64,000 nucleotides of DNA from Brassica napus (lineage: Eukaryota; Streptophyta; Magnoliopsida; Brassicales; Brassicaceae), in the NCBI RefSeq assembly GCF_020379485.1, contig NW_026016841.1:1-64000 (forward strand), given 5' to 3'. How positions within the stretch are numbered: the first letter of the stretch is position 1; each line of letters starts with the position of its first letter. Shown here one piece after another: positions 1 to 64,000 of this stretch. The position numbers were made by a program, and so were the translations under genes. A model generated the notes under the pieces. That model saw nothing but the letters and a program-made list of their open reading frames with translations. It was not told the DNA's origin and made no database searches.

Positions 1-1430
1 TAAAACTTGACCTGCGATCACTGCACGAAGAAAGGGCCACAGAAGGACAAATGCTGGGATACTACATCCGCACCTCAAGCCCAACAAATTTAGGGACAAC
101 CGCCCTCAATACCAAGATGCAAGAGCCAACTTCTCAACTGATGGTGCTGAGCCAACAACACCAATCACCATGGGTATAAGAAACTAGGTGTGGGAAGAGC
201 TACTGCCTCCACATCAGGCTATGCCACGCCAAGAGCCAATCTAGATGAGACCATCAAGAAGTCTGACTTAACCGCTCTCATCAAGGCTCTCAAGGAATCT
301 GGTATATCTAAAACTCTTGGTATCTCCCTTAATGCTTCTCACAATGCAAATGGTTCTATGAATAATTTAAATCGGCTAAGCCCTTAGTTATAGACTCTGG
401 TGCTTCTCATCACATGATAAGTGATTTAGAACTGATTAAGAACATAGAACCGGCTTTAGGAAATGTGATGATAGCAAATGGAGATAAATTCCAATAAAAG
501 GTGTAGGTGAACTTAGATTGTTTGATAAAGAATCTAAAGCTTTCTATATGCCTACATTTGCCTCAACCTACTGTCTGTTAAAAAAGTAACTAATGATCTC
601 AATTGTCAAGTTACTTTCACGCCTAACAGTGTATACTTTCAGGATATTGATTCTAGTAAGTTGCTTGGCAAAGGTGTTACCAAGGGAGACTTGTACTTAC
701 TTGAGGACACAAGACCTGTATCTCAATTATCGTGTGTGTTTCATTCTGTTTCTGAATTCCCTAAAGATGAAATCTGGCATGCTAGACTAGGACATCCCCA
801 TTCTCGTGCCTTGAACATCCTGTTGCCTAGTATTTCTTTTAAAAATGAGTGTGAAGCGTGTATATTAGGAAAACATTGCAGAACTGTGTTTCCTAAATCA
901 AAACCCAATATGAAAACTGCTTTGATTTGATTCACTCTGATGTGTGGACTGCTCCATGTGTATCTAGAGAACAACATAAATATTTTGTGACATTCATTGA
1001 TGAAAAATCTAAATACACATGGATCACTTTGTTGCAATCTAAGGATAGGGTGCTAGAAGCATTTAAAAATTTCAGAACTATATTACTAACCATTTCAATG
1101 TTAAGATTAAAATTCTTAGATCAGATAATGGTGGTGAATATACTAGCACAGCCTTCAAACAACATCTAGCCTCACATGGAATCATTCAACAAACCAGCTG
1201 TCCTTACACACCCCAACAAAATGGTGTGGCTGAAAGAAAGAATAGACACTTGATGGAAGTGGCAAGGAGTATGATGTTCCATACAAATGTACCCAAGCGG
1301 TTTTGGGGGATGCAGTAGTCACAGCCACCTACCTAATCAACCGCACACCTACAAGAGTCCTCTTTGATGCCACCCCATATGAGGTACTAAACAAATCTAG
1401 ACCATCAATTGATCATTTGCGTGTGTTTGG
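1..1430 (+). pseudogene. copia gag end, protease and integrase, frameshifted
   Basis: This is the N-terminal half of the copia polyprotein, readable only by changing frame several times. Near base 10 a CDHCTKKG...DKCW zinc knuckle of the nucleocapsid is recognisable with its histidine lost. The protease motif DSGASHHMI is at about 390-420. The pre-integrase motif WHARLGHPHSRAL is at about 775-815, followed by a CEACILGKH zinc cysteine pair and the integrase core (HSDVW, FVTFIDEKSKYTW, then NGVAERKNRHL near 1222-1252). Stops and frame changes near 365, 500, 930, 1085 and 1300 prevent one continuous product. In a live element this part packages RNA, cuts the polyprotein and inserts the cDNA. 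Confidence 0.88.
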
Positions 1431-3644
1431 GTGTGTGTGCTTTGTTTTGATTCCAGGAGAACTAAGAAACAAACTGGAGGCAAAGAGCACAAAGCAATGT
1501 TCATTGGATACTCTACGCACCAAAAGGGGTACAAATGCTATGTACCAGAGACAAGGAGAGTCCTAGTATCCAGAGATGTTAAGTTCATGGAATCCAAGGC
1601 CTATGATGAGAAGAGTTGGGAGGAACTCAAAGATCTATCTCATTCTGCCTCGGACAGAGCTAACAACCTGAAGATTCTTATGGAAAGACTCGGCATTAAC
1701 CTAGAAAAGGAACCAGAGAAAGGCCGGGACACTACTCCTTATAAAGAGACCATGGTTCATAACACTGAAGACTCTCATCCTGACCATGAAGGGGGGAATG
1801 AAGATCAACCGGCGCAAGCTCAACCTGAAGAAAACCCAGTATTATCTCATGATCAAGATGAGATGGGACAACCAGACACTGAAGCTCAAGAAGGAGAACC
1901 AAGCAGCAGTAATGAACCTGAGCAGACACAAGTCCTAAGGAGAAGTACAAGGATCAGAAGACCAGCCTCAGATTGGGTTAAAAATGATTTTGTTTACTAC
2001 AATGCTCAAGCTGTGGCACATCCAGAAAGTGGATTATGCTCCCTAGCTCACTATCCAGAAGAACATCAAGTCTTTATGAGTTCATTGGACCTGGAATGGA
2101 TACCAAGAACATATGCAGAAGCTATGGAAGATGATGAATGGAGGAAATCGGTGGATGATGAAATGAGGGCCATGGAGAAGAACAACACCTGGTATGAGAC
2201 AGAACTTCCAAAAGGGAAGAAAGCCGTGACCAGCAGACTCATACATACCATTAAGTATCTTGCAAATGGGAAGCCAGAAAGAAAGAAGACCAGACTGGTG
2301 GCAAGAGGATACACACAAGTGTATGGAGAGGACTATCTAGACACCTTTGCACCAGTGGCCAAGCTTCATACAATCCGGATTCTACTCTCATTAGCAGTGA
2401 ACCTAGAATGGGACCTTTGGCAAATGGATGTGAAGAATGCTTTCCTGCAAGGAGAACTAGAAGATGAAGTGTATATGAAACCACCTCCGGGGATGGAAGA
2501 AATGGTGAAACCAGGGAATGTCCTTAGACTCAGAAAGGCAATCTATGGCTTGAAGCAATCACCAAGAGCTTGGTACCACAAGCTAAGCACTACATTGAAT
2601 GGAAGGGGATTTGTGAAGTCTCAAGCGGATCACACACTCTTCACTCTCACCAGCAAGCAAGGAATTACGGTAATTCTAGTCTATGTGGATGACATCATCA
2701 TCACGGGTAGTGACAAGGAGGGGATCAGTTTAACCAAGACATTTCTCAAGGCCGCATTTGACATCAAAGACCTGGGAGAACTGAAGTACTTCCTTGGCAT
2801 TGAGATGTGCAGATCAAAGGAAGGATTATTCATGTCCCAAAGAAAGTATACCCTGGACATATTAAAGGAGGCAGGAGATCTTGGAGGAAGACATGCCAAG
2901 ACACCACTTGAAGAAGGTTACAAGGTATTGCGAGAGGGGGAGTATGAAGACACTCCATTTGAAGATGTCAAGCAGTATAGACGGATGGTTGGGAAGCTGA
3001 TCTATCTAACCATCACTCGGCCAGATGTGTGTTTCGCAGTTAATCAAGTGAGCCAGCACATGCAAACTCCCAAGGTTCATCACTGGAACATGGTGGAGAG
3101 GATTCTAAGATACTTAAGAGAAGCGCCAGGACAAGGTGTATGGATGGCTTGCAACAAGAACACTGAGGTGATAGGATACTGTGATGCAGATTGGGCTGGA
3201 GATAGAGTAGACAGAAGGTCAACCACCGGTTATTGTACATTCATTGGAGGGAATCTTGTCACTTGGAAGAGCAAGAAACAGAAAGTAGTATCTTGTTCAA
3301 GCGCAGAAGCAGAGTACAGATCAATGAGGAAGCTAACCAGTGAGCTTATCTGGATAAAGGGGCTTTTAGGCGACTTGGGAATTGAGATCACCTCTCCCAT
3401 GACCATGCACTGTGACAACCAAGCCGCAATACACATTGCATCCAACTCAGTCTTTCATGAAAGGACAAAGCACATAGAAGTAGACTGCCACAAGGTCAGA
3501 CAAGCAGTGGAGCAGCAAGTGATTCTCCCATGTTATACAAGAAGTGCGGATCAGCTGGCTGACATCTTCACCAAGGCGGCCAGTAGCAAAGTTTGTGAGT
3601 CCATTCTTCCAAGACTTGGACTCATAAACCTTCCATGTCAATGA
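1431..3644 (+). CDS. copia integrase C-terminus, reverse transcriptase and RNase H (737-codon open frame)
   Basis: This is the longest intact stretch of the copia polyprotein and copies element RNA into DNA. The first residues are the end of integrase (FIGYSTHQKGYKCY, VLVSRDVKF). An acidic, low-complexity linker follows (about residues 70-180, rich in E, Q and P). RVT_2 reverse transcriptase begins near residue 240, with the first catalytic aspartate in QMDVKNAFLQGELEDEVY and the catalytic pair in YVDDIIITG. RNase H follows, with YCDADWAGD, SSAEAEYR and DNQAAIHIA. The frame starts at a GTG inside integrase, so it is a fragment of a longer polyprotein and not a separate gene. A frameshift separates it from the 1303-1566 frame. 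It ends 141 bases before the LTR. Confidence 0.92.
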   Translation: MCVLCFDSRRTKKQTGGKEHKAMFIGYSTHQKGYKCYVPETRRVLVSRDVKFMESKAYDEKSWEELKDLSHSASDRANNLKILMERLGINLEKEPEKGRDTTPYKETMVHNTEDSHPDHEGGNEDQPAQAQPEENPVLSHDQDEMGQPDTEAQEGEPSSSNEPEQTQVLRRSTRIRRPASDWVKNDFVYYNAQAVAHPESGLCSLAHYPEEHQVFMSSLDLEWIPRTYAEAMEDDEWRKSVDDEMRAMEKNNTWYETELPKGKKAVTSRLIHTIKYLANGKPERKKTRLVARGYTQVYGEDYLDTFAPVAKLHTIRILLSLAVNLEWDLWQMDVKNAFLQGELEDEVYMKPPPGMEEMVKPGNVLRLRKAIYGLKQSPRAWYHKLSTTLNGRGFVKSQADHTLFTLTSKQGITVILVYVDDIIITGSDKEGISLTKTFLKAAFDIKDLGELKYFLGIEMCRSKEGLFMSQRKYTLDILKEAGDLGGRHAKTPLEEGYKVLREGEYEDTPFEDVKQYRRMVGKLIYLTITRPDVCFAVNQVSQHMQTPKVHHWNMVERILRYLREAPGQGVWMACNKNTEVIGYCDADWAGDRVDRRSTTGYCTFIGGNLVTWKSKKQKVVSCSSAEAEYRSMRKLTSELIWIKGLLGDLGIEITSPMTMHCDNQAAIHIASNSVFHERTKHIEVDCHKVRQAVEQQVILPCYTRSADQLADIFTKAASSKVCESILPRLGLINLPCQ

Positions 3645-3785
3645 TCTCCTCACCGTGGAGTATTCTACTCTTTTTCCTTTGCTTGGTTTTTATCCCAAGT
3701 GGTTTTTCCAAGAAAAGGTTTTAATGAGGGAATACTTCATGGCTTTCCAAGCTTGACACTCACTACTGTCAAGCTTGAGGGGGAG

Positions 3786-4180
3786 TGTTGACATGAAGAA
3801 TTAAACAAAGGGAAGTAGTGGAGGAAGTGGGAGAAGTGGCCATATCACTTACCAAATGGGGAGGAGTGGCTAGTCCACTACTAGTTAGTGGAGGAAGTGG
3901 GAGGAGTGGCCATATCACTTACCAAATGGGGAGGAGTGGCTAGTCCACTACTAGTTATTTATTCTTCCACCATTGAGTGTTTATTGCTTTTGTTTCCTTT
4001 AAATACAACATGTATGTTACACAATTAAACACACAATTCAATACAAACATTTCTTTTATTCTCTCAATCTCACAAATCCTCTCATTCTCTTAAATTCTCA
4101 AATTTCTCTTCTCTCTCAAATACTTACGGTTACTTCACTCCTTTTTTACTTTGTTCGTGTGCTTCATCACGGTTAAAACA
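3786..4180 (+). repeat. 3' LTR of the copia element at the left edge
   Basis: The repeat starts TGTTGACATGAAG immediately after a purine-rich tract and probably ends in ...GGTTAAAACA at 4180, where gypsy sequence begins. It holds a TATA-like region (TTTAAATACAACATG, about 3998) and a pyrimidine-rich leader. No second copy is in the window, so the end is set only by the CA dinucleotide and the change of sequence. Confidence 0.75.
3817..3956 (+). repeat. 70-bp tandem duplication inside the LTR
   Basis: Two units of 70 bp (3817-3886 and 3887-3956) begin AGTGGAGGAAGTGGGAG and end CCACTACTAGTT. They differ at one base (GAGAAG versus GAGGAG). Each unit itself contains repeated AGTGG motifs. The duplication lies in the U3 part upstream of the TATA-like site, where LTR enhancers are usually found. 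Confidence 0.95.
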
Positions 4181-4195
4181 CTTAGAAGCTCTCAT

Positions 4196-4756
4196 AATCC
4201 CACAAATTATCACTTGGGTCTCGCCAATTACTATCGACGATTTATCCAGGGATATAGTATTATCGCACGTCCCCTTACTCTGCTACTACGTAAAGATGGT
4301 TACATATGGGGATCAGATGAATCTATGGATTTCAGATTACTCAAAGAAGCGCTTACGACGGCCGCTGTCCTCGCGTTACCAGACTTTAAGAAGACGTTTG
4401 TCGTCGAAACAGACGCCTCTAACACCGGCATAGGAGCGGTACTAATGCAAGACAATCATCCCATATGCTATATCAGTCGAGCTTTGGGGAAACACCATCA
4501 AGGACTATCCGTTTATGAGAAAGAACTCCTTGCCGTTGTTCACGCAGTACAGACGTGGAGTCCCTACTTGGCTCATAACAAGTTTATTATTCGGACAGAT
4601 CAGAAAAGTCTCAAGTTTCTCTTGGAGCAGAAGATCACGACGCCATTCCAAAATATGTGGTTATCGAAACTAATGGGTTACACCTTCGACATCGAATACA
4701 AGCAAGGAAAAGAAAACATCGCAGCCGATGCACTATCACGGGTATCTGGTTCTTAA
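4196..4756 (+). pseudogene. Ty3/gypsy reverse transcriptase end and RNase H fragment
   Basis: The translation from about 4220 gives LANYYRRFIQGYS, the end of a gypsy reverse transcriptase, then the RNase H domain with [39 protein letters not shown] and ADALSR, all typical of Ty3/gypsy pol. The first two thirds of RT, with the YxDD site, are missing. The fragment abuts the copia LTR end at about 4180 without a visible target duplication. The frame is open for 201 codons, but upstream stops and the missing domains mark it as a remnant. Confidence 0.9.
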
Positions 4757-5003
4757 TTGCTTCAGATAACGCTCTCTCAGATTCACCATGGCTTCTATGA
4801 GGAACTTAAACTGCTCTGGGACTCTGATCCAGTCCTTAAGAAAATCATCTCAGAACTACAGGTTAAACCTTCATCCCATGGTGAATTGCCGGAATCGTGC
4901 TGTCACTAAGGTGCTGGTTCATTGGAAGGGACAGTCCCCGGACAATGCTACTTGGGAATTCTATCAAGACTTTGCAGCAAAGTATGCAGATTTTCATACT
5001 TGA
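4757..5003 (+). pseudogene. gypsy pol remnant: linker fused to a chromodomain-like tail, integrase deleted
   Basis: Bases 4757-4880 encode the linker that normally follows RNase H (HHGFYEELKLLWDSD is readable in another frame). At about 4880 the sequence jumps to the C-terminus: VTKVLVHWKGQSPDNATWEF, a chromodomain-like segment of plant chromoviruses, ending at the stop near 5003. The whole integrase core is therefore deleted. Chromodomains steer integration to marked chromatin; here it is only a relic. Confidence 0.8.
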
Positions 5004-5728
5004 GGCCAAGTATGTTCTCAACGGGGGAGTATTAAGACAGGATTATGTCACGGGTTACTCAAACCAATCTCGTACCGGTTTTATCCAGAATTCTTTACAC
5101 ATTGGTTTTATTTATATTTCTTTGTGTTTGGATAATTATCAGTTTGTTACGATAAACATCCTTTATGTTTTGAGATTAGGATTCTTTGTTTCTTATATAA
5201 GGCGTAGCCTTCACAGAGTTTTAATAATATAAGAATACTTTTACAATCTCTTAAACTCTTCAATTACTTTCTGTGCAAGCAACACAACTATCCTTAAGCA
5301 TTCTTCGAGTTGATCCTTCTACCTCAGTGATCATCTTCTAGGTCTGTGCATCTCCGTTATTCTAATCCGCAAGTAGGATTACTAGCTTGGGACTTACGTT
5401 ACAGGTTTACTGTCTCATCTGATCCTTCACGATTAAAATTTGGGTTAGTGGATAGTTTAATCACCACACCATTAATACCTACATGGGGACGGAGGAAGAA
5501 GGTGACTCGAAAGCCTATAGTTTGAGCCGATATCGCGCGTTTCAAGAATGCCCAGTTTCTATTATTGAGGATGGGCAGTTTCTATTATCAAAAGCACAGT
5601 TTCTATTATCAAAAGCCCAAACCAAACTTAAACTTGAATAAATGAAACGCTGTGTATTGAGTTAGTGACGTGGCAGACGAAATGGACACCTTGGGAGAGA
5701 AGCAAACTGTTATTTATATAAATATAGA
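5004..5728 (+). repeat. probable gypsy LTR remnant and a short triple repeat, no gene
   Basis: A purine tract (ACGGGGGAG, about 5018-5027) follows the pol stop, so an LTR probably starts near 5030 (TATTAAGACAGG). It contains a TATA-like CTTATATAAGGC at about 5192. No second LTR or clear 3' end is visible. Around 5550-5620 a motif of about 21 bp (CAGTTTCTATTATcAAAAGC) occurs three times in tandem. No coding sequence is seen. Confidence 0.5.
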
Positions 5729-7784
5729 CTAGGGAATAATCCACGCGTAAATTAATTATTTAACTAATCTTATTATTTTATATCAAATGATAATACTAAA
5801 ATATATTTTAATGTAATATTTACTTATTATTTATTTTATTTAGGAAAAATTTGAAAAAATACACTTATATAAGATTTTAATTTGAAAACTACATCATTTT
5901 TTATAATTTTAGAAAACTACACTTATGTATATGTAAATTGACTAAATTGTCCAATTTGAATATTAATTAAACTTAATAATTTCAAAAAAAATAAGATAAA
6001 TCAAAATCTTAATAATATATCTACACACCACCACATATCTTACAAATTTATTGAAAACAAAAGGAAACCAGCTTCTCGTGGGTTAGTAGTATCTTCTCTG
6101 TAACAAAGCATTGTCTCTTTGTTTCATAGTTTCTTTTTCTTTTCATTCATAAGTTTTTTTATTTCTTTATCCATTAAGTGTAACTCAATTTCTTAAATTC
6201 TCATTTTCTCTTCTTGCACAAAGCATATCTTTCTGTTTAAAATTCAGAGAAATGTTTTTTAAAAAAAATCAGAGACATAAATTTACGAAAGATATATATA
6301 TGTAAGAAATGACGTGATTACTTTTGTATATGGGGTATTAGGGTTGTTGTGCAACTTTCTTTGTATAAGGCTAAAAAAAAAAAAGCTTATACAGATAAAC
6401 TTCTTAATAAAGGTACCAACACATCATAAATTTTTTCTTTCATAACATCATTGTTATTTTTAAAACCAATTATAAGAAAAAAAACTTGTTATTTTAAAAT
6501 TTTAAATAATAAAATAACACATTCATCTCAAACATAGATTTATCTTAAATATAAATAATTATACTATTATTATTACTTTCGGATTTAATTTTATTTATTA
6601 AAATATATAAGTGGATAAAATTGTCTTTTCACATCCCTTTTATTTAACAATTTTCAGATAGATAGTTAATATACTTTTTTCTATTTCTTATATTATATAT
6701 TTTTTTATTTATTTCTTATATATTATATATATACTTATACTAATATTATGCTAGATGTTTAATGTAATATTCTTATTTCCTATATTGTATATTTACTTAT
6801 TTTTTAGTTTTTTAATTATATTATATATTTATTTATTCAAATTTTTTGCATTTATATTAAATAACAATATTACAATCAATTTGAGCGTAATATTTGTATT
6901 TCTTCTACTGCATATTTACTTATTATTTTTTTCTTATATTGCATATTTATTTATTCTAATATTATGATAGATGTTTAATGTAATATTTATATTTCTTATA
7001 TTGTATATTTACTGATTATTTATTTTATCATAAAGTTTTTAGATAAATGTTTAATTTTGTTTTTCTAATTTCTTATGTTGTATATTTACTTATTGGTTAT
7101 TTTTCCTTATATTTTATATTTACTTATTCTATTTTTTTTTGCTTTTAAATCAAATAATAATATTACGATAATATGTAATATTTATATTTCTTATATTGAA
7201 TATTTACTTATTATTTATTTTTATATTATATATTTACTTATAAAAATATTTGGAAATAATAAAAATGTAAAAGTATACATTTTTCAAATAAATTTTTAAT
7301 GTAGTTTTTCATTTTCTTATATTGTATATTTACTTATTATTTCTTGTTTTTCTTTGAGAAAGGGCTTTATTATTTATTGTTTCTTATATTGTATATTTAC
7401 TTAATCTAATTTTCTTACTTTTATATCTAATGGTAATATAATGATATATGTTTAATGTAATATTTTTATTTTTTATACTATATATTTACTATATATTTAT
7501 TTTAATATATAATTTTGAGATATGTGTTTAATGTAGTTTTTATATTTCTTATATTGTATATTTAATTTCTTTATATAATATATTTATTTATTTTAATATT
7601 ATAATAGATGCTTAATGTGATATTTCTATTTCTTATATTTATTTATTAGTTTTTAATATACATTTTTATATAGATGTTTAATTCAGTTTTTAATATACAT
7701 TTTCATGGCTTCTTTTCGAAGAGGGTTTCTAAAACGATGTGGACGTTCTATGGAGCCTCGATTAGTCTTTTTTATTAGTATAGA
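5729..7784 (-). mobile_element. Helitron-like element A (non-autonomous)
   Basis: Read on the minus strand it starts TCTATACTAATAAAA at 7784, followed by GGCTCCATAGAACGTCC, the 5' end shared by several elements in this window, and ends in CTAG at 5729-5732. Helitrons start with TC, end with CTRR and make no target duplication. The body is extremely AT-rich with repeated TTATATTGTATATTTACTTATT motifs and encodes no Rep/helicase, so it is non-autonomous. The usual 3' hairpin is degraded here. Confidence 0.7.
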
Positions 7785-7938
7785 CTAGGGTTTGGCCCGG
7801 GCTACGGGTGAGTTAGTAACAAAAAAATACATAAATATATCATTATGTTAATGAATATTTCAAAATGTTTAGCTTACTTAAATTTAAGGTGATATTAATC
7901 TCCATTGTGTATGTTTTGTTATTCTTATCAAAAATCCT

Positions 7939-9640
7939 CCTATATATTAATTGAGAAGTCACTTTATTGATTTATGCTGACGTGTCGCTCATAGAAGAGC
8001 TCTCCAATTATTTTTTATAATTTGATTGGTTGATGATTTTTCATTTATTTAATTAAAATTTTTAAAAGAAACTATTCATAGGATTATCTAATTTAATCTA
8101 TATTTCCAAACATACAATTAAACATCTTAAATATGATGAATTAATATAATTTGTTTATAGAAATAATTAAATATCTCGATTACATTATATAAATTGATAA
8201 GATACATACTATAGAAACATTTATAAAAATGATTTTTATTATGTTTATATTAGTAGTGAATAATAAATTATAGATTTTAGAAAACTAATTAATATAAACT
8301 TAATAATATTAATTAAATTCACTCATTCACTATATATATAGTATAAAAATGTGTCAAATGAATGCAAAATAGTCAAATATATAATTCTAAAAAATTTCAA
8401 TCATTGTCCAATGACAATGTAATATCATATATGCGTTATCACTTTTAGAAATGATTAAAATATTTTTATATTTTAAAACATAAAAATTATATGGTAGTTA
8501 TTTAATGTATATTAATCATGAAAAAGTTTATTTAATTAATCTATTAATATAAACAGATGAATTAATATTATTATATGGTAAGTCATTTAAAATTATATTA
8601 TTTGGTACTTCATTTAATTTATTATATGGTAAGTCATTTAATTATATTTATAAAATTATTTTTTACAGGATTTTTGTAGAGTTAATATTCTATTAATATA
8701 ATTTACATATCTTGGATTATAATAAAATTAGCATGCTTATTTTTATTAGGAAAAAAACAGACATAAATAAAAGAACAAGAGAGAATAATAATAAAATATG
8801 TTTGTTGTCTTCTTGGCATTTTTATATTCTTATGTATTTAATTTTTATTTGTTTGTCGAGGTACATTTACTTTTTTGTGTTAATATAAATGTGAACTAAT
8901 TAGTTTTATGTGTTTTTAAAATGTTAAGATAAATTTAGTAAGGAAATTCAATAAAAATGACCATCTCTAAAATTGTTAAAGTCAAAGATGAAAAATATAA
9001 TGTAAATTGAAAGTAAGAAAAATTATTTAAAAATTAATGAGATGTATTTGTTACGCTATAATAAACTTTTAAAATGTACTTTAATAAAATTTTAACAAAA
9101 ATTATACAAATAAAAACATTTTATTTCATATAATATTGGATCTCACATTAATATTAAGTATATATGCCTAAAATAACGACATTTGGTTATTTAAAAATTG
9201 AAATATTATTTTTTCTTATTAGCGAATCAGATTTAATTAATATAGGTAAGTTTTAATTTAATTTAAAATAAATTGAAACAATAATTTTAAAAGATATGTA
9301 AACTATGATTTGTTTTAATTAAAAACATTTAGTTGAATGAGTTAGTGTTTGATAAAATAGTGTGATGATCATAGATAATTTAAGGAAGAATTTGTTTGAT
9401 TAACCCATTTGAGTTTTATGCTAAACACTAAATTAAAAAAAAAATGAGTGAGAAAGTGTGATTTGGAACAAATTATGAAAAAATTTGCTTAAACTACCAT
9501 TTTCTTAATACATGTTTTTATGTTTACCTTAACCAAATTTATCCTTTGTTTTAAAAAGATAAATCCTACTATATATTAATTGAGAAACCACTTAATTTAC
9601 TTTTGATTATGTGTCTTTAATAGGTTAAGTTTTAAAAATA
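7939..9640 (+). mobile_element. two plus-strand Helitron-type 5' ends in AT-rich DNA
   Basis: TCCTATATATTAATTGAGAAG occurs at about 7940 and TCCTACTATATATTAATTGAGAAA at about 9571, each followed by a related segment (CACTT...ATTATGTGTC or TGACGTGTC, then TAATTTGATTGGTTG). This head sequence is typical of Brassicaceae Helitrons. The 3' ends are not identified, so the element limits are unknown. The sequence between them is more than 75% A+T with no coding signal. Confidence 0.5.
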
Positions 9641-10600
9641 TTTATAATTTGATTGGTTGTTGACATTTATTAGTTATTATTTTAATCAGATCTAAAAATA
9701 AAAGGTAACTCTAGAACTAATTAATACAAATTACCAAATAATACAAATGATATTACAAATAATGATTTTTGGTAACTAATTGTAGAATTAGAGAAGAATA
9801 TATATGTTTTATCAATTTCTCTATTTTTATCAATTAGTTATATATAATTAAATAAAATACTTTAGCATTTTTTATAGAAGTAAATTTAATGGTTGTATAT
9901 TATTATATAAAAGAATTGTATTTGTAGGTAAGGAATTATTATAACTTTTATGTTTTTAAAATCCACACAAAACCGTTTATAAAAGATCTTTCATGATAAA
10001 AACCTCTATTCATTGTATTGGTTATACTGGAGTTACACAAAAACATACATTCTTTTTTTTAGTTGAGAGCTAGAATATTTTCGGTTTTTTCATGTGTTAA
10101 ATTAAAATAGAAAATAATTCTACAACTAATTATCTGAATTAATTATAATATTCTTTTATGTAAAAAAAATATTTTTAATGACTAAGGTTTATATTTTTTA
10201 AACCGTCTCGTGTTGCTTATAATGAGTATTTTAAAACAAACACTGGGTATTTTACAGTTTACATAACTATTCACGTATAGTGCCTTCTAATGGGCAGCCT
10301 CTGCTTCTGATTATGTAGTTTCTTTGTACACTCGGCACTTGCTTTCTGTATAAGTACTTGGACAGTGGAAAGCTAGGGTTCTCGTAACCTATTACCAAAT
10401 CAAAGGCAAAACACACACGGTGAATTAGATCATTGTAACACCCTATGCCTATTTGATTCAATAAGGTGCAACTAAAATGTGTTACCTTCAGAGACAGATC
10501 ATGTAACACCATGGAACTGTACCAAATAGAACCTTCAAATAGCTTCTGCTTTTGATTATGAAGTTTGCAAGACTCTACATTTCAAGCAGAATATCAGACA
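9640..10600. other. AT-rich stretch without a recognisable gene
   Basis: Mostly A and T to 10260. From 10267 to 10560 the composition rises, and a short internal similarity occurs (CTTCTGCTTTTGATTATGAAGTTTGCA near 10543 resembles CTCTGCTTCTGATTATGTAGTTTCTTTG near 10299). This may be flanking DNA of the captured gene. I see no convincing reading frame. Confidence 0.4.
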
Positions 10601-10788
10601 TCATTGTCGTACCCATAGCTTCTTCCCTTTCCCTTCTTCTTCCTCTTTGCCAAATGAATAATCTCCTCAAGACACAATACATGAACTGGAATATATTGCC
10701 AATAGTCTTTCCAGTGGAAAGCTTGCAGGCCCTTCTTGAATGCATCCTGCTCTGCAATTACCTTCTTTTCTATCGATTTCTCAGAGGC
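10601..10788 (-). pseudogene. captured exon of an unidentified gene
   Basis: The minus strand is open from an acceptor-like TTTCTTTCTTAAG at 10789 to a TGA at 10601. The roughly 61 residues look like real protein: ASEKSIEKKVIAEQDAFKKG, then LQAFHWKDYWQYIPVHVL, then a basic lysine-rich end (AKRKKKGKGKK). The mixed composition, splice-like border and higher GC than the AT-rich surroundings suggest an exon caught inside Helitron B. I do not recognise the family. The next upstream exon would lie beyond the MITE at 10840-11457. Confidence 0.5.
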
Positions 10789-10839
10789 CTTAAGAAAGAA
10801 ACATCATCAATAAAAATATCAGATTCTATTAAAATACAT

Positions 10840-11457
10840 GGGTTTTCTGCAAAAAAACCCTCAATGTGGTTTTTTTTTGCAAATTAATCCGCGAACTCAA
10901 AAACCCACGGGTCAACCCTCCAAGTGCCAGTCAAACCGCAATATAACCCTCGGCCGTATTTATGTGTATTTGACTGTGTATAATTTTAACATTTTTTCAA
11001 TACTAGGTCGTTTTGGCGCTAATTTTTTAATGAAAAAAATATGTTGAACTCGTGGTTTGAAATTTGAACCTTAAATACCATGTGCATGCTATATAACCAT
11101 CTCGGCCAACAAATATATTTGTTTACTTAACAAACGCAATTATATAGATTTGTTTACTTAACAAACGCAATTATATAGATTTCTAAAACGAAATGACCTT
11201 GTTTTTCTCGGACATGGGAGCTTGCGTAAATGCACAATGAAGGTGGGGTTCAACAAATTTTTTTCATTAAAAAATTAGCGCCAAAACGACCTAGTATTGA
11301 AAAAATGTTAAAATTATACACAGTCAAATACACATAAATATGGCTGAGGGTTATATTGCGGTTTGACTGGCACTTGGAGGGTTGACCCGTGGGTTTTTGA
11401 GTTCGCGGATTAATTTGCAAAAAAAAATCACATTGAGGTTTTTTTTGCAGAAAACCC
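10840..11457. mobile_element. 618-bp Mutator-type foldback MITE with 9-bp target duplication
   Basis: The ends GGGTTTTCTGCAAAAAAACC and GGTTTTTTTTGCAGAAAACCC are inverted copies. The inverted arms extend about 210 bp (10840-11048 and 11248-11457) around a loop of about 200 bp. The element is flanked on both sides by AAAATACAT (10831-10839 and 11458-11466), a perfect 9-bp duplication, which is the Mutator signature. The two similar short ORFs on opposite strands are only the arms translated. The loop holds two direct copies of about 33 bp (TTTGTTTACTTAACAAACGCAATTATATAGA near 11118 and 11150). Confidence 0.93.
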
Positions 11458-11860
11458 AAAATACATCTCAGCACTGTTACCATTACTACACATCTCATCA
11501 AATTAAGTAAACATGTTCTTTTAAGATAAGATATATACGCCAAAAGAGAAACACATACAGTTTTAAAAACTTACTTATGCTTTATTTTACGATTATACAT
11601 GCCCCCTGTGGAGTTATAGATTGTAACTTTGTGCTGGAATCCAATTTGTTATCTATACAAAAATAAATCAGAGCGTTGCCATGATGCGTCGAATTATTTT
11701 TGTTTCTTCATTGAAAATGGTGATAGTTCCCGACGATATCTGTTAACCAGCATTAAGGTGAAAACTACTTTGATCGGGTTTAAGAAACTATAATTTCGAA
11801 TTTTTGAAGAGGATGTGAAGTAATTCGAACCTGGCAAATCTGTGTGTTTTGTTGGCCTGA
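11458..11860. other. noncoding stretch between MITE and captured exons
   Basis: The sequence holds no persuasive reading frame. It may be intron or 3' flank of the captured gene on the minus strand. Confidence 0.35.
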
Positions 11861-12584
11861 CATTAGTTGCTCAAAGCTATGGAAACGGAACCTCTCCGTA
11901 GACTGATTCAGCAATCTGGACATACATGGTTTGTTCGATGAATCTTATTGCAAAAGGACTGCCAGGGAACCTGAAGTTAGTGCTGCTTCTTCTCACATAA
12001 AAACGCTGCTGAAGGAGGTAAACCGAAACATTGATCAACGCTTGGATTAGCGTTGACTGAAAAGAGAGGCTGAATCAAAAGTAGTTCTTCCTAAAGATCT
12101 TAATGTAAAACTAATAATGAGAAACGAAAAACGCATACCTTCCCATCAATCAACAGCATATCAGACACCCATTCGCGCACGACCTTTCTTATCATTCCGG
12201 GCCTCTTAAACACTTCTAAATATATACATCATGAGCGAGCTTGATAAGGAGTTAAGAGGTACTAACAAATAAACAAACCTAAAACAATGCTTCTCTCATT
12301 TTATTCAAGACCTCTTCATTGAGTCACAACTCACAAGCATTCAAAATATCACCAATGTCTATGAATGCCTTCAGCTCTTCAAACTGATCACCTGACAGCC
12401 TTTCCTTGACACAGTATAGCCACCAAGAAACATAAATGTAGAGATTGCATTCCTTCAGATAAACCAAATCCAGCTTGATTATATAGAAAACGTAGCTACC
12501 CTTTTGTTGCGGCCGGCCAGAAGGTTCGGGAGTTTTAGCCGTGGCGGCATTTGAGCTCTCAGTTCCTTCACAACCATTAACCAT
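11861..12584 (-). pseudogene. captured multi-exon 5' part of an unidentified gene
   Basis: Four exon-like blocks lie in order on the minus strand. Block 1 starts at ATG 12584 (MVNGCEGTESSNAATAKTPE). Block 2, ending near 12295, reads FEELKAFIDIGDILNACEL, a TGA at 12324, then LNEEVLNKMREALF. Block 3 starts after an acceptor-like ATATATTTAG near 12210 and reads VFKRPGMIRKVVREWVSDML, ending at a GTATGC donor near 12140. Block 4 (about 12010-11861) reads RFYVRRSSTNFRFPGSPFAI and ends VYGEVPFP, stop. Splice-like borders and non-repetitive composition fit a captured gene with introns kept. The in-frame TGA shows decay. I do not recognise the protein. Confidence 0.55.
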
Positions 12585-13020
12585 CTCACTTGACTATGGA
12601 CTTCAATACTTGAAATTAAGGGTTAACCTCCTTGACTTGAATAATATGAGGAAGAAGAAGCGGAGGAGCACCAGTGAGGAGTGGTGATGATGAAACCCTA
12701 TAGATATCACTCACTGCATAGGTAACCCGCGCTGTTAATCTATCACTCCGTAGGGAGTTCACGATCGGATCAGAGCTTGACGTAGATTCTCTCCTTGATA
12801 CTCAATCGAATCAGATCCAGTGGCTCCCTAACGGTGGCGTCTTCACGTCTTCCTCTATGGACATTCTTATCTCAAATTCTCTTCGATACTCAATCGAATA
12901 AGATTTTCCGGCACCACCGATGTCTCTGTGAGCTCGCTCAGTTAGGCTTAACTCGAAGGTTTTTTTTTTATTATAAGGTTTTTATTAATATGCCACTTGT
13001 CTTTCAAAACAAACTATATT
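12585..13020 (-). other. leader and promoter-like DNA upstream of the captured gene
   Basis: The composition is more balanced than the Helitron body and continues directly upstream of the ATG at 12584. An internal duplication is visible: GATTCTCTCCTTGATACTCAATCGAATcAGAT near 12787 and AATTCTCTTCGATACTCAATCGAATaAGAT near 12875. The end region from 12960 is the Helitron 5' terminus. No separate gene is seen. Confidence 0.4.
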
Positions 13021-13075
13021 TTTCGCTGACGTGGACGCTCTATAGAGTCTCAAAAGTCTCTTTTATTAATAAGGA

Positions 13076-14828
13076 CTAGGAGTTAATCCGGGGCTATTTT
13101 GATTTTTTAAATGTTAACTATATATCTATTCATTTGGACTTTATATTCTGAACAACAACAAAATTCTAAATTGTATGTTTGTGTGAATACTTATTTCTCT
13201 AGAAAAAAAAAACAGAAAACTATACAATTTTCATATAGATGTTTCATATAGTTTTCTATTTTTTATATTATATATTTACTTATTATTTCATTTTTCTTAT
13301 ATTGTAGAGCAATTCTTTATAATAATCACTTTTAAGTTTTTGTCACAAAATAGTCATCAATAAGAAAAATGACCAAAATAATCCATTTTATTTTGAAATT
13401 TTAATATTTATTTTTTATTTTTCATAATTTGAAATCATATCTTCAAAACTCCACCCCGTAACTCTAAACCCTAACTCTAGATTTTTTAACCTTATGGCAT
13501 AGATGTATGTTTACTCTTTAATAAATGTTTAATTCAGATAAATGTTTAATTTAGTTTTTCTATTTTTTATATTGTATATTTACTTCCTGTTTATCTTCTC
13601 TTATTTTGTATATTTGTTTATTCTAAATTTCTTGCTTTTATATCAATGATAATATTACGATATAAATTTAATATAAATTTTATTTCTTATATACTATATT
13701 TACTTAATATTTATTTTTTCTTATATTTTATATTTACTTATTATAATATGTAACATTTCTATATGATTAATATTACTAACAATAATATTAAAATATTACA
13801 TTATATTACATTATAAATCTATTATAATATTAGAATAAAAATAAAATATCATAATAATATTACTTATTATCTATTTTTATACTAATATTTTTATGTCTTA
13901 TAGTCTATATTTACTAATTATTTATTTTACTATACATTTTTCAGATAGATGTTTAATTTAGTTTATCCAGTTCTGATATTGTATATTTACTTATTGTGTA
14001 CTTTTCTTTATACTGTATATTTACCTATTCTAATATTACGGTAGAAGTTTAATATAATATTTGTATTTCTTATATTGTATATTTACTTATTATTTATTTT
14101 ACAATACATTTTTTCAGAGATATGCTTAATTTAATCTTTTCATTTTTTAATTGTATTTTACCTATTTTTTATTTTTTTCTTACACTGTGTGTTTACTTAT
14201 TATAATTTTCTTGCTTTTATATCAAAAAATAATATTACAATAGATGTTTAATGTGATAAAAAAATATTATCTTATGTTGTATTCTTATTTTTCTTACATT
14301 GTATATTTACTTACAAAAATATTTGAAAATAATGAAATGTTAAACTATACATTTTGCAGATAGACATTTAATACTTATCTAATTGTTTTGTTTTATATCA
14401 AATTATAATATTACGATAGATGTTTAATGTAATATTTCTATATCTTATATTATATATTTACTTATTATTTATATTATTATATATTTTATGATAGAGGTTT
14501 AATGTATTTTTTGTATTTTTTATATTGTATATTTATTTATAATTTATTTTTCTTATATTTTATATTTACTTATTCTAATATTATAATTGATGTTTAATGA
14601 AATATTTTTATAATGTAAATTTACTTTTATTTATTTAACTAAACATTTTTCAGATTTATGTTTAATTTAGTTTTTCTATTTTTTATATTGTGTATTTACT
14701 TATTATTTATCTTTTCTTATTTTTATTTTTTTAATAACGATGCCACGTGTCATCTTTCGGAAAAAATATTTTTTTCGCTGATATGGATGCTTTATGGAGC
14801 CTCAAAAGATCTCTTTTATTAGTATAGA
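13076..14828 (-). mobile_element. Helitron-like element C (non-autonomous)
   Basis: The minus strand starts TCTATACTAATAAAAGAGATC at 14828 with the shared subterminal GGCTCCATAAAGCATCC, and ends CTAG at 13076-13079 right beside the TCC start of element B. The body is AT-rich with the same TTATATTGTATATTTACTTATT motifs as element A. It also holds the phrase CCGTAACTCTAAACCCTAACTCTAG near 13454, a repeat common in this genome. No protein-coding capacity is seen. Confidence 0.65.
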
Positions 14829-16778
14829 TAGATTATATTACTTTATAAATCTATTATAAAATTAGAATAAAAATAAAATACCATAATAATATAACATATT
14901 ATTTATTTTTATACTAATATTTTTATGTCTTATAGTATATATTTACTAATTATTTATTTTACTATATTATAGTATATGTCTTATAGTATACTAATATCTT
15001 ACTAAAATATATATATATATATTTACTTATTCTAATTTTATTACTTTTTTATCAAATGATAATATTATGATAGATGTTTAATGTGATAAAAATATGATCT
15101 TATATTGTATGCTTATTTTTCTTATATTGTATATTTACTTACAAAAAAATTGAAAATAATAAAATGTTAAACTATACATTTTCAGATAGACCTTTAATGT
15201 AGTTTTTTTATATTGTGTATTTACTTATCTAATTGTTTTGTTTTATATCAAATTATAATATTACGATAGATGTTTAATGTAATATTTCTATTTTTTATAT
15301 TATATATTTACTTATTATTTATATTATTATATATATTTTTAGATAGAGGTTTAATGTATTTTTTGTATTTTTTATATTGTATATTTACTTATAATTTTTT
15401 TTATATTTAATTATTCTAATATCATAATTGATGTTTAATGTAATATTTTTATAATGTAAATTCACTTTTATTTATTTAACTATACATTTTTCAGATATAT
15501 GTTTAATTTAGTTTTTCCATTTTTATATAGTGTATTTACTTATTGTTTATCTTTTCTTATTTTTATATTTATTTAGTCTAAATTTCTTGGTTTTATATTA
15601 ATGATAATATTACGATATATACTTAATATAATATTTTTTATTTCTTCTATACTATATTTACTTATTATTTATTTTTCTTATATTTTATATTTACTTATTC
15701 TAATAATACGATAATGTTTAGTATAATATTTCTATTTCTTATATTTTGTATTTAGTTATTATTTTATAAATGTTTAATTTAGTTTTTTCATTTCTCAATT
15801 GTATATTTACTCAATGTTCTAAAAATCGCTATGCGGTAACTAGGCGCTTTATAAAAGACTAGCGACTAGGCGGATTATTCGGAGCCTAGGCGAGGCCTAG
15901 ACGTTAGCAAATTATTGATTTATTTTATATATTTTATATATTTATATGATATATTTTAGTTTTTAGGTTTAATTATAAAATTATTGTGATGAATAATCAA
16001 AATTAGATATACAAAACATAAGAAAGTAGACAAATTTGTTGATCTGTAATAATATTATTGCTAAATTTAACATATATAGACAATTTTAGATCAATTTTAA
16101 CTAATTTTAACCGATTTAGAACAGTTTAAATCAATTTGAATCATATAAATTGGTATAAATCGGATTTTAAGAAAATCGTTTCGGATAGGACTGAGTTGCC
16201 GCCTAGGCGGGGGCCTAGGCGCCGCCTAGATCGATTTTTAGAACCTTGTATTTACTTATTCTAATTTTTTTTTTGTTTTTATATCAAATGATAATATTAT
16301 GATAAATGTTTAATGTAATATCTCTATTTATTATATTGTATATTTACTTATTATTTATTTTTCCTTATATTGTATATTTACTTATTATATATATATATTT
16401 TATATTGCAAATTTAATTATTATTTAATTTCTATTTATTTCTCAATTGTATTATTACTTATTCTAATTTTTTTTGTTTTATATCAAATGATAATATTATG
16501 ATAGATGTTTAATGTAATATCTCTATTTATTATATTGTATATTTACTTATTATTTATTTTTCCTTATATTGTATATTTAATTATTATTGTTTAATGCAAT
16601 GTTCTATTTCTTATATTGTTTATTTACTTATTATATATATATTTTTATATTGTAAATTTACCTATTATTTATTTTCTATTTTTAAATAATAAATGCCACA
16701 TGTCATATTTCGGGAGAATTTTGTCCGCTGATATGGACGCTCTATGGAGCCTCAAAAGCTCCATTTTATTAGTATAGA
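14829..16778 (-). mobile_element. Helitron-like element D, partly duplicated from C
   Basis: The minus strand starts TCTATACTAATAAAATGGAGC at 16778, again followed by GGCTCCATAGAGCGTCC. No CTAG/hairpin 3' end is visible. Instead, the low-coordinate part (from about 14832) closely resembles the inside of element C from about 13805 (the TAGAATAAAAATAAAATA...TTTTATGTCTTATAG stretch). This suggests a duplication of about 1 kb within the Helitron cluster. The hAT MITE at 15812-16248 is nested in it. Confidence 0.6.
15812..16248. mobile_element. 437-bp hAT-type MITE with 8-bp target duplication
   Basis: The ends CAATGTTCTAAAAATCG and CGATTTTTAGAACCTTG are inverted with one mismatch. They are flanked by a perfect 8-bp duplication TATTTACT (15804-15811 and 16249-16256), the hAT signature. 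The subterminal parts are GC-rich and palindromic (GGCGCCTAGGCGGC type) while the centre is AT-rich. There is no transposase, so a related hAT would have moved it in trans. Confidence 0.92.
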
Positions 16779-17370
16779 TTAGAAGCCTATACATTTTATC
16801 CGGACCCAAAAATCTGAACCGGAACCGACTAAAAACCGGTTCGGGTCGGGTAGGGGTAATTTAATTTTTGCCCTATTGGGTCTTGTTGTGGAGGACCTGC
16901 GGGTCTTGGACCCGACCCGACCTTATCCCGAGATCCGATGGATATCCAAAATACCTGAAAGTCCTAGTATGTATTAAGCATATATGGGTTTTTCAGTATA
17001 TTTTTGGTATTACATATATTTATTTAAGTTTCAGGTTTGTGTTTTTGGATATTTTTCATGTCTTTAGACTAGATTTTGGGTAAAATTTTGGGTATTTTCA
17101 AATGTTTATATATATTTTTGGGTATTTTTTTGTTTTTTGGTATTTTTCAAGCCCAACAGGATCCGAACCAAACCCGACCGGACCGACAAATTCTAATTGC
17201 TATTGGGTCCAAGTACCTAAAACCTGAACCGACCCAGACTCGACAAGACCCGATCCGAACCTGAAACGATAAATTCTAATTATTCTATTGGGTCTAAATA
17301 TCTAAGATCTGAAGGACCCATGACTCGACAAAACCCGATCCAAATCCAACCAGAGGACCCGAATTCCCAA
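16779..17370. repeat. ACCCGAC/GTCGGGT-rich dispersed repeat
   Basis: The stretch is packed with variants of GACCCGAC and its complement (ACCGGTTCGGGTCGGGTA near 16833; AACCCGACCGGACCGAC near 17168; TAAACCTGAACCGACCCAGAC near 17218), mixed with CCAAaTACCT-type phrases. This is an interspersed repeat type common in Brassicaceae noncoding DNA. I cannot define termini or a target duplication. No coding sequence is supported. Confidence 0.55.
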
Positions 17371-17592
17371 GTCGTTCAAGAAATGCCATAAAGCTTTGGT
17401 TCACATCAACCCTGTCCTTTAATAACTTAGTGTCGAGATTTTCTTTGGCGCTTGTCTTATTAGTGAACATCACTCCAAACTTTTTGTCAACCCTTTTCTC
17501 TGCTTAGAGGGTATGCAATCTGATCTCTCAGCGTCCCTAAAACATGTACAAGAGACAAAAAGAGATTCTATTCCCTCACACAAGTCACATAC
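17371..17592 (-). pseudogene. gene scrap, downstream half, split by the copia insertion
   Basis: On the minus strand this continues the scrap that starts at 22943, once the copia element and one target duplication are left out. Directly after the junction, a frame of about 40 codons is open (VCDLCEGIESLFVSCTCF). Further on a second frame reads VMFTNKTSAKENLDTKLLKD and then DVNQSFMAFLE. The last motif recurs at the far side (YQSFMAFLE near 22700), so part of the scrap is duplicated. I cannot name the parent gene. Confidence 0.4.
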
Positions 17593-17741
17593 TATAATGA
17601 AGTATGCAGAAGTAGTTATCTTATTCATCAACCAAACCAAACGTAAAGTATATATACAACATGAATAGCATAAGCTAACTAGGAATAGGAAAGTAGATTA
17701 GAATCCCTAAGTAATAGGATCATATCATTATCCTCTCATTA
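17593..17741 (-). repeat. 3' LTR of the short-LTR copia element
   Basis: It reads TATAATGAAG...CTCTCATTA on the plus strand and matches 22322-22465. It carries an extra CAAAC/CCAAA copy (5 bp) compared with the other LTR. Its ends are TA...TA in place of the usual TG...CA, with TAATGA/TCATTA as the inverted terminal motif. Confidence 0.95.
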
Positions 17742-17748
17742 CTCCCTC

Positions 17749-20700
17749 TCAAGTTGGCAATGACATATCTCGAATGCCTAACTTGGACAGCAGAAATTGA
17801 AACGTAGGAGCAGGAAGAGGCTTTGTCAGAAGATCAGCCGGTTGATTCTTTGTTGAGATATGAACAGTCTGAAGAAGTTTAGCTTGGACAGCATCACGAA
17901 CCATATGACAATCATTCTCCACATGCTTGGTTCGTTCATGAAAAACAGGATTCTTGGCTATATGAATTGCCGATTGACTATCACAGAAGAGATGCATTGG
18001 TTGAGGATGATAGAAACCAAACTGGTCAAGTAGACGCTTCAGCCATTTGAGCTCGCAAGTGGCATCAGCCATGGACCTGTATTCGGCTTCAGCCGATGAT
18101 CGAGAGACTGTGCATTGTTTCTTGGTTCGCCATGAGACTAGCGAGTCACCGAGTAACACCAGATACGCACTCAAAGATCGACGTGTACGTGGACAAGCAG
18201 ACCAGTCCGCGTCACAAAATGCAGTAAGCTGGAGATTACTGTCTGAAGATAACATAATACCTTGATCAGGACAACCTTTTAAGTATCTAACAACTCGTAG
18301 TGCAGCAATCCAATGATCGTCACGAGGCTTCTGCATAAATTGAGATAGGAGATGAACAACATAGCTTAGTTCGGGTCTTGTAAACGTAAGATAAATTAAT
18401 CTACCGACCAGTCTTCTATACTTGCCAGGGTCGGTGAGAAGTGGACTCGTAGACACCGCAAGCTTGTGATTCAACTCAGCAGGAACCGGCGATGGCTTTG
18501 CACCAAGAAGACCACACTCAGTAATAATATCCAAGGCGTACTTTCTCTGAGACACAAAGATCCCCTCAGGACCTCTTACGACTTCCAAACCGAGAAAGTA
18601 TTTAAGTTTACCTAGATCTTTCATCTTAAAACACTTGTGCAAATAGTTCTTGAACCTCTGTATAGTAGAAACGTCATTACCGGCAATGATAAAATCATCG
18701 ACATACACCAAGATGTGTAAGCATATATCGCCCCGTACAAAAGAGAACAATGAGTAGTCTTCATAACTCTGAACAAATCCGAAATCCAAGAGAGTCTTAC
18801 TCAGCTTTGCAAACCAGCATCTAGGAGATTGTTTGAGACCATAAAGGGACTTGCGAAGACGACACACCTTAGAAGGATCATCTGATTTGAAACCTTGAGG
18901 TAGTTGCATATAAATCTCTTCCTCAAGATCCCCGTGTAAGAATGCATTATGAACATCCATTTGGTGAATCTCCCAATGTTTTGAAGCTGCAATTTTAAGG
19001 AGAAACCGTACCGTGTTCATCTTGGCAACAGGGGCGAATGTATCTTTATAATCTGTGCCCTCTTTCTGTCGGTTACCACAAGCCACTAATCTCGCTTTGG
19101 GTCGCTCTTCAGTGCCGTCAGCTTTGTACTTGATCGTATAAATCCACTTATTACTTATGGCCTTTTTACCAGGAGGGAGAGTCGTTACGTCCCATGTATG
19201 ATTAGCTTCTAGTGCATCGATCTCCGTCTTCATGGCCCCGTTGAAGCGAGTATCAAGGACTGCCTCTTTGTAAGACTTAGGTATGTAGTCCGTAGTAATA
19301 GTTGCTAGAAATGCCTGATGTTTTTCATTAAAGACAGACGATGATAAAAAATCAGCAATAGGATATAGTGTTTTACCTGTGACCGTTGGAGAGAATCTCT
19401 GTTCAGGAGAAGGAACGTGAGAGGGTTTCGTAGCAGAGGACGTATGGGTCGTATATTGCTTGAGTAATACAGACGGCTTTTTAGTATGATGACCTCGTCC
19501 GAGAACTTCCAAGAGTCCAGGAGAAGAAGATTCTACAGGTGTAGATGTCGGTGATGTAGGTATAACTGCAGGTGTACTTGGAGTAGCTGATAGTTTGGGT
19601 GTAGAAGTTGGGGATGTTGATGGAGTCGAAGGAACAGAGTGCGCTGTCGGTGAAATCGTATCAGTCGAGACCATAGGTTCTGAAGCAGACGTAGTAGTAG
19701 GTGGCGGTGTTGAATGTACCTCTGGTTGTGCAGGTTTGATACCGCTCCCCCTTGATGGAGACGTCGGTTCTAGCCAGTCATCGATCGGATCATTATGTTG
19801 CAGAACTGGCGGTGAAATATAACCAGTATTTGCAATCCCTGGAAATTGATCCTCAAAGAATGTTACGTCGCGACTGATGAAGAATTCATTGGTTTCAAGA
19901 TTGTAAAGCCTCCAAGCTTTCTTTCCAAATGGATATCCCACAAAAATACACTTTCTAGAACGTTCAGCAAACTTATCTTTGCTTCTTGGTCGCCAATGCG
20001 CATAAGAAAGGCATCCACAGACGCGTAGAAGATCATACACCGGTGGTTTCCCATGTAAGAGTTCGTATGGAGTCTTGCCGTGAAGCAATTGTGTTGGTGT
20101 CCGGTTGATTATATGAGCCGCAGCTAGGATACTTTCGCCCCAAAAATCTACTGGTAAACGGGCTTGAAACAAGCATGCTCGAGCTACATTTAGAATGTGC
20201 CTGTGTTTCTTTTCTACTCTCCCATTCTGTTGAGGAGTATCAACACACGACGTATGATGTATGATCCCTTGCTCTTGAAAGAACGGTTTTAGAACCATAA
20301 ACTCAGTGCCATTGTCTGTCCGAATCATTTTGACACCTCGACCAAACTGTTTCTCACTCATGGCACAAAAGTTTTTAAGCAGGGTTGAAACTTCTGATTT
20401 CTCAAGCATTAGGTAAGTCCATACAGCACGGGAATAATCATCAACCACAGTAAGAAAGTAAACAGCCCCACACGAAGCTGGTGTACGATAGGGTCCCCAA
20501 ACATCGCAATGAATCAAACCAAAAGGACTTTCAGCTTTATTAAGACTATCAGGGAAAACTGATCGAGTTTGTTTTGCTCTAAAAAAAATGTCACACTGAC
20601 TAGAATTAGAAAAATCTATCTTAAGTGTATCAAAAACTGGTAGAGTAGATAAAACTTTGTAGGAAGGATGTCCAAGTCGACGATGCCACAAATCTGAAGG

Positions 20701-21282
20701 AGACGAATTCGTTTTTGCAGCTCCATGAACTCGTGCAACTTTAACACCCGTAAAATAGTAAACCCCCTCACGTTCTTCACCTGCTCCAATCAGAGTCCTC
20801 GAAAAACGGTCCTGTAAAACACACAACGTATCAGTGAATATTGCTATGCAACCAGTTTGTTTCAATAGTTTAGAAACTGATATGAGTGTGCAGTTAAAAT
20901 CTGGCACAAAAAGAACATCATGCAACGAATAGTCATTGCTGAGACGTAGCCATCCTCGTTTTGTTGCGCTTGATAATCGGCCATTAGGAAAAGTGACCGA
21001 AGAAGTAAAGTCAGAGACGGCGTGGAGTAAAGACAGATCACCAGTCATATGATGTGAGGCGCCTGTATCAATAACAACATCAGTATATTTAAGTTTACCC
21101 GACAGACGCTCTGATGAGAGGTTGCTCTGTTGATTTTGGAGCAATGCGATCAAAGAAGCAATCTGGTCAAAGTTGTTTAGAATCTGATTGTTTTGAGTAG
21201 TATACACAGTATTGGCGCGACCGCGTTCACGTCCCCTATTACCACTGAAACGTCCTCCGTGACCTCCTCTCTGATTGTTGTT
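17749..21282 (-). pseudogene. copia pol: protease, integrase, reverse transcriptase, RNase H
   Basis: The open frame below the TAA at 21283 encodes about 1177 residues of pol. The protease motif is VIDTGASHHMTG. The pre-integrase motif is LWHRRLGHPSYKVL, but the zinc site reads QCDIFFRAKQT, so its second cysteine is replaced by phenylalanine. The integrase core has IHCDVWGPY, IRTDNGTEF and the glutamate region PQQNGRVEKKHRH. A proline/serine/threonine-rich linker follows. RT has QMDVHNAFLHGDLEEEIY and YVDDFIIAGND. RNase H has AFCDADWSACPRT, SSAEAEYRSM and DSQSAIHIA. It ends 7 bases from the LTR. The loss of the zinc ligand and the stop at its head make it inactive. Confidence 0.95.
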
Positions 21283-22179
21283 TTAACGTTGTTGTTCATT
21301 ATACCAATCAGGAAAGCCATGAAGTAGAAAACACTCTGTATTATCATGGCCTTTGTGACCACAGAGTGTACATGAGCGGTTAGGATCTCTTGACTTCCGT
21401 GGATTAGAGTCAGCTATAGGTGGAGGAGCTTCTTTTGCAGTATCGGTTTTAACAGAGAAGCCAAGTATGTCTGATCGTTGTTCTTTTGATCGAGTTGTTG
21501 CCATGTTTTGTTCTTCACGGATAACTCTAGAGTAGACAATATTGAGATCATGCAACGGGTCTTCATCAGTTATATGAGACCGGATAGACATAAAACGTGA
21601 ATCGTCTAGTCCAAAGAGAAACTTGTGAACACGTGCATCCTCCTTTTCTTTTTCAATATCAGCGGCTGCTGCACACGTACATGTGCGAGTTGTTTTGAGG
21701 TTCTGTAGTTCTTCCCAAAGCTTCATAAGTCTGCCGTAGAAGTCAAGGACTGATTTGCCATCCTGCTTGCAGTTGGTAATCTCGTCTTGGAGCTGGTGTA
21801 TACGAGCACCGTTCTTTACGGAGAATCAAAAGCTTAGGGTTTCCCACAGCTTATGAGCATCAGGAACGTGTGTAACAGTAGACCGAACCTTAAGATCAAT
21901 GGACGTTCTAATCCATCCTACGATCATAGAATTCGCAGCAAGCCACCTAGGTAGGTCAGGGCTGTCGTCGGCTGGTTTAGAGATCGTCCCATCTATGAAT
22001 CCGATCTTTTGTTTAGCTTGTAAAGAATTCCGTATTTCCGTAGACCACTCTGAATAATTCTCGTTTGTAAGGAGAACCGAAGTAATAAGAGCCCCCGGAT
22101 TGTCGTTTGGGTATAGATGATATGGAGAACCGACATCACGTTGTGTTGTCGCAGTAGAATCAGTAGTAGACTCCGACAT
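21283..22179 (-). pseudogene. copia gag with two in-frame stops
   Basis: Gag starts at ATG 22179 (MSESTTDSTATTQ), 131 bases inside the LTR. It has the UBN2-type features YHLYPNDNPG, LTNENYSEWSTEI and IGFIDG, typical of copia gag. A TGA at 21826-21828 interrupts it after KLWETLSF, but the same frame continues (RIHQLQDEITNCKQDG, then VHKFLFGLDD). The zinc knuckle CTLCGHKGHDNTEC has all four ligands. The second stop, TAA at 21283-21285, falls in a glutamine/asparagine-rich stretch before pol. Both stops are explained by single C-to-T changes from CGA and CAA. Confidence 0.93.
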
Positions 22180-22309
22180 ATTGGTTGACGAACAAGAATT
22201 GTAGTAGAATGTAGAAGTAAATTTGTAAAAGTAGAAATAGAATGAAGATGATCAATCGTTTTCTTGATCAATTTAGAATATTATGCGGAAATTTTTTTTG
22301 TAGATCTTA

Positions 22310-22465
22310 GCTTTGATACCATATAATGAAGTATGCAGAAGTAGTTATCTTATTCATCAACCAAACGTAAATTATATATACAACATGAATAGCATAAGCT
22401 AACTAGGAATATGATAGTAGATTAGAATCCCTAAGTAATAGGATCATATCATTATCCTCTCATTA
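22310..22465 (-). repeat. 5' LTR and primer-binding site of the short-LTR copia element
   Basis: The LTR occupies 22322-22465. The minus-strand sequence directly after it is TGGTATCAAAGC (22321-22310), differing by one base from the common TGGTATCAGAGC complement of initiator tRNA. No clear TATA box is obvious except TATATATAC near 22372-22382 in plus orientation. Confidence 0.9.
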
Positions 22466-22470
22466 CATAC

Positions 22471-22943
22471 GTAAGTCTTTCCAGTGTTAATTGGACCTGA
22501 AATTTTGCTAGTGTTAGCTCTGGACTCATATGCAATAAGCTCAATTACAGAGATAAATTTCGACCCGAATCACAAGACTATTAGTAGTAGTAGTAGCTGA
22601 CTGAGAAACATCCAAAAAACTCATCAAGCTCAAAAAGTTTCAGTTATACCACGCGAGAGGCTCAAGTAACTTCTTGTGTAGTTCAAGAAACGCCATAAAG
22701 CTTTGATAGACAAGCGGAAGCAAGAATGCATGTGCCGAGTTCACCTGGTATCAAAGACATCATGCAAGAAAACACGTCAGTTTTGTCACCAACAACAACA
22801 ATAACGTCGCCTGAACCACTTTCTCTGTATGCATCATCTGCGAAGATAATGATAATCACAAAGGAGGCAATTAGATCATATAAGAACAAGAACATATTAA
22901 TGTTTACTGAAAAATCTATAATGTAACTTGGGATCAGACTCAT
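22471..22943 (-). pseudogene. gene scrap with a P-loop-like motif, upstream half
   Basis: On the minus strand the frame from 22943 includes DDAYRESGSGDVIVVVGDKT and VFSCMMSLIPGE. A shifted frame then reads AFLLPLVYQSFMAFLELHKK and LLEPLAWYN, stop. Close to the copia insertion another stretch reads ISGPINTGKTYV, which fits the Walker A pattern GxxxxGK[ST]. Splice-like borders exist (TTTCAG before GTCCAATT; GTATGT at the insertion). The parts look like decayed exons of one gene, but I cannot identify it. Confidence 0.4.
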
Positions 22944-23067
22944 AGATCTTTCTCTGCAGAGCAGTTATATTTGTGTGGCTATTGAGAACCAAACCGACCT
23001 TTTCAAGTAAAAATATGATATGTTTTCAGAAACTGATCCTTTCATCTGGTATTCAATGTTATAATAA
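22944..23067. other. short spacer, nothing recognised
   Basis: No repeat end or coding frame could be assigned between the gene scrap and the Helitron end. Confidence 0.4.
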
Positions 23068-23916
23068 CTAGTACTTGCCCCGGGCTACGCCTGTTTTTTT
23101 TTCCACAAAAATGTTATATATTTTACTATTATATCATATATAATGTGTATATTGTAACTATACCTAAAATAATTGTTAAAAAATCTTTTTTAAAAAATCA
23201 GTATTACTTGTTTTAGTATTAAAAAGTACATTAGCCACAAAATATCTTAAATAGTTCTCCAGAAATCATAACTACTAAACTGAGAAATGTTTCTGACCTA
23301 CTACGCTATAATTTATTTATGTTATAGTTTACAAATCACAATTTTTTTCATTTTTGCGGTGTCAATTGAACCCACACTTCTTCACGTGGGTCCACTCCTG
23401 CCTATACATTTGTCATTTGCTCAAATTTTTTACACTTAGTTAAATAAATAAATTACATTGTTAATTTTATACATGTTACATACCCTAAAAAAAGTTTAGC
23501 CATTTAGGAAAATCATACGACTAATATGCTACAGTTAAGAGGAACCATGGCACAACTATTGGATGTTTGGTAATGACAAACTATTGTCAAGGTTTTATGT
23601 TTTTATTAAAATATGGGAAATGACTTGATTTAAATTACTGAATCTATGTTTTTGTTTTTCCTAAATGTAATAATATTTAGATAAAATCATTTGGGATAAA
23701 TATTTTATGATAAAGATCAAATTACATTTGATATTTGTTAAATTGTCATTAGTTATCTTCAAATGCTACTAAACAATAAAAATGTGGACATGGTGTATAT
23801 GTTTAGCCAAACTTAAAAACTTAAGGTGTATATTTTTGTTTGTAACACACTTAAGGTGTATATAATTTATCAAATATCGTTGTAGAAAGGGGACACGATC
23901 TTGCATGCATGCAGGT

Positions 23917-24050
23917 GAGTATTTCGTCCAACTGGGACTTGGTCAGGGCACAGAGACCCAATCCCTTGGAGTATTGAAAGATGCTTGGCTCGAAGAAAGA
24001 AACCTCGAGCCGCTTCTCGTAACCTTCGAAACCGATTGCGGATAAGCCAT
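23917..24050 (-). pseudogene. S-adenosylmethionine decarboxylase, N-terminal coding fragment
   Basis: The minus-strand translation contains [20 protein letters not shown] followed by [20 protein letters not shown] and EILT. This is the highly conserved N-terminus of plant S-adenosylmethionine decarboxylase, the enzyme that makes decarboxylated SAM for spermidine and spermine synthesis. The codons match a [10 protein letters not shown] start, but one base is missing directly after the ATG (24050), so the start is out of frame. Similarity ends abruptly at about 23917, before the catalytic serine region. This is therefore a captured 5' fragment, not a working gene. It lies inside Helitron E. Confidence 0.9.
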
Positions 24051-24156
24051 AAACACCATCAGGAATCAGCCGAAAAAAATCTTAGAAGAAAGTAAATTAT
24101 AAAGTGGAAATTGAAGAAATCTAAACTATATTAGGAGGGGGCTTCGTAAGATGTAA

Positions 24157-24315
24157 CCAAACAGAAGATTTGAGTTGCATTGTAGCAATCAGAAGATCTG
24201 AGTTTTTTGATTCCATTGTTAGGACAAACATCTTCAAGGCTGTAACCAAGGGGGGCTTCATAAGATAAGCAACTATTACTCTAGACTTCTTTTTACCACC
24301 TTTTGAATCCATCAT
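24157..24315 (-). pseudogene. conserved upstream ORF of the S-adenosylmethionine decarboxylase leader
   Basis: About 110 bases upstream of the coding fragment the minus strand starts ATGATGGATTCAAAAGGTGG (MMDSKGGKKKS), the start of the conserved leader peptide of plant S-adenosylmethionine decarboxylase mRNAs. This peptide represses translation when polyamines are high. After a one-base frame change the next frame reads SYEAPLGYSLEDVCPNNGIK, the invariant core of that peptide, then KLRSS. A TTAATTACAG acceptor-like site lies just upstream (about 24331). The leader is therefore captured with the gene, but frameshifted. Confidence 0.88.
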
Positions 24316-24562
24316 AATCTCCTTCACACGTTCTGTAATTAAGATAAACAAAATCATATGTTTAGGTGAAGAGGAACATAGATTCAGTGTTCAACAATCT
24401 CACAGTGAAAATTTATCACAATGATCATGTATTGAAGCCATGATAATCAAAAAAGGAATCTCAACAATTTTTTATTAACACCATAAATCTCAAGAGTGAT
24501 GACAATCTGCAATAATTTATCAAACAACAATCATGCGAACTTTCATAACATCTACAAAAAGG

Positions 24563-25800
<1,238 letters not shown>

Positions 25801-25941
25801 AAAAAAAAGGTTCAAGTGATTACACTAAGTTAATAATCAGATTTAATTTCTTATATAGTAGATTACACCATCATAGATAAATGAAAAGATTACAAATCAT
25901 AATCTCTTGGTTCGGAGCCATCCACAATCTGGTTCATTACA
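25801..25941 (-). repeat. 3' LTR of the old copia element, outer part diverged
   Basis: From about 25848 (TTCTTATATAGTAGATTACACC) to 25941 it aligns with 38907-39001 of the other LTR. The first 45 or so bases cannot be aligned. It ends ATCTGGTTCATTACA, i.e. TGTAATGAACC on the element strand. Confidence 0.75.
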
Positions 25942-28243
25942 CTCTCCCTTGGATGCCATAACCATTTAGAGTTTGTAATGTGCTTTAATGTTGTCTCATT
26001 AAAACCTTACCAGGAAAATCCAATTGGGTCAAAACCATAGTAAAGGAAAAAGAGTACAACACACATTACTCCCCCTGATTTGGACATTACTGAAGGTCCG
26101 TTGGACCTCTCCAATTTTCTGCAATCTGTGGGTGACGAAGATCTTGGGCAGATTATGCTTCGTCCTCGAACATGATAGTTGGTTCTTCTTTACCATCGGC
26201 CATGCCACAATCTGATCGAACATATTGAGTCATCGACCTCAAATACACACACACGAAATCTTGGATGATGTTGCTGTGATATGCGTGTACCACCATGTGT
26301 AAAACATAACCTGTCTAAAAACAAATCAACAAAACCAAATAACCCCTCTTTGGGCTGGTTAGTATAAAATAAACCAAAATCAAAGGCTTCTTCATCTTCC
26401 TTCTTATGGACCAATCAGATCAGTCTCTAAAACAAGACTTCTGCATCGTCCATCTCAGGACTAAATGGACTTCTTTATCGTCCACCTTTGGACTGAATGG
26501 ATCAGTGTCCAAAACAAGTGATCTCACGCCCATGTACTAGATAATGGGTGAGACTGGTCCATATTAAATCTCTTGAGTACCCTTTTCTGTATATACTATT
26601 TGATGCACAAGGATTTCATTGTTAATGTACTCAAGCTGTAATCCCAAACAAAACTTTGTTTTCCAAGATCTTTCATCTCAAACTGTTTCTTGAGATATTC
26701 AATTGTTTGGAAAATTGTATCCAGAGGTTCCTAGGATATTCAGATCATATACTTTGATGATTATCAATATTGTTCTCAAGAACTTGTTGTACTTTCAGCT
26801 CAATACCCTCTAGTACTTTCATTATCCAGTGGACCATATAAATATGCAGTCACTACATCAACTTGCTGCAAGTCTAATTTTCTCTCTTATATAGCCAGAC
26901 TTATGAAAAATATAAAAGTAGTTGCATCCACCACATGTGAGTATGTCTCCTCATAATCTATTACTGGTCTTTGTGAGAATCCTTGTGCAACATCAGCTTT
27001 ATATCTCACGATTTCTATTCCTCACAAGACCCATTTATATCCACTGGTTTTAACATCATATGGCGTCTTAATCATATGGTCAAATACGCCTTTCTTCTTT
27101 AAATTATTTAACCCCACGTTTCCATTCAATCCAATCTGTTCTACGAGTGCGCACTCTTATATTGACGTGGGTTCATGATCCTCACTTATATTCATAAATT
27201 CAAGTACTACCTTGTATGCAAATAAATCATCTTATGTCGACATTCCTTATTGGTTCCATTATGTTCCAAACATGATATAATCGATTGAGATTCATTATTA
27301 TCAGGACCTTTAATACTTTGCAGCTTGGCGTCCCAAGCTACATTGTTTGGTACCTGTACCTTAGAGCCGGCCGGCCTTATCTCCATGTCTGGGATGGTTT
27401 CCTTAGTAGCCCCAGATTTGGATTTTGATTATCATTCTCTGCACCTTTCTTTTGTTTCCGAGGATTCTTATCTTTTGGAACCTATTGGTCTACCACGTTT
27501 CATACGTTATTTAGACTCTGTAGCAACTTGACTGTGTCTCTTCTTGGACATCAAATTCGTTGGTGCTTTACAAGCTGGTTTATATATGACTTAGTCATTG
27601 TTTTTCGGGTCAGCAAATGAGTCTGGCAATTGATTAGCTAGCTTTTGTAAATGTATTATCTTTTGGACGTCTAATTCACATTCTTTAGTCCGAGGATCTT
27701 GCCAAGACAATGATGGTTGATTCCATGTAATCTCTTTTACTCTTTTACCAGCTTATTACTTTCTCCACCTAATCCGTATACCTGGCCTCAAACTGATCAC
27801 CAATATTTGGCTCAAGGTACTTAATAATCGTGGGAGAATCATATCCAACATATATCCCCATCCTCCTTTGAGATCCCATCTTAGTTCTCTGTGGTGGAGT
27901 AATTTGTATATAGACGGCACATCCAAATGTCTTACGATGGGATATGTCTTGCTCTTGACCCGTTATCTAATCGATGGGGAATATTTATGCTCACTAAATG
28001 GCCTGATGCGTATTAACTTAGATGCATGTAGATTTTGTGTGGTCCAAGCTCTGAATGAGAGTTTTGACCTCATAAGTAATGGTCTAGCAATCTGCTGTAT
28101 GCGTTTAATAAAAGATTTCGGCCAAGCCGTTCTTGGTATAGACATGTATCACGGAATTGTCCACACTTACCTCCATGGACATACCATAATCATTTAAACG
28201 CTTGGGACATGTATTCACCAGTATTATCTAGACATATAGTCTT
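25942..28243 (-). pseudogene. old copia integrase end, reverse transcriptase and RNase H remnants
   Basis: Translated on the minus strand, 27960-27800 gives the integrase end (TFGCAVYIQITPPQRTKMGS, then RRMGIYVGYDSPTIIKYLEP). Around 26900-26800 the RT motif LQQVDVVTAYLYGPLDNE is readable, the copia region with the first catalytic aspartate. Stops and frame changes are frequent, so only islands are recognisable. A small internal repeat near 26430-26510 (GACTtctGCATCGTCCATCTcaGGACT) lies downstream. No plus-strand frame here is credible. Confidence 0.78.
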
Positions 28244-30924
28244 TGTAAGACCCGATCCCGGCCTACTAGGCCGCGGTCGATGCCTCACGTCGCTCAGTCC
28301 ATACCAGGACCGAACCTCTAAAAATTTTTGCCCTTTATTTAAAACATCTCCCATAGGCGAGGGCTAACTCAGATCTTAGCTCAAGACTACCATAGTCTTT
28401 TCCTAGCTTAGATCAATACAACACATACGCAGCGGAATAGTATCTACTTAACCATTGGTCTAAAACCAATCTAACACTGGTCACCTCAGCTACTGGTCAG
28501 TAAACACAACTGCCAGCTAGCTCCAAGGTCGATCCTGAACCTAGACCAAGTCATACAATCAGAGGTTCCGTTCCCCTAAGCCATTCTATCTAGATCTATG
28601 CAACATTGACAGATCATACCTTTGCCACATTCCCGGAGCTTGTTAGCTCATTGTCCCAGCTGACTTAGCTGTCTTAGCTAGCTCACCCAGCTAGTTGAGC
28701 TGAACCACTTCACTTGAGGTTTGCTGCTCCGTTCCAGCTGATCGAGCTGCGAGGTAGCTTTGCCCAGCTCCCCGTCCACTCGTCCAACTCCCTTATACCA
28801 GCATAAACTCTTCCCTTGGGTACTTAGTCATTCAGCCAACCATCCCCACAGACATAAGTAACCCTTGAGAAGTCTTCAAACAGCTAAGGACATGCATCTG
28901 GCCCTTACCGGCTCATGCACTGTCCCACATCCTTTTTGCCTTATCAACTTATGATACCAAGTCCAGCTCATGGACTAACAATGCCCATCAGATCCTGAGT
29001 CAATTAACCAACCACCCCACATGACTCAGAACTGATGAGTCTCCATACTTCCTAATCAGTCATAGAACCATGTCCCACTGAACCTGATTAGTGTTGCCCT
29101 TACCACCGGTGCATCCTTTGATCAATCAGATCAGACACCTTGATCCATCATCCAAGGATCAGGTCATCAATCCTTGCCCATGATCAGGTCACACATGGCC
29201 TGCCTTACCAACGCCAAGGTTGATAACCAGCAATTCCTTATGATCAATATCATAAGTGACAATATGTTCCAGCACACAAACATATGATCAGATATCCTAA
29301 CACAAGGATCTGACCCCAATATGCCCTCAGGTGCAATATCGACCGCAAGCAAACCTGCTCCAAAAATCAATTAAAATTAATGACAATTCATGATAAATCA
29401 TAACTAACAGAATGGTCCAATCAGATTTCTCAGAACCGGCCTCCATCCCATAGATCTCGGCCAAGATCAGCCAAACCGGCCACCTTGACCATCTCGAAAT
29501 CAATCAGATAAAAATCCCCAAATACCATGATAATTCATGATAATTCACCACTAAGAGGATTCCAAAGTCAGATCGCCATAAATCCATCAGGAAGTAGGAG
29601 ATCCGGACTTAGCTGCCAAGAACAATCATCAAAAAATGTCAAATCTGACCCCTTTAAAAAGAGATCCAAATACCAAATAAAATTCATGATAAATCATGAC
29701 AATTCAGAAGAAAAATATTCCCATAATCAGATTCAAAAGAACCGGCTCAGATCATAGTGATCTCGGCCATGATCAGCCCACACAAGAACAAGGGGGCTTT
29801 CATGGGGATTTGATCAGGCGAAGGCCTTAAGATCGAAGGCCTTAAGATCGATAGATCCTTCCCTGTAATACCATAAAACAATCCATAGTACAATATATAT
29901 GAAGAGACAGAGTAGAAGAAGTCAAAGTAAGGAGTGGCCAATCGATCCAAACCGGTCAGACTCACACGGCCATCATCCGCGGCCTTGTCCGGTTACTCTT
30001 GGCCACACCTCTCACCTTAGGGTTACGATCTCCAGGGGCCGTCTCCTTCTCCTTCTCAATCTCCTTCTCCTTGTCTTTCTGCCTAGTATCCATCCTCTTG
30101 ATCTCACAAACAAACTCCACCGGAAACAACCAGGAACCACCATGGATCAGATCGTCCAACCGTCGGTTTACCTCTCTTTTCTCTCTGGAAGTTTGTCTGA
30201 GTTTTCTATCTTCTCTGTAATGATATTTTTGACAGGGAGGGACAAAAATACAAGGAATAAGTTGGATATAACTGCCCCCTTAACTGCCTGGATGAGCAGT
30301 TACCAAAAGAGAGCCAAATGGGGCGGTTTTCCCTTTTTCCCGTAACCGCCGCCTAGTAACTGCCTCTTGGCGGTTTTATTCCCATTTTAAATTCACGTCC
30401 TGGGCCTTCCTAGCCACCCCTGGACATGTATAAAACAAGCCCAAAGTGATTGCCCACGCCCATGGTTCAACCACAAGAGCCCACCGGCCCATCGGTACAC
30501 ATGGGTCGTCTACATGGCCCGGTCACTGTTTGGACCCGGTCCAACTGCCTAACACTTGAACACTCAGTCCAGCTGAGTTGAGCTGACCCCAGCTGAACCC
30601 AGCTGAGTCAGCTAGTAGTTCAGATAGTGTGAGCTAATTAATTCAATGTGAGCTAACTTCAAGTTGCACCTAGCTGACTGAGCTTGATCCAGACCTCGAC
30701 CAGCTCTTGGATCAGTCGTCCAGCTTCTTCTCTTCATCTTATTCAATCTTACTAAGTCCCTTGGTCTATTTCCAGGCCTATACTTAGGTTTCTCATGATC
30801 CATCCTGATCATTTACTTCATTACAGCTTGTTCACGATCAATTCCCATGATCTAAACCAAAGCAGTTCCATGTCTGTTGAAACGTATAGACCCTATGTCA
30901 AGTTCCAGGAACGGGGACATGACA
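28244..30924. mobile_element. 2681-bp TG...CA element flanked by GTCTT, probable solo LTR
   Basis: It starts TGTAAGACCCGATCC and ends GGGACATGACA, with a perfect 5-bp duplication GTCTT (28239-28243 and 30925-30929). The TG/CA ends plus 5-bp duplication fit an LTR retrotransposon footprint. No internal LTR pair, primer site or pol is visible, so a solo LTR is the simplest reading, although 2.7 kb is long for one. Inside are loosely repeated GATCTCGGCCAAGATCAGCC phrases (29455, 29760), AATTCATGATAAATCATGA phrases (29380, 29685) and a stretch rich in AGCTGA (28660-28760, 30570-30690). No ORF is convincing. Confidence 0.8.
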
Positions 30925-30929
30925 GTCTT

Positions 30930-31176
30930 TATTATGAAAAAGGGGCTCGTAGCCGTTTTACTGGTGATGGCCTAATGAGTTTCCCTTGTGTACATGCTAC
31001 ACACGTGAGATTCTTTGGGATAACTCTTCTTATCTTTTAATGTGTGCCTTTTGAATATCAATTTTCGCATCATGTTTGAACCAGTATGACCAATCTGGTT
31101 ATGCCATAAAGTGAATATTTTTCGCAGGCATTTAGCCTCTATAATCCTGATCTTGACATAGTAAAAACCAGTAGAG
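30930..31176 (-). pseudogene. old copia pre-integrase segment between the two insertions
   Basis: The minus-strand translation contains KIFTLWHNQIGHTGSNMMRK, the GAG-pre-integrase motif (LWHxRLGHP type) of copia elements. It is bounded by the duplicated target sites of the two neighbouring insertions, and it lies in the expected order between the gag part at 36 kb and the integrase at 28 kb. Confidence 0.82.
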
Positions 31177-32196
31177 TGTGAGGTTTTCAGAGCACAGGCT
31201 GTGTGTGGGCGTGCTGGATCAACCTCAACAGGTTGGGACTGATTCTTGTTCAACAATGAAAGAGAATAAGAGGTTAATGGAAGAATAAGAGAATGGTGAG
31301 TGTGTATGAGAGATTAAGTGAGAGATTGAGAGAATAGAGATTGAGAACGAGATTGAAGTAACCAGAATCAAAGACTAGAGAGTTTAGAGAGACAAAGTAT
31401 CATAAGATTATGAAGGAGGAGGGGAAATCCCCCTCTCTCTCTTAGAGAGTTACAAACGCCCCTTAAGGGTCTTTAAGTAGGAAAATACAAGTTGTAACTC
31501 ATAAACCCTAATCTAAGGATAAGAGATGGACAGTGGGGATTGTCTGATTTGAAATGGACGTCTAGGATTGGTCTTGGGAGCTTTAGCAATCTGAGTAGTG
31601 GAGCCTGATTGGAGGAGAGAATACTTGGCTATGAATGCACCAACATTACACCTGAATCTGTCCATAGATCAATCCAGGTTCATAGTCCAACTTGCTTCTT
31701 CCTTTACAGCCAAGGACAGCCTGTCATTGGACCACACATATCACTATCACGTTCAGATATGTCCAAGACAGCTCCCTTTGACTCCTTCTTGCACACAACA
31801 TCTTCTTGATGCTCTTTTGATACACTTGCTAAGCCCGGACCTTGCACATGCTCCGGGGGTGTACAGACATTAGAGGAACCGTACACTTGTGCCCTATTAT
31901 TGCACAAACACCAAATGACTCCAAATGGTCGAGATAAAGTGTTTCGGGTCGTCTTCGTCTTTACCGGTCCGTACAGTCCGTACGGCCGTCCGTACGGACG
32001 GCCCTAACTTTCCACCATCGACTATTTCCTCCTAAACTCCTCCAATGTCCTCTACAGATCAGTCTAAGTCCCTCCTGGACTTATCTTCACAAGATAGATA
32101 CTTCAGGGCACTCCTGAAGCTTGATTGAACTCTTCTGGACATCTTCTAGAGCTTGCCCTATTAATGTACAAGCTCTATCTCCTCTTCAGTTCAACA
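31177..32196 (-). repeat. 3' LTR of the non-autonomous element
   Basis: On the element strand it begins TGTTGAACTGAAG and ends CTGAAAACCTCACA. It contains a palindromic GC-rich cluster of GTCCGTACgG motifs (31970-32003), also present in the other LTR. Confidence 0.93.
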
Positions 32197-34962
32197 CTCC
32201 CCCTCAAGCTTGACTCTAGGAGATCCTAAGTCAAGCTTGGAACTCTGAAGAGTCTCCCTCATTAAAAACCTTACAAGGAAAACCCATTGGGACAAAATCT
32301 TGCAAGGGAAAAAGAGTAGAGATCTCCAAACCCTAGGGATTGGCCATTGAGCCTTTGTGCCTTAGAACCAGTGTGGTTGGACACAAAGGACTCTTGATCG
32401 TGGCCTAAACAGGTGCAGCAACACTTCAAGGCTTGCGCACACAACACACCTCAGCTTCACCTCTTCATGGAACCGGTTTGGGACTCCCCCTCTCAACAAG
32501 CTTCATAGCCTTCTTAGAAAGGCAAGGATGTGACCGGTTCATCTTTAACCATCAGTGAGGCTGAGAAAGACTTCAAACTATGCTTGCCCTCTTAATAGAA
32601 CTGGTTTGGATCTCCCCCTCTCAACAGACTTCACAGCCATCTTAGAGAAGCTAGGAAATGACCAGAAACATCTTTAGTGAGGCTCAAGCAATGGTACCTG
32701 ATACATTATCCCAAAGGTGCATCAGTACTTATCAAGAAACCAAGATTGCATCACATCAATGCATCACATTCCAATCGAAACACTTTATCATATCAAGCTT
32801 AAACAATGAAATGATGAGTGAATTGAATTGAATTAAGTTTAAGGGACACTTCCCTTTTGTTTTGGTGAGGAGTGGCTGGATTGGAAAGTCACTTGAATCC
32901 CTCACACTAGGCATAGGCTTGCAACCTCTACGGACACATCAACTTGTTGGAAGACTGTATGGATCCTTCAGCTTGAATATTAGCCTTCATACACACCCAA
33001 CCTAGAATAGCTCCGGTTGATGTCTCTTGAATGTAGTCCTTGCAGCCCTTCTCTCTTGGCCATTACAACCTCTTCATGGCAACACCAACTTGTTGGATGA
33101 CTGAGTCGGTTCATCAGCTTCTCTCCTCAACCACCTCATATTGAAGCCGCATTGAGAAAGAGCCTTCTTCCTCACCCAGCCCAGACTGCTCTGAACAATC
33201 TCTTGCCTAGACACGCCACTACCAAGACCCGGTTGATGATCCGTTGATGAAGTCCTTGCAAAGATTTGATAATGGACCATGAAACTTGCTCATTAACACT
33301 CCCCCTCAAGCTTAACTCCGAGAATAGGTGAGGAGCTAAGCTTGTGTAAGGTGTAAGCAATTTCATGGCCTTTGGACCACCGGTCTTCATAGACTTTTGT
33401 GATGGCCTTGGTCTTGTGAGCTGCTCTCTTCCTTATACCAGGAACTAGGGTGTTTGAATCACCATAGAGAGTCCTCACAAGACAAGCTCTCATTCTATAA
33501 TAACCCATGCTACACTTCCTGTAGACTATGGACTGAACATGTCCTATGGTATTATACAATGGCATCCTCTCATTGCATAATCAATCACACTACACTTCCT
33601 GTAGATTATGGATTAATACATCCAGTGATGATTTGCAATGGAACTAGATCTATTGTCTTCACACTTTGGTTTGGCTTGTCACTGTATCACTTCTTTGTGT
33701 ACCTAACATCACCACAACTCAATGCAAGATCAGATCATCCCATTGGGACCAAACCAAGATCATCCATCCTGTTTGATCACCAATGCCCAACAATATATAA
33801 AACTTGAAACAGCCAAACAATCAAGGCACAATCAAGCATATAATTTTTTTTTTTAAGTTCTCTAAATGCAATGCAAGCTAACATCAGTCCATTTGCAATT
33901 TAGGCTCAGTTTTAAATTCATCAATACATGAATGCACAATCTTAAAGCATTAGCTATGTGAATGCAACAGGTTCAATCCATGAGAGCAGTATTAAAGCTA
34001 TGCACAACAGTTCCAATCAATACCAATGATGCAAGAAACTTAGACAGTTTCTAATTGATGCAAGACAATCAATGATGGATTAAACATAGGCAATAGCATC
34101 AGAGAACAATAGGATTGAACTTAGACAGAATGAGACATGCTTATGTATGCAAAACAGCTTTTCAAACATGATGCAAGCAGCAGAGACATTCTACTCAATT
34201 TTACAACACATTCATGATGATTTCAAGCTATGGCAATACACAAGACAATGCAATGAACAAGGCATGAGATCCTGGGATTTAAAACACTACTCAATGCATA
34301 CTAACCAATGCAACAGCAAAACAACTTCAGTACCATTATGCACGTAGCTTAGACATTCTACTAGATGCTACAATCATTAATGACACTTTAGTTATGGCAA
34401 TCACAACAAGATGATGCAAAACAGAATCCGCAGGACTTAACCACACCACACAACACAACCATAACATAAAGACACAAGCTTTAAACAAGGGAAGGAGGTT
34501 TAGCTTACAGCCAAGGAACCTGTGCTGGTTCCTTGAACCTCCAAGGCAATATGAATCATAAATGGACAGATCTGAGCTGTTGGTTTGAGAACCAACATCT
34601 CCTTCTTTGCCTGGCCTTTCTCCTTGAACCCACCATGCCAAAGACACCTCCTTTCACCATGTTTGAGTCGCCACCACAAGACACAAGTAGAAAGCTTTCT
34701 TCTTGAAAGGTTCTTCTTGGACATAGAATAGGAAAGGCTTGGACATGCTTCCAATGGCCTTATTTCTTCAGGACGGACATGAGAGAGTGTAGAACGACTA
34801 AGGACAGCTCCTGGACACCATGGATGAGCACATCTTCTTCTTGAAGAGGTTGAACAGCCGACTGGACCATGAAGCTTCTTCTTGGCTTGAAATGGCATGG
34901 GAGTGAGCTTGTGCTTGAGCGGAAGCTGGAACCAAGTTCTGATGAACCTGGCTCTGATACCA
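32197..34962 (-). other. non-coding interior of the non-autonomous element
   Basis: No retroelement protein motif was found in any frame. Purine-tract-like sites recur on the minus strand: next to the LTR (32197), and near 32483, 32617 and 33298. The last, with AAGCTTGAGGGGGAG, is nearly identical to the true tract. Part of the interior (33840-34400) is rich in CAATGCA phrases. The 34500-35042 minus frame runs across the LTR border and is not a gene. Confidence 0.7.
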
Positions 34963-35980
34963 TGTGAGGTTTTCAGAGCACAGGCTGTGTGTGGGCGTGC
35001 TGGATCAACCTCAACAGGTTGGGACTGATTCTTGTTCAACAATGAAAGAGAATAAGAGATTAATGGAAGAATAAGAGAATGGTGAGTGTGTATGAGAGAT
35101 TAAGTGAGAGATTGAGAGAATAGAGATTGAGAACGAGATTGAAGTAACCAGAATCAAAGACTAGAGAGTTTAGAGAGACAAAGTATCATAAGATTATGAA
35201 GGAGGAGGGGAAATCCCCCTCTCTCTCTTAGAGAGTTACAAACGCCCCTTAAGGGTCTTTAAGTAGGAAAATACAAGTTGTAACTCATAAACCCTAATCT
35301 AAGGATAAGAGATGGACAGTGGGGATTGTCTGGTTTGAAATGGACGTCTAGGATTGGTCTTGGGAGCTTTAGCAATCTGAGTAGTGGAGCCTGATTGGAG
35401 GAGAGAATACTTGGCTATGAATGCACCAACATTACACCTGAATCTGTCCATAGATCAGTCCAGGTTCATAGTCCAACTTGCTTCTTCCTTTACAGCCAAG
35501 GACAGCCTGTCATTGGACCACACATATCACTATCACGTTAAGATATGTCCAAAACAGCTCCCTTTGACTCCTTGCACACAGCATCTTCTTGATGCTCTTT
35601 TGATACCCTTGCTAAGCCCGGACCTTGCACATGCTCCAGGGGGTGTACAGACATTAGAGGAACCGTACACTTGTGCCATATTATTGCACAAACACCAAAT
35701 GACTCCAAATGGTTGAGATAAAGTGTTTCGGGTCGTCTTCGTCTGTACCGGTCCGTACAGTCCGTACGGCCGTCCGTACGGACGACCCTAACTTTGCACC
35801 ATCGACCATTTCCTCCTAAACTCCTCCAATGTCCTCTACAGATCAGTCTAAGTCCCTCCTGGACTTATCTTCACAAGATAGATACTTCAGGGCACTCCTG
35901 AAGCTTGATTGAACTCTTCTGGACATCTTCTAGAGCTTGCCCTATTAATGTACAAGCTCTATCTCCTCTTCAGTTCAATG
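34963..35980 (-). repeat. 5' LTR of the non-autonomous element
   Basis: It matches 31177-32196 almost base for base. Differences include GATTTGAA/GGTTTGAA, TTCAGATATGTCCAAGACAG/TTAAGATATGTCCAAAACAG and a 3-bp TTC indel near 35571. The primer-binding site is directly adjacent at 34949-34962. Confidence 0.93.
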
Positions 35981-36660
35981 TAGATAATGCAGGTGTAGTC
36001 TCGACCATTTTTCTATGGTCTTGGGCGAATTTTATATATCTAAAAGGAATTTTTTTATTTCCTTTGCCCATTGTTTCAATATGGAAACCACTCTTATATC
36101 TTTTAAACTCAATGGGCTTCTATGAGTGAATATAAATCATTAGATCTCTTTAGTCTGGCCGTAGCCTATCATGAGAATGGCTATACCCGCAACTATATTT
36201 CTTATATACTTATATATTTGAAAATCATCCATTCCTTTTATTAAGTTCAGAGCAAACAAAGCAATAAAATAAATTCAAAGTGATAAAACAAAGCAAGTAT
36301 AAAAACCAAACAAACACAGAAGTCGAAATCAACATTATTCTTTTAGGCAATCAGAAGTTTCATATTTCGTAGGATCATCTCTTTCATGATCAAAACTCAT
36401 CTTTACCATCTTTATATACCAAGTGGGCTTCAGGATTCTTCCCTTTCAGACTCTCTTGATAGAGGTCACAAAGATGTTTGGGAGTCCTACATATCTTAGC
36501 CCAATGGTTCCCCATTCCACATCTATGGCACACTAATTTGGTCGACCTTTGTTGTTTAAAGGATATACCACGGTCTCTGCCTCGACCATGGCTCAAATTA
36601 GGTTGATACCCAGGGTCTTTGCCATAGTGGTTCCCACGGCCAAATGTATAATACTGGCCA
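35981..36660 (-). pseudogene. old copia gag zinc knuckle and protease remnant
   Basis: The frame 36596-36390 reads KLVCHRCGMGNHWAKICRTP, a complete CX2CX4HX4C zinc knuckle, followed by KHLCDLYQESLKGKNPEAH, a well-known tail of one Brassicaceae copia gag group. Upstream (to 36660) glycine/arginine-rich sequence fits the end of gag. Downstream (36000-36130) lies decayed protease sequence that stops at the nested insertion. Confidence 0.85.
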
Positions 36661-38859
36661 TGGCCACGTCCTTTCTACCCTCCACGGCCATGTCCGTGTG
36701 GTCTATCATCCTGGACGTGGTTAGATTCTTTGGATTCTTTCTTTTCCTTTGCGGCCTTATTGGCTTCAGGTAATGGGGTTGATCCAGGAGGTCTCAATTC
36801 ATTGTTTCTTATTAGCTAGCAATAGACTCATCCACGGACTTGTAGTCCTGGATTCTGAGATTCCTCCATAGCTTTTGGTAATAACACCTTTCTTTGGTGA
36901 TCATATCTCGATTTGAATTCTGTCCAAAGGTCTAGAGGATTCTCAATTGTCAAATACTGATCTTTGAGACTCTCAATAAGATGATGGCGAATAATTAATA
37001 TTGCCCTGTATCAATCTTTCTCATTGGCATTATTGCCTTCTATGATACATTCACCAAGTCTTTTTGACTTTATGATAATCTTTGTATTCAATGCCCACCG
37101 TAAATAATTATCTCCAGAGAGATTATGGCAGCAAAATCCAGGTTGATTTTCGACATCTCAAATCATATATCACTTAATATTTAGGTATAATTTTCATGCG
37201 GCCTTAAAAAACAATCAATTCGGATTTCAATCTTGTGAGGACAATGAAACTATCAATCTTAAAGGCATTTAACCAATCAGTCAATTTCTAGAAAGTCTCA
37301 GCAATACTATTTTTATGTGCTCATAATATTATGGTTTATCAAGACTAGCAAAAACGGATTCAATTAATCATGCAATTAGGGTTTAACAATCAATGGATTT
37401 TAGCAAGACTAGTGAAAAGATTTATTAATCACTCAATCAGTTTCAAGGCTGATTTTAGCAATACTAGAAATAGATTTCAAGCATGAATTTCAATGATTCA
37501 GTTTCAAGGCTGATTGGTATTTAGCATAAACCGTGTGTAAATAATCTATCTAGTATCCAAATTTATCAAACCTCAAAAACATATAATCAAATCAATCAAT
37601 TTAATAGAACTCATAAGCATAATGAATTTAGGGGTCCAAGTTTCAGATATGCGGATTAAGATTAGGACTAGAATTAGGGTTTCATGATTTCTAATCAGAT
37701 CAATCAATAGAATCGAACCTAGCATACAATCTTAAACCTCAAGACATTAGATTTTATCATGAATCTATCAACCTAGCATACAGATTCTCTATTCTCAAAG
37801 ACATCCAAATCAGATCAATATAACCTATCATACGGATTATTTAGGGTTTCTATTTAAAACAGATCAGATTACAAAACTATCAATCCTAGCAGATGATATT
37901 AAACCTCAAGAATCATGCAATCAGATCATTCGGATTTTAAACAAGTAAACCTCAATCAATCTATCAACCTATCGGATTATATAAGCAAAGCAAGCTAGCA
38001 ACCTATCGGATTCAATCAATGTTTTAACAGGCTGGTCGGTTTAAACAATTTTAAATCAGATGAACAATTCTAGCAACATAGCATCAGATTCAATCAGATT
38101 TAAAACCTCAATGATCAAAACCGAAAACAATTTTGATTTCAAAATATTCGATTAGAGTTTTAATATGTGATTTGATAATTATAGTATAATTAATTCTGAT
38201 ACTTATATTATTTAGGGTTTATAGATATAGGGTTAGGGTTTATCAGATTTTAACTTGTAAAAACCGATTTGGGGTTTTAATCATGTAGGAACATGATTTA
38301 GGGTTTTGGGTATCGAACTTTTAGAGCTTCGATTTACTCAATTAGGATTTTTAATCTATTACCCTATGGTTTTGATTCATAAAGATTAGGGTTTTAGGGT
38401 TTCATTCTTTATCAATCAATCCATGTTCGATTATGGGTTCTTAGGATTTGAATTACCTTTTAACTTTATATGATTGTTGAATCGGACCACCAAAGGAGTT
38501 GAGCCGCGAGCTGGACACAAATGGGACGCGAGCTGGAATGGATCGAGTCGCTTCTATCGGGTCGCAGACGTCCTTTGTTGCTTGATCGGGAACGCCTTGA
38601 TCCTCGGACGCGAGCTGTCTGATGCTGTCGCAAACGAGGAAGAGGTCGCGTGCTGGAGCTGCTCTCGGGTCGCGAACGTCTGAGCTAGGATCAGTAACGC
38701 CTTGGGCTGAAGCTGATTGGGGACGCGAGCTGGAACATATGCGGGAACAAGAGACGCGATCGGGGTTTAGGGTTCGTCGGATCACCGGCTAGGGTTAGGG
38801 TTTTAGGGTTTTTCGATTTGGGTATTAGCTTAGGGATTTAGAGTTTCGTGCTGATAACG
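36661..38859 (-). pseudogene. old copia gag N-terminus and leader
   Basis: Decayed gag coding sequence occupies about 36.66-37.2 kb. From 37.2 to 38.45 kb the sequence is AT-rich with many AATCAATCAA and CAACCTAtCGGATT phrases. From 38200 to 38830 the plus strand holds scattered TTTAGGG/TTAGGGTTT motifs, and at 38.5-38.75 kb a GC-rich stretch with repeated GGACGCGAGCTGG phrases (four variants). The minus-strand leader next to the LTR reads CGTTATCAGCACGAAAC (38859-38843), the likely primer site. Confidence 0.6.
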
Positions 38860-39001
38860 TGTTATAAAAGTAATGGAAAACTCTATCTTTATTCATAACA
38901 TAGAAGTTCCTTATATAGAAGATTACACCGTCATAGATAAATGGAAAGATTACAAATCATAATCTTTTGGTTCTGAGCTATCCACAATCTGGTTCATAAC
39001 A
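38860..39001 (-). repeat. 5' LTR of the old copia element
   Basis: It reads TGTTATAAAAGTAATGG...CTGGTTCATAACA on the plus strand, giving TG...CA ends over 142 bp. The right part aligns with 25848-25941. Confidence 0.85.
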
Positions 39002-39310
39002 TGGTGCAATTTATCTCAGTTTTTCCCTCTAATTTCCTTTCAGTTTGAAAACAATAACAAAGCTAAAGCTATTTGAGCCTATGCAAAAATGCAAGCAATC
39101 TTGTACCCCAAGTTATTTGGTGTGTAGTTTCTGGATTCTTTCTCCCCGATCCAAGGAGCGGAAGATATTTAAGTGTAATTAGTTATTTCCCTAAGAATAT
39201 TATACAATTAAGGGACAATTAATATACAGATATTTAAATGGATGAAAGTGGATATTCACTTTTATTGTGTTCTTATATTCGCTTTTACTCCAAAAAAAGA
39301 AGAAGCAGCC
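39002..39310 (+). promoter_or_regulatory. upstream region of the DUF295 gene
   Basis: Non-repetitive 309-bp spacer between the copia LTR and the start codon. A TATA-like TATTTAAATGG lies at about 39230-39240, roughly 70 bases before the ATG. The old LTR sits only about 230 bases upstream of this site, so it may limit or add to the promoter. Confidence 0.4.
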
Positions 39311-40435
39311 ATGTCTCATCTTCTCAGGCGGCTCAGGCTTTCCCTCCGAGTAAGCTACCTACCTCCATCTTCTCTTGGTCTTAGTCACATGTCTTTTCTT
39401 TTTTATTTTTTTGCTTTCGTATGTTTGGTTTATTTACAAACTATCATTTCGCAGAGAAACCTCACCACTTCTTCTAGGTGCTTCTCGTATTATTATGTCA
39501 GGGGTGCTGAATCATGGGAACCAGTATCTGGCGAAACTATCTCGGTTCCTTATCTTAAGGTGCCTATGGAGTTACTGAAGGAGATAGGAATCATAGGAGC
39601 ATCCCATGGCTGGGTAGCAACTTTGAAAAACGGAGTCGTGTGTCTTCAAGATGACCTAGATCTCCCTGATACTGACCCAAAACGCATTCCTCTTCCTCCT
39701 TTTGTAACTCTACCTCATTGCCAAACCCAAATCGTAACCAACGTATCTATGTCCTCTTCTTCTCCTGAGGATGAAGACTGCATCGTGGCTGTCAAGTTCT
39801 TGGGACCTCAGCTAAGCTTGTGCAGGCCTGCTCAGAGAGATTGCAAGTGGAGCAACATCAGAATCACAGACCCCAGCTTCTACTCTTCCCATGTAATGTA
39901 CTCCAAGAGAGATGGCATGTTCTCCATGCCCGCTTCTAGAGGCCACTACATCGGATCATGGGATCTTAGGAGACACATGAAGGAACCAAAGATTCAGATG
40001 CTGCGGCTTCCCGATGAAGATCCAATTCCAGAAATGACAGAGAAAAAGTGGCAGAGATTAGAGTCTTGTTGTACGAAGCAACACTACTTAGTGGAGTCGT
40101 TACACACTGATGAGACTTTTATGGTGAAGTGGTACACAGAAAGCCATCCCATTGCCAATAATACTTTGAATTTATGGGATCATTTCCTTGTGTTGAAGAT
40201 AGACAAGGAAGGAAATGCTGTTTACACCAAAGGCATTGGACATCTCTGCATTTTACTCTCCAAGTCTGAAGCTATCTGTATTCCATCTAAATCGAACCGC
40301 AAAGTCAAAAACAGCGTCTATATGTTGAGAGAGCACGAGTTTGCCATTGTCATGATCGACACTAACCAGAAGTTTTGTCAAAGACCTTTCCCTTCCTCCT
40401 TACCTTACTATATTCCGAAAAGACTACTAATATAG
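39311..40435 (+). CDS. DUF295-family protein with predicted organelle transit peptide (two exons)
   Basis: I place the start at ATG 39311 (MSHLLRRLRLSLR). A 105-bp intron, 39350-39454, has GTAAGC...TTTCGCAG borders and a hydrophobic, non-conserved translation. Splicing keeps the frame, since 105 is a multiple of three, giving about 339 residues. The arginine-rich N-terminus without acidic residues looks like a mitochondrial or plastid targeting peptide. The body has DUF295 features: GASHGWVATLKNG with VCLQDDLDLPDT, then IPLPPFVTLPHC, VAVKFLGPQLSLCRP, and the C-terminal DHFLVLKIDKEGN, GIGHLCILLSKSEAICIPS and NSVYML. An N-terminal F-box is absent, as in the Brassicaceae organellar DUF295 subgroup. 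Function is unknown. The frame is intact. Confidence 0.88.
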   Translation: MSHLLRRLRLSLRVSYLPPSSLGLSHMSFLFYFFAFVCLVYLQTIISQRNLTTSSRCFSYYYVRGAESWEPVSGETISVPYLKVPMELLKEIGIIGASHGWVATLKNGVVCLQDDLDLPDTDPKRIPLPPFVTLPHCQTQIVTNVSMSSSSPEDEDCIVAVKFLGPQLSLCRPAQRDCKWSNIRITDPSFYSSHVMYSKRDGMFSMPASRGHYIGSWDLRRHMKEPKIQMLRLPDEDPIPEMTEKKWQRLESCCTKQHYLVESLHTDETFMVKWYTESHPIANNTLNLWDHFLVLKIDKEGNAVYTKGIGHLCILLSKSEAICIPSKSNRKVKNSVYMLREHEFAIVMIDTNQKFCQRPFPSSLPYYIPKRLLI

Positions 40436-41036
40436 TGTCTCCCTCTCAAAATCTATTTATGCTTTTAGAATCTTATTGTTGTGTTTTATTTTAATTAAAG
40501 AAAAACTATCTTATTTTTTTTGTCTATGGATTTAAGTTTCTGTGATAAGAATGTAAACGCAGATTTGCATGTGGGTTTGAGTTTTGGTTCGTTAAACTTG
40601 GGAGGAATTGTAAACTACAAAAAGAAAAAAAGAAAAGAAAGAAGGAACTCACTAGTGACAATGATGGATACCAATGGTCTTCTTTGAAAGGAAATGCAAA
40701 CTCCTCCTCCTTTAACAAGAAGAGTATGTTTGGCACTAGCATCAATGAAGGTATGTAGTCTTAATTAGGTTCCCGTATGTACATCTGTTCAAATTGTAAA
40801 TAGCTATGTAAATCATAACCTCATTAAGAACAAAAGTATGTATACATTGTACAACAAAAATAAGCAGAACGAGCGCTTTGCTGAAAAAATTCCTTTAATT
40901 ATTGGTTTATTGAAATTCGAGGAAATTAAAAACACACTGAAAATTGAAATTAAGTGAATCAAAATAAGAATTTATCTAAAATTAATATAAAAAAACTATT
41001 CAAAGCTTGCTTCATCTTCTTCACTCCAAGTTTGTC
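40436..41036. other. 3' flank of the DUF295 gene, no other gene
   Basis: The first 100 bases probably hold the 3' UTR (AT-rich, TTTTATTTTAATTAAAG near 40480). The rest is AT-rich or purine-rich (AAAAAGAAAAAAAGAAAAG near 40620). The short minus frame at 40524-40745 reads through this low-complexity stretch and is not supported. Confidence 0.5.
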
Positions 41037-41071
41037 TTTTTTTTTTTTTTATAACGACTATTTTATTGATA

Positions 41072-42991
41072 TTAAGCTGAATGTATATAATCCTCATGCA
41101 GAGAATTATGTATCATTGTTGGTACAAAATAATGAGATACAAATAACCTATTGTTTGGTATATTAATATCAGTCTTTGCCAAGATATCAGCCACTCGATT
41201 TGCATTCCTTGCCACCCAAGATAGTGTACAAACTTCAAACTTTCTTGACCACCATCTGATCTCTCTAGGCCAATTGTATACACCAAAATGTAGCTTGTTG
41301 TTGATTAGTATATCCACCGCCTTTTTACAATCAGACTCTATTCTGATCCTCTTGTAGCCTCTGATCCAGCAATGTTGTAATGCCATAAGTATACCTTGTA
41401 GTTCACTCTCCAAAGCTGTTTGAACTATATTACCTTTTGCTTGGACAGCTTCTTTGTATATACCTTGATCATCTCTAATAATAAAACCCACCTTTGCTGC
41501 CAAGTGAGAATTAACAAAACTCCCATCTACATTGCACTTGATTATTCCATTCGGTGGTCTTGTCCAATGGTTAATAGATCTAATCTCTGAACTTCTTCTT
41601 CGTTGGTATGAAGCTGTCTCTATTCTTCCAATGCTTTGCCACTCCTTTGCATCTTCACAAGCATATTGTAAGATCCTTCTCCAATGTATTTGCTTTCTCT
41701 GAAATATAAGGATATTTATACTCTTCCATAACCTCCAGAGGATCCATATTGGTTTATTTTGGAAGTGAGTCAGTTGTGATGACGTACAGATGAGTAGACA
41801 CTCTTTTATCTTCTCTTCCAAAGAGTATCCAGAGCCGTTAATGATGTTATTAGCTATACCAGAATCTCTCCAAATCTGTTTAGCGTATAAACATTCAAAG
41901 AACAAGTGCTTCTCTGTTTCTTCCTCAACTCCACATCTCTTGCATAACACATCCGGTGTAATATGTCTTCTTTTTAAGTTAGCTCCTGTTGCCAAACACT
42001 TCGAAGACAACTTCCATAGAAAGTGTTTTATCTTTGTAGGGGAATCTATTTTCCATATTTTCTGCTTCGGTTCGAGTTCACCATAGACTGGAATTGGAAA
42101 GTTACCATCTGGTCTATGAGTTGCCAGCCAATAACCAGACTGAACCGTATAAATGCCATCTTCATTGTAGTGCCACCCTAAGAGATCTTGTTGGGCTATA
42201 GCACTAACCTTAATATTCTTGATACATTCCACATCTTCTTCCACTATCAGCTCTCGTAATTTTGCTTCATCCCAATTACTTTTATTGGGCAAGAGTAGAT
42301 GACTTACTCGAGAAGATAACTCAATTTCACCTAAAGCTCGTGGAGGTCTAGGTGGATGATCCGGGATCCAAGAATCCGTCCAAGTATTAATGGAGGTTCC
42401 ATCTCCAATCACATACCTCATCCCTGATTTAATCAACTCTTTTCCATATAGAATTGACTTCCAACCATGTGAAGCCTTTCTTTGTGATCCAGCTTCAAGA
42501 ATACAACAATCTGGGAAGTAACGAGCTTTAAGGATCCTAGCCATCAGACAAGAAGGATTCTGTAAAATTCTCCAGACTTGCTTGCCTAACAAGGCTTGAT
42601 TGAATAGTTGAAGATCTTTAAATCCGAGCCTGCCTTCTCTTTTTGGTATACATACCCTCTTCCAAGCATACCAATGTAGACCTTTCCTATCTCCATTACT
42701 CCACCAGAATTGAGCCAATATACTATTGATGGCATCACAAACTTCCTTAGGTAATTTAAAAACACCCATCGAGTATATAGGCATAGCTTGAGCTACTGCT
42801 TTCAACAAAGTCTCTTTACCTCCTAAAGAGAGATGCCGTTGTTTCCAACCTTGTGTAACAGCTCTGACTCTTTCAAGTATGAAAGCAAACATCTCACTCT
42901 TCTTAGCACCAAACTGCTCCGGCAGTCCTAGGTATTTTCCAATACCTCCCTCATTATGTATACCCAATACATTTCGCATTTGAGTTTTCAC
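41072..42991 (-). CDS. LINE ORF2 C-terminal part: RT thumb, zf-RVT, RNase H
   Basis: The 639-codon open frame contains YLGLPEQFGAKKSEMF and FWWSNGDRKGLHWYAWKRVC, which follow the RT fingers and palm in plant L1 elements. The zinc-binding zf-RVT domain reads WKIDSPTKIKHFLWKLSSKC with CKRCGVEEETEKHLFFECLY. The RNase H domain has KCNVDGSF, ALESELQGILMALQ and RIESDCKKAVDIL. RNase H would remove RNA during second-strand synthesis. The frame starts inside RT, separated from the 43028-43471 part by a TAG and frame change near 43028. The tail lies 35 bases from the poly(A). Confidence 0.92.
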   Translation of the reverse strand: MKTQMRNVLGIHNEGGIGKYLGLPEQFGAKKSEMFAFILERVRAVTQGWKQRHLSLGGKETLLKAVAQAMPIYSMGVFKLPKEVCDAINSILAQFWWSNGDRKGLHWYAWKRVCIPKREGRLGFKDLQLFNQALLGKQVWRILQNPSCLMARILKARYFPDCCILEAGSQRKASHGWKSILYGKELIKSGMRYVIGDGTSINTWTDSWIPDHPPRPPRALGEIELSSRVSHLLLPNKSNWDEAKLRELIVEEDVECIKNIKVSAIAQQDLLGWHYNEDGIYTVQSGYWLATHRPDGNFPIPVYGELEPKQKIWKIDSPTKIKHFLWKLSSKCLATGANLKRRHITPDVLCKRCGVEEETEKHLFFECLYAKQIWRDSGIANNIINGSGYSLEEKIKECLLICTSSQLTHFQNKPIWILWRLWKSINILIFQRKQIHWRRILQYACEDAKEWQSIGRIETASYQRRRSSEIRSINHWTRPPNGIIKCNVDGSFVNSHLAAKVGFIIRDDQGIYKEAVQAKGNIVQTALESELQGILMALQHCWIRGYKRIRIESDCKKAVDILINNKLHFGVYNWPREIRWWSRKFEVCTLSWVARNANRVADILAKTDINIPNNRLFVSHYFVPTMIHNSLHEDYIHSA

Positions 42992-43027
42992 AACTGCTCG
43001 AACCTTCGATCCAAACGTTATTGAAGA

Positions 43028-43653
43028 CTAAGTAAGGTTGATTGCTTGTCCAGAGATATCTTCATATTCCGCAAAAATTCTTTTCAGTTTCTTTGCTGCC
43101 TTGATGTTTGCCAATGAGAAGAACAGAGAATCATCAGCAAATAATAGATGATTAACCGGAGGAGCTCTAATTGCTATCTTAATACCGATCAAAGATCGAT
43201 TCTCCATAGCTTTATTCATCATATGATAGAGAACTTCTGCGCATAATATGAAGAGATAGGGAGACAAAGGATCTCCCTGTCTGATGCCGCGCTGTGGTGT
43301 TATGTGTCCTTCCGGAGTTCCATTGATAATCACTGAGTATGAAACTGTTGAGATGCAGTTCATTATCCAGTTGATCCATTTAGCATCAAATCCCATATGC
43401 ATCATTTTTTTCTCCAAAAACCGCCACTCGAGCCTATTATAAGCTTTTGTAATATCTGTTTTCACAGCCATATATGAAGTAGCTTGCCTCTTTCTTGCCT
43501 TGAGACTGTGAAAAACTTTGTGTGCTATAACTATATTATTAGTTATGACACGCCCAGGAATGAAAGCATTCTGATTCTCAGAGATGATGTTGTTCAGATG
43601 CTGCTTCAGTCTGTTAACTAGAATCTTAGCGAAGATTTTATAAGCAACATTAC
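43028..43653 (-). pseudogene. LINE reverse transcriptase palm, downstream piece
   Basis: The translation includes KTDITKAYNRLEWRFLEKKM with the first catalytic aspartate, RGIRQGDPLSPYLFILCAEV and the active-site LLFADDSLFF. The segment upstream to 43653 continues the RT fingers (KIFAKILVNRLKQHLNNI is readable). The frame ends at a TAG at 43028-43030, after which RT continues in another frame, so the LINE is not functional. Confidence 0.9.
43649..43653. repeat. target duplication ATTAC, left copy
   Basis: ATTAC stands directly before TGATACGCCC. The second copy is at 55484-55488, directly after GGGCGTATCA. These mark the borders of the 11,830-bp insertion within the LINE. Confidence 0.95.
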
Positions 43654-44553
43654 TGATACGCCCTAAAATAGGGAAGGATCACTCGACCGGACTAAAGGGA
43701 TATGAACTCGCCAAAAGGGAGAACTGATGGATTGAACGGTGACACAATGGGTTGCGGATGGCCCAATGATACTACCAGACTTCAGTTGGTGCTTGATATG
43801 ACTCACAAGTCCACCAAAAGAAGGATTTCTAAACGTTGCCTGATATGACGCACAGGTCCAACGAATTAGAGGCTGTTTACTCGGAGATAACCTCACCAAG
43901 AAACAAAGAAGTGTTCTACAAAGAACAAATAGATAAACTCAAATAAAAGGGGAAAAAAGCTTATCTTATTTCGTGGCTCTTAGGCCCTATATATAGGATT
44001 ACAAGTTGTAGAAATCCAAAGAAGAATGTGCTAAAAACAAGACATGGAAACTAGAAATGAAGACTTTGACTAAAGACCGAAATTAATGATTTTTGTTGAA
44101 TTCTTTTTCCCATGCACGACCAAGACTTCCTTGCTGACTCCCTCTTGGCATTCTTGATGAGAATGGGCTTGAAATGGACTGAGGAAAGGTCTGGTCGAAT
44201 TTGGTGTAAAACCGACCCAAATTGAATTTGTTATGAATTTTTCTTTGGGCTGAAAAATGCTCATTTCGCCCAGCAACTAAACCAGCTCCATCTTCAGTGT
44301 CACTTAGCTCATTCAGCTCCAAGCTAGTATCACTTAGCTCACTCAGCTCATCTAGCTCATCTACTATCACTTCAGCTGGTTTCAGCTCAAGCATACTCTC
44401 TTTAGCTGGTTCCAGCTCGTCCTCAGTCTCATCAGCTGGTTTTAGATCAGTATCCTCACCATTAATCCATCCTGGTTTGTCTTTTGTTGAAGAATCATCT
44501 GGCTCAGCCATGGTCGCATCATCCTGGCCCGGGTCTATGATCCGAGGCGCATC
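43654..44553 (-). repeat. outer left LTR (minus orientation)
   Basis: About 900 bp, matching 44559-45459 and, inverted, 54584-55483, with only a few substitutions. On its own strand it starts GATGCGCCTCGG (the first T is lost) and ends GGGCGTATCA at 43654. Part of it (44511-44083) encodes the acidic tail of the 688-codon ORF. Confidence 0.93.
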
Positions 44554-44558
44554 TTTCT

Positions 44559-45459
44559 TAATACGCCCTAAAATAGGGAAGGATCACTCGACCGGACTAA
44601 AGGGATATGAACTCGCCAAAAAGGAGAACTGATGGATTGAACGGTGACACAATGGGTTGCGGATGGCCCAATGATACTACCAGACTTCAGTTGGTGCTTG
44701 ATATGACTCACAAGTCCACCAAAAGAAGGATTTCTAAACGTTGCCTGATATGACGCACAGGTCCAACGAATTAGAGGCTGTTTACTCGGAGATAACCTCA
44801 CCAAGAAACAAAGAAGTGTTCTACAAAGAACAAATAGATAAACTCAAATAAAAGGGGAAAAAGCTTCTCTTATTTCGTGGCTCTTAGGCCCTATATATAG
44901 GATTACAAGTTGTAGAAATCCAAAGAAGAATGTGCTAAAAACAAGACATGGAAACTAGAAATGAAGACTTTGACTAAAGACCGAAATTAATGATTTTTGT
45001 TGAATTCTTTTTCCCATGCACGACCAAGACTTCCTTGCTGACTCCCTCTTGGCATTCTTGATGAGAATGGGCTTGAAATGGACTGAGGAAAGGTCTGGTC
45101 GAATTTGGTGTAAAACCGACCCAAATTGAATTTGTTATGAATTTTTCTTTGGGCTGAAAAATGCTCATTTCGCCCAGCAACTAAACCAGCTCCATCTTCA
45201 GTGTCACTTAGCTCATTCAGCTCCAAGCTAGTATCACTTAGCTCACTCAGCTCATCTAGCTCATCTACTATCACTTCAGCTGGTTTCAGCTCAAGCATAC
45301 TCTCTTCAGCTGGTTCCAGCTCGTCCTCAGTCTCATCAGCTGGTTTTAGATCAGTATCCTCACCATTAATCCATCCTGGTTTGTCTTTTGTTGAAGAATC
45401 ATCTGGCTCAGCCATGGTCGCATCATCCTGGCCCGGGTCTATGATCCGAGGCGCATCAT
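44559..45459 (-). repeat. inner left LTR, 3' LTR of the minus-strand copy
   Basis: This LTR follows the polypurine tract (AAGAGGGAGGGAA on the minus strand, about 45472-45460). Its 3' end has lost the final CA and is joined by about 5-7 bases (TAAGAAA) to the start of the outer LTR, resembling a two-LTR circle junction. Confidence 0.92.
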
Positions 45460-47053
45460 TCCCTCCCTCTTGAAAAGGATTTGACCTCAAATCCATTTTA
45501 CCTGTATCAAAAGGAAATGAATCAGACAAAAAGAATTTAAAAATCATGTAAAATTTAGTGAAGGAAAATTTTGGAAAGAAACTTCCTTGGAGTTTTGAAG
45601 TTGGTTTCCTCGAGTACATGCATCTCCAAGTCTTAAACTGATAAGCACGATCTCTGCTTCTGTTCCTGACACCTCTTGGAGACTGATCCTGTTTATCCTG
45701 GACACTCAAAACAAACATTAAAATACCAGGATCATATGTACAAGACAAGTACTTGTTCAGATCATAAACCAAAGTTTCTTTCCCTAGAACATGTAGCACA
45801 CGTTTCAGATCATCATGAAGCCTATCAAAGTAAGTCTTGTACACCAGAATGGTGTCAGGGCACGTGATAGCACAGTTCCTAAAGAACAAATTCAAATCAT
45901 GCGCAAGTTTCTCAGATTTAGAACACAAAAGATTAAGTTCAAATTGAGAATTTCTTATCCAAGGCTCAGCATGTTTATCAAAGAAGGTGTTGTAAATCAG
46001 AATGTTTTCGAGGCATGAACTACCATAGAACATTTCCAAAACGTGCCTAACTTGATCAGATTCAGAACACAAAAGTTTTAGTTCAAGATCAGATTCAGAA
46101 TAAGAATGGACAGGTTTCAAAACAGAATCACCACAAAAATCTGTTTCAGCTTTATGTGAATTCTGTTCCAGCAATGTGCTAACCATAAAATCTTCCAAAG
46201 CATATGAGGATGCAAACAAAATTCCAGTGATCAGTTCATGTCCATAAGATCTCAGACTAAAGCTATTTTCTTTGAAGACAAATGAATCAAACGATTTTCT
46301 AGAGCAGAAAACTAGTTGTTGCAAATCAAGCTCAGATGACTTTTCAAGATGATCAAGACCAGAAAGTTTTATGTCATTGGAACTGACTTTATCAAACAGA
46401 TCAGGCAGAAAATTAATCAAATCAAGTTTCTCACAGTGCTCTTGAATGTATGTGGTCAAAGGCGTAGGAGTTGTGCCGGGATCAAAGCAAAGTTGGTTCT
46501 CCATGATGATGGATGTTATGCTTGGTGCTTCCGCTTCAAAGGTTGGACCAGGTTCGCCTTCCTCATCAAATATGGGACCTAGATCATCGTCCATGGGTCT
46601 CCTGGTGCCAAGAAGCAGTCCTTGATGTGAGTAGTCGAATGGTTCTTCCTTAAAATCCTGTGAAAATAGAACAAGACTACTCGGATGCTCCGGTTCAAAA
46701 CAGGTTAGTCCATTAGTCTCTTCATCATCAAACATAAAATCAGATTTTGGAGATGGAAGATCACATTCATCCTCACAAATGATCAAACTTTCAATCATCT
46801 CTTCATCATACTCATCAAAAATTGGTAAAGAATCTGAAAAATCTTTTTGATCTTCAAGGTTGTTTTCAGATTTACCTTTGGGTTTTTCATTGATGAATAA
46901 GGAAGGCTTAGCTACAGATGCACGTGTGGTTGTGCTCTTCTTTTGGATCTTGCTGACGTCCTTGAGGGCTTTCACCACACCCTCCACAAGGTTGTCACAA
47001 AACTCCCAGACTTCAAACTGACTGAAAAGCCTTCTTTGATCAGCTTCAAACAT
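44987..47053 (-). CDS. 688-codon ORF of a non-autonomous LTR element, minus-strand copy
   Basis: Intact frame from ATG 47053 to the stop at 44987, with a translation identical to the plus-strand copy at 52989-55055. The N-terminal part (MFEADQRRLFSQFEVWEFCD, then VEGVVKALKDVSKIQKK) is followed by long acidic stretches (FDEYDEEMIESLIICEDE). Repeated LCSESDQV/LCSKSEKL motifs lie near residues 335 and 385, both followed by a related hydrophobic segment. Residues from about 520 ([16 protein letters not shown]) match the end of the pol in this same insertion, and the last 157 residues are LTR-encoded. There is no zinc knuckle, protease, RT or integrase. Function unknown; possibly a gag-like or accessory protein. 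Confidence 0.8.
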   Translation of the reverse strand: MFEADQRRLFSQFEVWEFCDNLVEGVVKALKDVSKIQKKSTTTRASVAKPSLFINEKPKGKSENNLEDQKDFSDSLPIFDEYDEEMIESLIICEDECDLPSPKSDFMFDDEETNGLTCFEPEHPSSLVLFSQDFKEEPFDYSHQGLLLGTRRPMDDDLGPIFDEEGEPGPTFEAEAPSITSIIMENQLCFDPGTTPTPLTTYIQEHCEKLDLINFLPDLFDKVSSNDIKLSGLDHLEKSSELDLQQLVFCSRKSFDSFVFKENSFSLRSYGHELITGILFASSYALEDFMVSTLLEQNSHKAETDFCGDSVLKPVHSYSESDLELKLLCSESDQVRHVLEMFYGSSCLENILIYNTFFDKHAEPWIRNSQFELNLLCSKSEKLAHDLNLFFRNCAITCPDTILVYKTYFDRLHDDLKRVLHVLGKETLVYDLNKYLSCTYDPGILMFVLSVQDKQDQSPRGVRNRSRDRAYQFKTWRCMYSRKPTSKLQGSFFPKFSFTKFYMIFKFFLSDSFPFDTGKMDLRSNPFQEGGNDAPRIIDPGQDDATMAEPDDSSTKDKPGWINGEDTDLKPADETEDELEPAEESMLELKPAEVIVDELDELSELSDTSLELNELSDTEDGAGLVAGRNEHFSAQRKIHNKFNLGRFYTKFDQTFPQSISSPFSSRMPRGSQQGSLGRAWEKEFNKNH

Positions 47054-47559
47054 CTTAACCTGAAAGTTCTCAACACAAAAGGTTAACAGATAAAAATAAT
47101 CCTCACACTCTCAAGTGTTTGATCTCACCCACACAAGTGTTTCTCTCAGATTTTATGGTCACTCAAGAGTCTCCTCTCAAAGTTCTAAGAGAACAAATCA
47201 AATAACCCAATGGATTTCTCCAAGCAAGCAAGAGATGAACACAAGATAGAAAGATAAAGAGAATTGTTTTGAAATCCGTATTAACCACTCCAAGGCTGGA
47301 TTTCTCCTCAGCCAGCAGGATTTCTCTTCCACCACCTAGCCAAATAAATCAAACTTTTTTTTTTCTTTTCTCTTTTTTTTTGATAGATCTTTTTTTTTTT
47401 TTTTTTCTTTTCTTTTCTCTTTTTTTTTTTTAATAGAAGAATGGCGATAGGTAAGGTAGTGGCCCGGATTTGAGATAGAAAGATGAAGAAGAAGTGTTTA
47501 GAAATGAAAGATGAGAAAGATGGATAGATAGTACCGGTTGAGTGGCTCTGATACCAAGT
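47054..47559 (-). promoter_or_regulatory. leader and primer-binding site of the minus-strand copy
   Basis: The minus strand has TGGTATCAGAGCCACTCAAC just after the LTR end (about 47556-47537), the initiator-tRNA primer site. The leader then carries A-rich runs (T runs on the plus strand, 47350-47435) and the motif GAGAGTGTGAGGATTA before the ATG. It matches 52491-52988 of the other arm apart from run lengths. Confidence 0.88.
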
Positions 47560-48143
47560 TGATACGCCCAAAACGGGAAGGATGGCTTTGGCCGGGTGTT
47601 TGATATGAACCGAGAAGGCGATGGCACTTCTGGAACTGGAATGGAATGAATGGATCGTCAAGAGATGCGGAATGACTCTTGATATACCACGATCTAAGGC
47701 TAACCACCTAAGAAACGATGAAGGTGTGTTTGGCTAACCACCAAACGACACAAAGATGATTGGCTGACCACCAAATCAACAAGCTGGTTCAAACCGATGA
47801 ACTAGCTAAGAACTCTCTCTCTCACTCAGAGAAAAGAAGAATCGAAAATAAACAACCAAAATGAACTGATTTTATTCATCAAAGGGACTACATATTTATA
47901 CTACTTGTAGTCAAAGAGAATTAAAGAGAATTGTGGGAAAACAAGGCATAGAAAATAGACACATTGACTAGAATATTATTAATGAGTCAAAGACTCAGTC
48001 TTCCATGCAGATTAGTCAAAGATGACCATTCGGTCCACGTTCTGGTCAAGGAAACCCTTCGGCTACTGTCCAGGTTCATCCGAACCAGATGGATGCACGG
48101 GGTAAAGATAAGGACGCTTGCGGGACTGTCCGGATGATACCAC
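47560..48143 (-). repeat. diverged LTR (type B), partial
   Basis: It starts TGATACGCCCAAAACGGGAAGG on the plus strand, clearly related to but different from the 900-bp LTRs. It is the LTR next to the minus-strand primer site. It ends at a junction near 48130-48143 where a partial primer site (AGTGGTATCA on the minus strand) of the next LTR begins, so its U3 end is missing or shortened. Confidence 0.75.
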
Positions 48144-49173
48144 TTGATACGCCCCAAAAATAGGGAAGGATCACTCGACCGGATTTTGAGAAAAGATATG
48201 AACTCCAAGAGGAGAACTGATGGAATGAGGGGTCGCACAAAGGTTGCGGAGTGGCCTTTGATATTCCCGAACCAGATTGTTGCCGGATGTGACTCACCGG
48301 TCCAACAAAGAGGCAATCTTGAACCGTTGCTTGATATGACTCACAAGACCAACGGACAAGGGCGTTCGCTTGGAGCTAGCCACACCAAGAAAACTAGAAA
48401 AGTTCTAAACAAAGAACAAAGAGTAAAGACTCAAAAAGAAGTTGAAAGAAAATGGAATGATTTTATTGATAGAAGTGTTTACATATTTATACTACTTGAG
48501 GAATAGAAAGAGACATATGAATGTATTAAAGATAGACTTAGTAAATCGAATCTGACTAGAATTTTGAAAGACAATGTATTAAACTCTTAAATTCCAGATC
48601 TGGTCAAAGATGACTCTTCGGCTAACGTCCAGGTTCGTCTGAACCAAGTGGTTCCTTCGCGGTAAGGAGCAAAACGGGCGTGGCGCGTTCCGGACGGTCA
48701 GCCGGGTAAGGCTCATGCGCCAACTTGGTTCCAGCACGACCCAAGTCCTTGGACAGTTGTAGAATCCGTGCCTTAGAGAAATTTTGATCATCAAAATTCA
48801 AGAACTGATCATACTGGCCGGTTGATCCATCAGTACGTTCATCGGGACACTCGGCTCGGATCAGACGGACCAAAAGGGAAAGACTATGGTCTGTCTCGAT
48901 TTCCACTCGACCCAAGTGGGTTCCTGCTCGACCATCAGTCTTGGCTTGGCGAGTTGGTCGGGAAAGACGGGCTCCGGTACGGTCGGTTTGGTCATCTGGA
49001 CATGGTTCTAGCCTTAGTTCTTTTCCGGCTGCGTGCGGGTCGATCCGGTACACGGCTCGGTGTGTCTGTCTGGAACGGTCGTCTGCCTGAACCTCGGTTG
49101 GAATGATCTGATCGTCCTGTTCTCCATCCTGGCTTGGTTCCATGTGCTGATCCATGTACTGAGGCACATCATT
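48144..49173 (-). repeat. third LTR (type C), 3' LTR of the pol-bearing element
   Basis: On the plus strand it starts TGATACGCCCCAAAAATAGGG at 48145 and ends GAGGCACATCA at about 49173. A polypurine tract (AAGAGGGAGGGAA) adjoins on the pol side. The pol frame runs into it for more than 500 bases, to the stop at 48622. Beyond its left end, the minus strand continues with AGTGGTATCA, the beginning of a primer site. Confidence 0.85.
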
Positions 49174-51363
49174 CCCTCCCTCTTGAAAAGGATTTGTCCA
49201 CAAATCTGGATCATCTGCAAGAAAAGGAGATAAATCAGAAACATTAAAGCTTGAGGAAATGTCATACTTACCTTGCAAGTCAAGCTGATAAGCATTGTCA
49301 TGGATTTTCTTAAGAATCTGGAAAGGACCATCGACCCTTGGCATGAGTTTGGACTTTCTTTCTTCCGGAAATCGTTCCTTCCTAAGATGAACCCAAACAA
49401 GATCACCCTCCTCAAAAATGACCTTCTTTTTCTTCTTGTTTGCCTTCCTTGTGTACACCTCGGTCTTGGCTTCAATGTTCGCACGAACTGTCTCATGCAA
49501 CTTCTTGATTGTATCAGCTTTCCTCTTGCCATCTGTACTAACTCTTTCACTTAAAGGCAAAGGCAAAAGATCAAGTGGAGATAAGGGATTGAAACCATAA
49601 ACAACCTCAAAAGGAGAGAATTTAGTAGAAGAATGCAATGAATGATTGTAAGCGAATTCAACATGAGGCAAACATTCTTCCCAAAGTCTAAGATTTTTCT
49701 TAACCAATGACCTAAGCAATGCAGACAAGGTTCGGTTCACAACTTCAGTTTGTCCATCAGTTTGAGGATGACAAGTGGTGGAAAACATCAATCTAGTTCC
49801 TAGTTTAGACCATAACGTTTTCCAGAAATAACTAAGGAACTTAGCATCACGATCAGAAACAATAGTCTTAGGCATTCCGTGCAATCTAACAATTTCCCTA
49901 AAGAATAGATCAGCAACTTGCACAGCATCATCAGTCTTATGACAAGGTATGAAATGAGCCATTTTAGAGAATCTATCGACCACAACAAAGATAGAGTCTC
50001 GACCAGATTTAGACCTAGGCAATCCAAGCACAAAATCCATAGATATGTCTACCCAAGGATGAGAAGGAATGGGAAGAGCAGAATACAAACCTTGGTTTTT
50101 AGATTTAGACTTGGCTTTCTTGCAAACCACACATCGGCCACAGACCCGTTCCACATCCTTCATCAAGCTCGGCCAATAGAAGTGCTCATTCACCACCTTG
50201 TGCGTTTTCTTGACTCCAAAGTGTCCCATAAGGCCTCCTCCATGAGCTTCCCTGAGAAACAATTCCCTCAAAGAACATTGGGGCACACACAAACGGTTAT
50301 CAAAGAATAAAAATCCAGAAGCTTGATAGTACTTTCCATAGGCCGTTTTTGAACACTTTATGAACACTTCTTTGAAATCCGAATCAGTTGCATACAGATC
50401 TTTGATAAATTCAAAACCAAGCAACTTTGTTTCAAGAGCTGAAAGAAGAACATACCTCCTGGACAAGGCATCAGCCACCACATTGTCCTTACCTTGTTTG
50501 TATTTGATCACATAAGGAAAGGTCTCAATGAACTCGACCCAACGGGCATGTCTCTTGTTCAGCTTCTGCTGGCCCTTAAGGTGTTTCAAGGACTGATGAT
50601 CAGTGTGGATCACAAACTCTTTTGGCCAAAGATAATGCTGCCATGTCTGAAGAGCCCTCACCAAAGCATACAACTCCTTGTCATAAGTGGGGTAGTTGAG
50701 CGTGGCTCCTCCAAGTTTCTCACTGAAGTAAGCAATGGGTTTCCAATCCTGCATGAGAACAGCACCAATACCAACACCCGAAGCATCACATTCGATCTCA
50801 AAAGTCTTAGAGAAATCAGGTAGAGTAAGCAAAGGAGCATGAGTTAACTTCCCTTTTAGAATCTGGAATGCCTCCTCTTGGGCTTGTTCCCACTTGAACC
50901 CCACGTTCTTTTTGATTACCTCAGTAAGCGGAGCGGCTATGGTACTGAAATCCTGGACGAACCGTCTGTAGAAGCCGGCTAGGCCATGGAAACTTCTTAC
51001 TTCGCCCACGGTCGTTGGACTCGGCCAATCTCGGATGGCTTTGATCTTTTCCTCGTCCACTCTGAGCCCATCAGCACCTACAACAAAGCCTAAGAACACC
51101 ACGTGATCTGTTCCAAAAGAGCATTTTTCAAGATTTGCAAAAAGTTTTTCTTTTCGTAGACATCAAGAACAGATTTCAAGTGTATCTTATGATCATCAAG
51201 ATTCTTGCTGTAGATGAGAATATCATCAAAGTAAACAACCACGAAATGGCCAATAAAAGACCTTAAGATATGATTCATCAAACGCATAAAAGTGCTAGGT
51301 GCATTAGTAAGACCAAATGGCATGACAAGCCACTCATACAATCCTAGTTTCGTCTTAAATGCA
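48622..51363 (-). pseudogene. Ty3/gypsy chromovirus pol: RT end, RNase H, integrase, LTR-encoded tail
   Basis: The piece starts inside RT ([33 protein letters not shown]). After a frameshift near 51150 it continues as an 826-codon frame: [20 protein letters not shown], RNase H ([34 protein letters not shown]), the zinc finger [20 protein letters not shown], and the integrase core ([39 protein letters not shown]). The end is [20 protein letters not shown] and [11 protein letters not shown], and the frame then runs into the LTR. Pol running into the 3' LTR is known from CRM-type chromoviruses, so I infer that group. Gag, protease and the start of RT are missing. Confidence 0.9.
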
Positions 51364-51844
51364 GTTTCGTCTTAAATGGTATCAGAGCCACTTTGGCTGG
51401 TTTGTTTTCTTTCATCTCTCATCTTCTCATCTCTCCACGTTTTTTTCTTTTCTTATTTCTTGGATCCGGGCTGTTCCTTTACTCCCTTGTGATCGCCTAT
51501 TATAAAAAAAAAAAAAAAAAAAAATCGATAAAAAAAAAAAAAAAGTTTTGGCGTGAATCACTTCTGAAGAGAAATCCAGGGGGAGTGGTGGAAGAGAAAC
51601 CCTGCTGGCTGAAGAGAAATCCAGCCTTAGGACAGTTAAGGCGGATCCATATCAAAAATCTCTTCATCTTACCTTCTCTTTTCTTTTTCTCACAAAGTTT
51701 GTTTTGGGTTTTGATTGCTGAATTTTGACTGCCTATCATCCTTTGAACCAGTGAAAGAACTCTGAGTGACCATCTAAAAATCGTGAGCTAAACACTTTGA
51801 GAGTGTGAGGATTTTTATTTGCTAACTTTGTTAAGTGTTTCAGG
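51364..51844 (+). promoter_or_regulatory. central junction, primer site and leader of the gag-bearing piece
   Basis: At the centre, minus-strand RT sequence meets a plus-strand primer site (TGGTATCAGAGCCA, 51377-51390). Just before it, a 17-bp string (GCAGTTTCGTCTTAAAT) repeats the adjacent RT sequence, i.e. a templated filler. The leader contains A runs (51504-51543) and GAGAGTGTGAGGATTTTT, shared with the leader of the 688-codon ORF. Confidence 0.8.
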
Positions 51845-52372
51845 ATGTTTGGACTTCTCAAGAAATCAAAACCACTACAAGATGATGTCTACTTTCCTTT
51901 TAAAACTATTGTTGAAAAGAAGCAATTGATTTTTGACAAGAGACAGTTTGCTTCTAATGAATTTGATTTTGTGCAGAAACAAAGGAAGAGAGAAAACAGG
52001 TCCAATGATGAGAAGTGGGTCAGAAGTGGTGATCGTCTTTTCACCAAAACCAAGAGAAGCAACCGTGTAGTGCTTGATCAAAACGAGCTTCAAACTTATG
52101 CTAGTTTGGAGAAGATGTTGCATAAGGCAATTCATGCTATCCGACAGCTCAAAAGGAAGGGAAACACCAACACTTCTTCGGCACCAAAACAGCAATGTAA
52201 GTCTCCTTATCTTTCAAATTCTGATTTGAAAACTAATGAGATTTCTTTTGATAAAAGCAAAGCTGTGAAACCCACAAGCAAAGCTCATTCCACCAGGTGC
52301 TTCAAATGCCATAGGACCGGTCATTATGCTAACAAGTGTGAGTCATATCAAGCACCAACTGAAGTCTGGTAG
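51845..52372 (+). pseudogene. gag fragment with zinc knuckle, truncated by an LTR junction
   Basis: The frame starts at an ATG after GTGTTTCAGG (MFGLLKKSKPLQDD) and is strongly basic. A hydrophobic-basic stretch reads LEKMLHKAIHAIRQLKRKG. Near the end a zinc knuckle CFKCHRTGHYANKC is complete. The frame then runs into LTR sequence at about 52337 through the shared string TGTGAGTCATATCAAGC and stops. Gypsy gag normally goes on to protease and RT, so this is a piece cut at the knuckle. It would coat the RNA in the virus-like particle. Confidence 0.85.
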
Positions 52373-52490
52373 TATCATTGGGCCATCCGCAACCCATTGT
52401 GTCACCGTTCAATCCATCAGTTCTCCCTTTTGGCGAGTTCATATCCCTTTAGTCCGGTCGAGTGATCCTTCCCTATTTTAGGGCGTATCA
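52337..52490 (+). repeat. partial LTR (last 154 bp) before the plus-strand copy
   Basis: It matches the last 154 bp of the 900-bp LTR, ending GGGCGTATCA at 52490. The primer site TGGTATCAGAGCCA follows at 52493-52506. It supplies the U5 end of an LTR whose left part is replaced by gag. Confidence 0.92.
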
Positions 52491-52988
52491 AGTGGTATCA
52501 GAGCCACTCAACCGGTACTATCTATCCATCTTTCTCATCTTTCATTTCTAAACACTTCTTCTTCATCTTTCTATCTCAAATCCGGGCCACTACCTTACCT
52601 ATCGCCATTCTTCTATAAAAAAAAAAAAGAGAAAAGAAAAGAAAAAAAAAAAGATCTATCAAATAAAAAGAGAAAAGAAAAAAAAAAGTTTGATTTATTT
52701 GGCTAGGTGGTGGAAGAGAAATCCTGCTGGCTGAGGAGAAATCCAGCCTTGGAGTGGTTAATACGGATTTCAAAACAATTCTCTTTATCTTTCTATCTTG
52801 TGTTCATCTCTTGCTTGCTTGGAGAAATCCATTGGGTTATTTGATTTGTTCTCTTAGAACTTTGAGAGGAGACTCTTGAGTGACCATAAAATCTGAGAGA
52901 AACACTTGTGTGGGTGAGATCAAACACTTGAGAGTGTGAGGATTATTTTTATCTGTTAACCTTTTGTGTTGAGAACTTTCAGGTTAAG
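52491..52988 (+). promoter_or_regulatory. primer site and leader of the plus-strand copy
   Basis: The primer site is followed by TCAACCGGTACTATCTATCC and a leader with A-rich runs (52616-52690). It matches the minus-strand leader at 47054-47559 in inverted orientation. The ORF begins at 52989 after AACTTTCAGGTTAAG. Confidence 0.88.
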
Positions 52989-55055
52989 ATGTTTGAAGCT
53001 GATCAAAGAAGGCTTTTCAGTCAGTTTGAAGTCTGGGAGTTTTGTGACAACCTTGTGGAGGGTGTGGTGAAAGCCCTCAAGGACGTCAGCAAGATCCAAA
53101 AGAAGAGCACAACCACACGTGCATCTGTAGCTAAGCCTTCCTTATTCATCAATGAAAAACCCAAAGGTAAATCTGAAAACAACCTTGAAGATCAAAAAGA
53201 TTTTTCAGATTCTTTACCAATTTTTGATGAGTATGATGAAGAGATGATTGAAAGTTTGATCATTTGTGAGGATGAATGTGATCTTCCATCTCCAAAATCT
53301 GATTTTATGTTTGATGATGAAGAGACTAATGGACTAACCTGTTTTGAACCGGAGCATCCGAGTAGTCTTGTTCTATTTTCACAGGATTTTAAGGAAGAAC
53401 CATTCGACTACTCACATCAAGGACTGCTTCTTGGCACCAGGAGACCCATGGACGATGATCTAGGTCCCATATTTGATGAGGAAGGCGAACCTGGTCCAAC
53501 CTTTGAAGCGGAAGCACCAAGCATAACATCCATCATCATGGAGAACCAACTTTGCTTTGATCCCGGCACAACTCCTACGCCTTTGACCACATACATTCAA
53601 GAGCACTGTGAGAAACTTGATTTGATTAATTTTCTGCCTGATCTGTTTGATAAAGTCAGTTCCAATGACATAAAACTTTCTGGTCTTGATCATCTTGAAA
53701 AGTCATCTGAGCTTGATTTGCAACAACTAGTTTTCTGCTCTAGAAAATCGTTTGATTCATTTGTCTTCAAAGAAAATAGCTTTAGTCTGAGATCTTATGG
53801 ACATGAACTGATCACTGGAATTTTGTTTGCATCCTCATATGCTTTGGAAGATTTTATGGTTAGCACATTGCTGGAACAGAATTCACATAAAGCTGAAACA
53901 GATTTTTGTGGTGATTCTGTTTTGAAACCTGTCCATTCTTATTCTGAATCTGATCTTGAACTAAAACTTTTGTGTTCTGAATCTGATCAAGTTAGGCACG
54001 TTTTGGAAATGTTCTATGGTAGTTCATGCCTCGAAAACATTCTGATTTACAACACCTTCTTTGATAAACATGCTGAGCCTTGGATAAGAAATTCTCAATT
54101 TGAACTTAATCTTTTGTGTTCTAAATCTGAGAAACTTGCGCATGATTTGAATTTGTTCTTTAGGAACTGTGCTATCACGTGCCCTGACACCATTCTGGTG
54201 TACAAGACTTACTTTGATAGGCTTCATGATGATCTGAAACGTGTGCTACATGTTCTAGGGAAAGAAACTTTGGTTTATGATCTGAACAAGTACTTGTCTT
54301 GTACATATGATCCTGGTATTTTAATGTTTGTTTTGAGTGTCCAGGATAAACAGGATCAGTCTCCAAGAGGTGTCAGGAACAGAAGCAGAGATCGTGCTTA
54401 TCAGTTTAAGACTTGGAGATGCATGTACTCGAGGAAACCAACTTCAAAACTCCAAGGAAGTTTCTTTCCAAAATTTTCCTTCACTAAATTTTACATGATT
54501 TTTAAATTCTTTTTGTCTGATTCATTTCCTTTTGATACAGGTAAAATGGATTTGAGGTCAAATCCTTTTCAAGAGGGAGGGAATGATGCGCCTCGGATCA
54601 TAGACCCGGGCCAGGATGATGCGACCATGGCTGAGCCAGATGATTCTTCAACAAAAGACAAACCAGGATGGATTAATGGTGAGGATACTGATCTAAAACC
54701 AGCTGATGAGACTGAGGACGAGCTGGAACCAGCTGAAGAGAGTATGCTTGAGCTGAAACCAGCTGAAGTGATAGTAGATGAGCTAGATGAGCTGAGTGAG
54801 CTAAGTGATACTAGCTTGGAGCTGAATGAGCTAAGTGACACTGAAGATGGAGCTGGTTTAGTTGCTGGGCGAAATGAGCATTTTTCAGCCCAAAGAAAAA
54901 TTCATAACAAATTCAATTTGGGTCGGTTTTACACCAAATTCGACCAGACCTTTCCTCAGTCCATTTCAAGCCCATTCTCATCAAGAATGCCAAGAGGGAG
55001 TCAGCAAGGAAGTCTTGGTCGTGCATGGGAAAAAGAATTCAACAAAAATCATTAA
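52989..55055 (+). CDS. 688-codon ORF of a non-autonomous LTR element, plus-strand copy
   Basis: The frame is intact and encodes the same 688 residues as the minus-strand copy. It starts after a leader homologous to that of the gag piece, in the position of gag. Codons 1-531 lie inside the element and codons 532-688 lie in the 3' LTR (from 54584). The internal part ends with YMIFKFFLSDSFPFDTGK and then [15 protein letters not shown], the hallmark end of the neighbouring pol. The LTR-encoded tail is acidic with repeated ELKPAE and ELSDT units, then SSPFSSRMPRGSQQGS. It is probably a fusion of an unrelated ORF to the pol end. I infer that it is conserved because it or its RNA has a use; I do not know the function. 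Confidence 0.8.
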   Translation: MFEADQRRLFSQFEVWEFCDNLVEGVVKALKDVSKIQKKSTTTRASVAKPSLFINEKPKGKSENNLEDQKDFSDSLPIFDEYDEEMIESLIICEDECDLPSPKSDFMFDDEETNGLTCFEPEHPSSLVLFSQDFKEEPFDYSHQGLLLGTRRPMDDDLGPIFDEEGEPGPTFEAEAPSITSIIMENQLCFDPGTTPTPLTTYIQEHCEKLDLINFLPDLFDKVSSNDIKLSGLDHLEKSSELDLQQLVFCSRKSFDSFVFKENSFSLRSYGHELITGILFASSYALEDFMVSTLLEQNSHKAETDFCGDSVLKPVHSYSESDLELKLLCSESDQVRHVLEMFYGSSCLENILIYNTFFDKHAEPWIRNSQFELNLLCSKSEKLAHDLNLFFRNCAITCPDTILVYKTYFDRLHDDLKRVLHVLGKETLVYDLNKYLSCTYDPGILMFVLSVQDKQDQSPRGVRNRSRDRAYQFKTWRCMYSRKPTSKLQGSFFPKFSFTKFYMIFKFFLSDSFPFDTGKMDLRSNPFQEGGNDAPRIIDPGQDDATMAEPDDSSTKDKPGWINGEDTDLKPADETEDELEPAEESMLELKPAEVIVDELDELSELSDTSLELNELSDTEDGAGLVAGRNEHFSAQRKIHNKFNLGRFYTKFDQTFPQSISSPFSSRMPRGSQQGSLGRAWEKEFNKNH

Positions 55056-55483
55056 TTTCGGTCTTTAGTCAAAGTCTTCATTTCTAGTTTCCATGTCTTG
55101 TTTTTAGCACATTCTTCTTTGGATTTCTACAACTTGTAATCCTATATATAGGGCCTAAGAGCCACGAAATAAGATAAGCTTTTTCCCCTTTTATTTGAGT
55201 TTATCTATTTGTTCTTTGTAGAACACTTCTTTGTTTCTTGGTGAGGTTATCTCCGAGTAAACAGCCTCTAATTCGTTGGACCTGTGCGTCATATCAGGCA
55301 ACGTTTAGAAATCCTTCTTTTGGTGGACTTGTGAGTCATATCAAGCACCAACTGAAGTCTGGTAGTATCATTGGGCCATCCGCAACCCATTGTGTCACCG
55401 TTCAATCCATCAGTTCTCCCTTTTGGCGAGTTCATATCCCTTTAGTCCGGTCGAGTGATCCTTCCCTATTTTAGGGCGTATCA
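54584..55483 (+). repeat. outer right LTR (plus orientation)
   Basis: A complete 900-bp LTR with inverted ends TGATGCGCC...GGGCGTATCA. The polypurine tract AAGAGGGAGGGAA lies at 54571-54583. A TATA-like CCTATATATAGGGCC is at about 55140-55155. It is flanked on the right by the ATTAC target copy. Confidence 0.95.
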
Positions 55484-56167
55484 ATTACATAACGCAATAG
55501 GTCTGAACTCTTTCATACCAGTTGGCGGGTACACCTTTGGGATAAGGCACAGGTTTGTGTGATTATGTGTTGTATCCAGACCATCCCCTTCAAAGAAAGA
55601 TGATACCTCTTGCATCAGATCATCTTTAATATCTTCCCAAAGCTTTTGATAGAAAGCTGCTGAGAAGCCATCAGGTCCCGGTGTTCGGTTCGGTCCTGTA
55701 TCAAAGACTGCTTCTCTAACTTCATCTTCTGTTACTCTCCTGATAAGGTCTTGATTCATATCATCAGTAACACGCTTCTCAAAACCTTGAAATATACTCT
55801 CATAGAGCTGTTGGTTAGTAGGAGACGATGTATATAAACTTTGCAAATACTTAATCGCTACATTAGAGATGTCGTTTTGACCTCTGAAGATAACTCCATC
55901 ATCATCTTGTATTGTAGTGAGAGTATTACGAATCCTTTTTGCCTTAGTGATCGCATGAAAATAGCTGGTGTTCCTATCACCAGATCTCAGCCACATTACT
56001 CTGCTCTTTTGTTTCCAATAGATCTCTTCCTCAAGGTAGGCCTGATGTAATTGATATTTAATTTCATTTTGCTCCTGTGTAGTAACACTGGCCGTTACAA
56101 CGGCCTGATCCAGTTGCCTTCTTAATGACTCAATTTTCTCAGCAGCATTGGTTTTGTTTTGTCTTTT
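55484..56167 (-). pseudogene. LINE linker and reverse transcriptase fingers, upstream piece
   Basis: The first five bases are the right ATTAC copy. The minus-strand frame from 55996 reads WLRSGDRNTSYFHAITKAKR, then PNRTPGPDGFSAAFYQKLWE and MKEFRPIALCN, the start of the plant L1 RT domain. The remainder to 56167 is the linker after endonuclease, in a shifted frame. The RT frame resumes on the other side of the insertion at 43653. Confidence 0.9.
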
Positions 56168-57031
56168 TCAAATGGAGATTTCCTTTCTGCATCTATTAAG
56201 TCTTTGTACCATAGGAATTCGTAGAAGTTGTGACTGGCCAGAACCCTTCCATCCTTTCCTAACTGATTCAGGGAATCCCTCTTTATTTACCATCCTACTA
56301 TCAAACTTAAAGTACCGTATTGGGAGTTCTTCTTCAGCTGATATAAATGTCACCAGGGGGCGATGATCAGATTCTCCAATCTCTAAAAACGCTGTTACAG
56401 AAGCAGGGAATAGATTCGACCACTGACTATTAGCCATAACACGATCAAGGCAGCATTCTACTAGATGATGACCTCTCTTTCCAGCCCAAGAAAATCTGTT
56501 ACCAACAGTCATAATGTCTGTAAAGTCACAAGTTCTAACCATCTGTCCAAATTCCTGAAAGGAGGCCTCAGGTCTGATTCTTCCTCCCCTCTTCTCATGA
56601 TTCCCTAAGATTTCATTGAAATCTCCAAGAATAATCCACGGTTGATTTCTTCTTCCAAAACTCAATCTCATTAACTTCTCCCATGTATGGTGTCCCAACG
56701 CAGGGTTAGGGTGACCGTAAACAAAAGAAAAGTGAAACTGAATTCCATTTAACTGAACATTACAATCAACGAGATTTGATGACTGACTAAGAATAGATAA
56801 CTGTACATGCTGCCTAGTAAAAATAACCAAACCACCACCAGTACCCTGACGTGTTACAATAACAGAAGGTAAAAGACCAAGTTGAGCTCCTATGTCTCGG
56901 ATGTAGTCATCTTGCTGCTTCGTTTCAGACAGGCATATGATGTCCAAGAGATATTTTCTGTTTATCTCTTTGAGGCGTCGAACTGTCGAGTCAATGCGCA
57001 GACCTCGACAGTTCCAAGCCAGTGTCCTCAT
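56168..57031 (-). CDS. LINE endonuclease domain (APE-type)
   Basis: The 287-codon frame starts MRTLAWNCRGLRIDSTVRRL, the usual start of plant L1 ORF2. Catalytic-site motifs of the exonuclease-endonuclease-phosphatase fold are present: NCRG, CLSETKQ, ILGDFNEI and the C-terminal SDHRPLVT. This nuclease nicks target DNA to prime reverse transcription. The frame breaks at 56168 in a frameshift before the linker. It overlaps the end of the ORF1 frame by four bases. Confidence 0.93.
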   Translation of the reverse strand: MRTLAWNCRGLRIDSTVRRLKEINRKYLLDIICLSETKQQDDYIRDIGAQLGLLPSVIVTRQGTGGGLVIFTRQHVQLSILSQSSNLVDCNVQLNGIQFHFSFVYGHPNPALGHHTWEKLMRLSFGRRNQPWIILGDFNEILGNHEKRGGRIRPEASFQEFGQMVRTCDFTDIMTVGNRFSWAGKRGHHLVECCLDRVMANSQWSNLFPASVTAFLEIGESDHRPLVTFISAEEELPIRYFKFDSRMVNKEGFPESVRKGWKGSGQSQLLRIPMVQRLNRCRKEISI

Positions 57032-57465
57032 GGTGGAAGAGGTGGTTCTGGGCCCACCGCGCCTCCCTGATCATCTGTAGTCTCAGTCACCTCCTTACAA
57101 ACCTCACCACTGCTCTGAATCATGCTGCCTCTCTGTCGCTTGCTACCGTGACTGCTACTTGCTTCCCCTGCTTCAACACACCCAAATCTTGTAACATTCA
57201 TCTCTGCTTCATCTAGCCAAACCTTTCTCTTCGTTCCAATCTCCATCTCCTTCCGAATCCCAAATGGATCAATGGGATTATACATCTCATAGCAAATGAG
57301 CTCATCAGAATACATGATTTGCTTTCCAGCCCCGCTCCAAAGTTCCTCATCATCTGCCTCGTTCTCCATGGCTTCAATGTTCCGCTCATATTCCTCTTGA
57401 ACTGGATCAACTTCAGCTTCCTCTCTCACAGGTTCTTGTTCCTGAATCTCCTCAATAATCACTAA
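57028..57465 (-). pseudogene. LINE ORF1 C-terminal fragment
   Basis: The frame ends VGPEPPLPP and directly overlaps the ORF2 ATG, the arrangement seen in plant L1 elements. It is acidic (EEIQEQEPVREEAEVD) with a basic end (GSKRQRGS). The RNA-binding and zinc-knuckle parts of ORF1 are missing, so this is the 5' truncation point of the LINE. Confidence 0.75.
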
Positions 57466-58225
57466 CTATCTCTTCGTACCCCTTAAACAATGGCTTTTCT
57501 TCTTCTTCTTCTTCTTCTTCTTCTTCTTCTTCTTCTTCTTCTTCTTCGAGTTTGTAGGTAATGCCCTTTGTACTCAACTCAAACTCGTGAAGTATGTCAC
57601 CAACAGCAAGGATATGTATGATTTTTTTGCCATCACGATCTCTGGCATCTGTTTCTTCTAGATCTTTATCGCCGTCTACTAGAACCCTTGCAACCTCAGA
57701 TGCAAAACTCCACCACAAGTTTTGGGTTATTGAATCAGCAGATGTTGTTGTAGCGGGGATCTTCTCCATGAGACCATCAATGAGCATGTTGAAAAGTATA
57801 CTCTCTCTCTCTGGCTTTTTTTCCACTGTCTTAGGTAATGTATGCTGGTCAACTAATTTGCCTTTCCAGATATTTTCATGATATTTTTGTTTTGAGTGAA
57901 TCTTTCGAAGCTCTTCCTTCTTGTCTTCTTTCGTCATCTTCTTGAAGATTTCAAGTTCTTTGTATAAAATCTGCTCTGTAAATGCCATGCCACTTTTCGT
58001 CATACGATGATAGGTTATACCTTGTTTGTCAGCATAAATTTTGTGTGAGTTTTCTCCCACTTTGAAACCGAAACTTTCCAAAGGTAGTTGTTCTTCCAAT
58101 GCCACTAAATTTGCCAGTTTCACTGCCCCCAACTCCAGTAACTTCTCAGTTGAAACATTTTTGTTACTCTCAACTGACTTCATTATTGCTTTTTTCAGAA
58201 ATGTAAAATAATATTTGCCAGCCAT
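57452..58225 (-). CDS. hypothetical protein with poly-glutamate tract
   Basis: I choose ATG 58225 because it has a good context (AACCATGG) and nothing better lies upstream. The product has about 257 residues: MAGKYYFTFLKKAIMKSVES, a mixed alpha-helical body with ELEIFKKMTKEDKKEELRKI, then WWSFASEVARVLVDGDKD, a run of about 18 glutamates (GAA repeat, plus-strand TTC run 57498-57549), and KPLFKGYEEIVSDY. No signal peptide or membrane segment is visible. I do not recognise a family. The C-terminus runs into the LINE 5' end at about 57465, so the true end may have been replaced. It could be a real gene, or part of another repeat. Confidence 0.5.
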   Translation of the reverse strand: MAGKYYFTFLKKAIMKSVESNKNVSTEKLLELGAVKLANLVALEEQLPLESFGFKVGENSHKIYADKQGITYHRMTKSGMAFTEQILYKELEIFKKMTKEDKKEELRKIHSKQKYHENIWKGKLVDQHTLPKTVEKKPERESILFNMLIDGLMEKIPATTTSADSITQNLWWSFASEVARVLVDGDKDLEETDARDRDGKKIIHILAVGDILHEFELSTKGITYKLEEEEEEEEEEEEEEEEEKPLFKGYEEIVSDY

Positions 58226-59480
58226 GGTTGCAATCAAGCAATCAAACTAAAGAAAAAAGCAAGCACGAAGAACTAAAAGAACCGAAATAGCTGAAAGTTC
58301 TTGGTGGAGAAAGAAGTAGGGGACTGGTGGAGAAAGAAGTAGGAGACTGGCTCTTATTTGTAGACTAAATAATTATAAGTTTCCATTTTCTCTATCATAC
58401 GAACATTTCCATTTTTCTTTTTGGATAGACATGTTAAGCTAACATTTCCATTTTTGTTCCTTTTTTTTTTCTTTTAAAAAGACCAGTATTGACTAAAATC
58501 ATTTTACCGTTGATTGAATTTGTTGCCCATATACCTTTTTTACCTTATTACTTCCTAAATTACGTACATATCTTTTTCCTTTTCTATTTTTTTCTTTATG
58601 GTCAAATATAGCAACTTTTTTTGTAACTGGATATAGCAACTTTCTTTTATGGGTAAATTGACAAATTATGTTATACTGAGACTCTATTTATTCCTTTTTT
58701 TAAAGAAAAAAAACAACATTGCTGTTTTCCATAATAATAAAAGTATAGATGACTAAAAAAGTTACTTTTACAGATTGAATTCGTGTCCCATATACCTTTT
58801 TCTTTTTTTCGCCTTATTACCTTCTAGTTACATACGTAGCTTTTTTTCTTTTTTCTAATTTTATTTTCTTTGCGGTACATCATTTTATTTTCTTTATGGG
58901 TAAATTGACAAAAATATATTTTACATGACTGAATTTGTTTCCCATATATCTTTTTCTTTTTTTACCTTATTACTTCCTAGATGATTGAATTTGTTTGTTT
59001 TTTTTCTTAACTCGAAATTTTTATTAAATCTTTCATAGCTGATTGAATTTGTTTCCCAAACTTTGGTCTGTGAAAGAATAAACGTGCCTACAATACCGAA
59101 TCATAAAACTCAGATTTTTCATATGAATCATAAGACTATATATGTATGTCTGGTTGTTGACTCTACAAGATATTTACATTGCCTAGCCTCTGTTGCTCTC
59201 TAAGTAATAATATGTCTTCCTAGTTGGTAGTAGCATACTAACATCCCAACCACTTACATATCTTTCTAAGAGATCAACTAACCAAACATTCTCCAAAATG
59301 GTTTTCAAATGAATGTCAAGAAAAATAGGGATATTAATATGGGCTCAATCTAACATGGTTTAGCCCTAACCCAGTATCAAAATTTTTAGCAGTAATATTT
59401 ATTGACTGGATTATGTCAGAAATTTGACTTTTCCTGGATGAATTAGAAAATTAAAAAATCAATATTTTGTTATACCTAGA
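58226..59480. repeat. upstream and AT-rich DNA with a dispersed direct repeat
   Basis: At 58297-58345 a 23-bp unit (TGGTGGAGAAAGAAGTAGGrGAC) is duplicated in the probable 5' leader of the hypothetical gene. Between 58500 and 59060 the string GATTGAATTTGTTtCCCATATACCTTTTTC...CTTATTACTTCCTA occurs at least three times (58512, 58775, 58925), with a further partial copy near 59040. The rest is AT-rich and noncoding. Confidence 0.55.
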
Positions 59481-60170
59481 CGAGGTTAGTTTTGCAACTG
59501 AAAAATAAAACAAAAAAAAATTATTTTTTTCTAGACGACTTACATTGAAGTCGTCCATGATTTTATTCTGAGATTCTGGTTAAACCTTGCTTATCTTAGA
59601 CAACTTCTGTGTAAGTCGTCGGACGGACGACTACCGTGTAAGTCGTCTAGAAAAAAAATATTTTTTTTGTTTTATTTTTCAATTGCAAAACAAACCTGAG
59701 AAGACTTACATGAAAGTCGTCTAGGTATAACAAAATATTGATTTTTTAATTTTCTATTGGACGTTGTCCAGAAAAAGTCAAATTTCTGACACAATCCGGT
59801 CAAATACAAAACTAACCCGTTTTCTCTAGGCGACTTACATGGAAGTCGTCTCAAATTTGTTTTTTAACAAACAAAGATGGACGACTTCCATGTAAGTCGT
59901 CTAGGTTAAAAATCAATTGCAAAACTAACCTAAATGGACGACTTCCTAGAAGTTTGCCAGACAACCTCCGTGGAAGTCGTATGCGTCAATGTTTAATAAA
60001 CTTTTATTTTTTCTGAAACTATAAAGAATTTTTAACATTTTCTTGTTAATTCATGTCTATTAATCAATATTTTAGCTACTGAATGAAATTTATAACTTAA
60101 TTCGTGATTTTTTTGAGGTTACCAACATTCCGTGGAAGTCTTCTATGCTAATTTTTGAATAACTTGTATT
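59481..60170. repeat. palindromic ACGACTTaCATGgAAGTCGT motif cluster
   Basis: The core palindrome GACGACTTACATGTAAGTCGTC and its variants occur repeatedly (59528, 59600, 59635, 59700, 59830, 59880, 59935, 59970). Some copies are separated by a related segment ending AATTTCTGACAcAATCCGGTCA, present in both orientations (59405-59470 and 59740-59805). The latter makes an imperfect inverted repeat spanning about 59400-59815. This resembles a foldback element. Confidence 0.65.
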
Positions 60171-60690
60171 TTTAAGAGTATTAAATAACTTCAAGATATG
60201 TAAAACTCATATTTTCAAAATATGTTTTCTCCCTTAGTTTTACTAAATTTGACTAAGTTTTTCAACACAAACTTATTAAATTGTGATATGCTTTTACTAG
60301 TTACTATTGTTTGTTTCCATCTCTTAAGTATTACTGTTATAGACACTAATGATAATTATTGTTATGAGTTGGAAGAAGGGTTAAAATGCTTCTTAAAATG
60401 TTGTATCAATATGAAGCTACCAACATTCTTGTTTATTAAGATGAGAAGAAGGCCATTGGAGTTTATTATTGCACATGGGAGATCCAAAGATAAGAAAAAG
60501 ACTATTGAAGTCTATTATTTCATTGATTTGTAAATGTGTAAACACATTGTTAGCACATGTATTACATCTTGGGAAACATTATTACTGATTTTACAAAAAA
60601 TTCACAACTAAAAGAGTAGACATGCAAATCACAAAACAGAGACATGCAAATCACAAAACAGACCACAAACAAAACTATTATAGATTATTC
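60171..60690. other. AT-rich spacer with an unsupported 103-codon frame
   Basis: The plus frame 60222-60533 begins MFSPLVLLNLTKFF and ends basic. It has no domain I recognise, no good start context, and lies in repeat DNA. At 60617-60661 GACATGCAAATCACAAAACA is repeated twice. Confidence 0.35.
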
Positions 60691-60848
60691 CTCTACAAAG
60701 ACAAGCTTGGACTCCACTTGATATGGAAGAAGACTTCGTCAGAAGACTTCCAAGAAGTCCAGACGACTTCTCTACAAAGACAAGCTTGGACTCCACTTAA
60801 TATGGAAGAAGACTTCGTCAGAAGACTTCCAAGAAGTCCAGACGACTT
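60691..60848 (+). repeat. 79-bp tandem duplication
   Basis: Two units (60691-60769 and 60770-60848) start CTCTACAAAGACAAGCTTGG and end AGTCCAGACGACTTC. They differ by one base (CACTTGATAT versus CACTTAATAT), so the duplication is recent. Confidence 0.93.
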
Positions 60849-60975
60849 CCAGGAAGTCGTCTGGAAGGAAGTCGTCTGGAAGACTTCCTGGAAGTCGTCT
60901 GGAAGACTTCCTGGAAGTCGTCTGGAAGACTTCCTGGAAGTCGCCTGGAAGACTTCCTGGAAGTCGTCTAGCGCA
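60840..60975 (+). repeat. 23-bp tandem array of the AAGTCGTC palindrome
   Basis: The unit CTGGAAGTCGTCTGGAAGACTTC is repeated about five times, with one CGCC variant near 60940. The units are themselves palindromic (GAAGACTTC, GGAAGTCGTC), so the array could form hairpins. The reading frame across it is an artefact. Confidence 0.93.
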
Positions 60976-62380
60976 TTATATTTTAGACGACTAACAGGTA
61001 AGTCGTCCTAGAGGTCTTTCAGATCTGAAAAACCTGCATATCAAATTCAGATCTTAAAAACAGAGAAAATGAGTGGAATATTAGATAAATCTACCTTTAT
61101 AGAACACACAAAAATACATATTTAAAATTAATAGATCAACCTTTAAATGAGTGGAAGATGAGAACTATCTGATTAAAAACATGCAAAAAAGATAGATTAC
61201 TGAGAAAGACATGAGACAAAACTGAAAAATTCATATAAAATTTGGTGTTTTCAAGTCAAAGAAATTAGAGTGGGTTTGGAGAGTTTTAGTTTGGAAAAAA
61301 GTAAGAAATTTATACAATAGGAAGTTACCAAATGAAGAAAAATTAGACATAAAAACTTACCAACTCAGATCTGTTATGAAAGGGAGACTTTGTCAGAAGA
61401 CTTCCAGGACTCGACTTTCTGGAAGACTTCCTGGAAGTCGTCTAGCGCATTATATTTTAGACGACTAACAGGTAAGTCGTCCCAAAAGTCTTCCAGATCT
61501 GAAAAAAACCTGCATATAAAAAAACGTTCAAATAGCTGAAAAACAGAGAAAATGAGTGGAAGATTAGATAAATCTACCTATATATAACACACAAAAATAG
61601 CCTAAAATTAATAGATCTGCGTTTAAATGAGTGGAAGATGAGAACCATCTGATTAAAAACCTGCAAAAAAAAGGATAGATTAGTGAGAAAGACATGAGAC
61701 AAAACTGAAAAATTCATATAAAGTTTGATGTTTTCAAGTCAAAGAGACTAGAGTGGGTTTGGAGAGTTTTAGTTTGGGAAAAAAGTAAGAACTTTATACA
61801 ACATGAAGTTACCAAATGAAGAAAAATCAGACATAAAAACTTACCAAAACGCTCAGATCTGTTATGAAAGGGAGACTTCGTCAGAAGACTTCCAGGAATG
61901 AAGTCGTCTGGAAGACTTCCTGGTAGTTGTCTAGAGCATATATTTTAGACGACTAACAGGTAAGTCGTCCCATAAGTCTTCCAGATCTGAAAAACCTGCA
62001 TATCCAAATCCAGATCTGAAAAGTCTGCATATCCAAAAATGTTCAAATGACTTAAAAACAGAGAAAATGAGTGGAAGATTAGATAAATCTATCTTTATAG
62101 AACATATGAAAATACATATCTAAAATTAATAGATATACCTTTAAATGAGTGGAAGATGAGAATCATGTGATGAAAAACCAGCAAAAACAAGATAAATTAG
62201 TGAGAAAGACATGAGACAAAAACAATAAATTGATATAAACCTTAGTGTTTATAAGTTCAAAGAGATTAGAGAGAGGTTGAAGAGTTTTAGAATGATGAAC
62301 ATTACATTTTTGTTGCAGCCATTTGAAGAGGAGAGAGAATGTGGTAAATTTTTCTTTATATAGGGAGACAAAAAAATCCA
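60976..62380. repeat. about 480-bp tandem repeat, three copies
   Basis: The anchor TTTAGACGACTAACAGGTAAGTCGTCC recurs at 60982, 61456 and 61944, spacing about 474 and 488 bp. Each unit then has AGATCTGAAAAACCTGCATAT, AGAAAATGAGTGGAaGATTAGATAAATCTACC, GAGAAAGACATGAGACAAAACTGAAAAATTCATATAAA and GAGACTtCGTCAGAAGACTTCC. The last unit ends differently, near 62330, with a pyrimidine-rich leader on the minus strand. Confidence 0.88.
62354..62363 (-). promoter_or_regulatory. TATA-like box on the minus strand at the repeat edge
   Basis: The minus strand reads CTATATAAAG followed by AAAAATTTACCACATTCTCTC and an ATG near 62326 (ATGGCTGCAACAAAAATG, then a stop). It looks like a core promoter and leader remaining from a mobile element gene. 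No coding region follows. Confidence 0.4.
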
Positions 62381-62394
62381 ATTAGGTTAAAATA

Positions 62395-62938
62395 TTTTTG
62401 ATTCAGACGACTTACTTGTCAGTCGTCCAGAAGACTTTAATATTTGTAGCGGAAAATATGTTTTTAGCGGAAAACTAAAATAGAAGACTTCCCAGACGAC
62501 TTACTTGTAAGTCGTCTAGTTTAAATTATTTAAGCGGAAAAATAATTTCTTAAAAAAAATTAGGCGGGAATATTTGGACGACTTATATGTAAGTCGTCTG
62601 GTTTAAATTATTCACCAGACGACTTACAAGTTAGTCGTCTAGCCCCTAAACATAACCCCTAAACTTAATTAACTAACTAAACACTTCATAAAATCAAATT
62701 AAACTTCAAAAGTGTTTACTATCCACAAAAATAACACTTATAGGTAAAAATTTAATTTTTCAAAAAAATTCAAGCTTCCAAATCTAACCCTAAGAATACA
62801 TACAATACTACAACATATGTTGTCAAACCATAAAACCAAAGAATATCATGATTAACTACTTTCACTCATCTATGCTGAAAACTATTCAATTTTATTATAT
62901 CTTAATTTACATTACTTAAAACTGTTTATAATTACATG
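62395..62938. repeat. further AAGTCGTC palindromes and AT-rich spacer
   Basis: Palindromes are at 62405, 62495 (GACGACTTACTTGTAAGTCGTC), 62577 (ACGACTTATATGTAAGTCGT) and 62618. Two are separated by GTTTAAATTATT. A duplicated phrase CCCCTAAACaTAACCCCTAAACtTAA follows at 62643. From 62660 to 62938 the sequence is AT-rich without a gene. Confidence 0.7.
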
Positions 62939-64000
62939 CACTACAAGAAAACATGCCCGTAACAACGAACATTTACGACGAAAATATTTTGTCGTAAATT
63001 TACATGGTCTTTACAACGAAATTACAAGGAATATAACTTTCGTCGTAAACGCCATGTAAATTTACGACGAACTGATTTCGTCGTAAACTCCATGTAAGTT
63101 TACGACGAATGTACGTGGAATGAGAAATACGTCGTCATTACATCGACATTACAACGAAGCATGTTACCATTATATTTAGGTGAAAATGTGTATTCAATGT
63201 GCTTTAACTTACCTAATTTTATCGTAAAGTCGTTGTAAATAATATGTTAAAACCATGTAAAATCCATGTAAATATTCCTTGTAAAATCGTTGTTATATTT
63301 CAACTACCCAACTCGAAATTTCTCTATATATATGTCATTTCCCACAACTCTCTTCCTCACAACACACAAACGGGAGAAAAAAATCCGAAAAAAAATCAGA
63401 AAAAAAGATTTCAAAAAAAAAATCTAAGAAAAAAATGGCGGTGGCGGTAGTATTTACGAGTTACGGAGTTGGATTTATTTGCACAAGATTCCGACGGGAG
63501 GGTGACGAACGCATTTCTGAGCGGGCTAGAGACATTCATGCACCAGGCGGGCTGTACACACGATCACACAGGAAAGCGTAAGATGTTCTGCCCTGTCGGA
63601 AATGCAAGAATTCAAATTGCACGTAGTGAAACTGTATGGAAGCATTTAGTAAACAGAGGATTTACACCACAGTACTACATTTGGTATCAACATGGAGAGG
63701 GTTATGGGGGAAATGAAGCTAGTAGTAGTAATAATAATTTGAGGATGGTCATCATAGTGAAGAACCGAATCATTTGCATAATGAATATAATTATCATCAA
63801 GATCATGAGCAGGTGGTAGATCATGATAGGGTTCAAGATATGATTAGTGATGCATTTTTAGAAACAGCTACAACAATAGCTGATGGAACTGGAATGTAGA
63901 AGAACCTAATTTGGATGCAAAAAGGTTTTATGAAATGCTAGATGCTGCAAATCAACCAATCTACACTGGTTGTAGAGAAGGTCTCTCTAAATTGTCTCTA
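62939..64000 (+). mobile_element. CACTA (En/Spm) DNA transposon, 5' end, runs off the window
   Basis: It begins CACTACAAGAAAACATGCCCG, the terminal repeat typical of plant CACTA elements. Subterminal repeats follow: TTTACGACGAAa and complements (TTTCGTCGTAAA type) at 62968, 62990, 63041, 63060, 63076 and 63097. A promoter-like TCTATATATATGTCATTT is at about 63325, then a purine-rich leader and a transposase remnant. The 3' end is beyond 64000. The left target copy would be ATG (62936-62938). Confidence 0.9.
63430..64000 (+). pseudogene. CACTA TNP2-type transposase, N-terminal part, frameshifted
   Basis: The frame 63469-63819 contains DGRVTNAFLSGLETFMHQAG and KMFCP, the transposase-associated domain at the start of TNP2-type transposases, then ETVWKHLVNRGFTPQYYIWY and HGEGYGG. 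The cysteine-rich zinc part after FCP is lost between two compensating frameshifts (near 63580 and 63625). Further frame changes occur near 63738 and 63893. Beyond them PNLDAKRFYEMLDAANQPIY and CREGLSKLSL are readable, the next conserved region. An intact copy would bind the element ends and cut them; this one cannot. Confidence 0.85.

What the first reader, a model, noticed from the sequence alone, without database searches (positions are those of the whole stretch)
43654..55483. An 11.8-kb insertion ending in inverted LTR termini with a single ATTAC target duplication
A normal LTR element has LTRs in direct orientation. Here both outer ends are the U5 end of the same LTR, pointing outward, and a perfect 5-bp duplication in the host LINE shows one integration event. 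The best reading is two retroelement cDNAs joined at their 5' sides (head to head) and integrated through two U5 ends. A nested-insertion history would need to erase all intermediate target duplications.
Basis: partly seen in the sequence, partly recalled or inferred. Interest (0 to 1): 0.93.

Follow-up and report, generated by a model that had tools for sequence, protein, structure and literature searches.

The report
Chimeric retrotransposon inserted by two U5 ends
In this plant genome, DNA copies of three different retrotransposon families were spliced into one 11.8-kb molecule with two identical "tail" ends facing outward, and it appears to have entered the chromosome in a single integration step, which shows how faulty reverse transcription and end-joining can build large inverted insertions.

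Summary
The insert is 43654-55483. Both outer ends are the U5 end of the same 900-bp LTR, facing outward, with a perfect ATTAC duplication; the host LINE joined with one ATTAC gives a 399-aa open frame. In 21 other F-containing loci with both ends read (20 distinct insertions), each has a 5-bp duplication and one U3 plus one U5 end; the window alone is U5/U5. "Two cDNAs head to head" is incomplete: the insert is a mosaic of three families, F, X and an RNaseH/integrase-coding family (Auto), with five joints: two microhomology switches (2 and 3 nt), one swap inside a 16-nt primer-binding-site identity, one LTR-LTR joint of the length expected from unprocessed cDNA ends, and a central inverted joint with a 16-bp templated duplication ending at PBS nucleotide 1. 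The same genome holds direct-orientation complexes with one duplication, which support the mechanism. Template-switch complexes with one TSD are published; my searches found no inverted U5/U5 version. Not shown: reads, the empty allele, whether the centre was joined before or after integration. New variant of a known kind.

The parts
43649..43653 (.). target-site duplication ATTAC, left copy
43654..44554 (-). LTR_A of family F, extra outer LTR; its U5 end is the left terminus
44546..44568 (-). LTR_B/LTR_A joint: same length as a blunt joint of unprocessed ends (CA-AG-AA-TG), with 2 substitutions
   Evidence: unmutated joints of this kind at L047/L048
44559..45458 (-). LTR_B, 3' LTR of the left F unit
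45459..47556 (-). F internal region, PBS to PPT, with a 688-aa ORF (Pfam run on the right-arm copy only: no match)
47541..47556 (-). switch X to F within 16 nt of shared PBS sequence
47560..48136 (-). family X LTR, 5'-truncated (577 of 870 bp)
48135..48136 (-). switch Auto to X, 2-nt microhomology CA after 8 nt of Auto PBS
   Evidence: read by eye
48135..51367 (-). Auto family: end of RT, RNaseH, integrase, PPT, complete 1027-bp LTR (48145-49171), first 8 nt of PBS
51346..51378 (+). central head-to-head joint: 16-bp direct duplication (51346-51361 and 51363-51378) including 9-nt filler 51368-51376
   Evidence: spanned only by the window among 40 scored
51377..52339 (+). family X from PBS nucleotide 1 into a gag-like ORF with a zinc-knuckle pattern (by eye; no Pfam match)
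52337..52339 (+). switch X to F, 3-nt microhomology TGT
52337..52490 (+). last 154 nt of an F LTR (R/U5 part)
52491..54583 (+). F internal region, right arm
54584..55483 (+). LTR_C, 3' LTR of the right F unit; its U5 end is the right terminus
55484..55488 (.). target-site duplication ATTAC, right copy

Best explanation
A single integrase-mediated insertion of a chimeric double-stranded cDNA whose two ends were both F U5 ends. Inferred steps: (1) F, X and Auto RNAs were copied together. (2) The right unit (X PBS-gag, then F U5-PBS-internal-LTR) and the left unit (Auto RT-to-LTR plus 8 nt of PBS, then X LTR, PBS, F internal, LTR) arose by strand switches at 2-3 nt microhomologies and at the shared PBS. 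(3) Another F LTR was end-joined to the left unit before 3' processing, so LTR_B keeps its AG. (4) The units were joined by their inner ends, with a templated filler as in polymerase-theta-like end joining or a reverse-transcriptase switch; the X side starts at PBS nucleotide 1, where a minus strand that had not made its second jump would end. (5) Integrase processed the two outer U5 ends and made a 5-bp staggered cut. Shown: anatomy, joints, TSD, empty-site frame. Inferred: order of steps, enzymes, co-packaging.
For: Perfect TSD, and LINE frame restored with one copy. 21 other F-containing loci with both ends read (20 distinct insertions) all have a 5-bp TSD. Joint anatomy against parent copies. 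LTR haplotypes A, B and C differ at two family polymorphisms. Same genome: F-AG-X heterodimer with one TSD CTTCG (L017, same insertion in L018); F-G-F and F-H-F complexes with one TSD each (L039+L045 AAAGG; L043+L046+L053 AGAAT); X internal region behind an F-type U5 end, swapped at the PBS (L010); U5-U3 joints that keep unprocessed nucleotides, 6 pattern hits at 5 loci against 0 in the control. F arms nearly free of private substitutions, 0 of 2055 (left) and 2 of 2062 (right) columns, so the insertion looks young.
Against: No reads; unplaced contig; one example only. Directly inverted joints were not found elsewhere: U3-U3 exact pattern 0 hits, PBS-PBS 0 hits. The U5-U5 joint scan, the empty-site scan and the genome searches for the 52337 and LTR_B/LTR_A joints did not complete. 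The central joint does not tell whether it formed before or after integration. Its filler also resembles an F-type U5 end at 9 of 12 positions (CGTCTTAAATGG against CGTATCAAGTGG), so a worn U5 end is a weaker alternative to the exact 16-of-16 templated copy. The LTR_B/LTR_A joint carries substitutions exactly at its CA and TG, which blunt joining alone does not explain.
Confidence: 0.72

Rival explanations
1. Two-molecule (trans) integration: integrase paired the U5 ends of two separate cDNA molecules and inserted each by one end at one target. This left a broken chromosome with two free cDNA ends, which end joining with templated filler then sealed at the centre.
For: Only U5 ends touch the host; the central joint looks like double-strand-break repair (9-nt filler within a 16-bp duplication). 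One step explains both the U5/U5 ends and the central joint. In-vitro two-donor integration of retroviral DNA is established knowledge (recalled).
Against: Other joints in this genome (F-AG-X, X-like ACT-AA, triple LTR AGAA) keep nucleotides that processing would remove, so joining before processing does occur here. Sequence alone does not separate the two orders.
Confidence: 0.25
2. Stepwise history: ordinary insertions at or near one site, followed by inversion, deletion or gene conversion, gave the present form; the ATTAC match is coincidence or a remnant of the first insertion.
For: Post-insertion recombination is the commoner origin of complex elements: Table 1 of PMC1950507 lists 20 recombinant against 2 template-switching complexes in about 7 Mb of Triticeae.
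Against: No internal LTR end abuts host DNA and I saw no internal TSD; a U5 end at exactly the TSD on both sides needs a base-exact event; chance TSD about 1/1024; LINE frame intact. Joints lie at PBS positions and microhomologies, not at long homologies.
Confidence: 0.08
3. Assembly artefact: collapsed or chimeric reads joined in repeats.
For: Unplaced 70-kb contig; arms nearly identical over 2.9 kb; no second copy of the centre found.
Against: The two outer flanks belong to one LINE and join in frame with one TSD copy. A missed-adapter palindrome would repeat the flank. The arms' LTRs differ at family polymorphisms.
Confidence: 0.1
4. Fold-back (palindromic) cDNA: one strand snapped back and copied itself.
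For: The internal parts of the arms differ only by one substitution and two A-run length changes, all in an A-rich stretch.
Against: Inner parts of the arms are different families; LTR_B and LTR_C differ at a family polymorphism. F copies are so alike (1-24 differences in 2059 columns among 15 loci) that arm identity needs no self-copying.
Confidence: 0.02

Closest known systems
Template-switching complex LTR retrotransposon insertions (Sabot and Schulman 2007, PMC1950507; abstract and the whole main section read)
   Same: Several element bodies in one insertion with one 5-bp TSD, explained there by abnormal template switching between co-packaged RNAs. L039+L045 and L043+L046+L053 resemble this form, with mixed families.
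   Different: Those have three direct-orientation LTRs and ordinary outer ends. The window is inverted, has U5/U5 ends, three families and an end-joined LTR.
2-LTR circle junction type end-joining of unprocessed cDNA (recalled for retroviruses and plant eccDNA)
   Same: LTR_B/LTR_A joint has the length of CA-AG-AA-TG; L047/L048 (AGAA) and L051 (ACTAA) are unmutated examples.
   Different: Here the joint lies within an integrated linear insertion.
Retroviral circles with an inverted segment (Shoemaker et al. 1980; only the title seen, in the reference list of PMC12789967)
   Same: Inverted retroviral DNA arising around the integration step.
   Different: Circular, unintegrated; autointegration origin (recalled). 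The window is a linear insertion with a TSD.
Tandem retrotransposon arrays (Cassandra, PMC7215508, passages read)
   Same: Concatenated elements, template switching offered as one origin.
   Different: Tandem; the passages I read describe no inverted insertion.
mini-Tnt1 chimeric elements (PMC2923131, passages read)
   Same: Experimental support for template switching between plant LTR element RNAs, with 5-bp TSDs.
   Different: The passages describe single elements, none inverted.

Membership tests
Template-switching complex LTR insertion | one TSD flanking the whole complex | tested here: met
   ATTAC both sides, LINE frame restored
Template-switching complex LTR insertion | outermost LTRs highly alike | tested here: met
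   A against C: 1 substitution in compared columns, plus a 1-nt indel and A's altered start
Template-switching complex LTR insertion | two complete core sequences in one direction with a shared internal LTR | tested here: not met
   cores inverted; partial Auto and X pieces between them
Ordinary LTR retrotransposon insertion | one U3 and one U5 outer end, direct LTRs | tested here: not met
   TGATAC...GTATCA
Integrase-mediated insertion | TG..CA ends plus a TSD of the family's length | tested here: met
   5-bp TSD in 21 of 21 other F-containing loci with both ends read
Ty3/gypsy (Auto family) | RT-RNaseH before integrase | tested here: met
   Pfam RT_RNaseH, Integrase_H2C2, rve in that order; RT is truncated in the window
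2-LTR type end joint (LTR_B/LTR_A) | unprocessed U5 and U3 ends ligated | tested here: inconclusive
   same length as expected, two substitutions
Polymerase-theta-like end joining at the centre | templated insertion next to a microhomology | tested here: inconclusive
   exact 16-bp duplicate of nearby Auto sequence with 9-nt filler; filler also 9 of 12 like a U5 end
Polymerase-theta-like end joining at the centre | dependence on polymerase theta | not testable with these tools
   needs mutants

The most novel reading that the evidence does not exclude
Natural two-molecule integration: a plant integrase synapsed the U5 ends of two different chimeric cDNAs and integrated them in trans at one target, and the cell sealed the resulting gapped chromosome by templated end joining. 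This would make integrase a source of chromosome breaks and of long inverted repeats.
Probability: 0.25. Interest if true: 0.75.

Novelty: new variant of a known kind. Interest (0 to 1): 0.55.

Why it matters
It shows in one young, well-preserved insertion that LTR retrotransposon integration need not use one U3 and one U5 end, and that strand switching between families, end joining of unprocessed cDNA and integration can combine in one event. Annotation methods that expect direct LTRs would be likely to miss such insertions. The 2.9-kb inverted repeat of a recently active family could also produce hairpin RNA against that family (inference, no expression data).

Tried and rejected
Fold-back palindrome and tandem duplication of LTR_B: rejected by differing inner segments and by LTR haplotypes. 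Nested insertion: disfavoured, no internal TSD seen. My first TSD script printed noTSD for all 15 F loci because I had set the LTR start 3 bp too far in; one search corrects it. The automatic breakpoint script stopped early at joint 48135 because of a homopolymer indel; that joint was read by eye. Rows that align from inside the filler made me ask whether the filler is a worn U5 end; one search shows 9 of 12 positions alike, against an exact 16-mer copy of Auto, so I keep the templated reading. Paper searches returned nothing. Searches showed no inverted U5/U5 LTR insertion in their listings (the best 12 to 25 rows each); many subscription papers are not held, so this is not proof of absence. 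Dating from LTR pairs was not attempted because A, B and C come from different templates.

Unanswered (not completed): genome searches with the 52337 joint and with the LTR_B/LTR_A joint, the U5-U5 scan and the LINE empty-site scan. Uniqueness is therefore shown only for the centre and the 48135 joint, within the capped candidate lists.
Full report
Check. The insert 43654-55483 is bounded by ATTAC on both sides, with U5 ends facing outward. The host is a LINE in minus orientation: the left flanking ORF matches Pfam RVT_1, and 600 bp of each flank joined with a single ATTAC read through as 399 aa, with two copies only 211 aa.

Anatomy. Three related families with the same primer-binding site (TGGTATCAGAGCC; assignment to initiator tRNA-Met is recalled) contribute. 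F: 900-bp LTR, about 3.9 kb, a 688-aa ORF without Pfam match, so non-autonomous as seen here. X: 870-bp LTR, about 2.9 kb, gag-like ORF with a zinc-knuckle pattern seen by eye. Auto: 1027-bp LTR, RNaseH and integrase domains. The right unit, on the plus strand, is X from PBS nucleotide 1 through gag (51377-52339), F U5 part (52337-52490), F internal and LTR_C. The left unit, on the minus strand, is Auto from RT through its 3' LTR and 8 nt of PBS (51367-48135), truncated X LTR (48136-47560), F internal and LTR_B, then an additional LTR_A ending at 43654.

Joints. X to F at 52337: 3 nt shared (TGT). Auto to X at 48135: 2 nt shared (CA). X to F at 47541-47556: 16 nt of PBS shared. LTR_B to LTR_A: GGGCGTATTAAGAAAGATGCGCC, the same length as the joint expected from unprocessed ends, GGGCGTATCAAGAATGATGCGCC, with two substitutions. 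Centre: 9-nt filler CGTCTTAAA that completes a second copy of the 16-mer AGTTTCGTCTTAAATG (51346-51361 and 51363-51378; the 16-mer occurs once in each of the three Auto loci held), followed by X at PBS nucleotide 1. Against this: the filler plus TGG is like an F-type U5 end at 9 of 12 positions, which is why several rows align from 51368; I prefer the exact 16-mer copy. PBS nucleotide 1 is where a minus-strand cDNA would end before the second strand transfer (retroviral reverse-transcription model, recalled), so the right unit looks like a molecule that never made that transfer.

Templates. LTRs A, B and C differ at two positions that are polymorphic among 30 F LTRs from 15 loci: A=(A,T), B=(G,G), C=(G,T). 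So the three LTRs were not copied from one another without recombination. The internal parts of the arms differ by one substitution and two A-run length changes, all in an A-rich stretch (4 columns, all in that stretch, in the family alignment). Other F loci differ from each other by 1-24 of 2059 columns (15 loci), so near-identity of the arms is no evidence for self-copying. Private substitutions are 0 of 2055 columns in the left F internal region and 2 of 2062 in the right (against 15 loci), 5 of 3217 in Auto (against two copies), 3 of 572 and 7 of 934 in the X pieces (8 and 6 copies): the insertion looks young.

Other copies. I read 23 further F loci: L017-L031 (15 loci: the 14 places where one search listed two LTR hits about 3 kb apart, and C2745) and L037-L044 (8 of the 10 places where one search listed one LTR hit), so not a random sample. 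16 are simple elements with a 5-bp TSD and one is a solo LTR with a TSD; L037 and L041 are cut by the stretch fetched; L017 and L018 are the same F-AG-X heterodimer with one TSD CTTCG (an unplaced contig and a chromosome-size contig); L039+L045 is F LTR-G-G LTR-F with AAAGG; L043+L046+L053 is F LTR-H-H LTR-F with AGAAT. G and H are my labels for further related families. So 21 loci with both ends read (18 in the list, plus L018, L039+L045 and L043+L046+L053; 20 distinct insertions) have TSDs and U3/U5 ends; only the window is U5/U5. One X locus (L010) has an F-type U5 end in front of the X internal region, a swap at the PBS. A genome-wide exact scan for U5-N(0-15)-U3 joints gave 6 hits and 0 in the reversed-pattern control: two at one C294 locus (LTR-AGAA-LTR-AGAA-LTR), C379 and C2745 (F-AG-X, one insertion), C422:19.8M (X LTR-ACTTGAAA-G), C422:39.3M (ACTAA, X-like). 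AG and ACT are the nucleotides between U5 and PBS, which integrase processing would remove, so these were joined before processing. Inverted joints were scanned too: U3-U3 0 hits, PBS-PBS 0 hits; the U5-U5 scan did not complete. For the C294, C422:19.8M and C422:39.3M loci I did not establish both outer ends, so TSDs there are unknown.

Mechanism. Aberrant strand transfers among co-copied F, X and Auto RNAs, end joining of unprocessed ends, an inverted join at the centre, and one integration through two U5 ends explain the features, except why the LTR_B/LTR_A joint is altered exactly at CA and TG. The LTR ends of F are similar inverted repeats (TGATGCGCC at U3, TGATACGCC at U5), so two U5 ends are plausible integrase substrates. 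Whether the centre was joined before integration (my preference, because joining before processing is seen elsewhere in this genome) or after a two-molecule integration cannot be told from sequence.

Known work. Sabot and Schulman 2007 (PMC1950507, main text read) describe template-switching complexes with one TSD and three direct LTRs: 2 in about 7 Mb of Triticeae, 1 in rice, 1 in maize, none in Arabidopsis. PMC7215508, PMC2923131, PMC5668417, PMC12786077, PMC12312487 and PMC12789967 were consulted by passages only; the passages shown describe no inverted U5/U5 LTR insertion (the head-to-head pair in PMC12312487 is a VANDAL21 DNA transposon).

Species.

Noticed in passing
31177-35978: Another LTR-like pair: direct repeats of about 1 kb (31177-32194 and 34963-35978, 98.3% identical).
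   Followed up: no
60925-62290: Tandem repeat with a period near 480-500 bp, about three copies.
   Followed up: no
6640-16780: AT-rich diverged repeats in two blocks.
   Followed up: no
10839-11458: Inverted repeat, 211-bp arms, 98% complementary, 198 bp apart; MITE-like (guess).
   Followed up: no
L047 1501-1523 and L048 1501-1523: Three LTRs in direct tandem joined twice by AGAA, as expected from unprocessed cDNA ends joined head to tail.
   Followed up: partly
L017 658-7427 (same insertion in L018): F and X elements joined head to tail by AG inside one CTTCG duplication.
   Followed up: yes
L010 about 1471-1570: X internal region behind an F-type U5 end: a 5' LTR swap at the PBS.
   Followed up: no
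44546-44568: The two substitutions in the LTR_B/LTR_A joint fall exactly on the CA and TG that integrase needs; unexplained.
   Followed up: no
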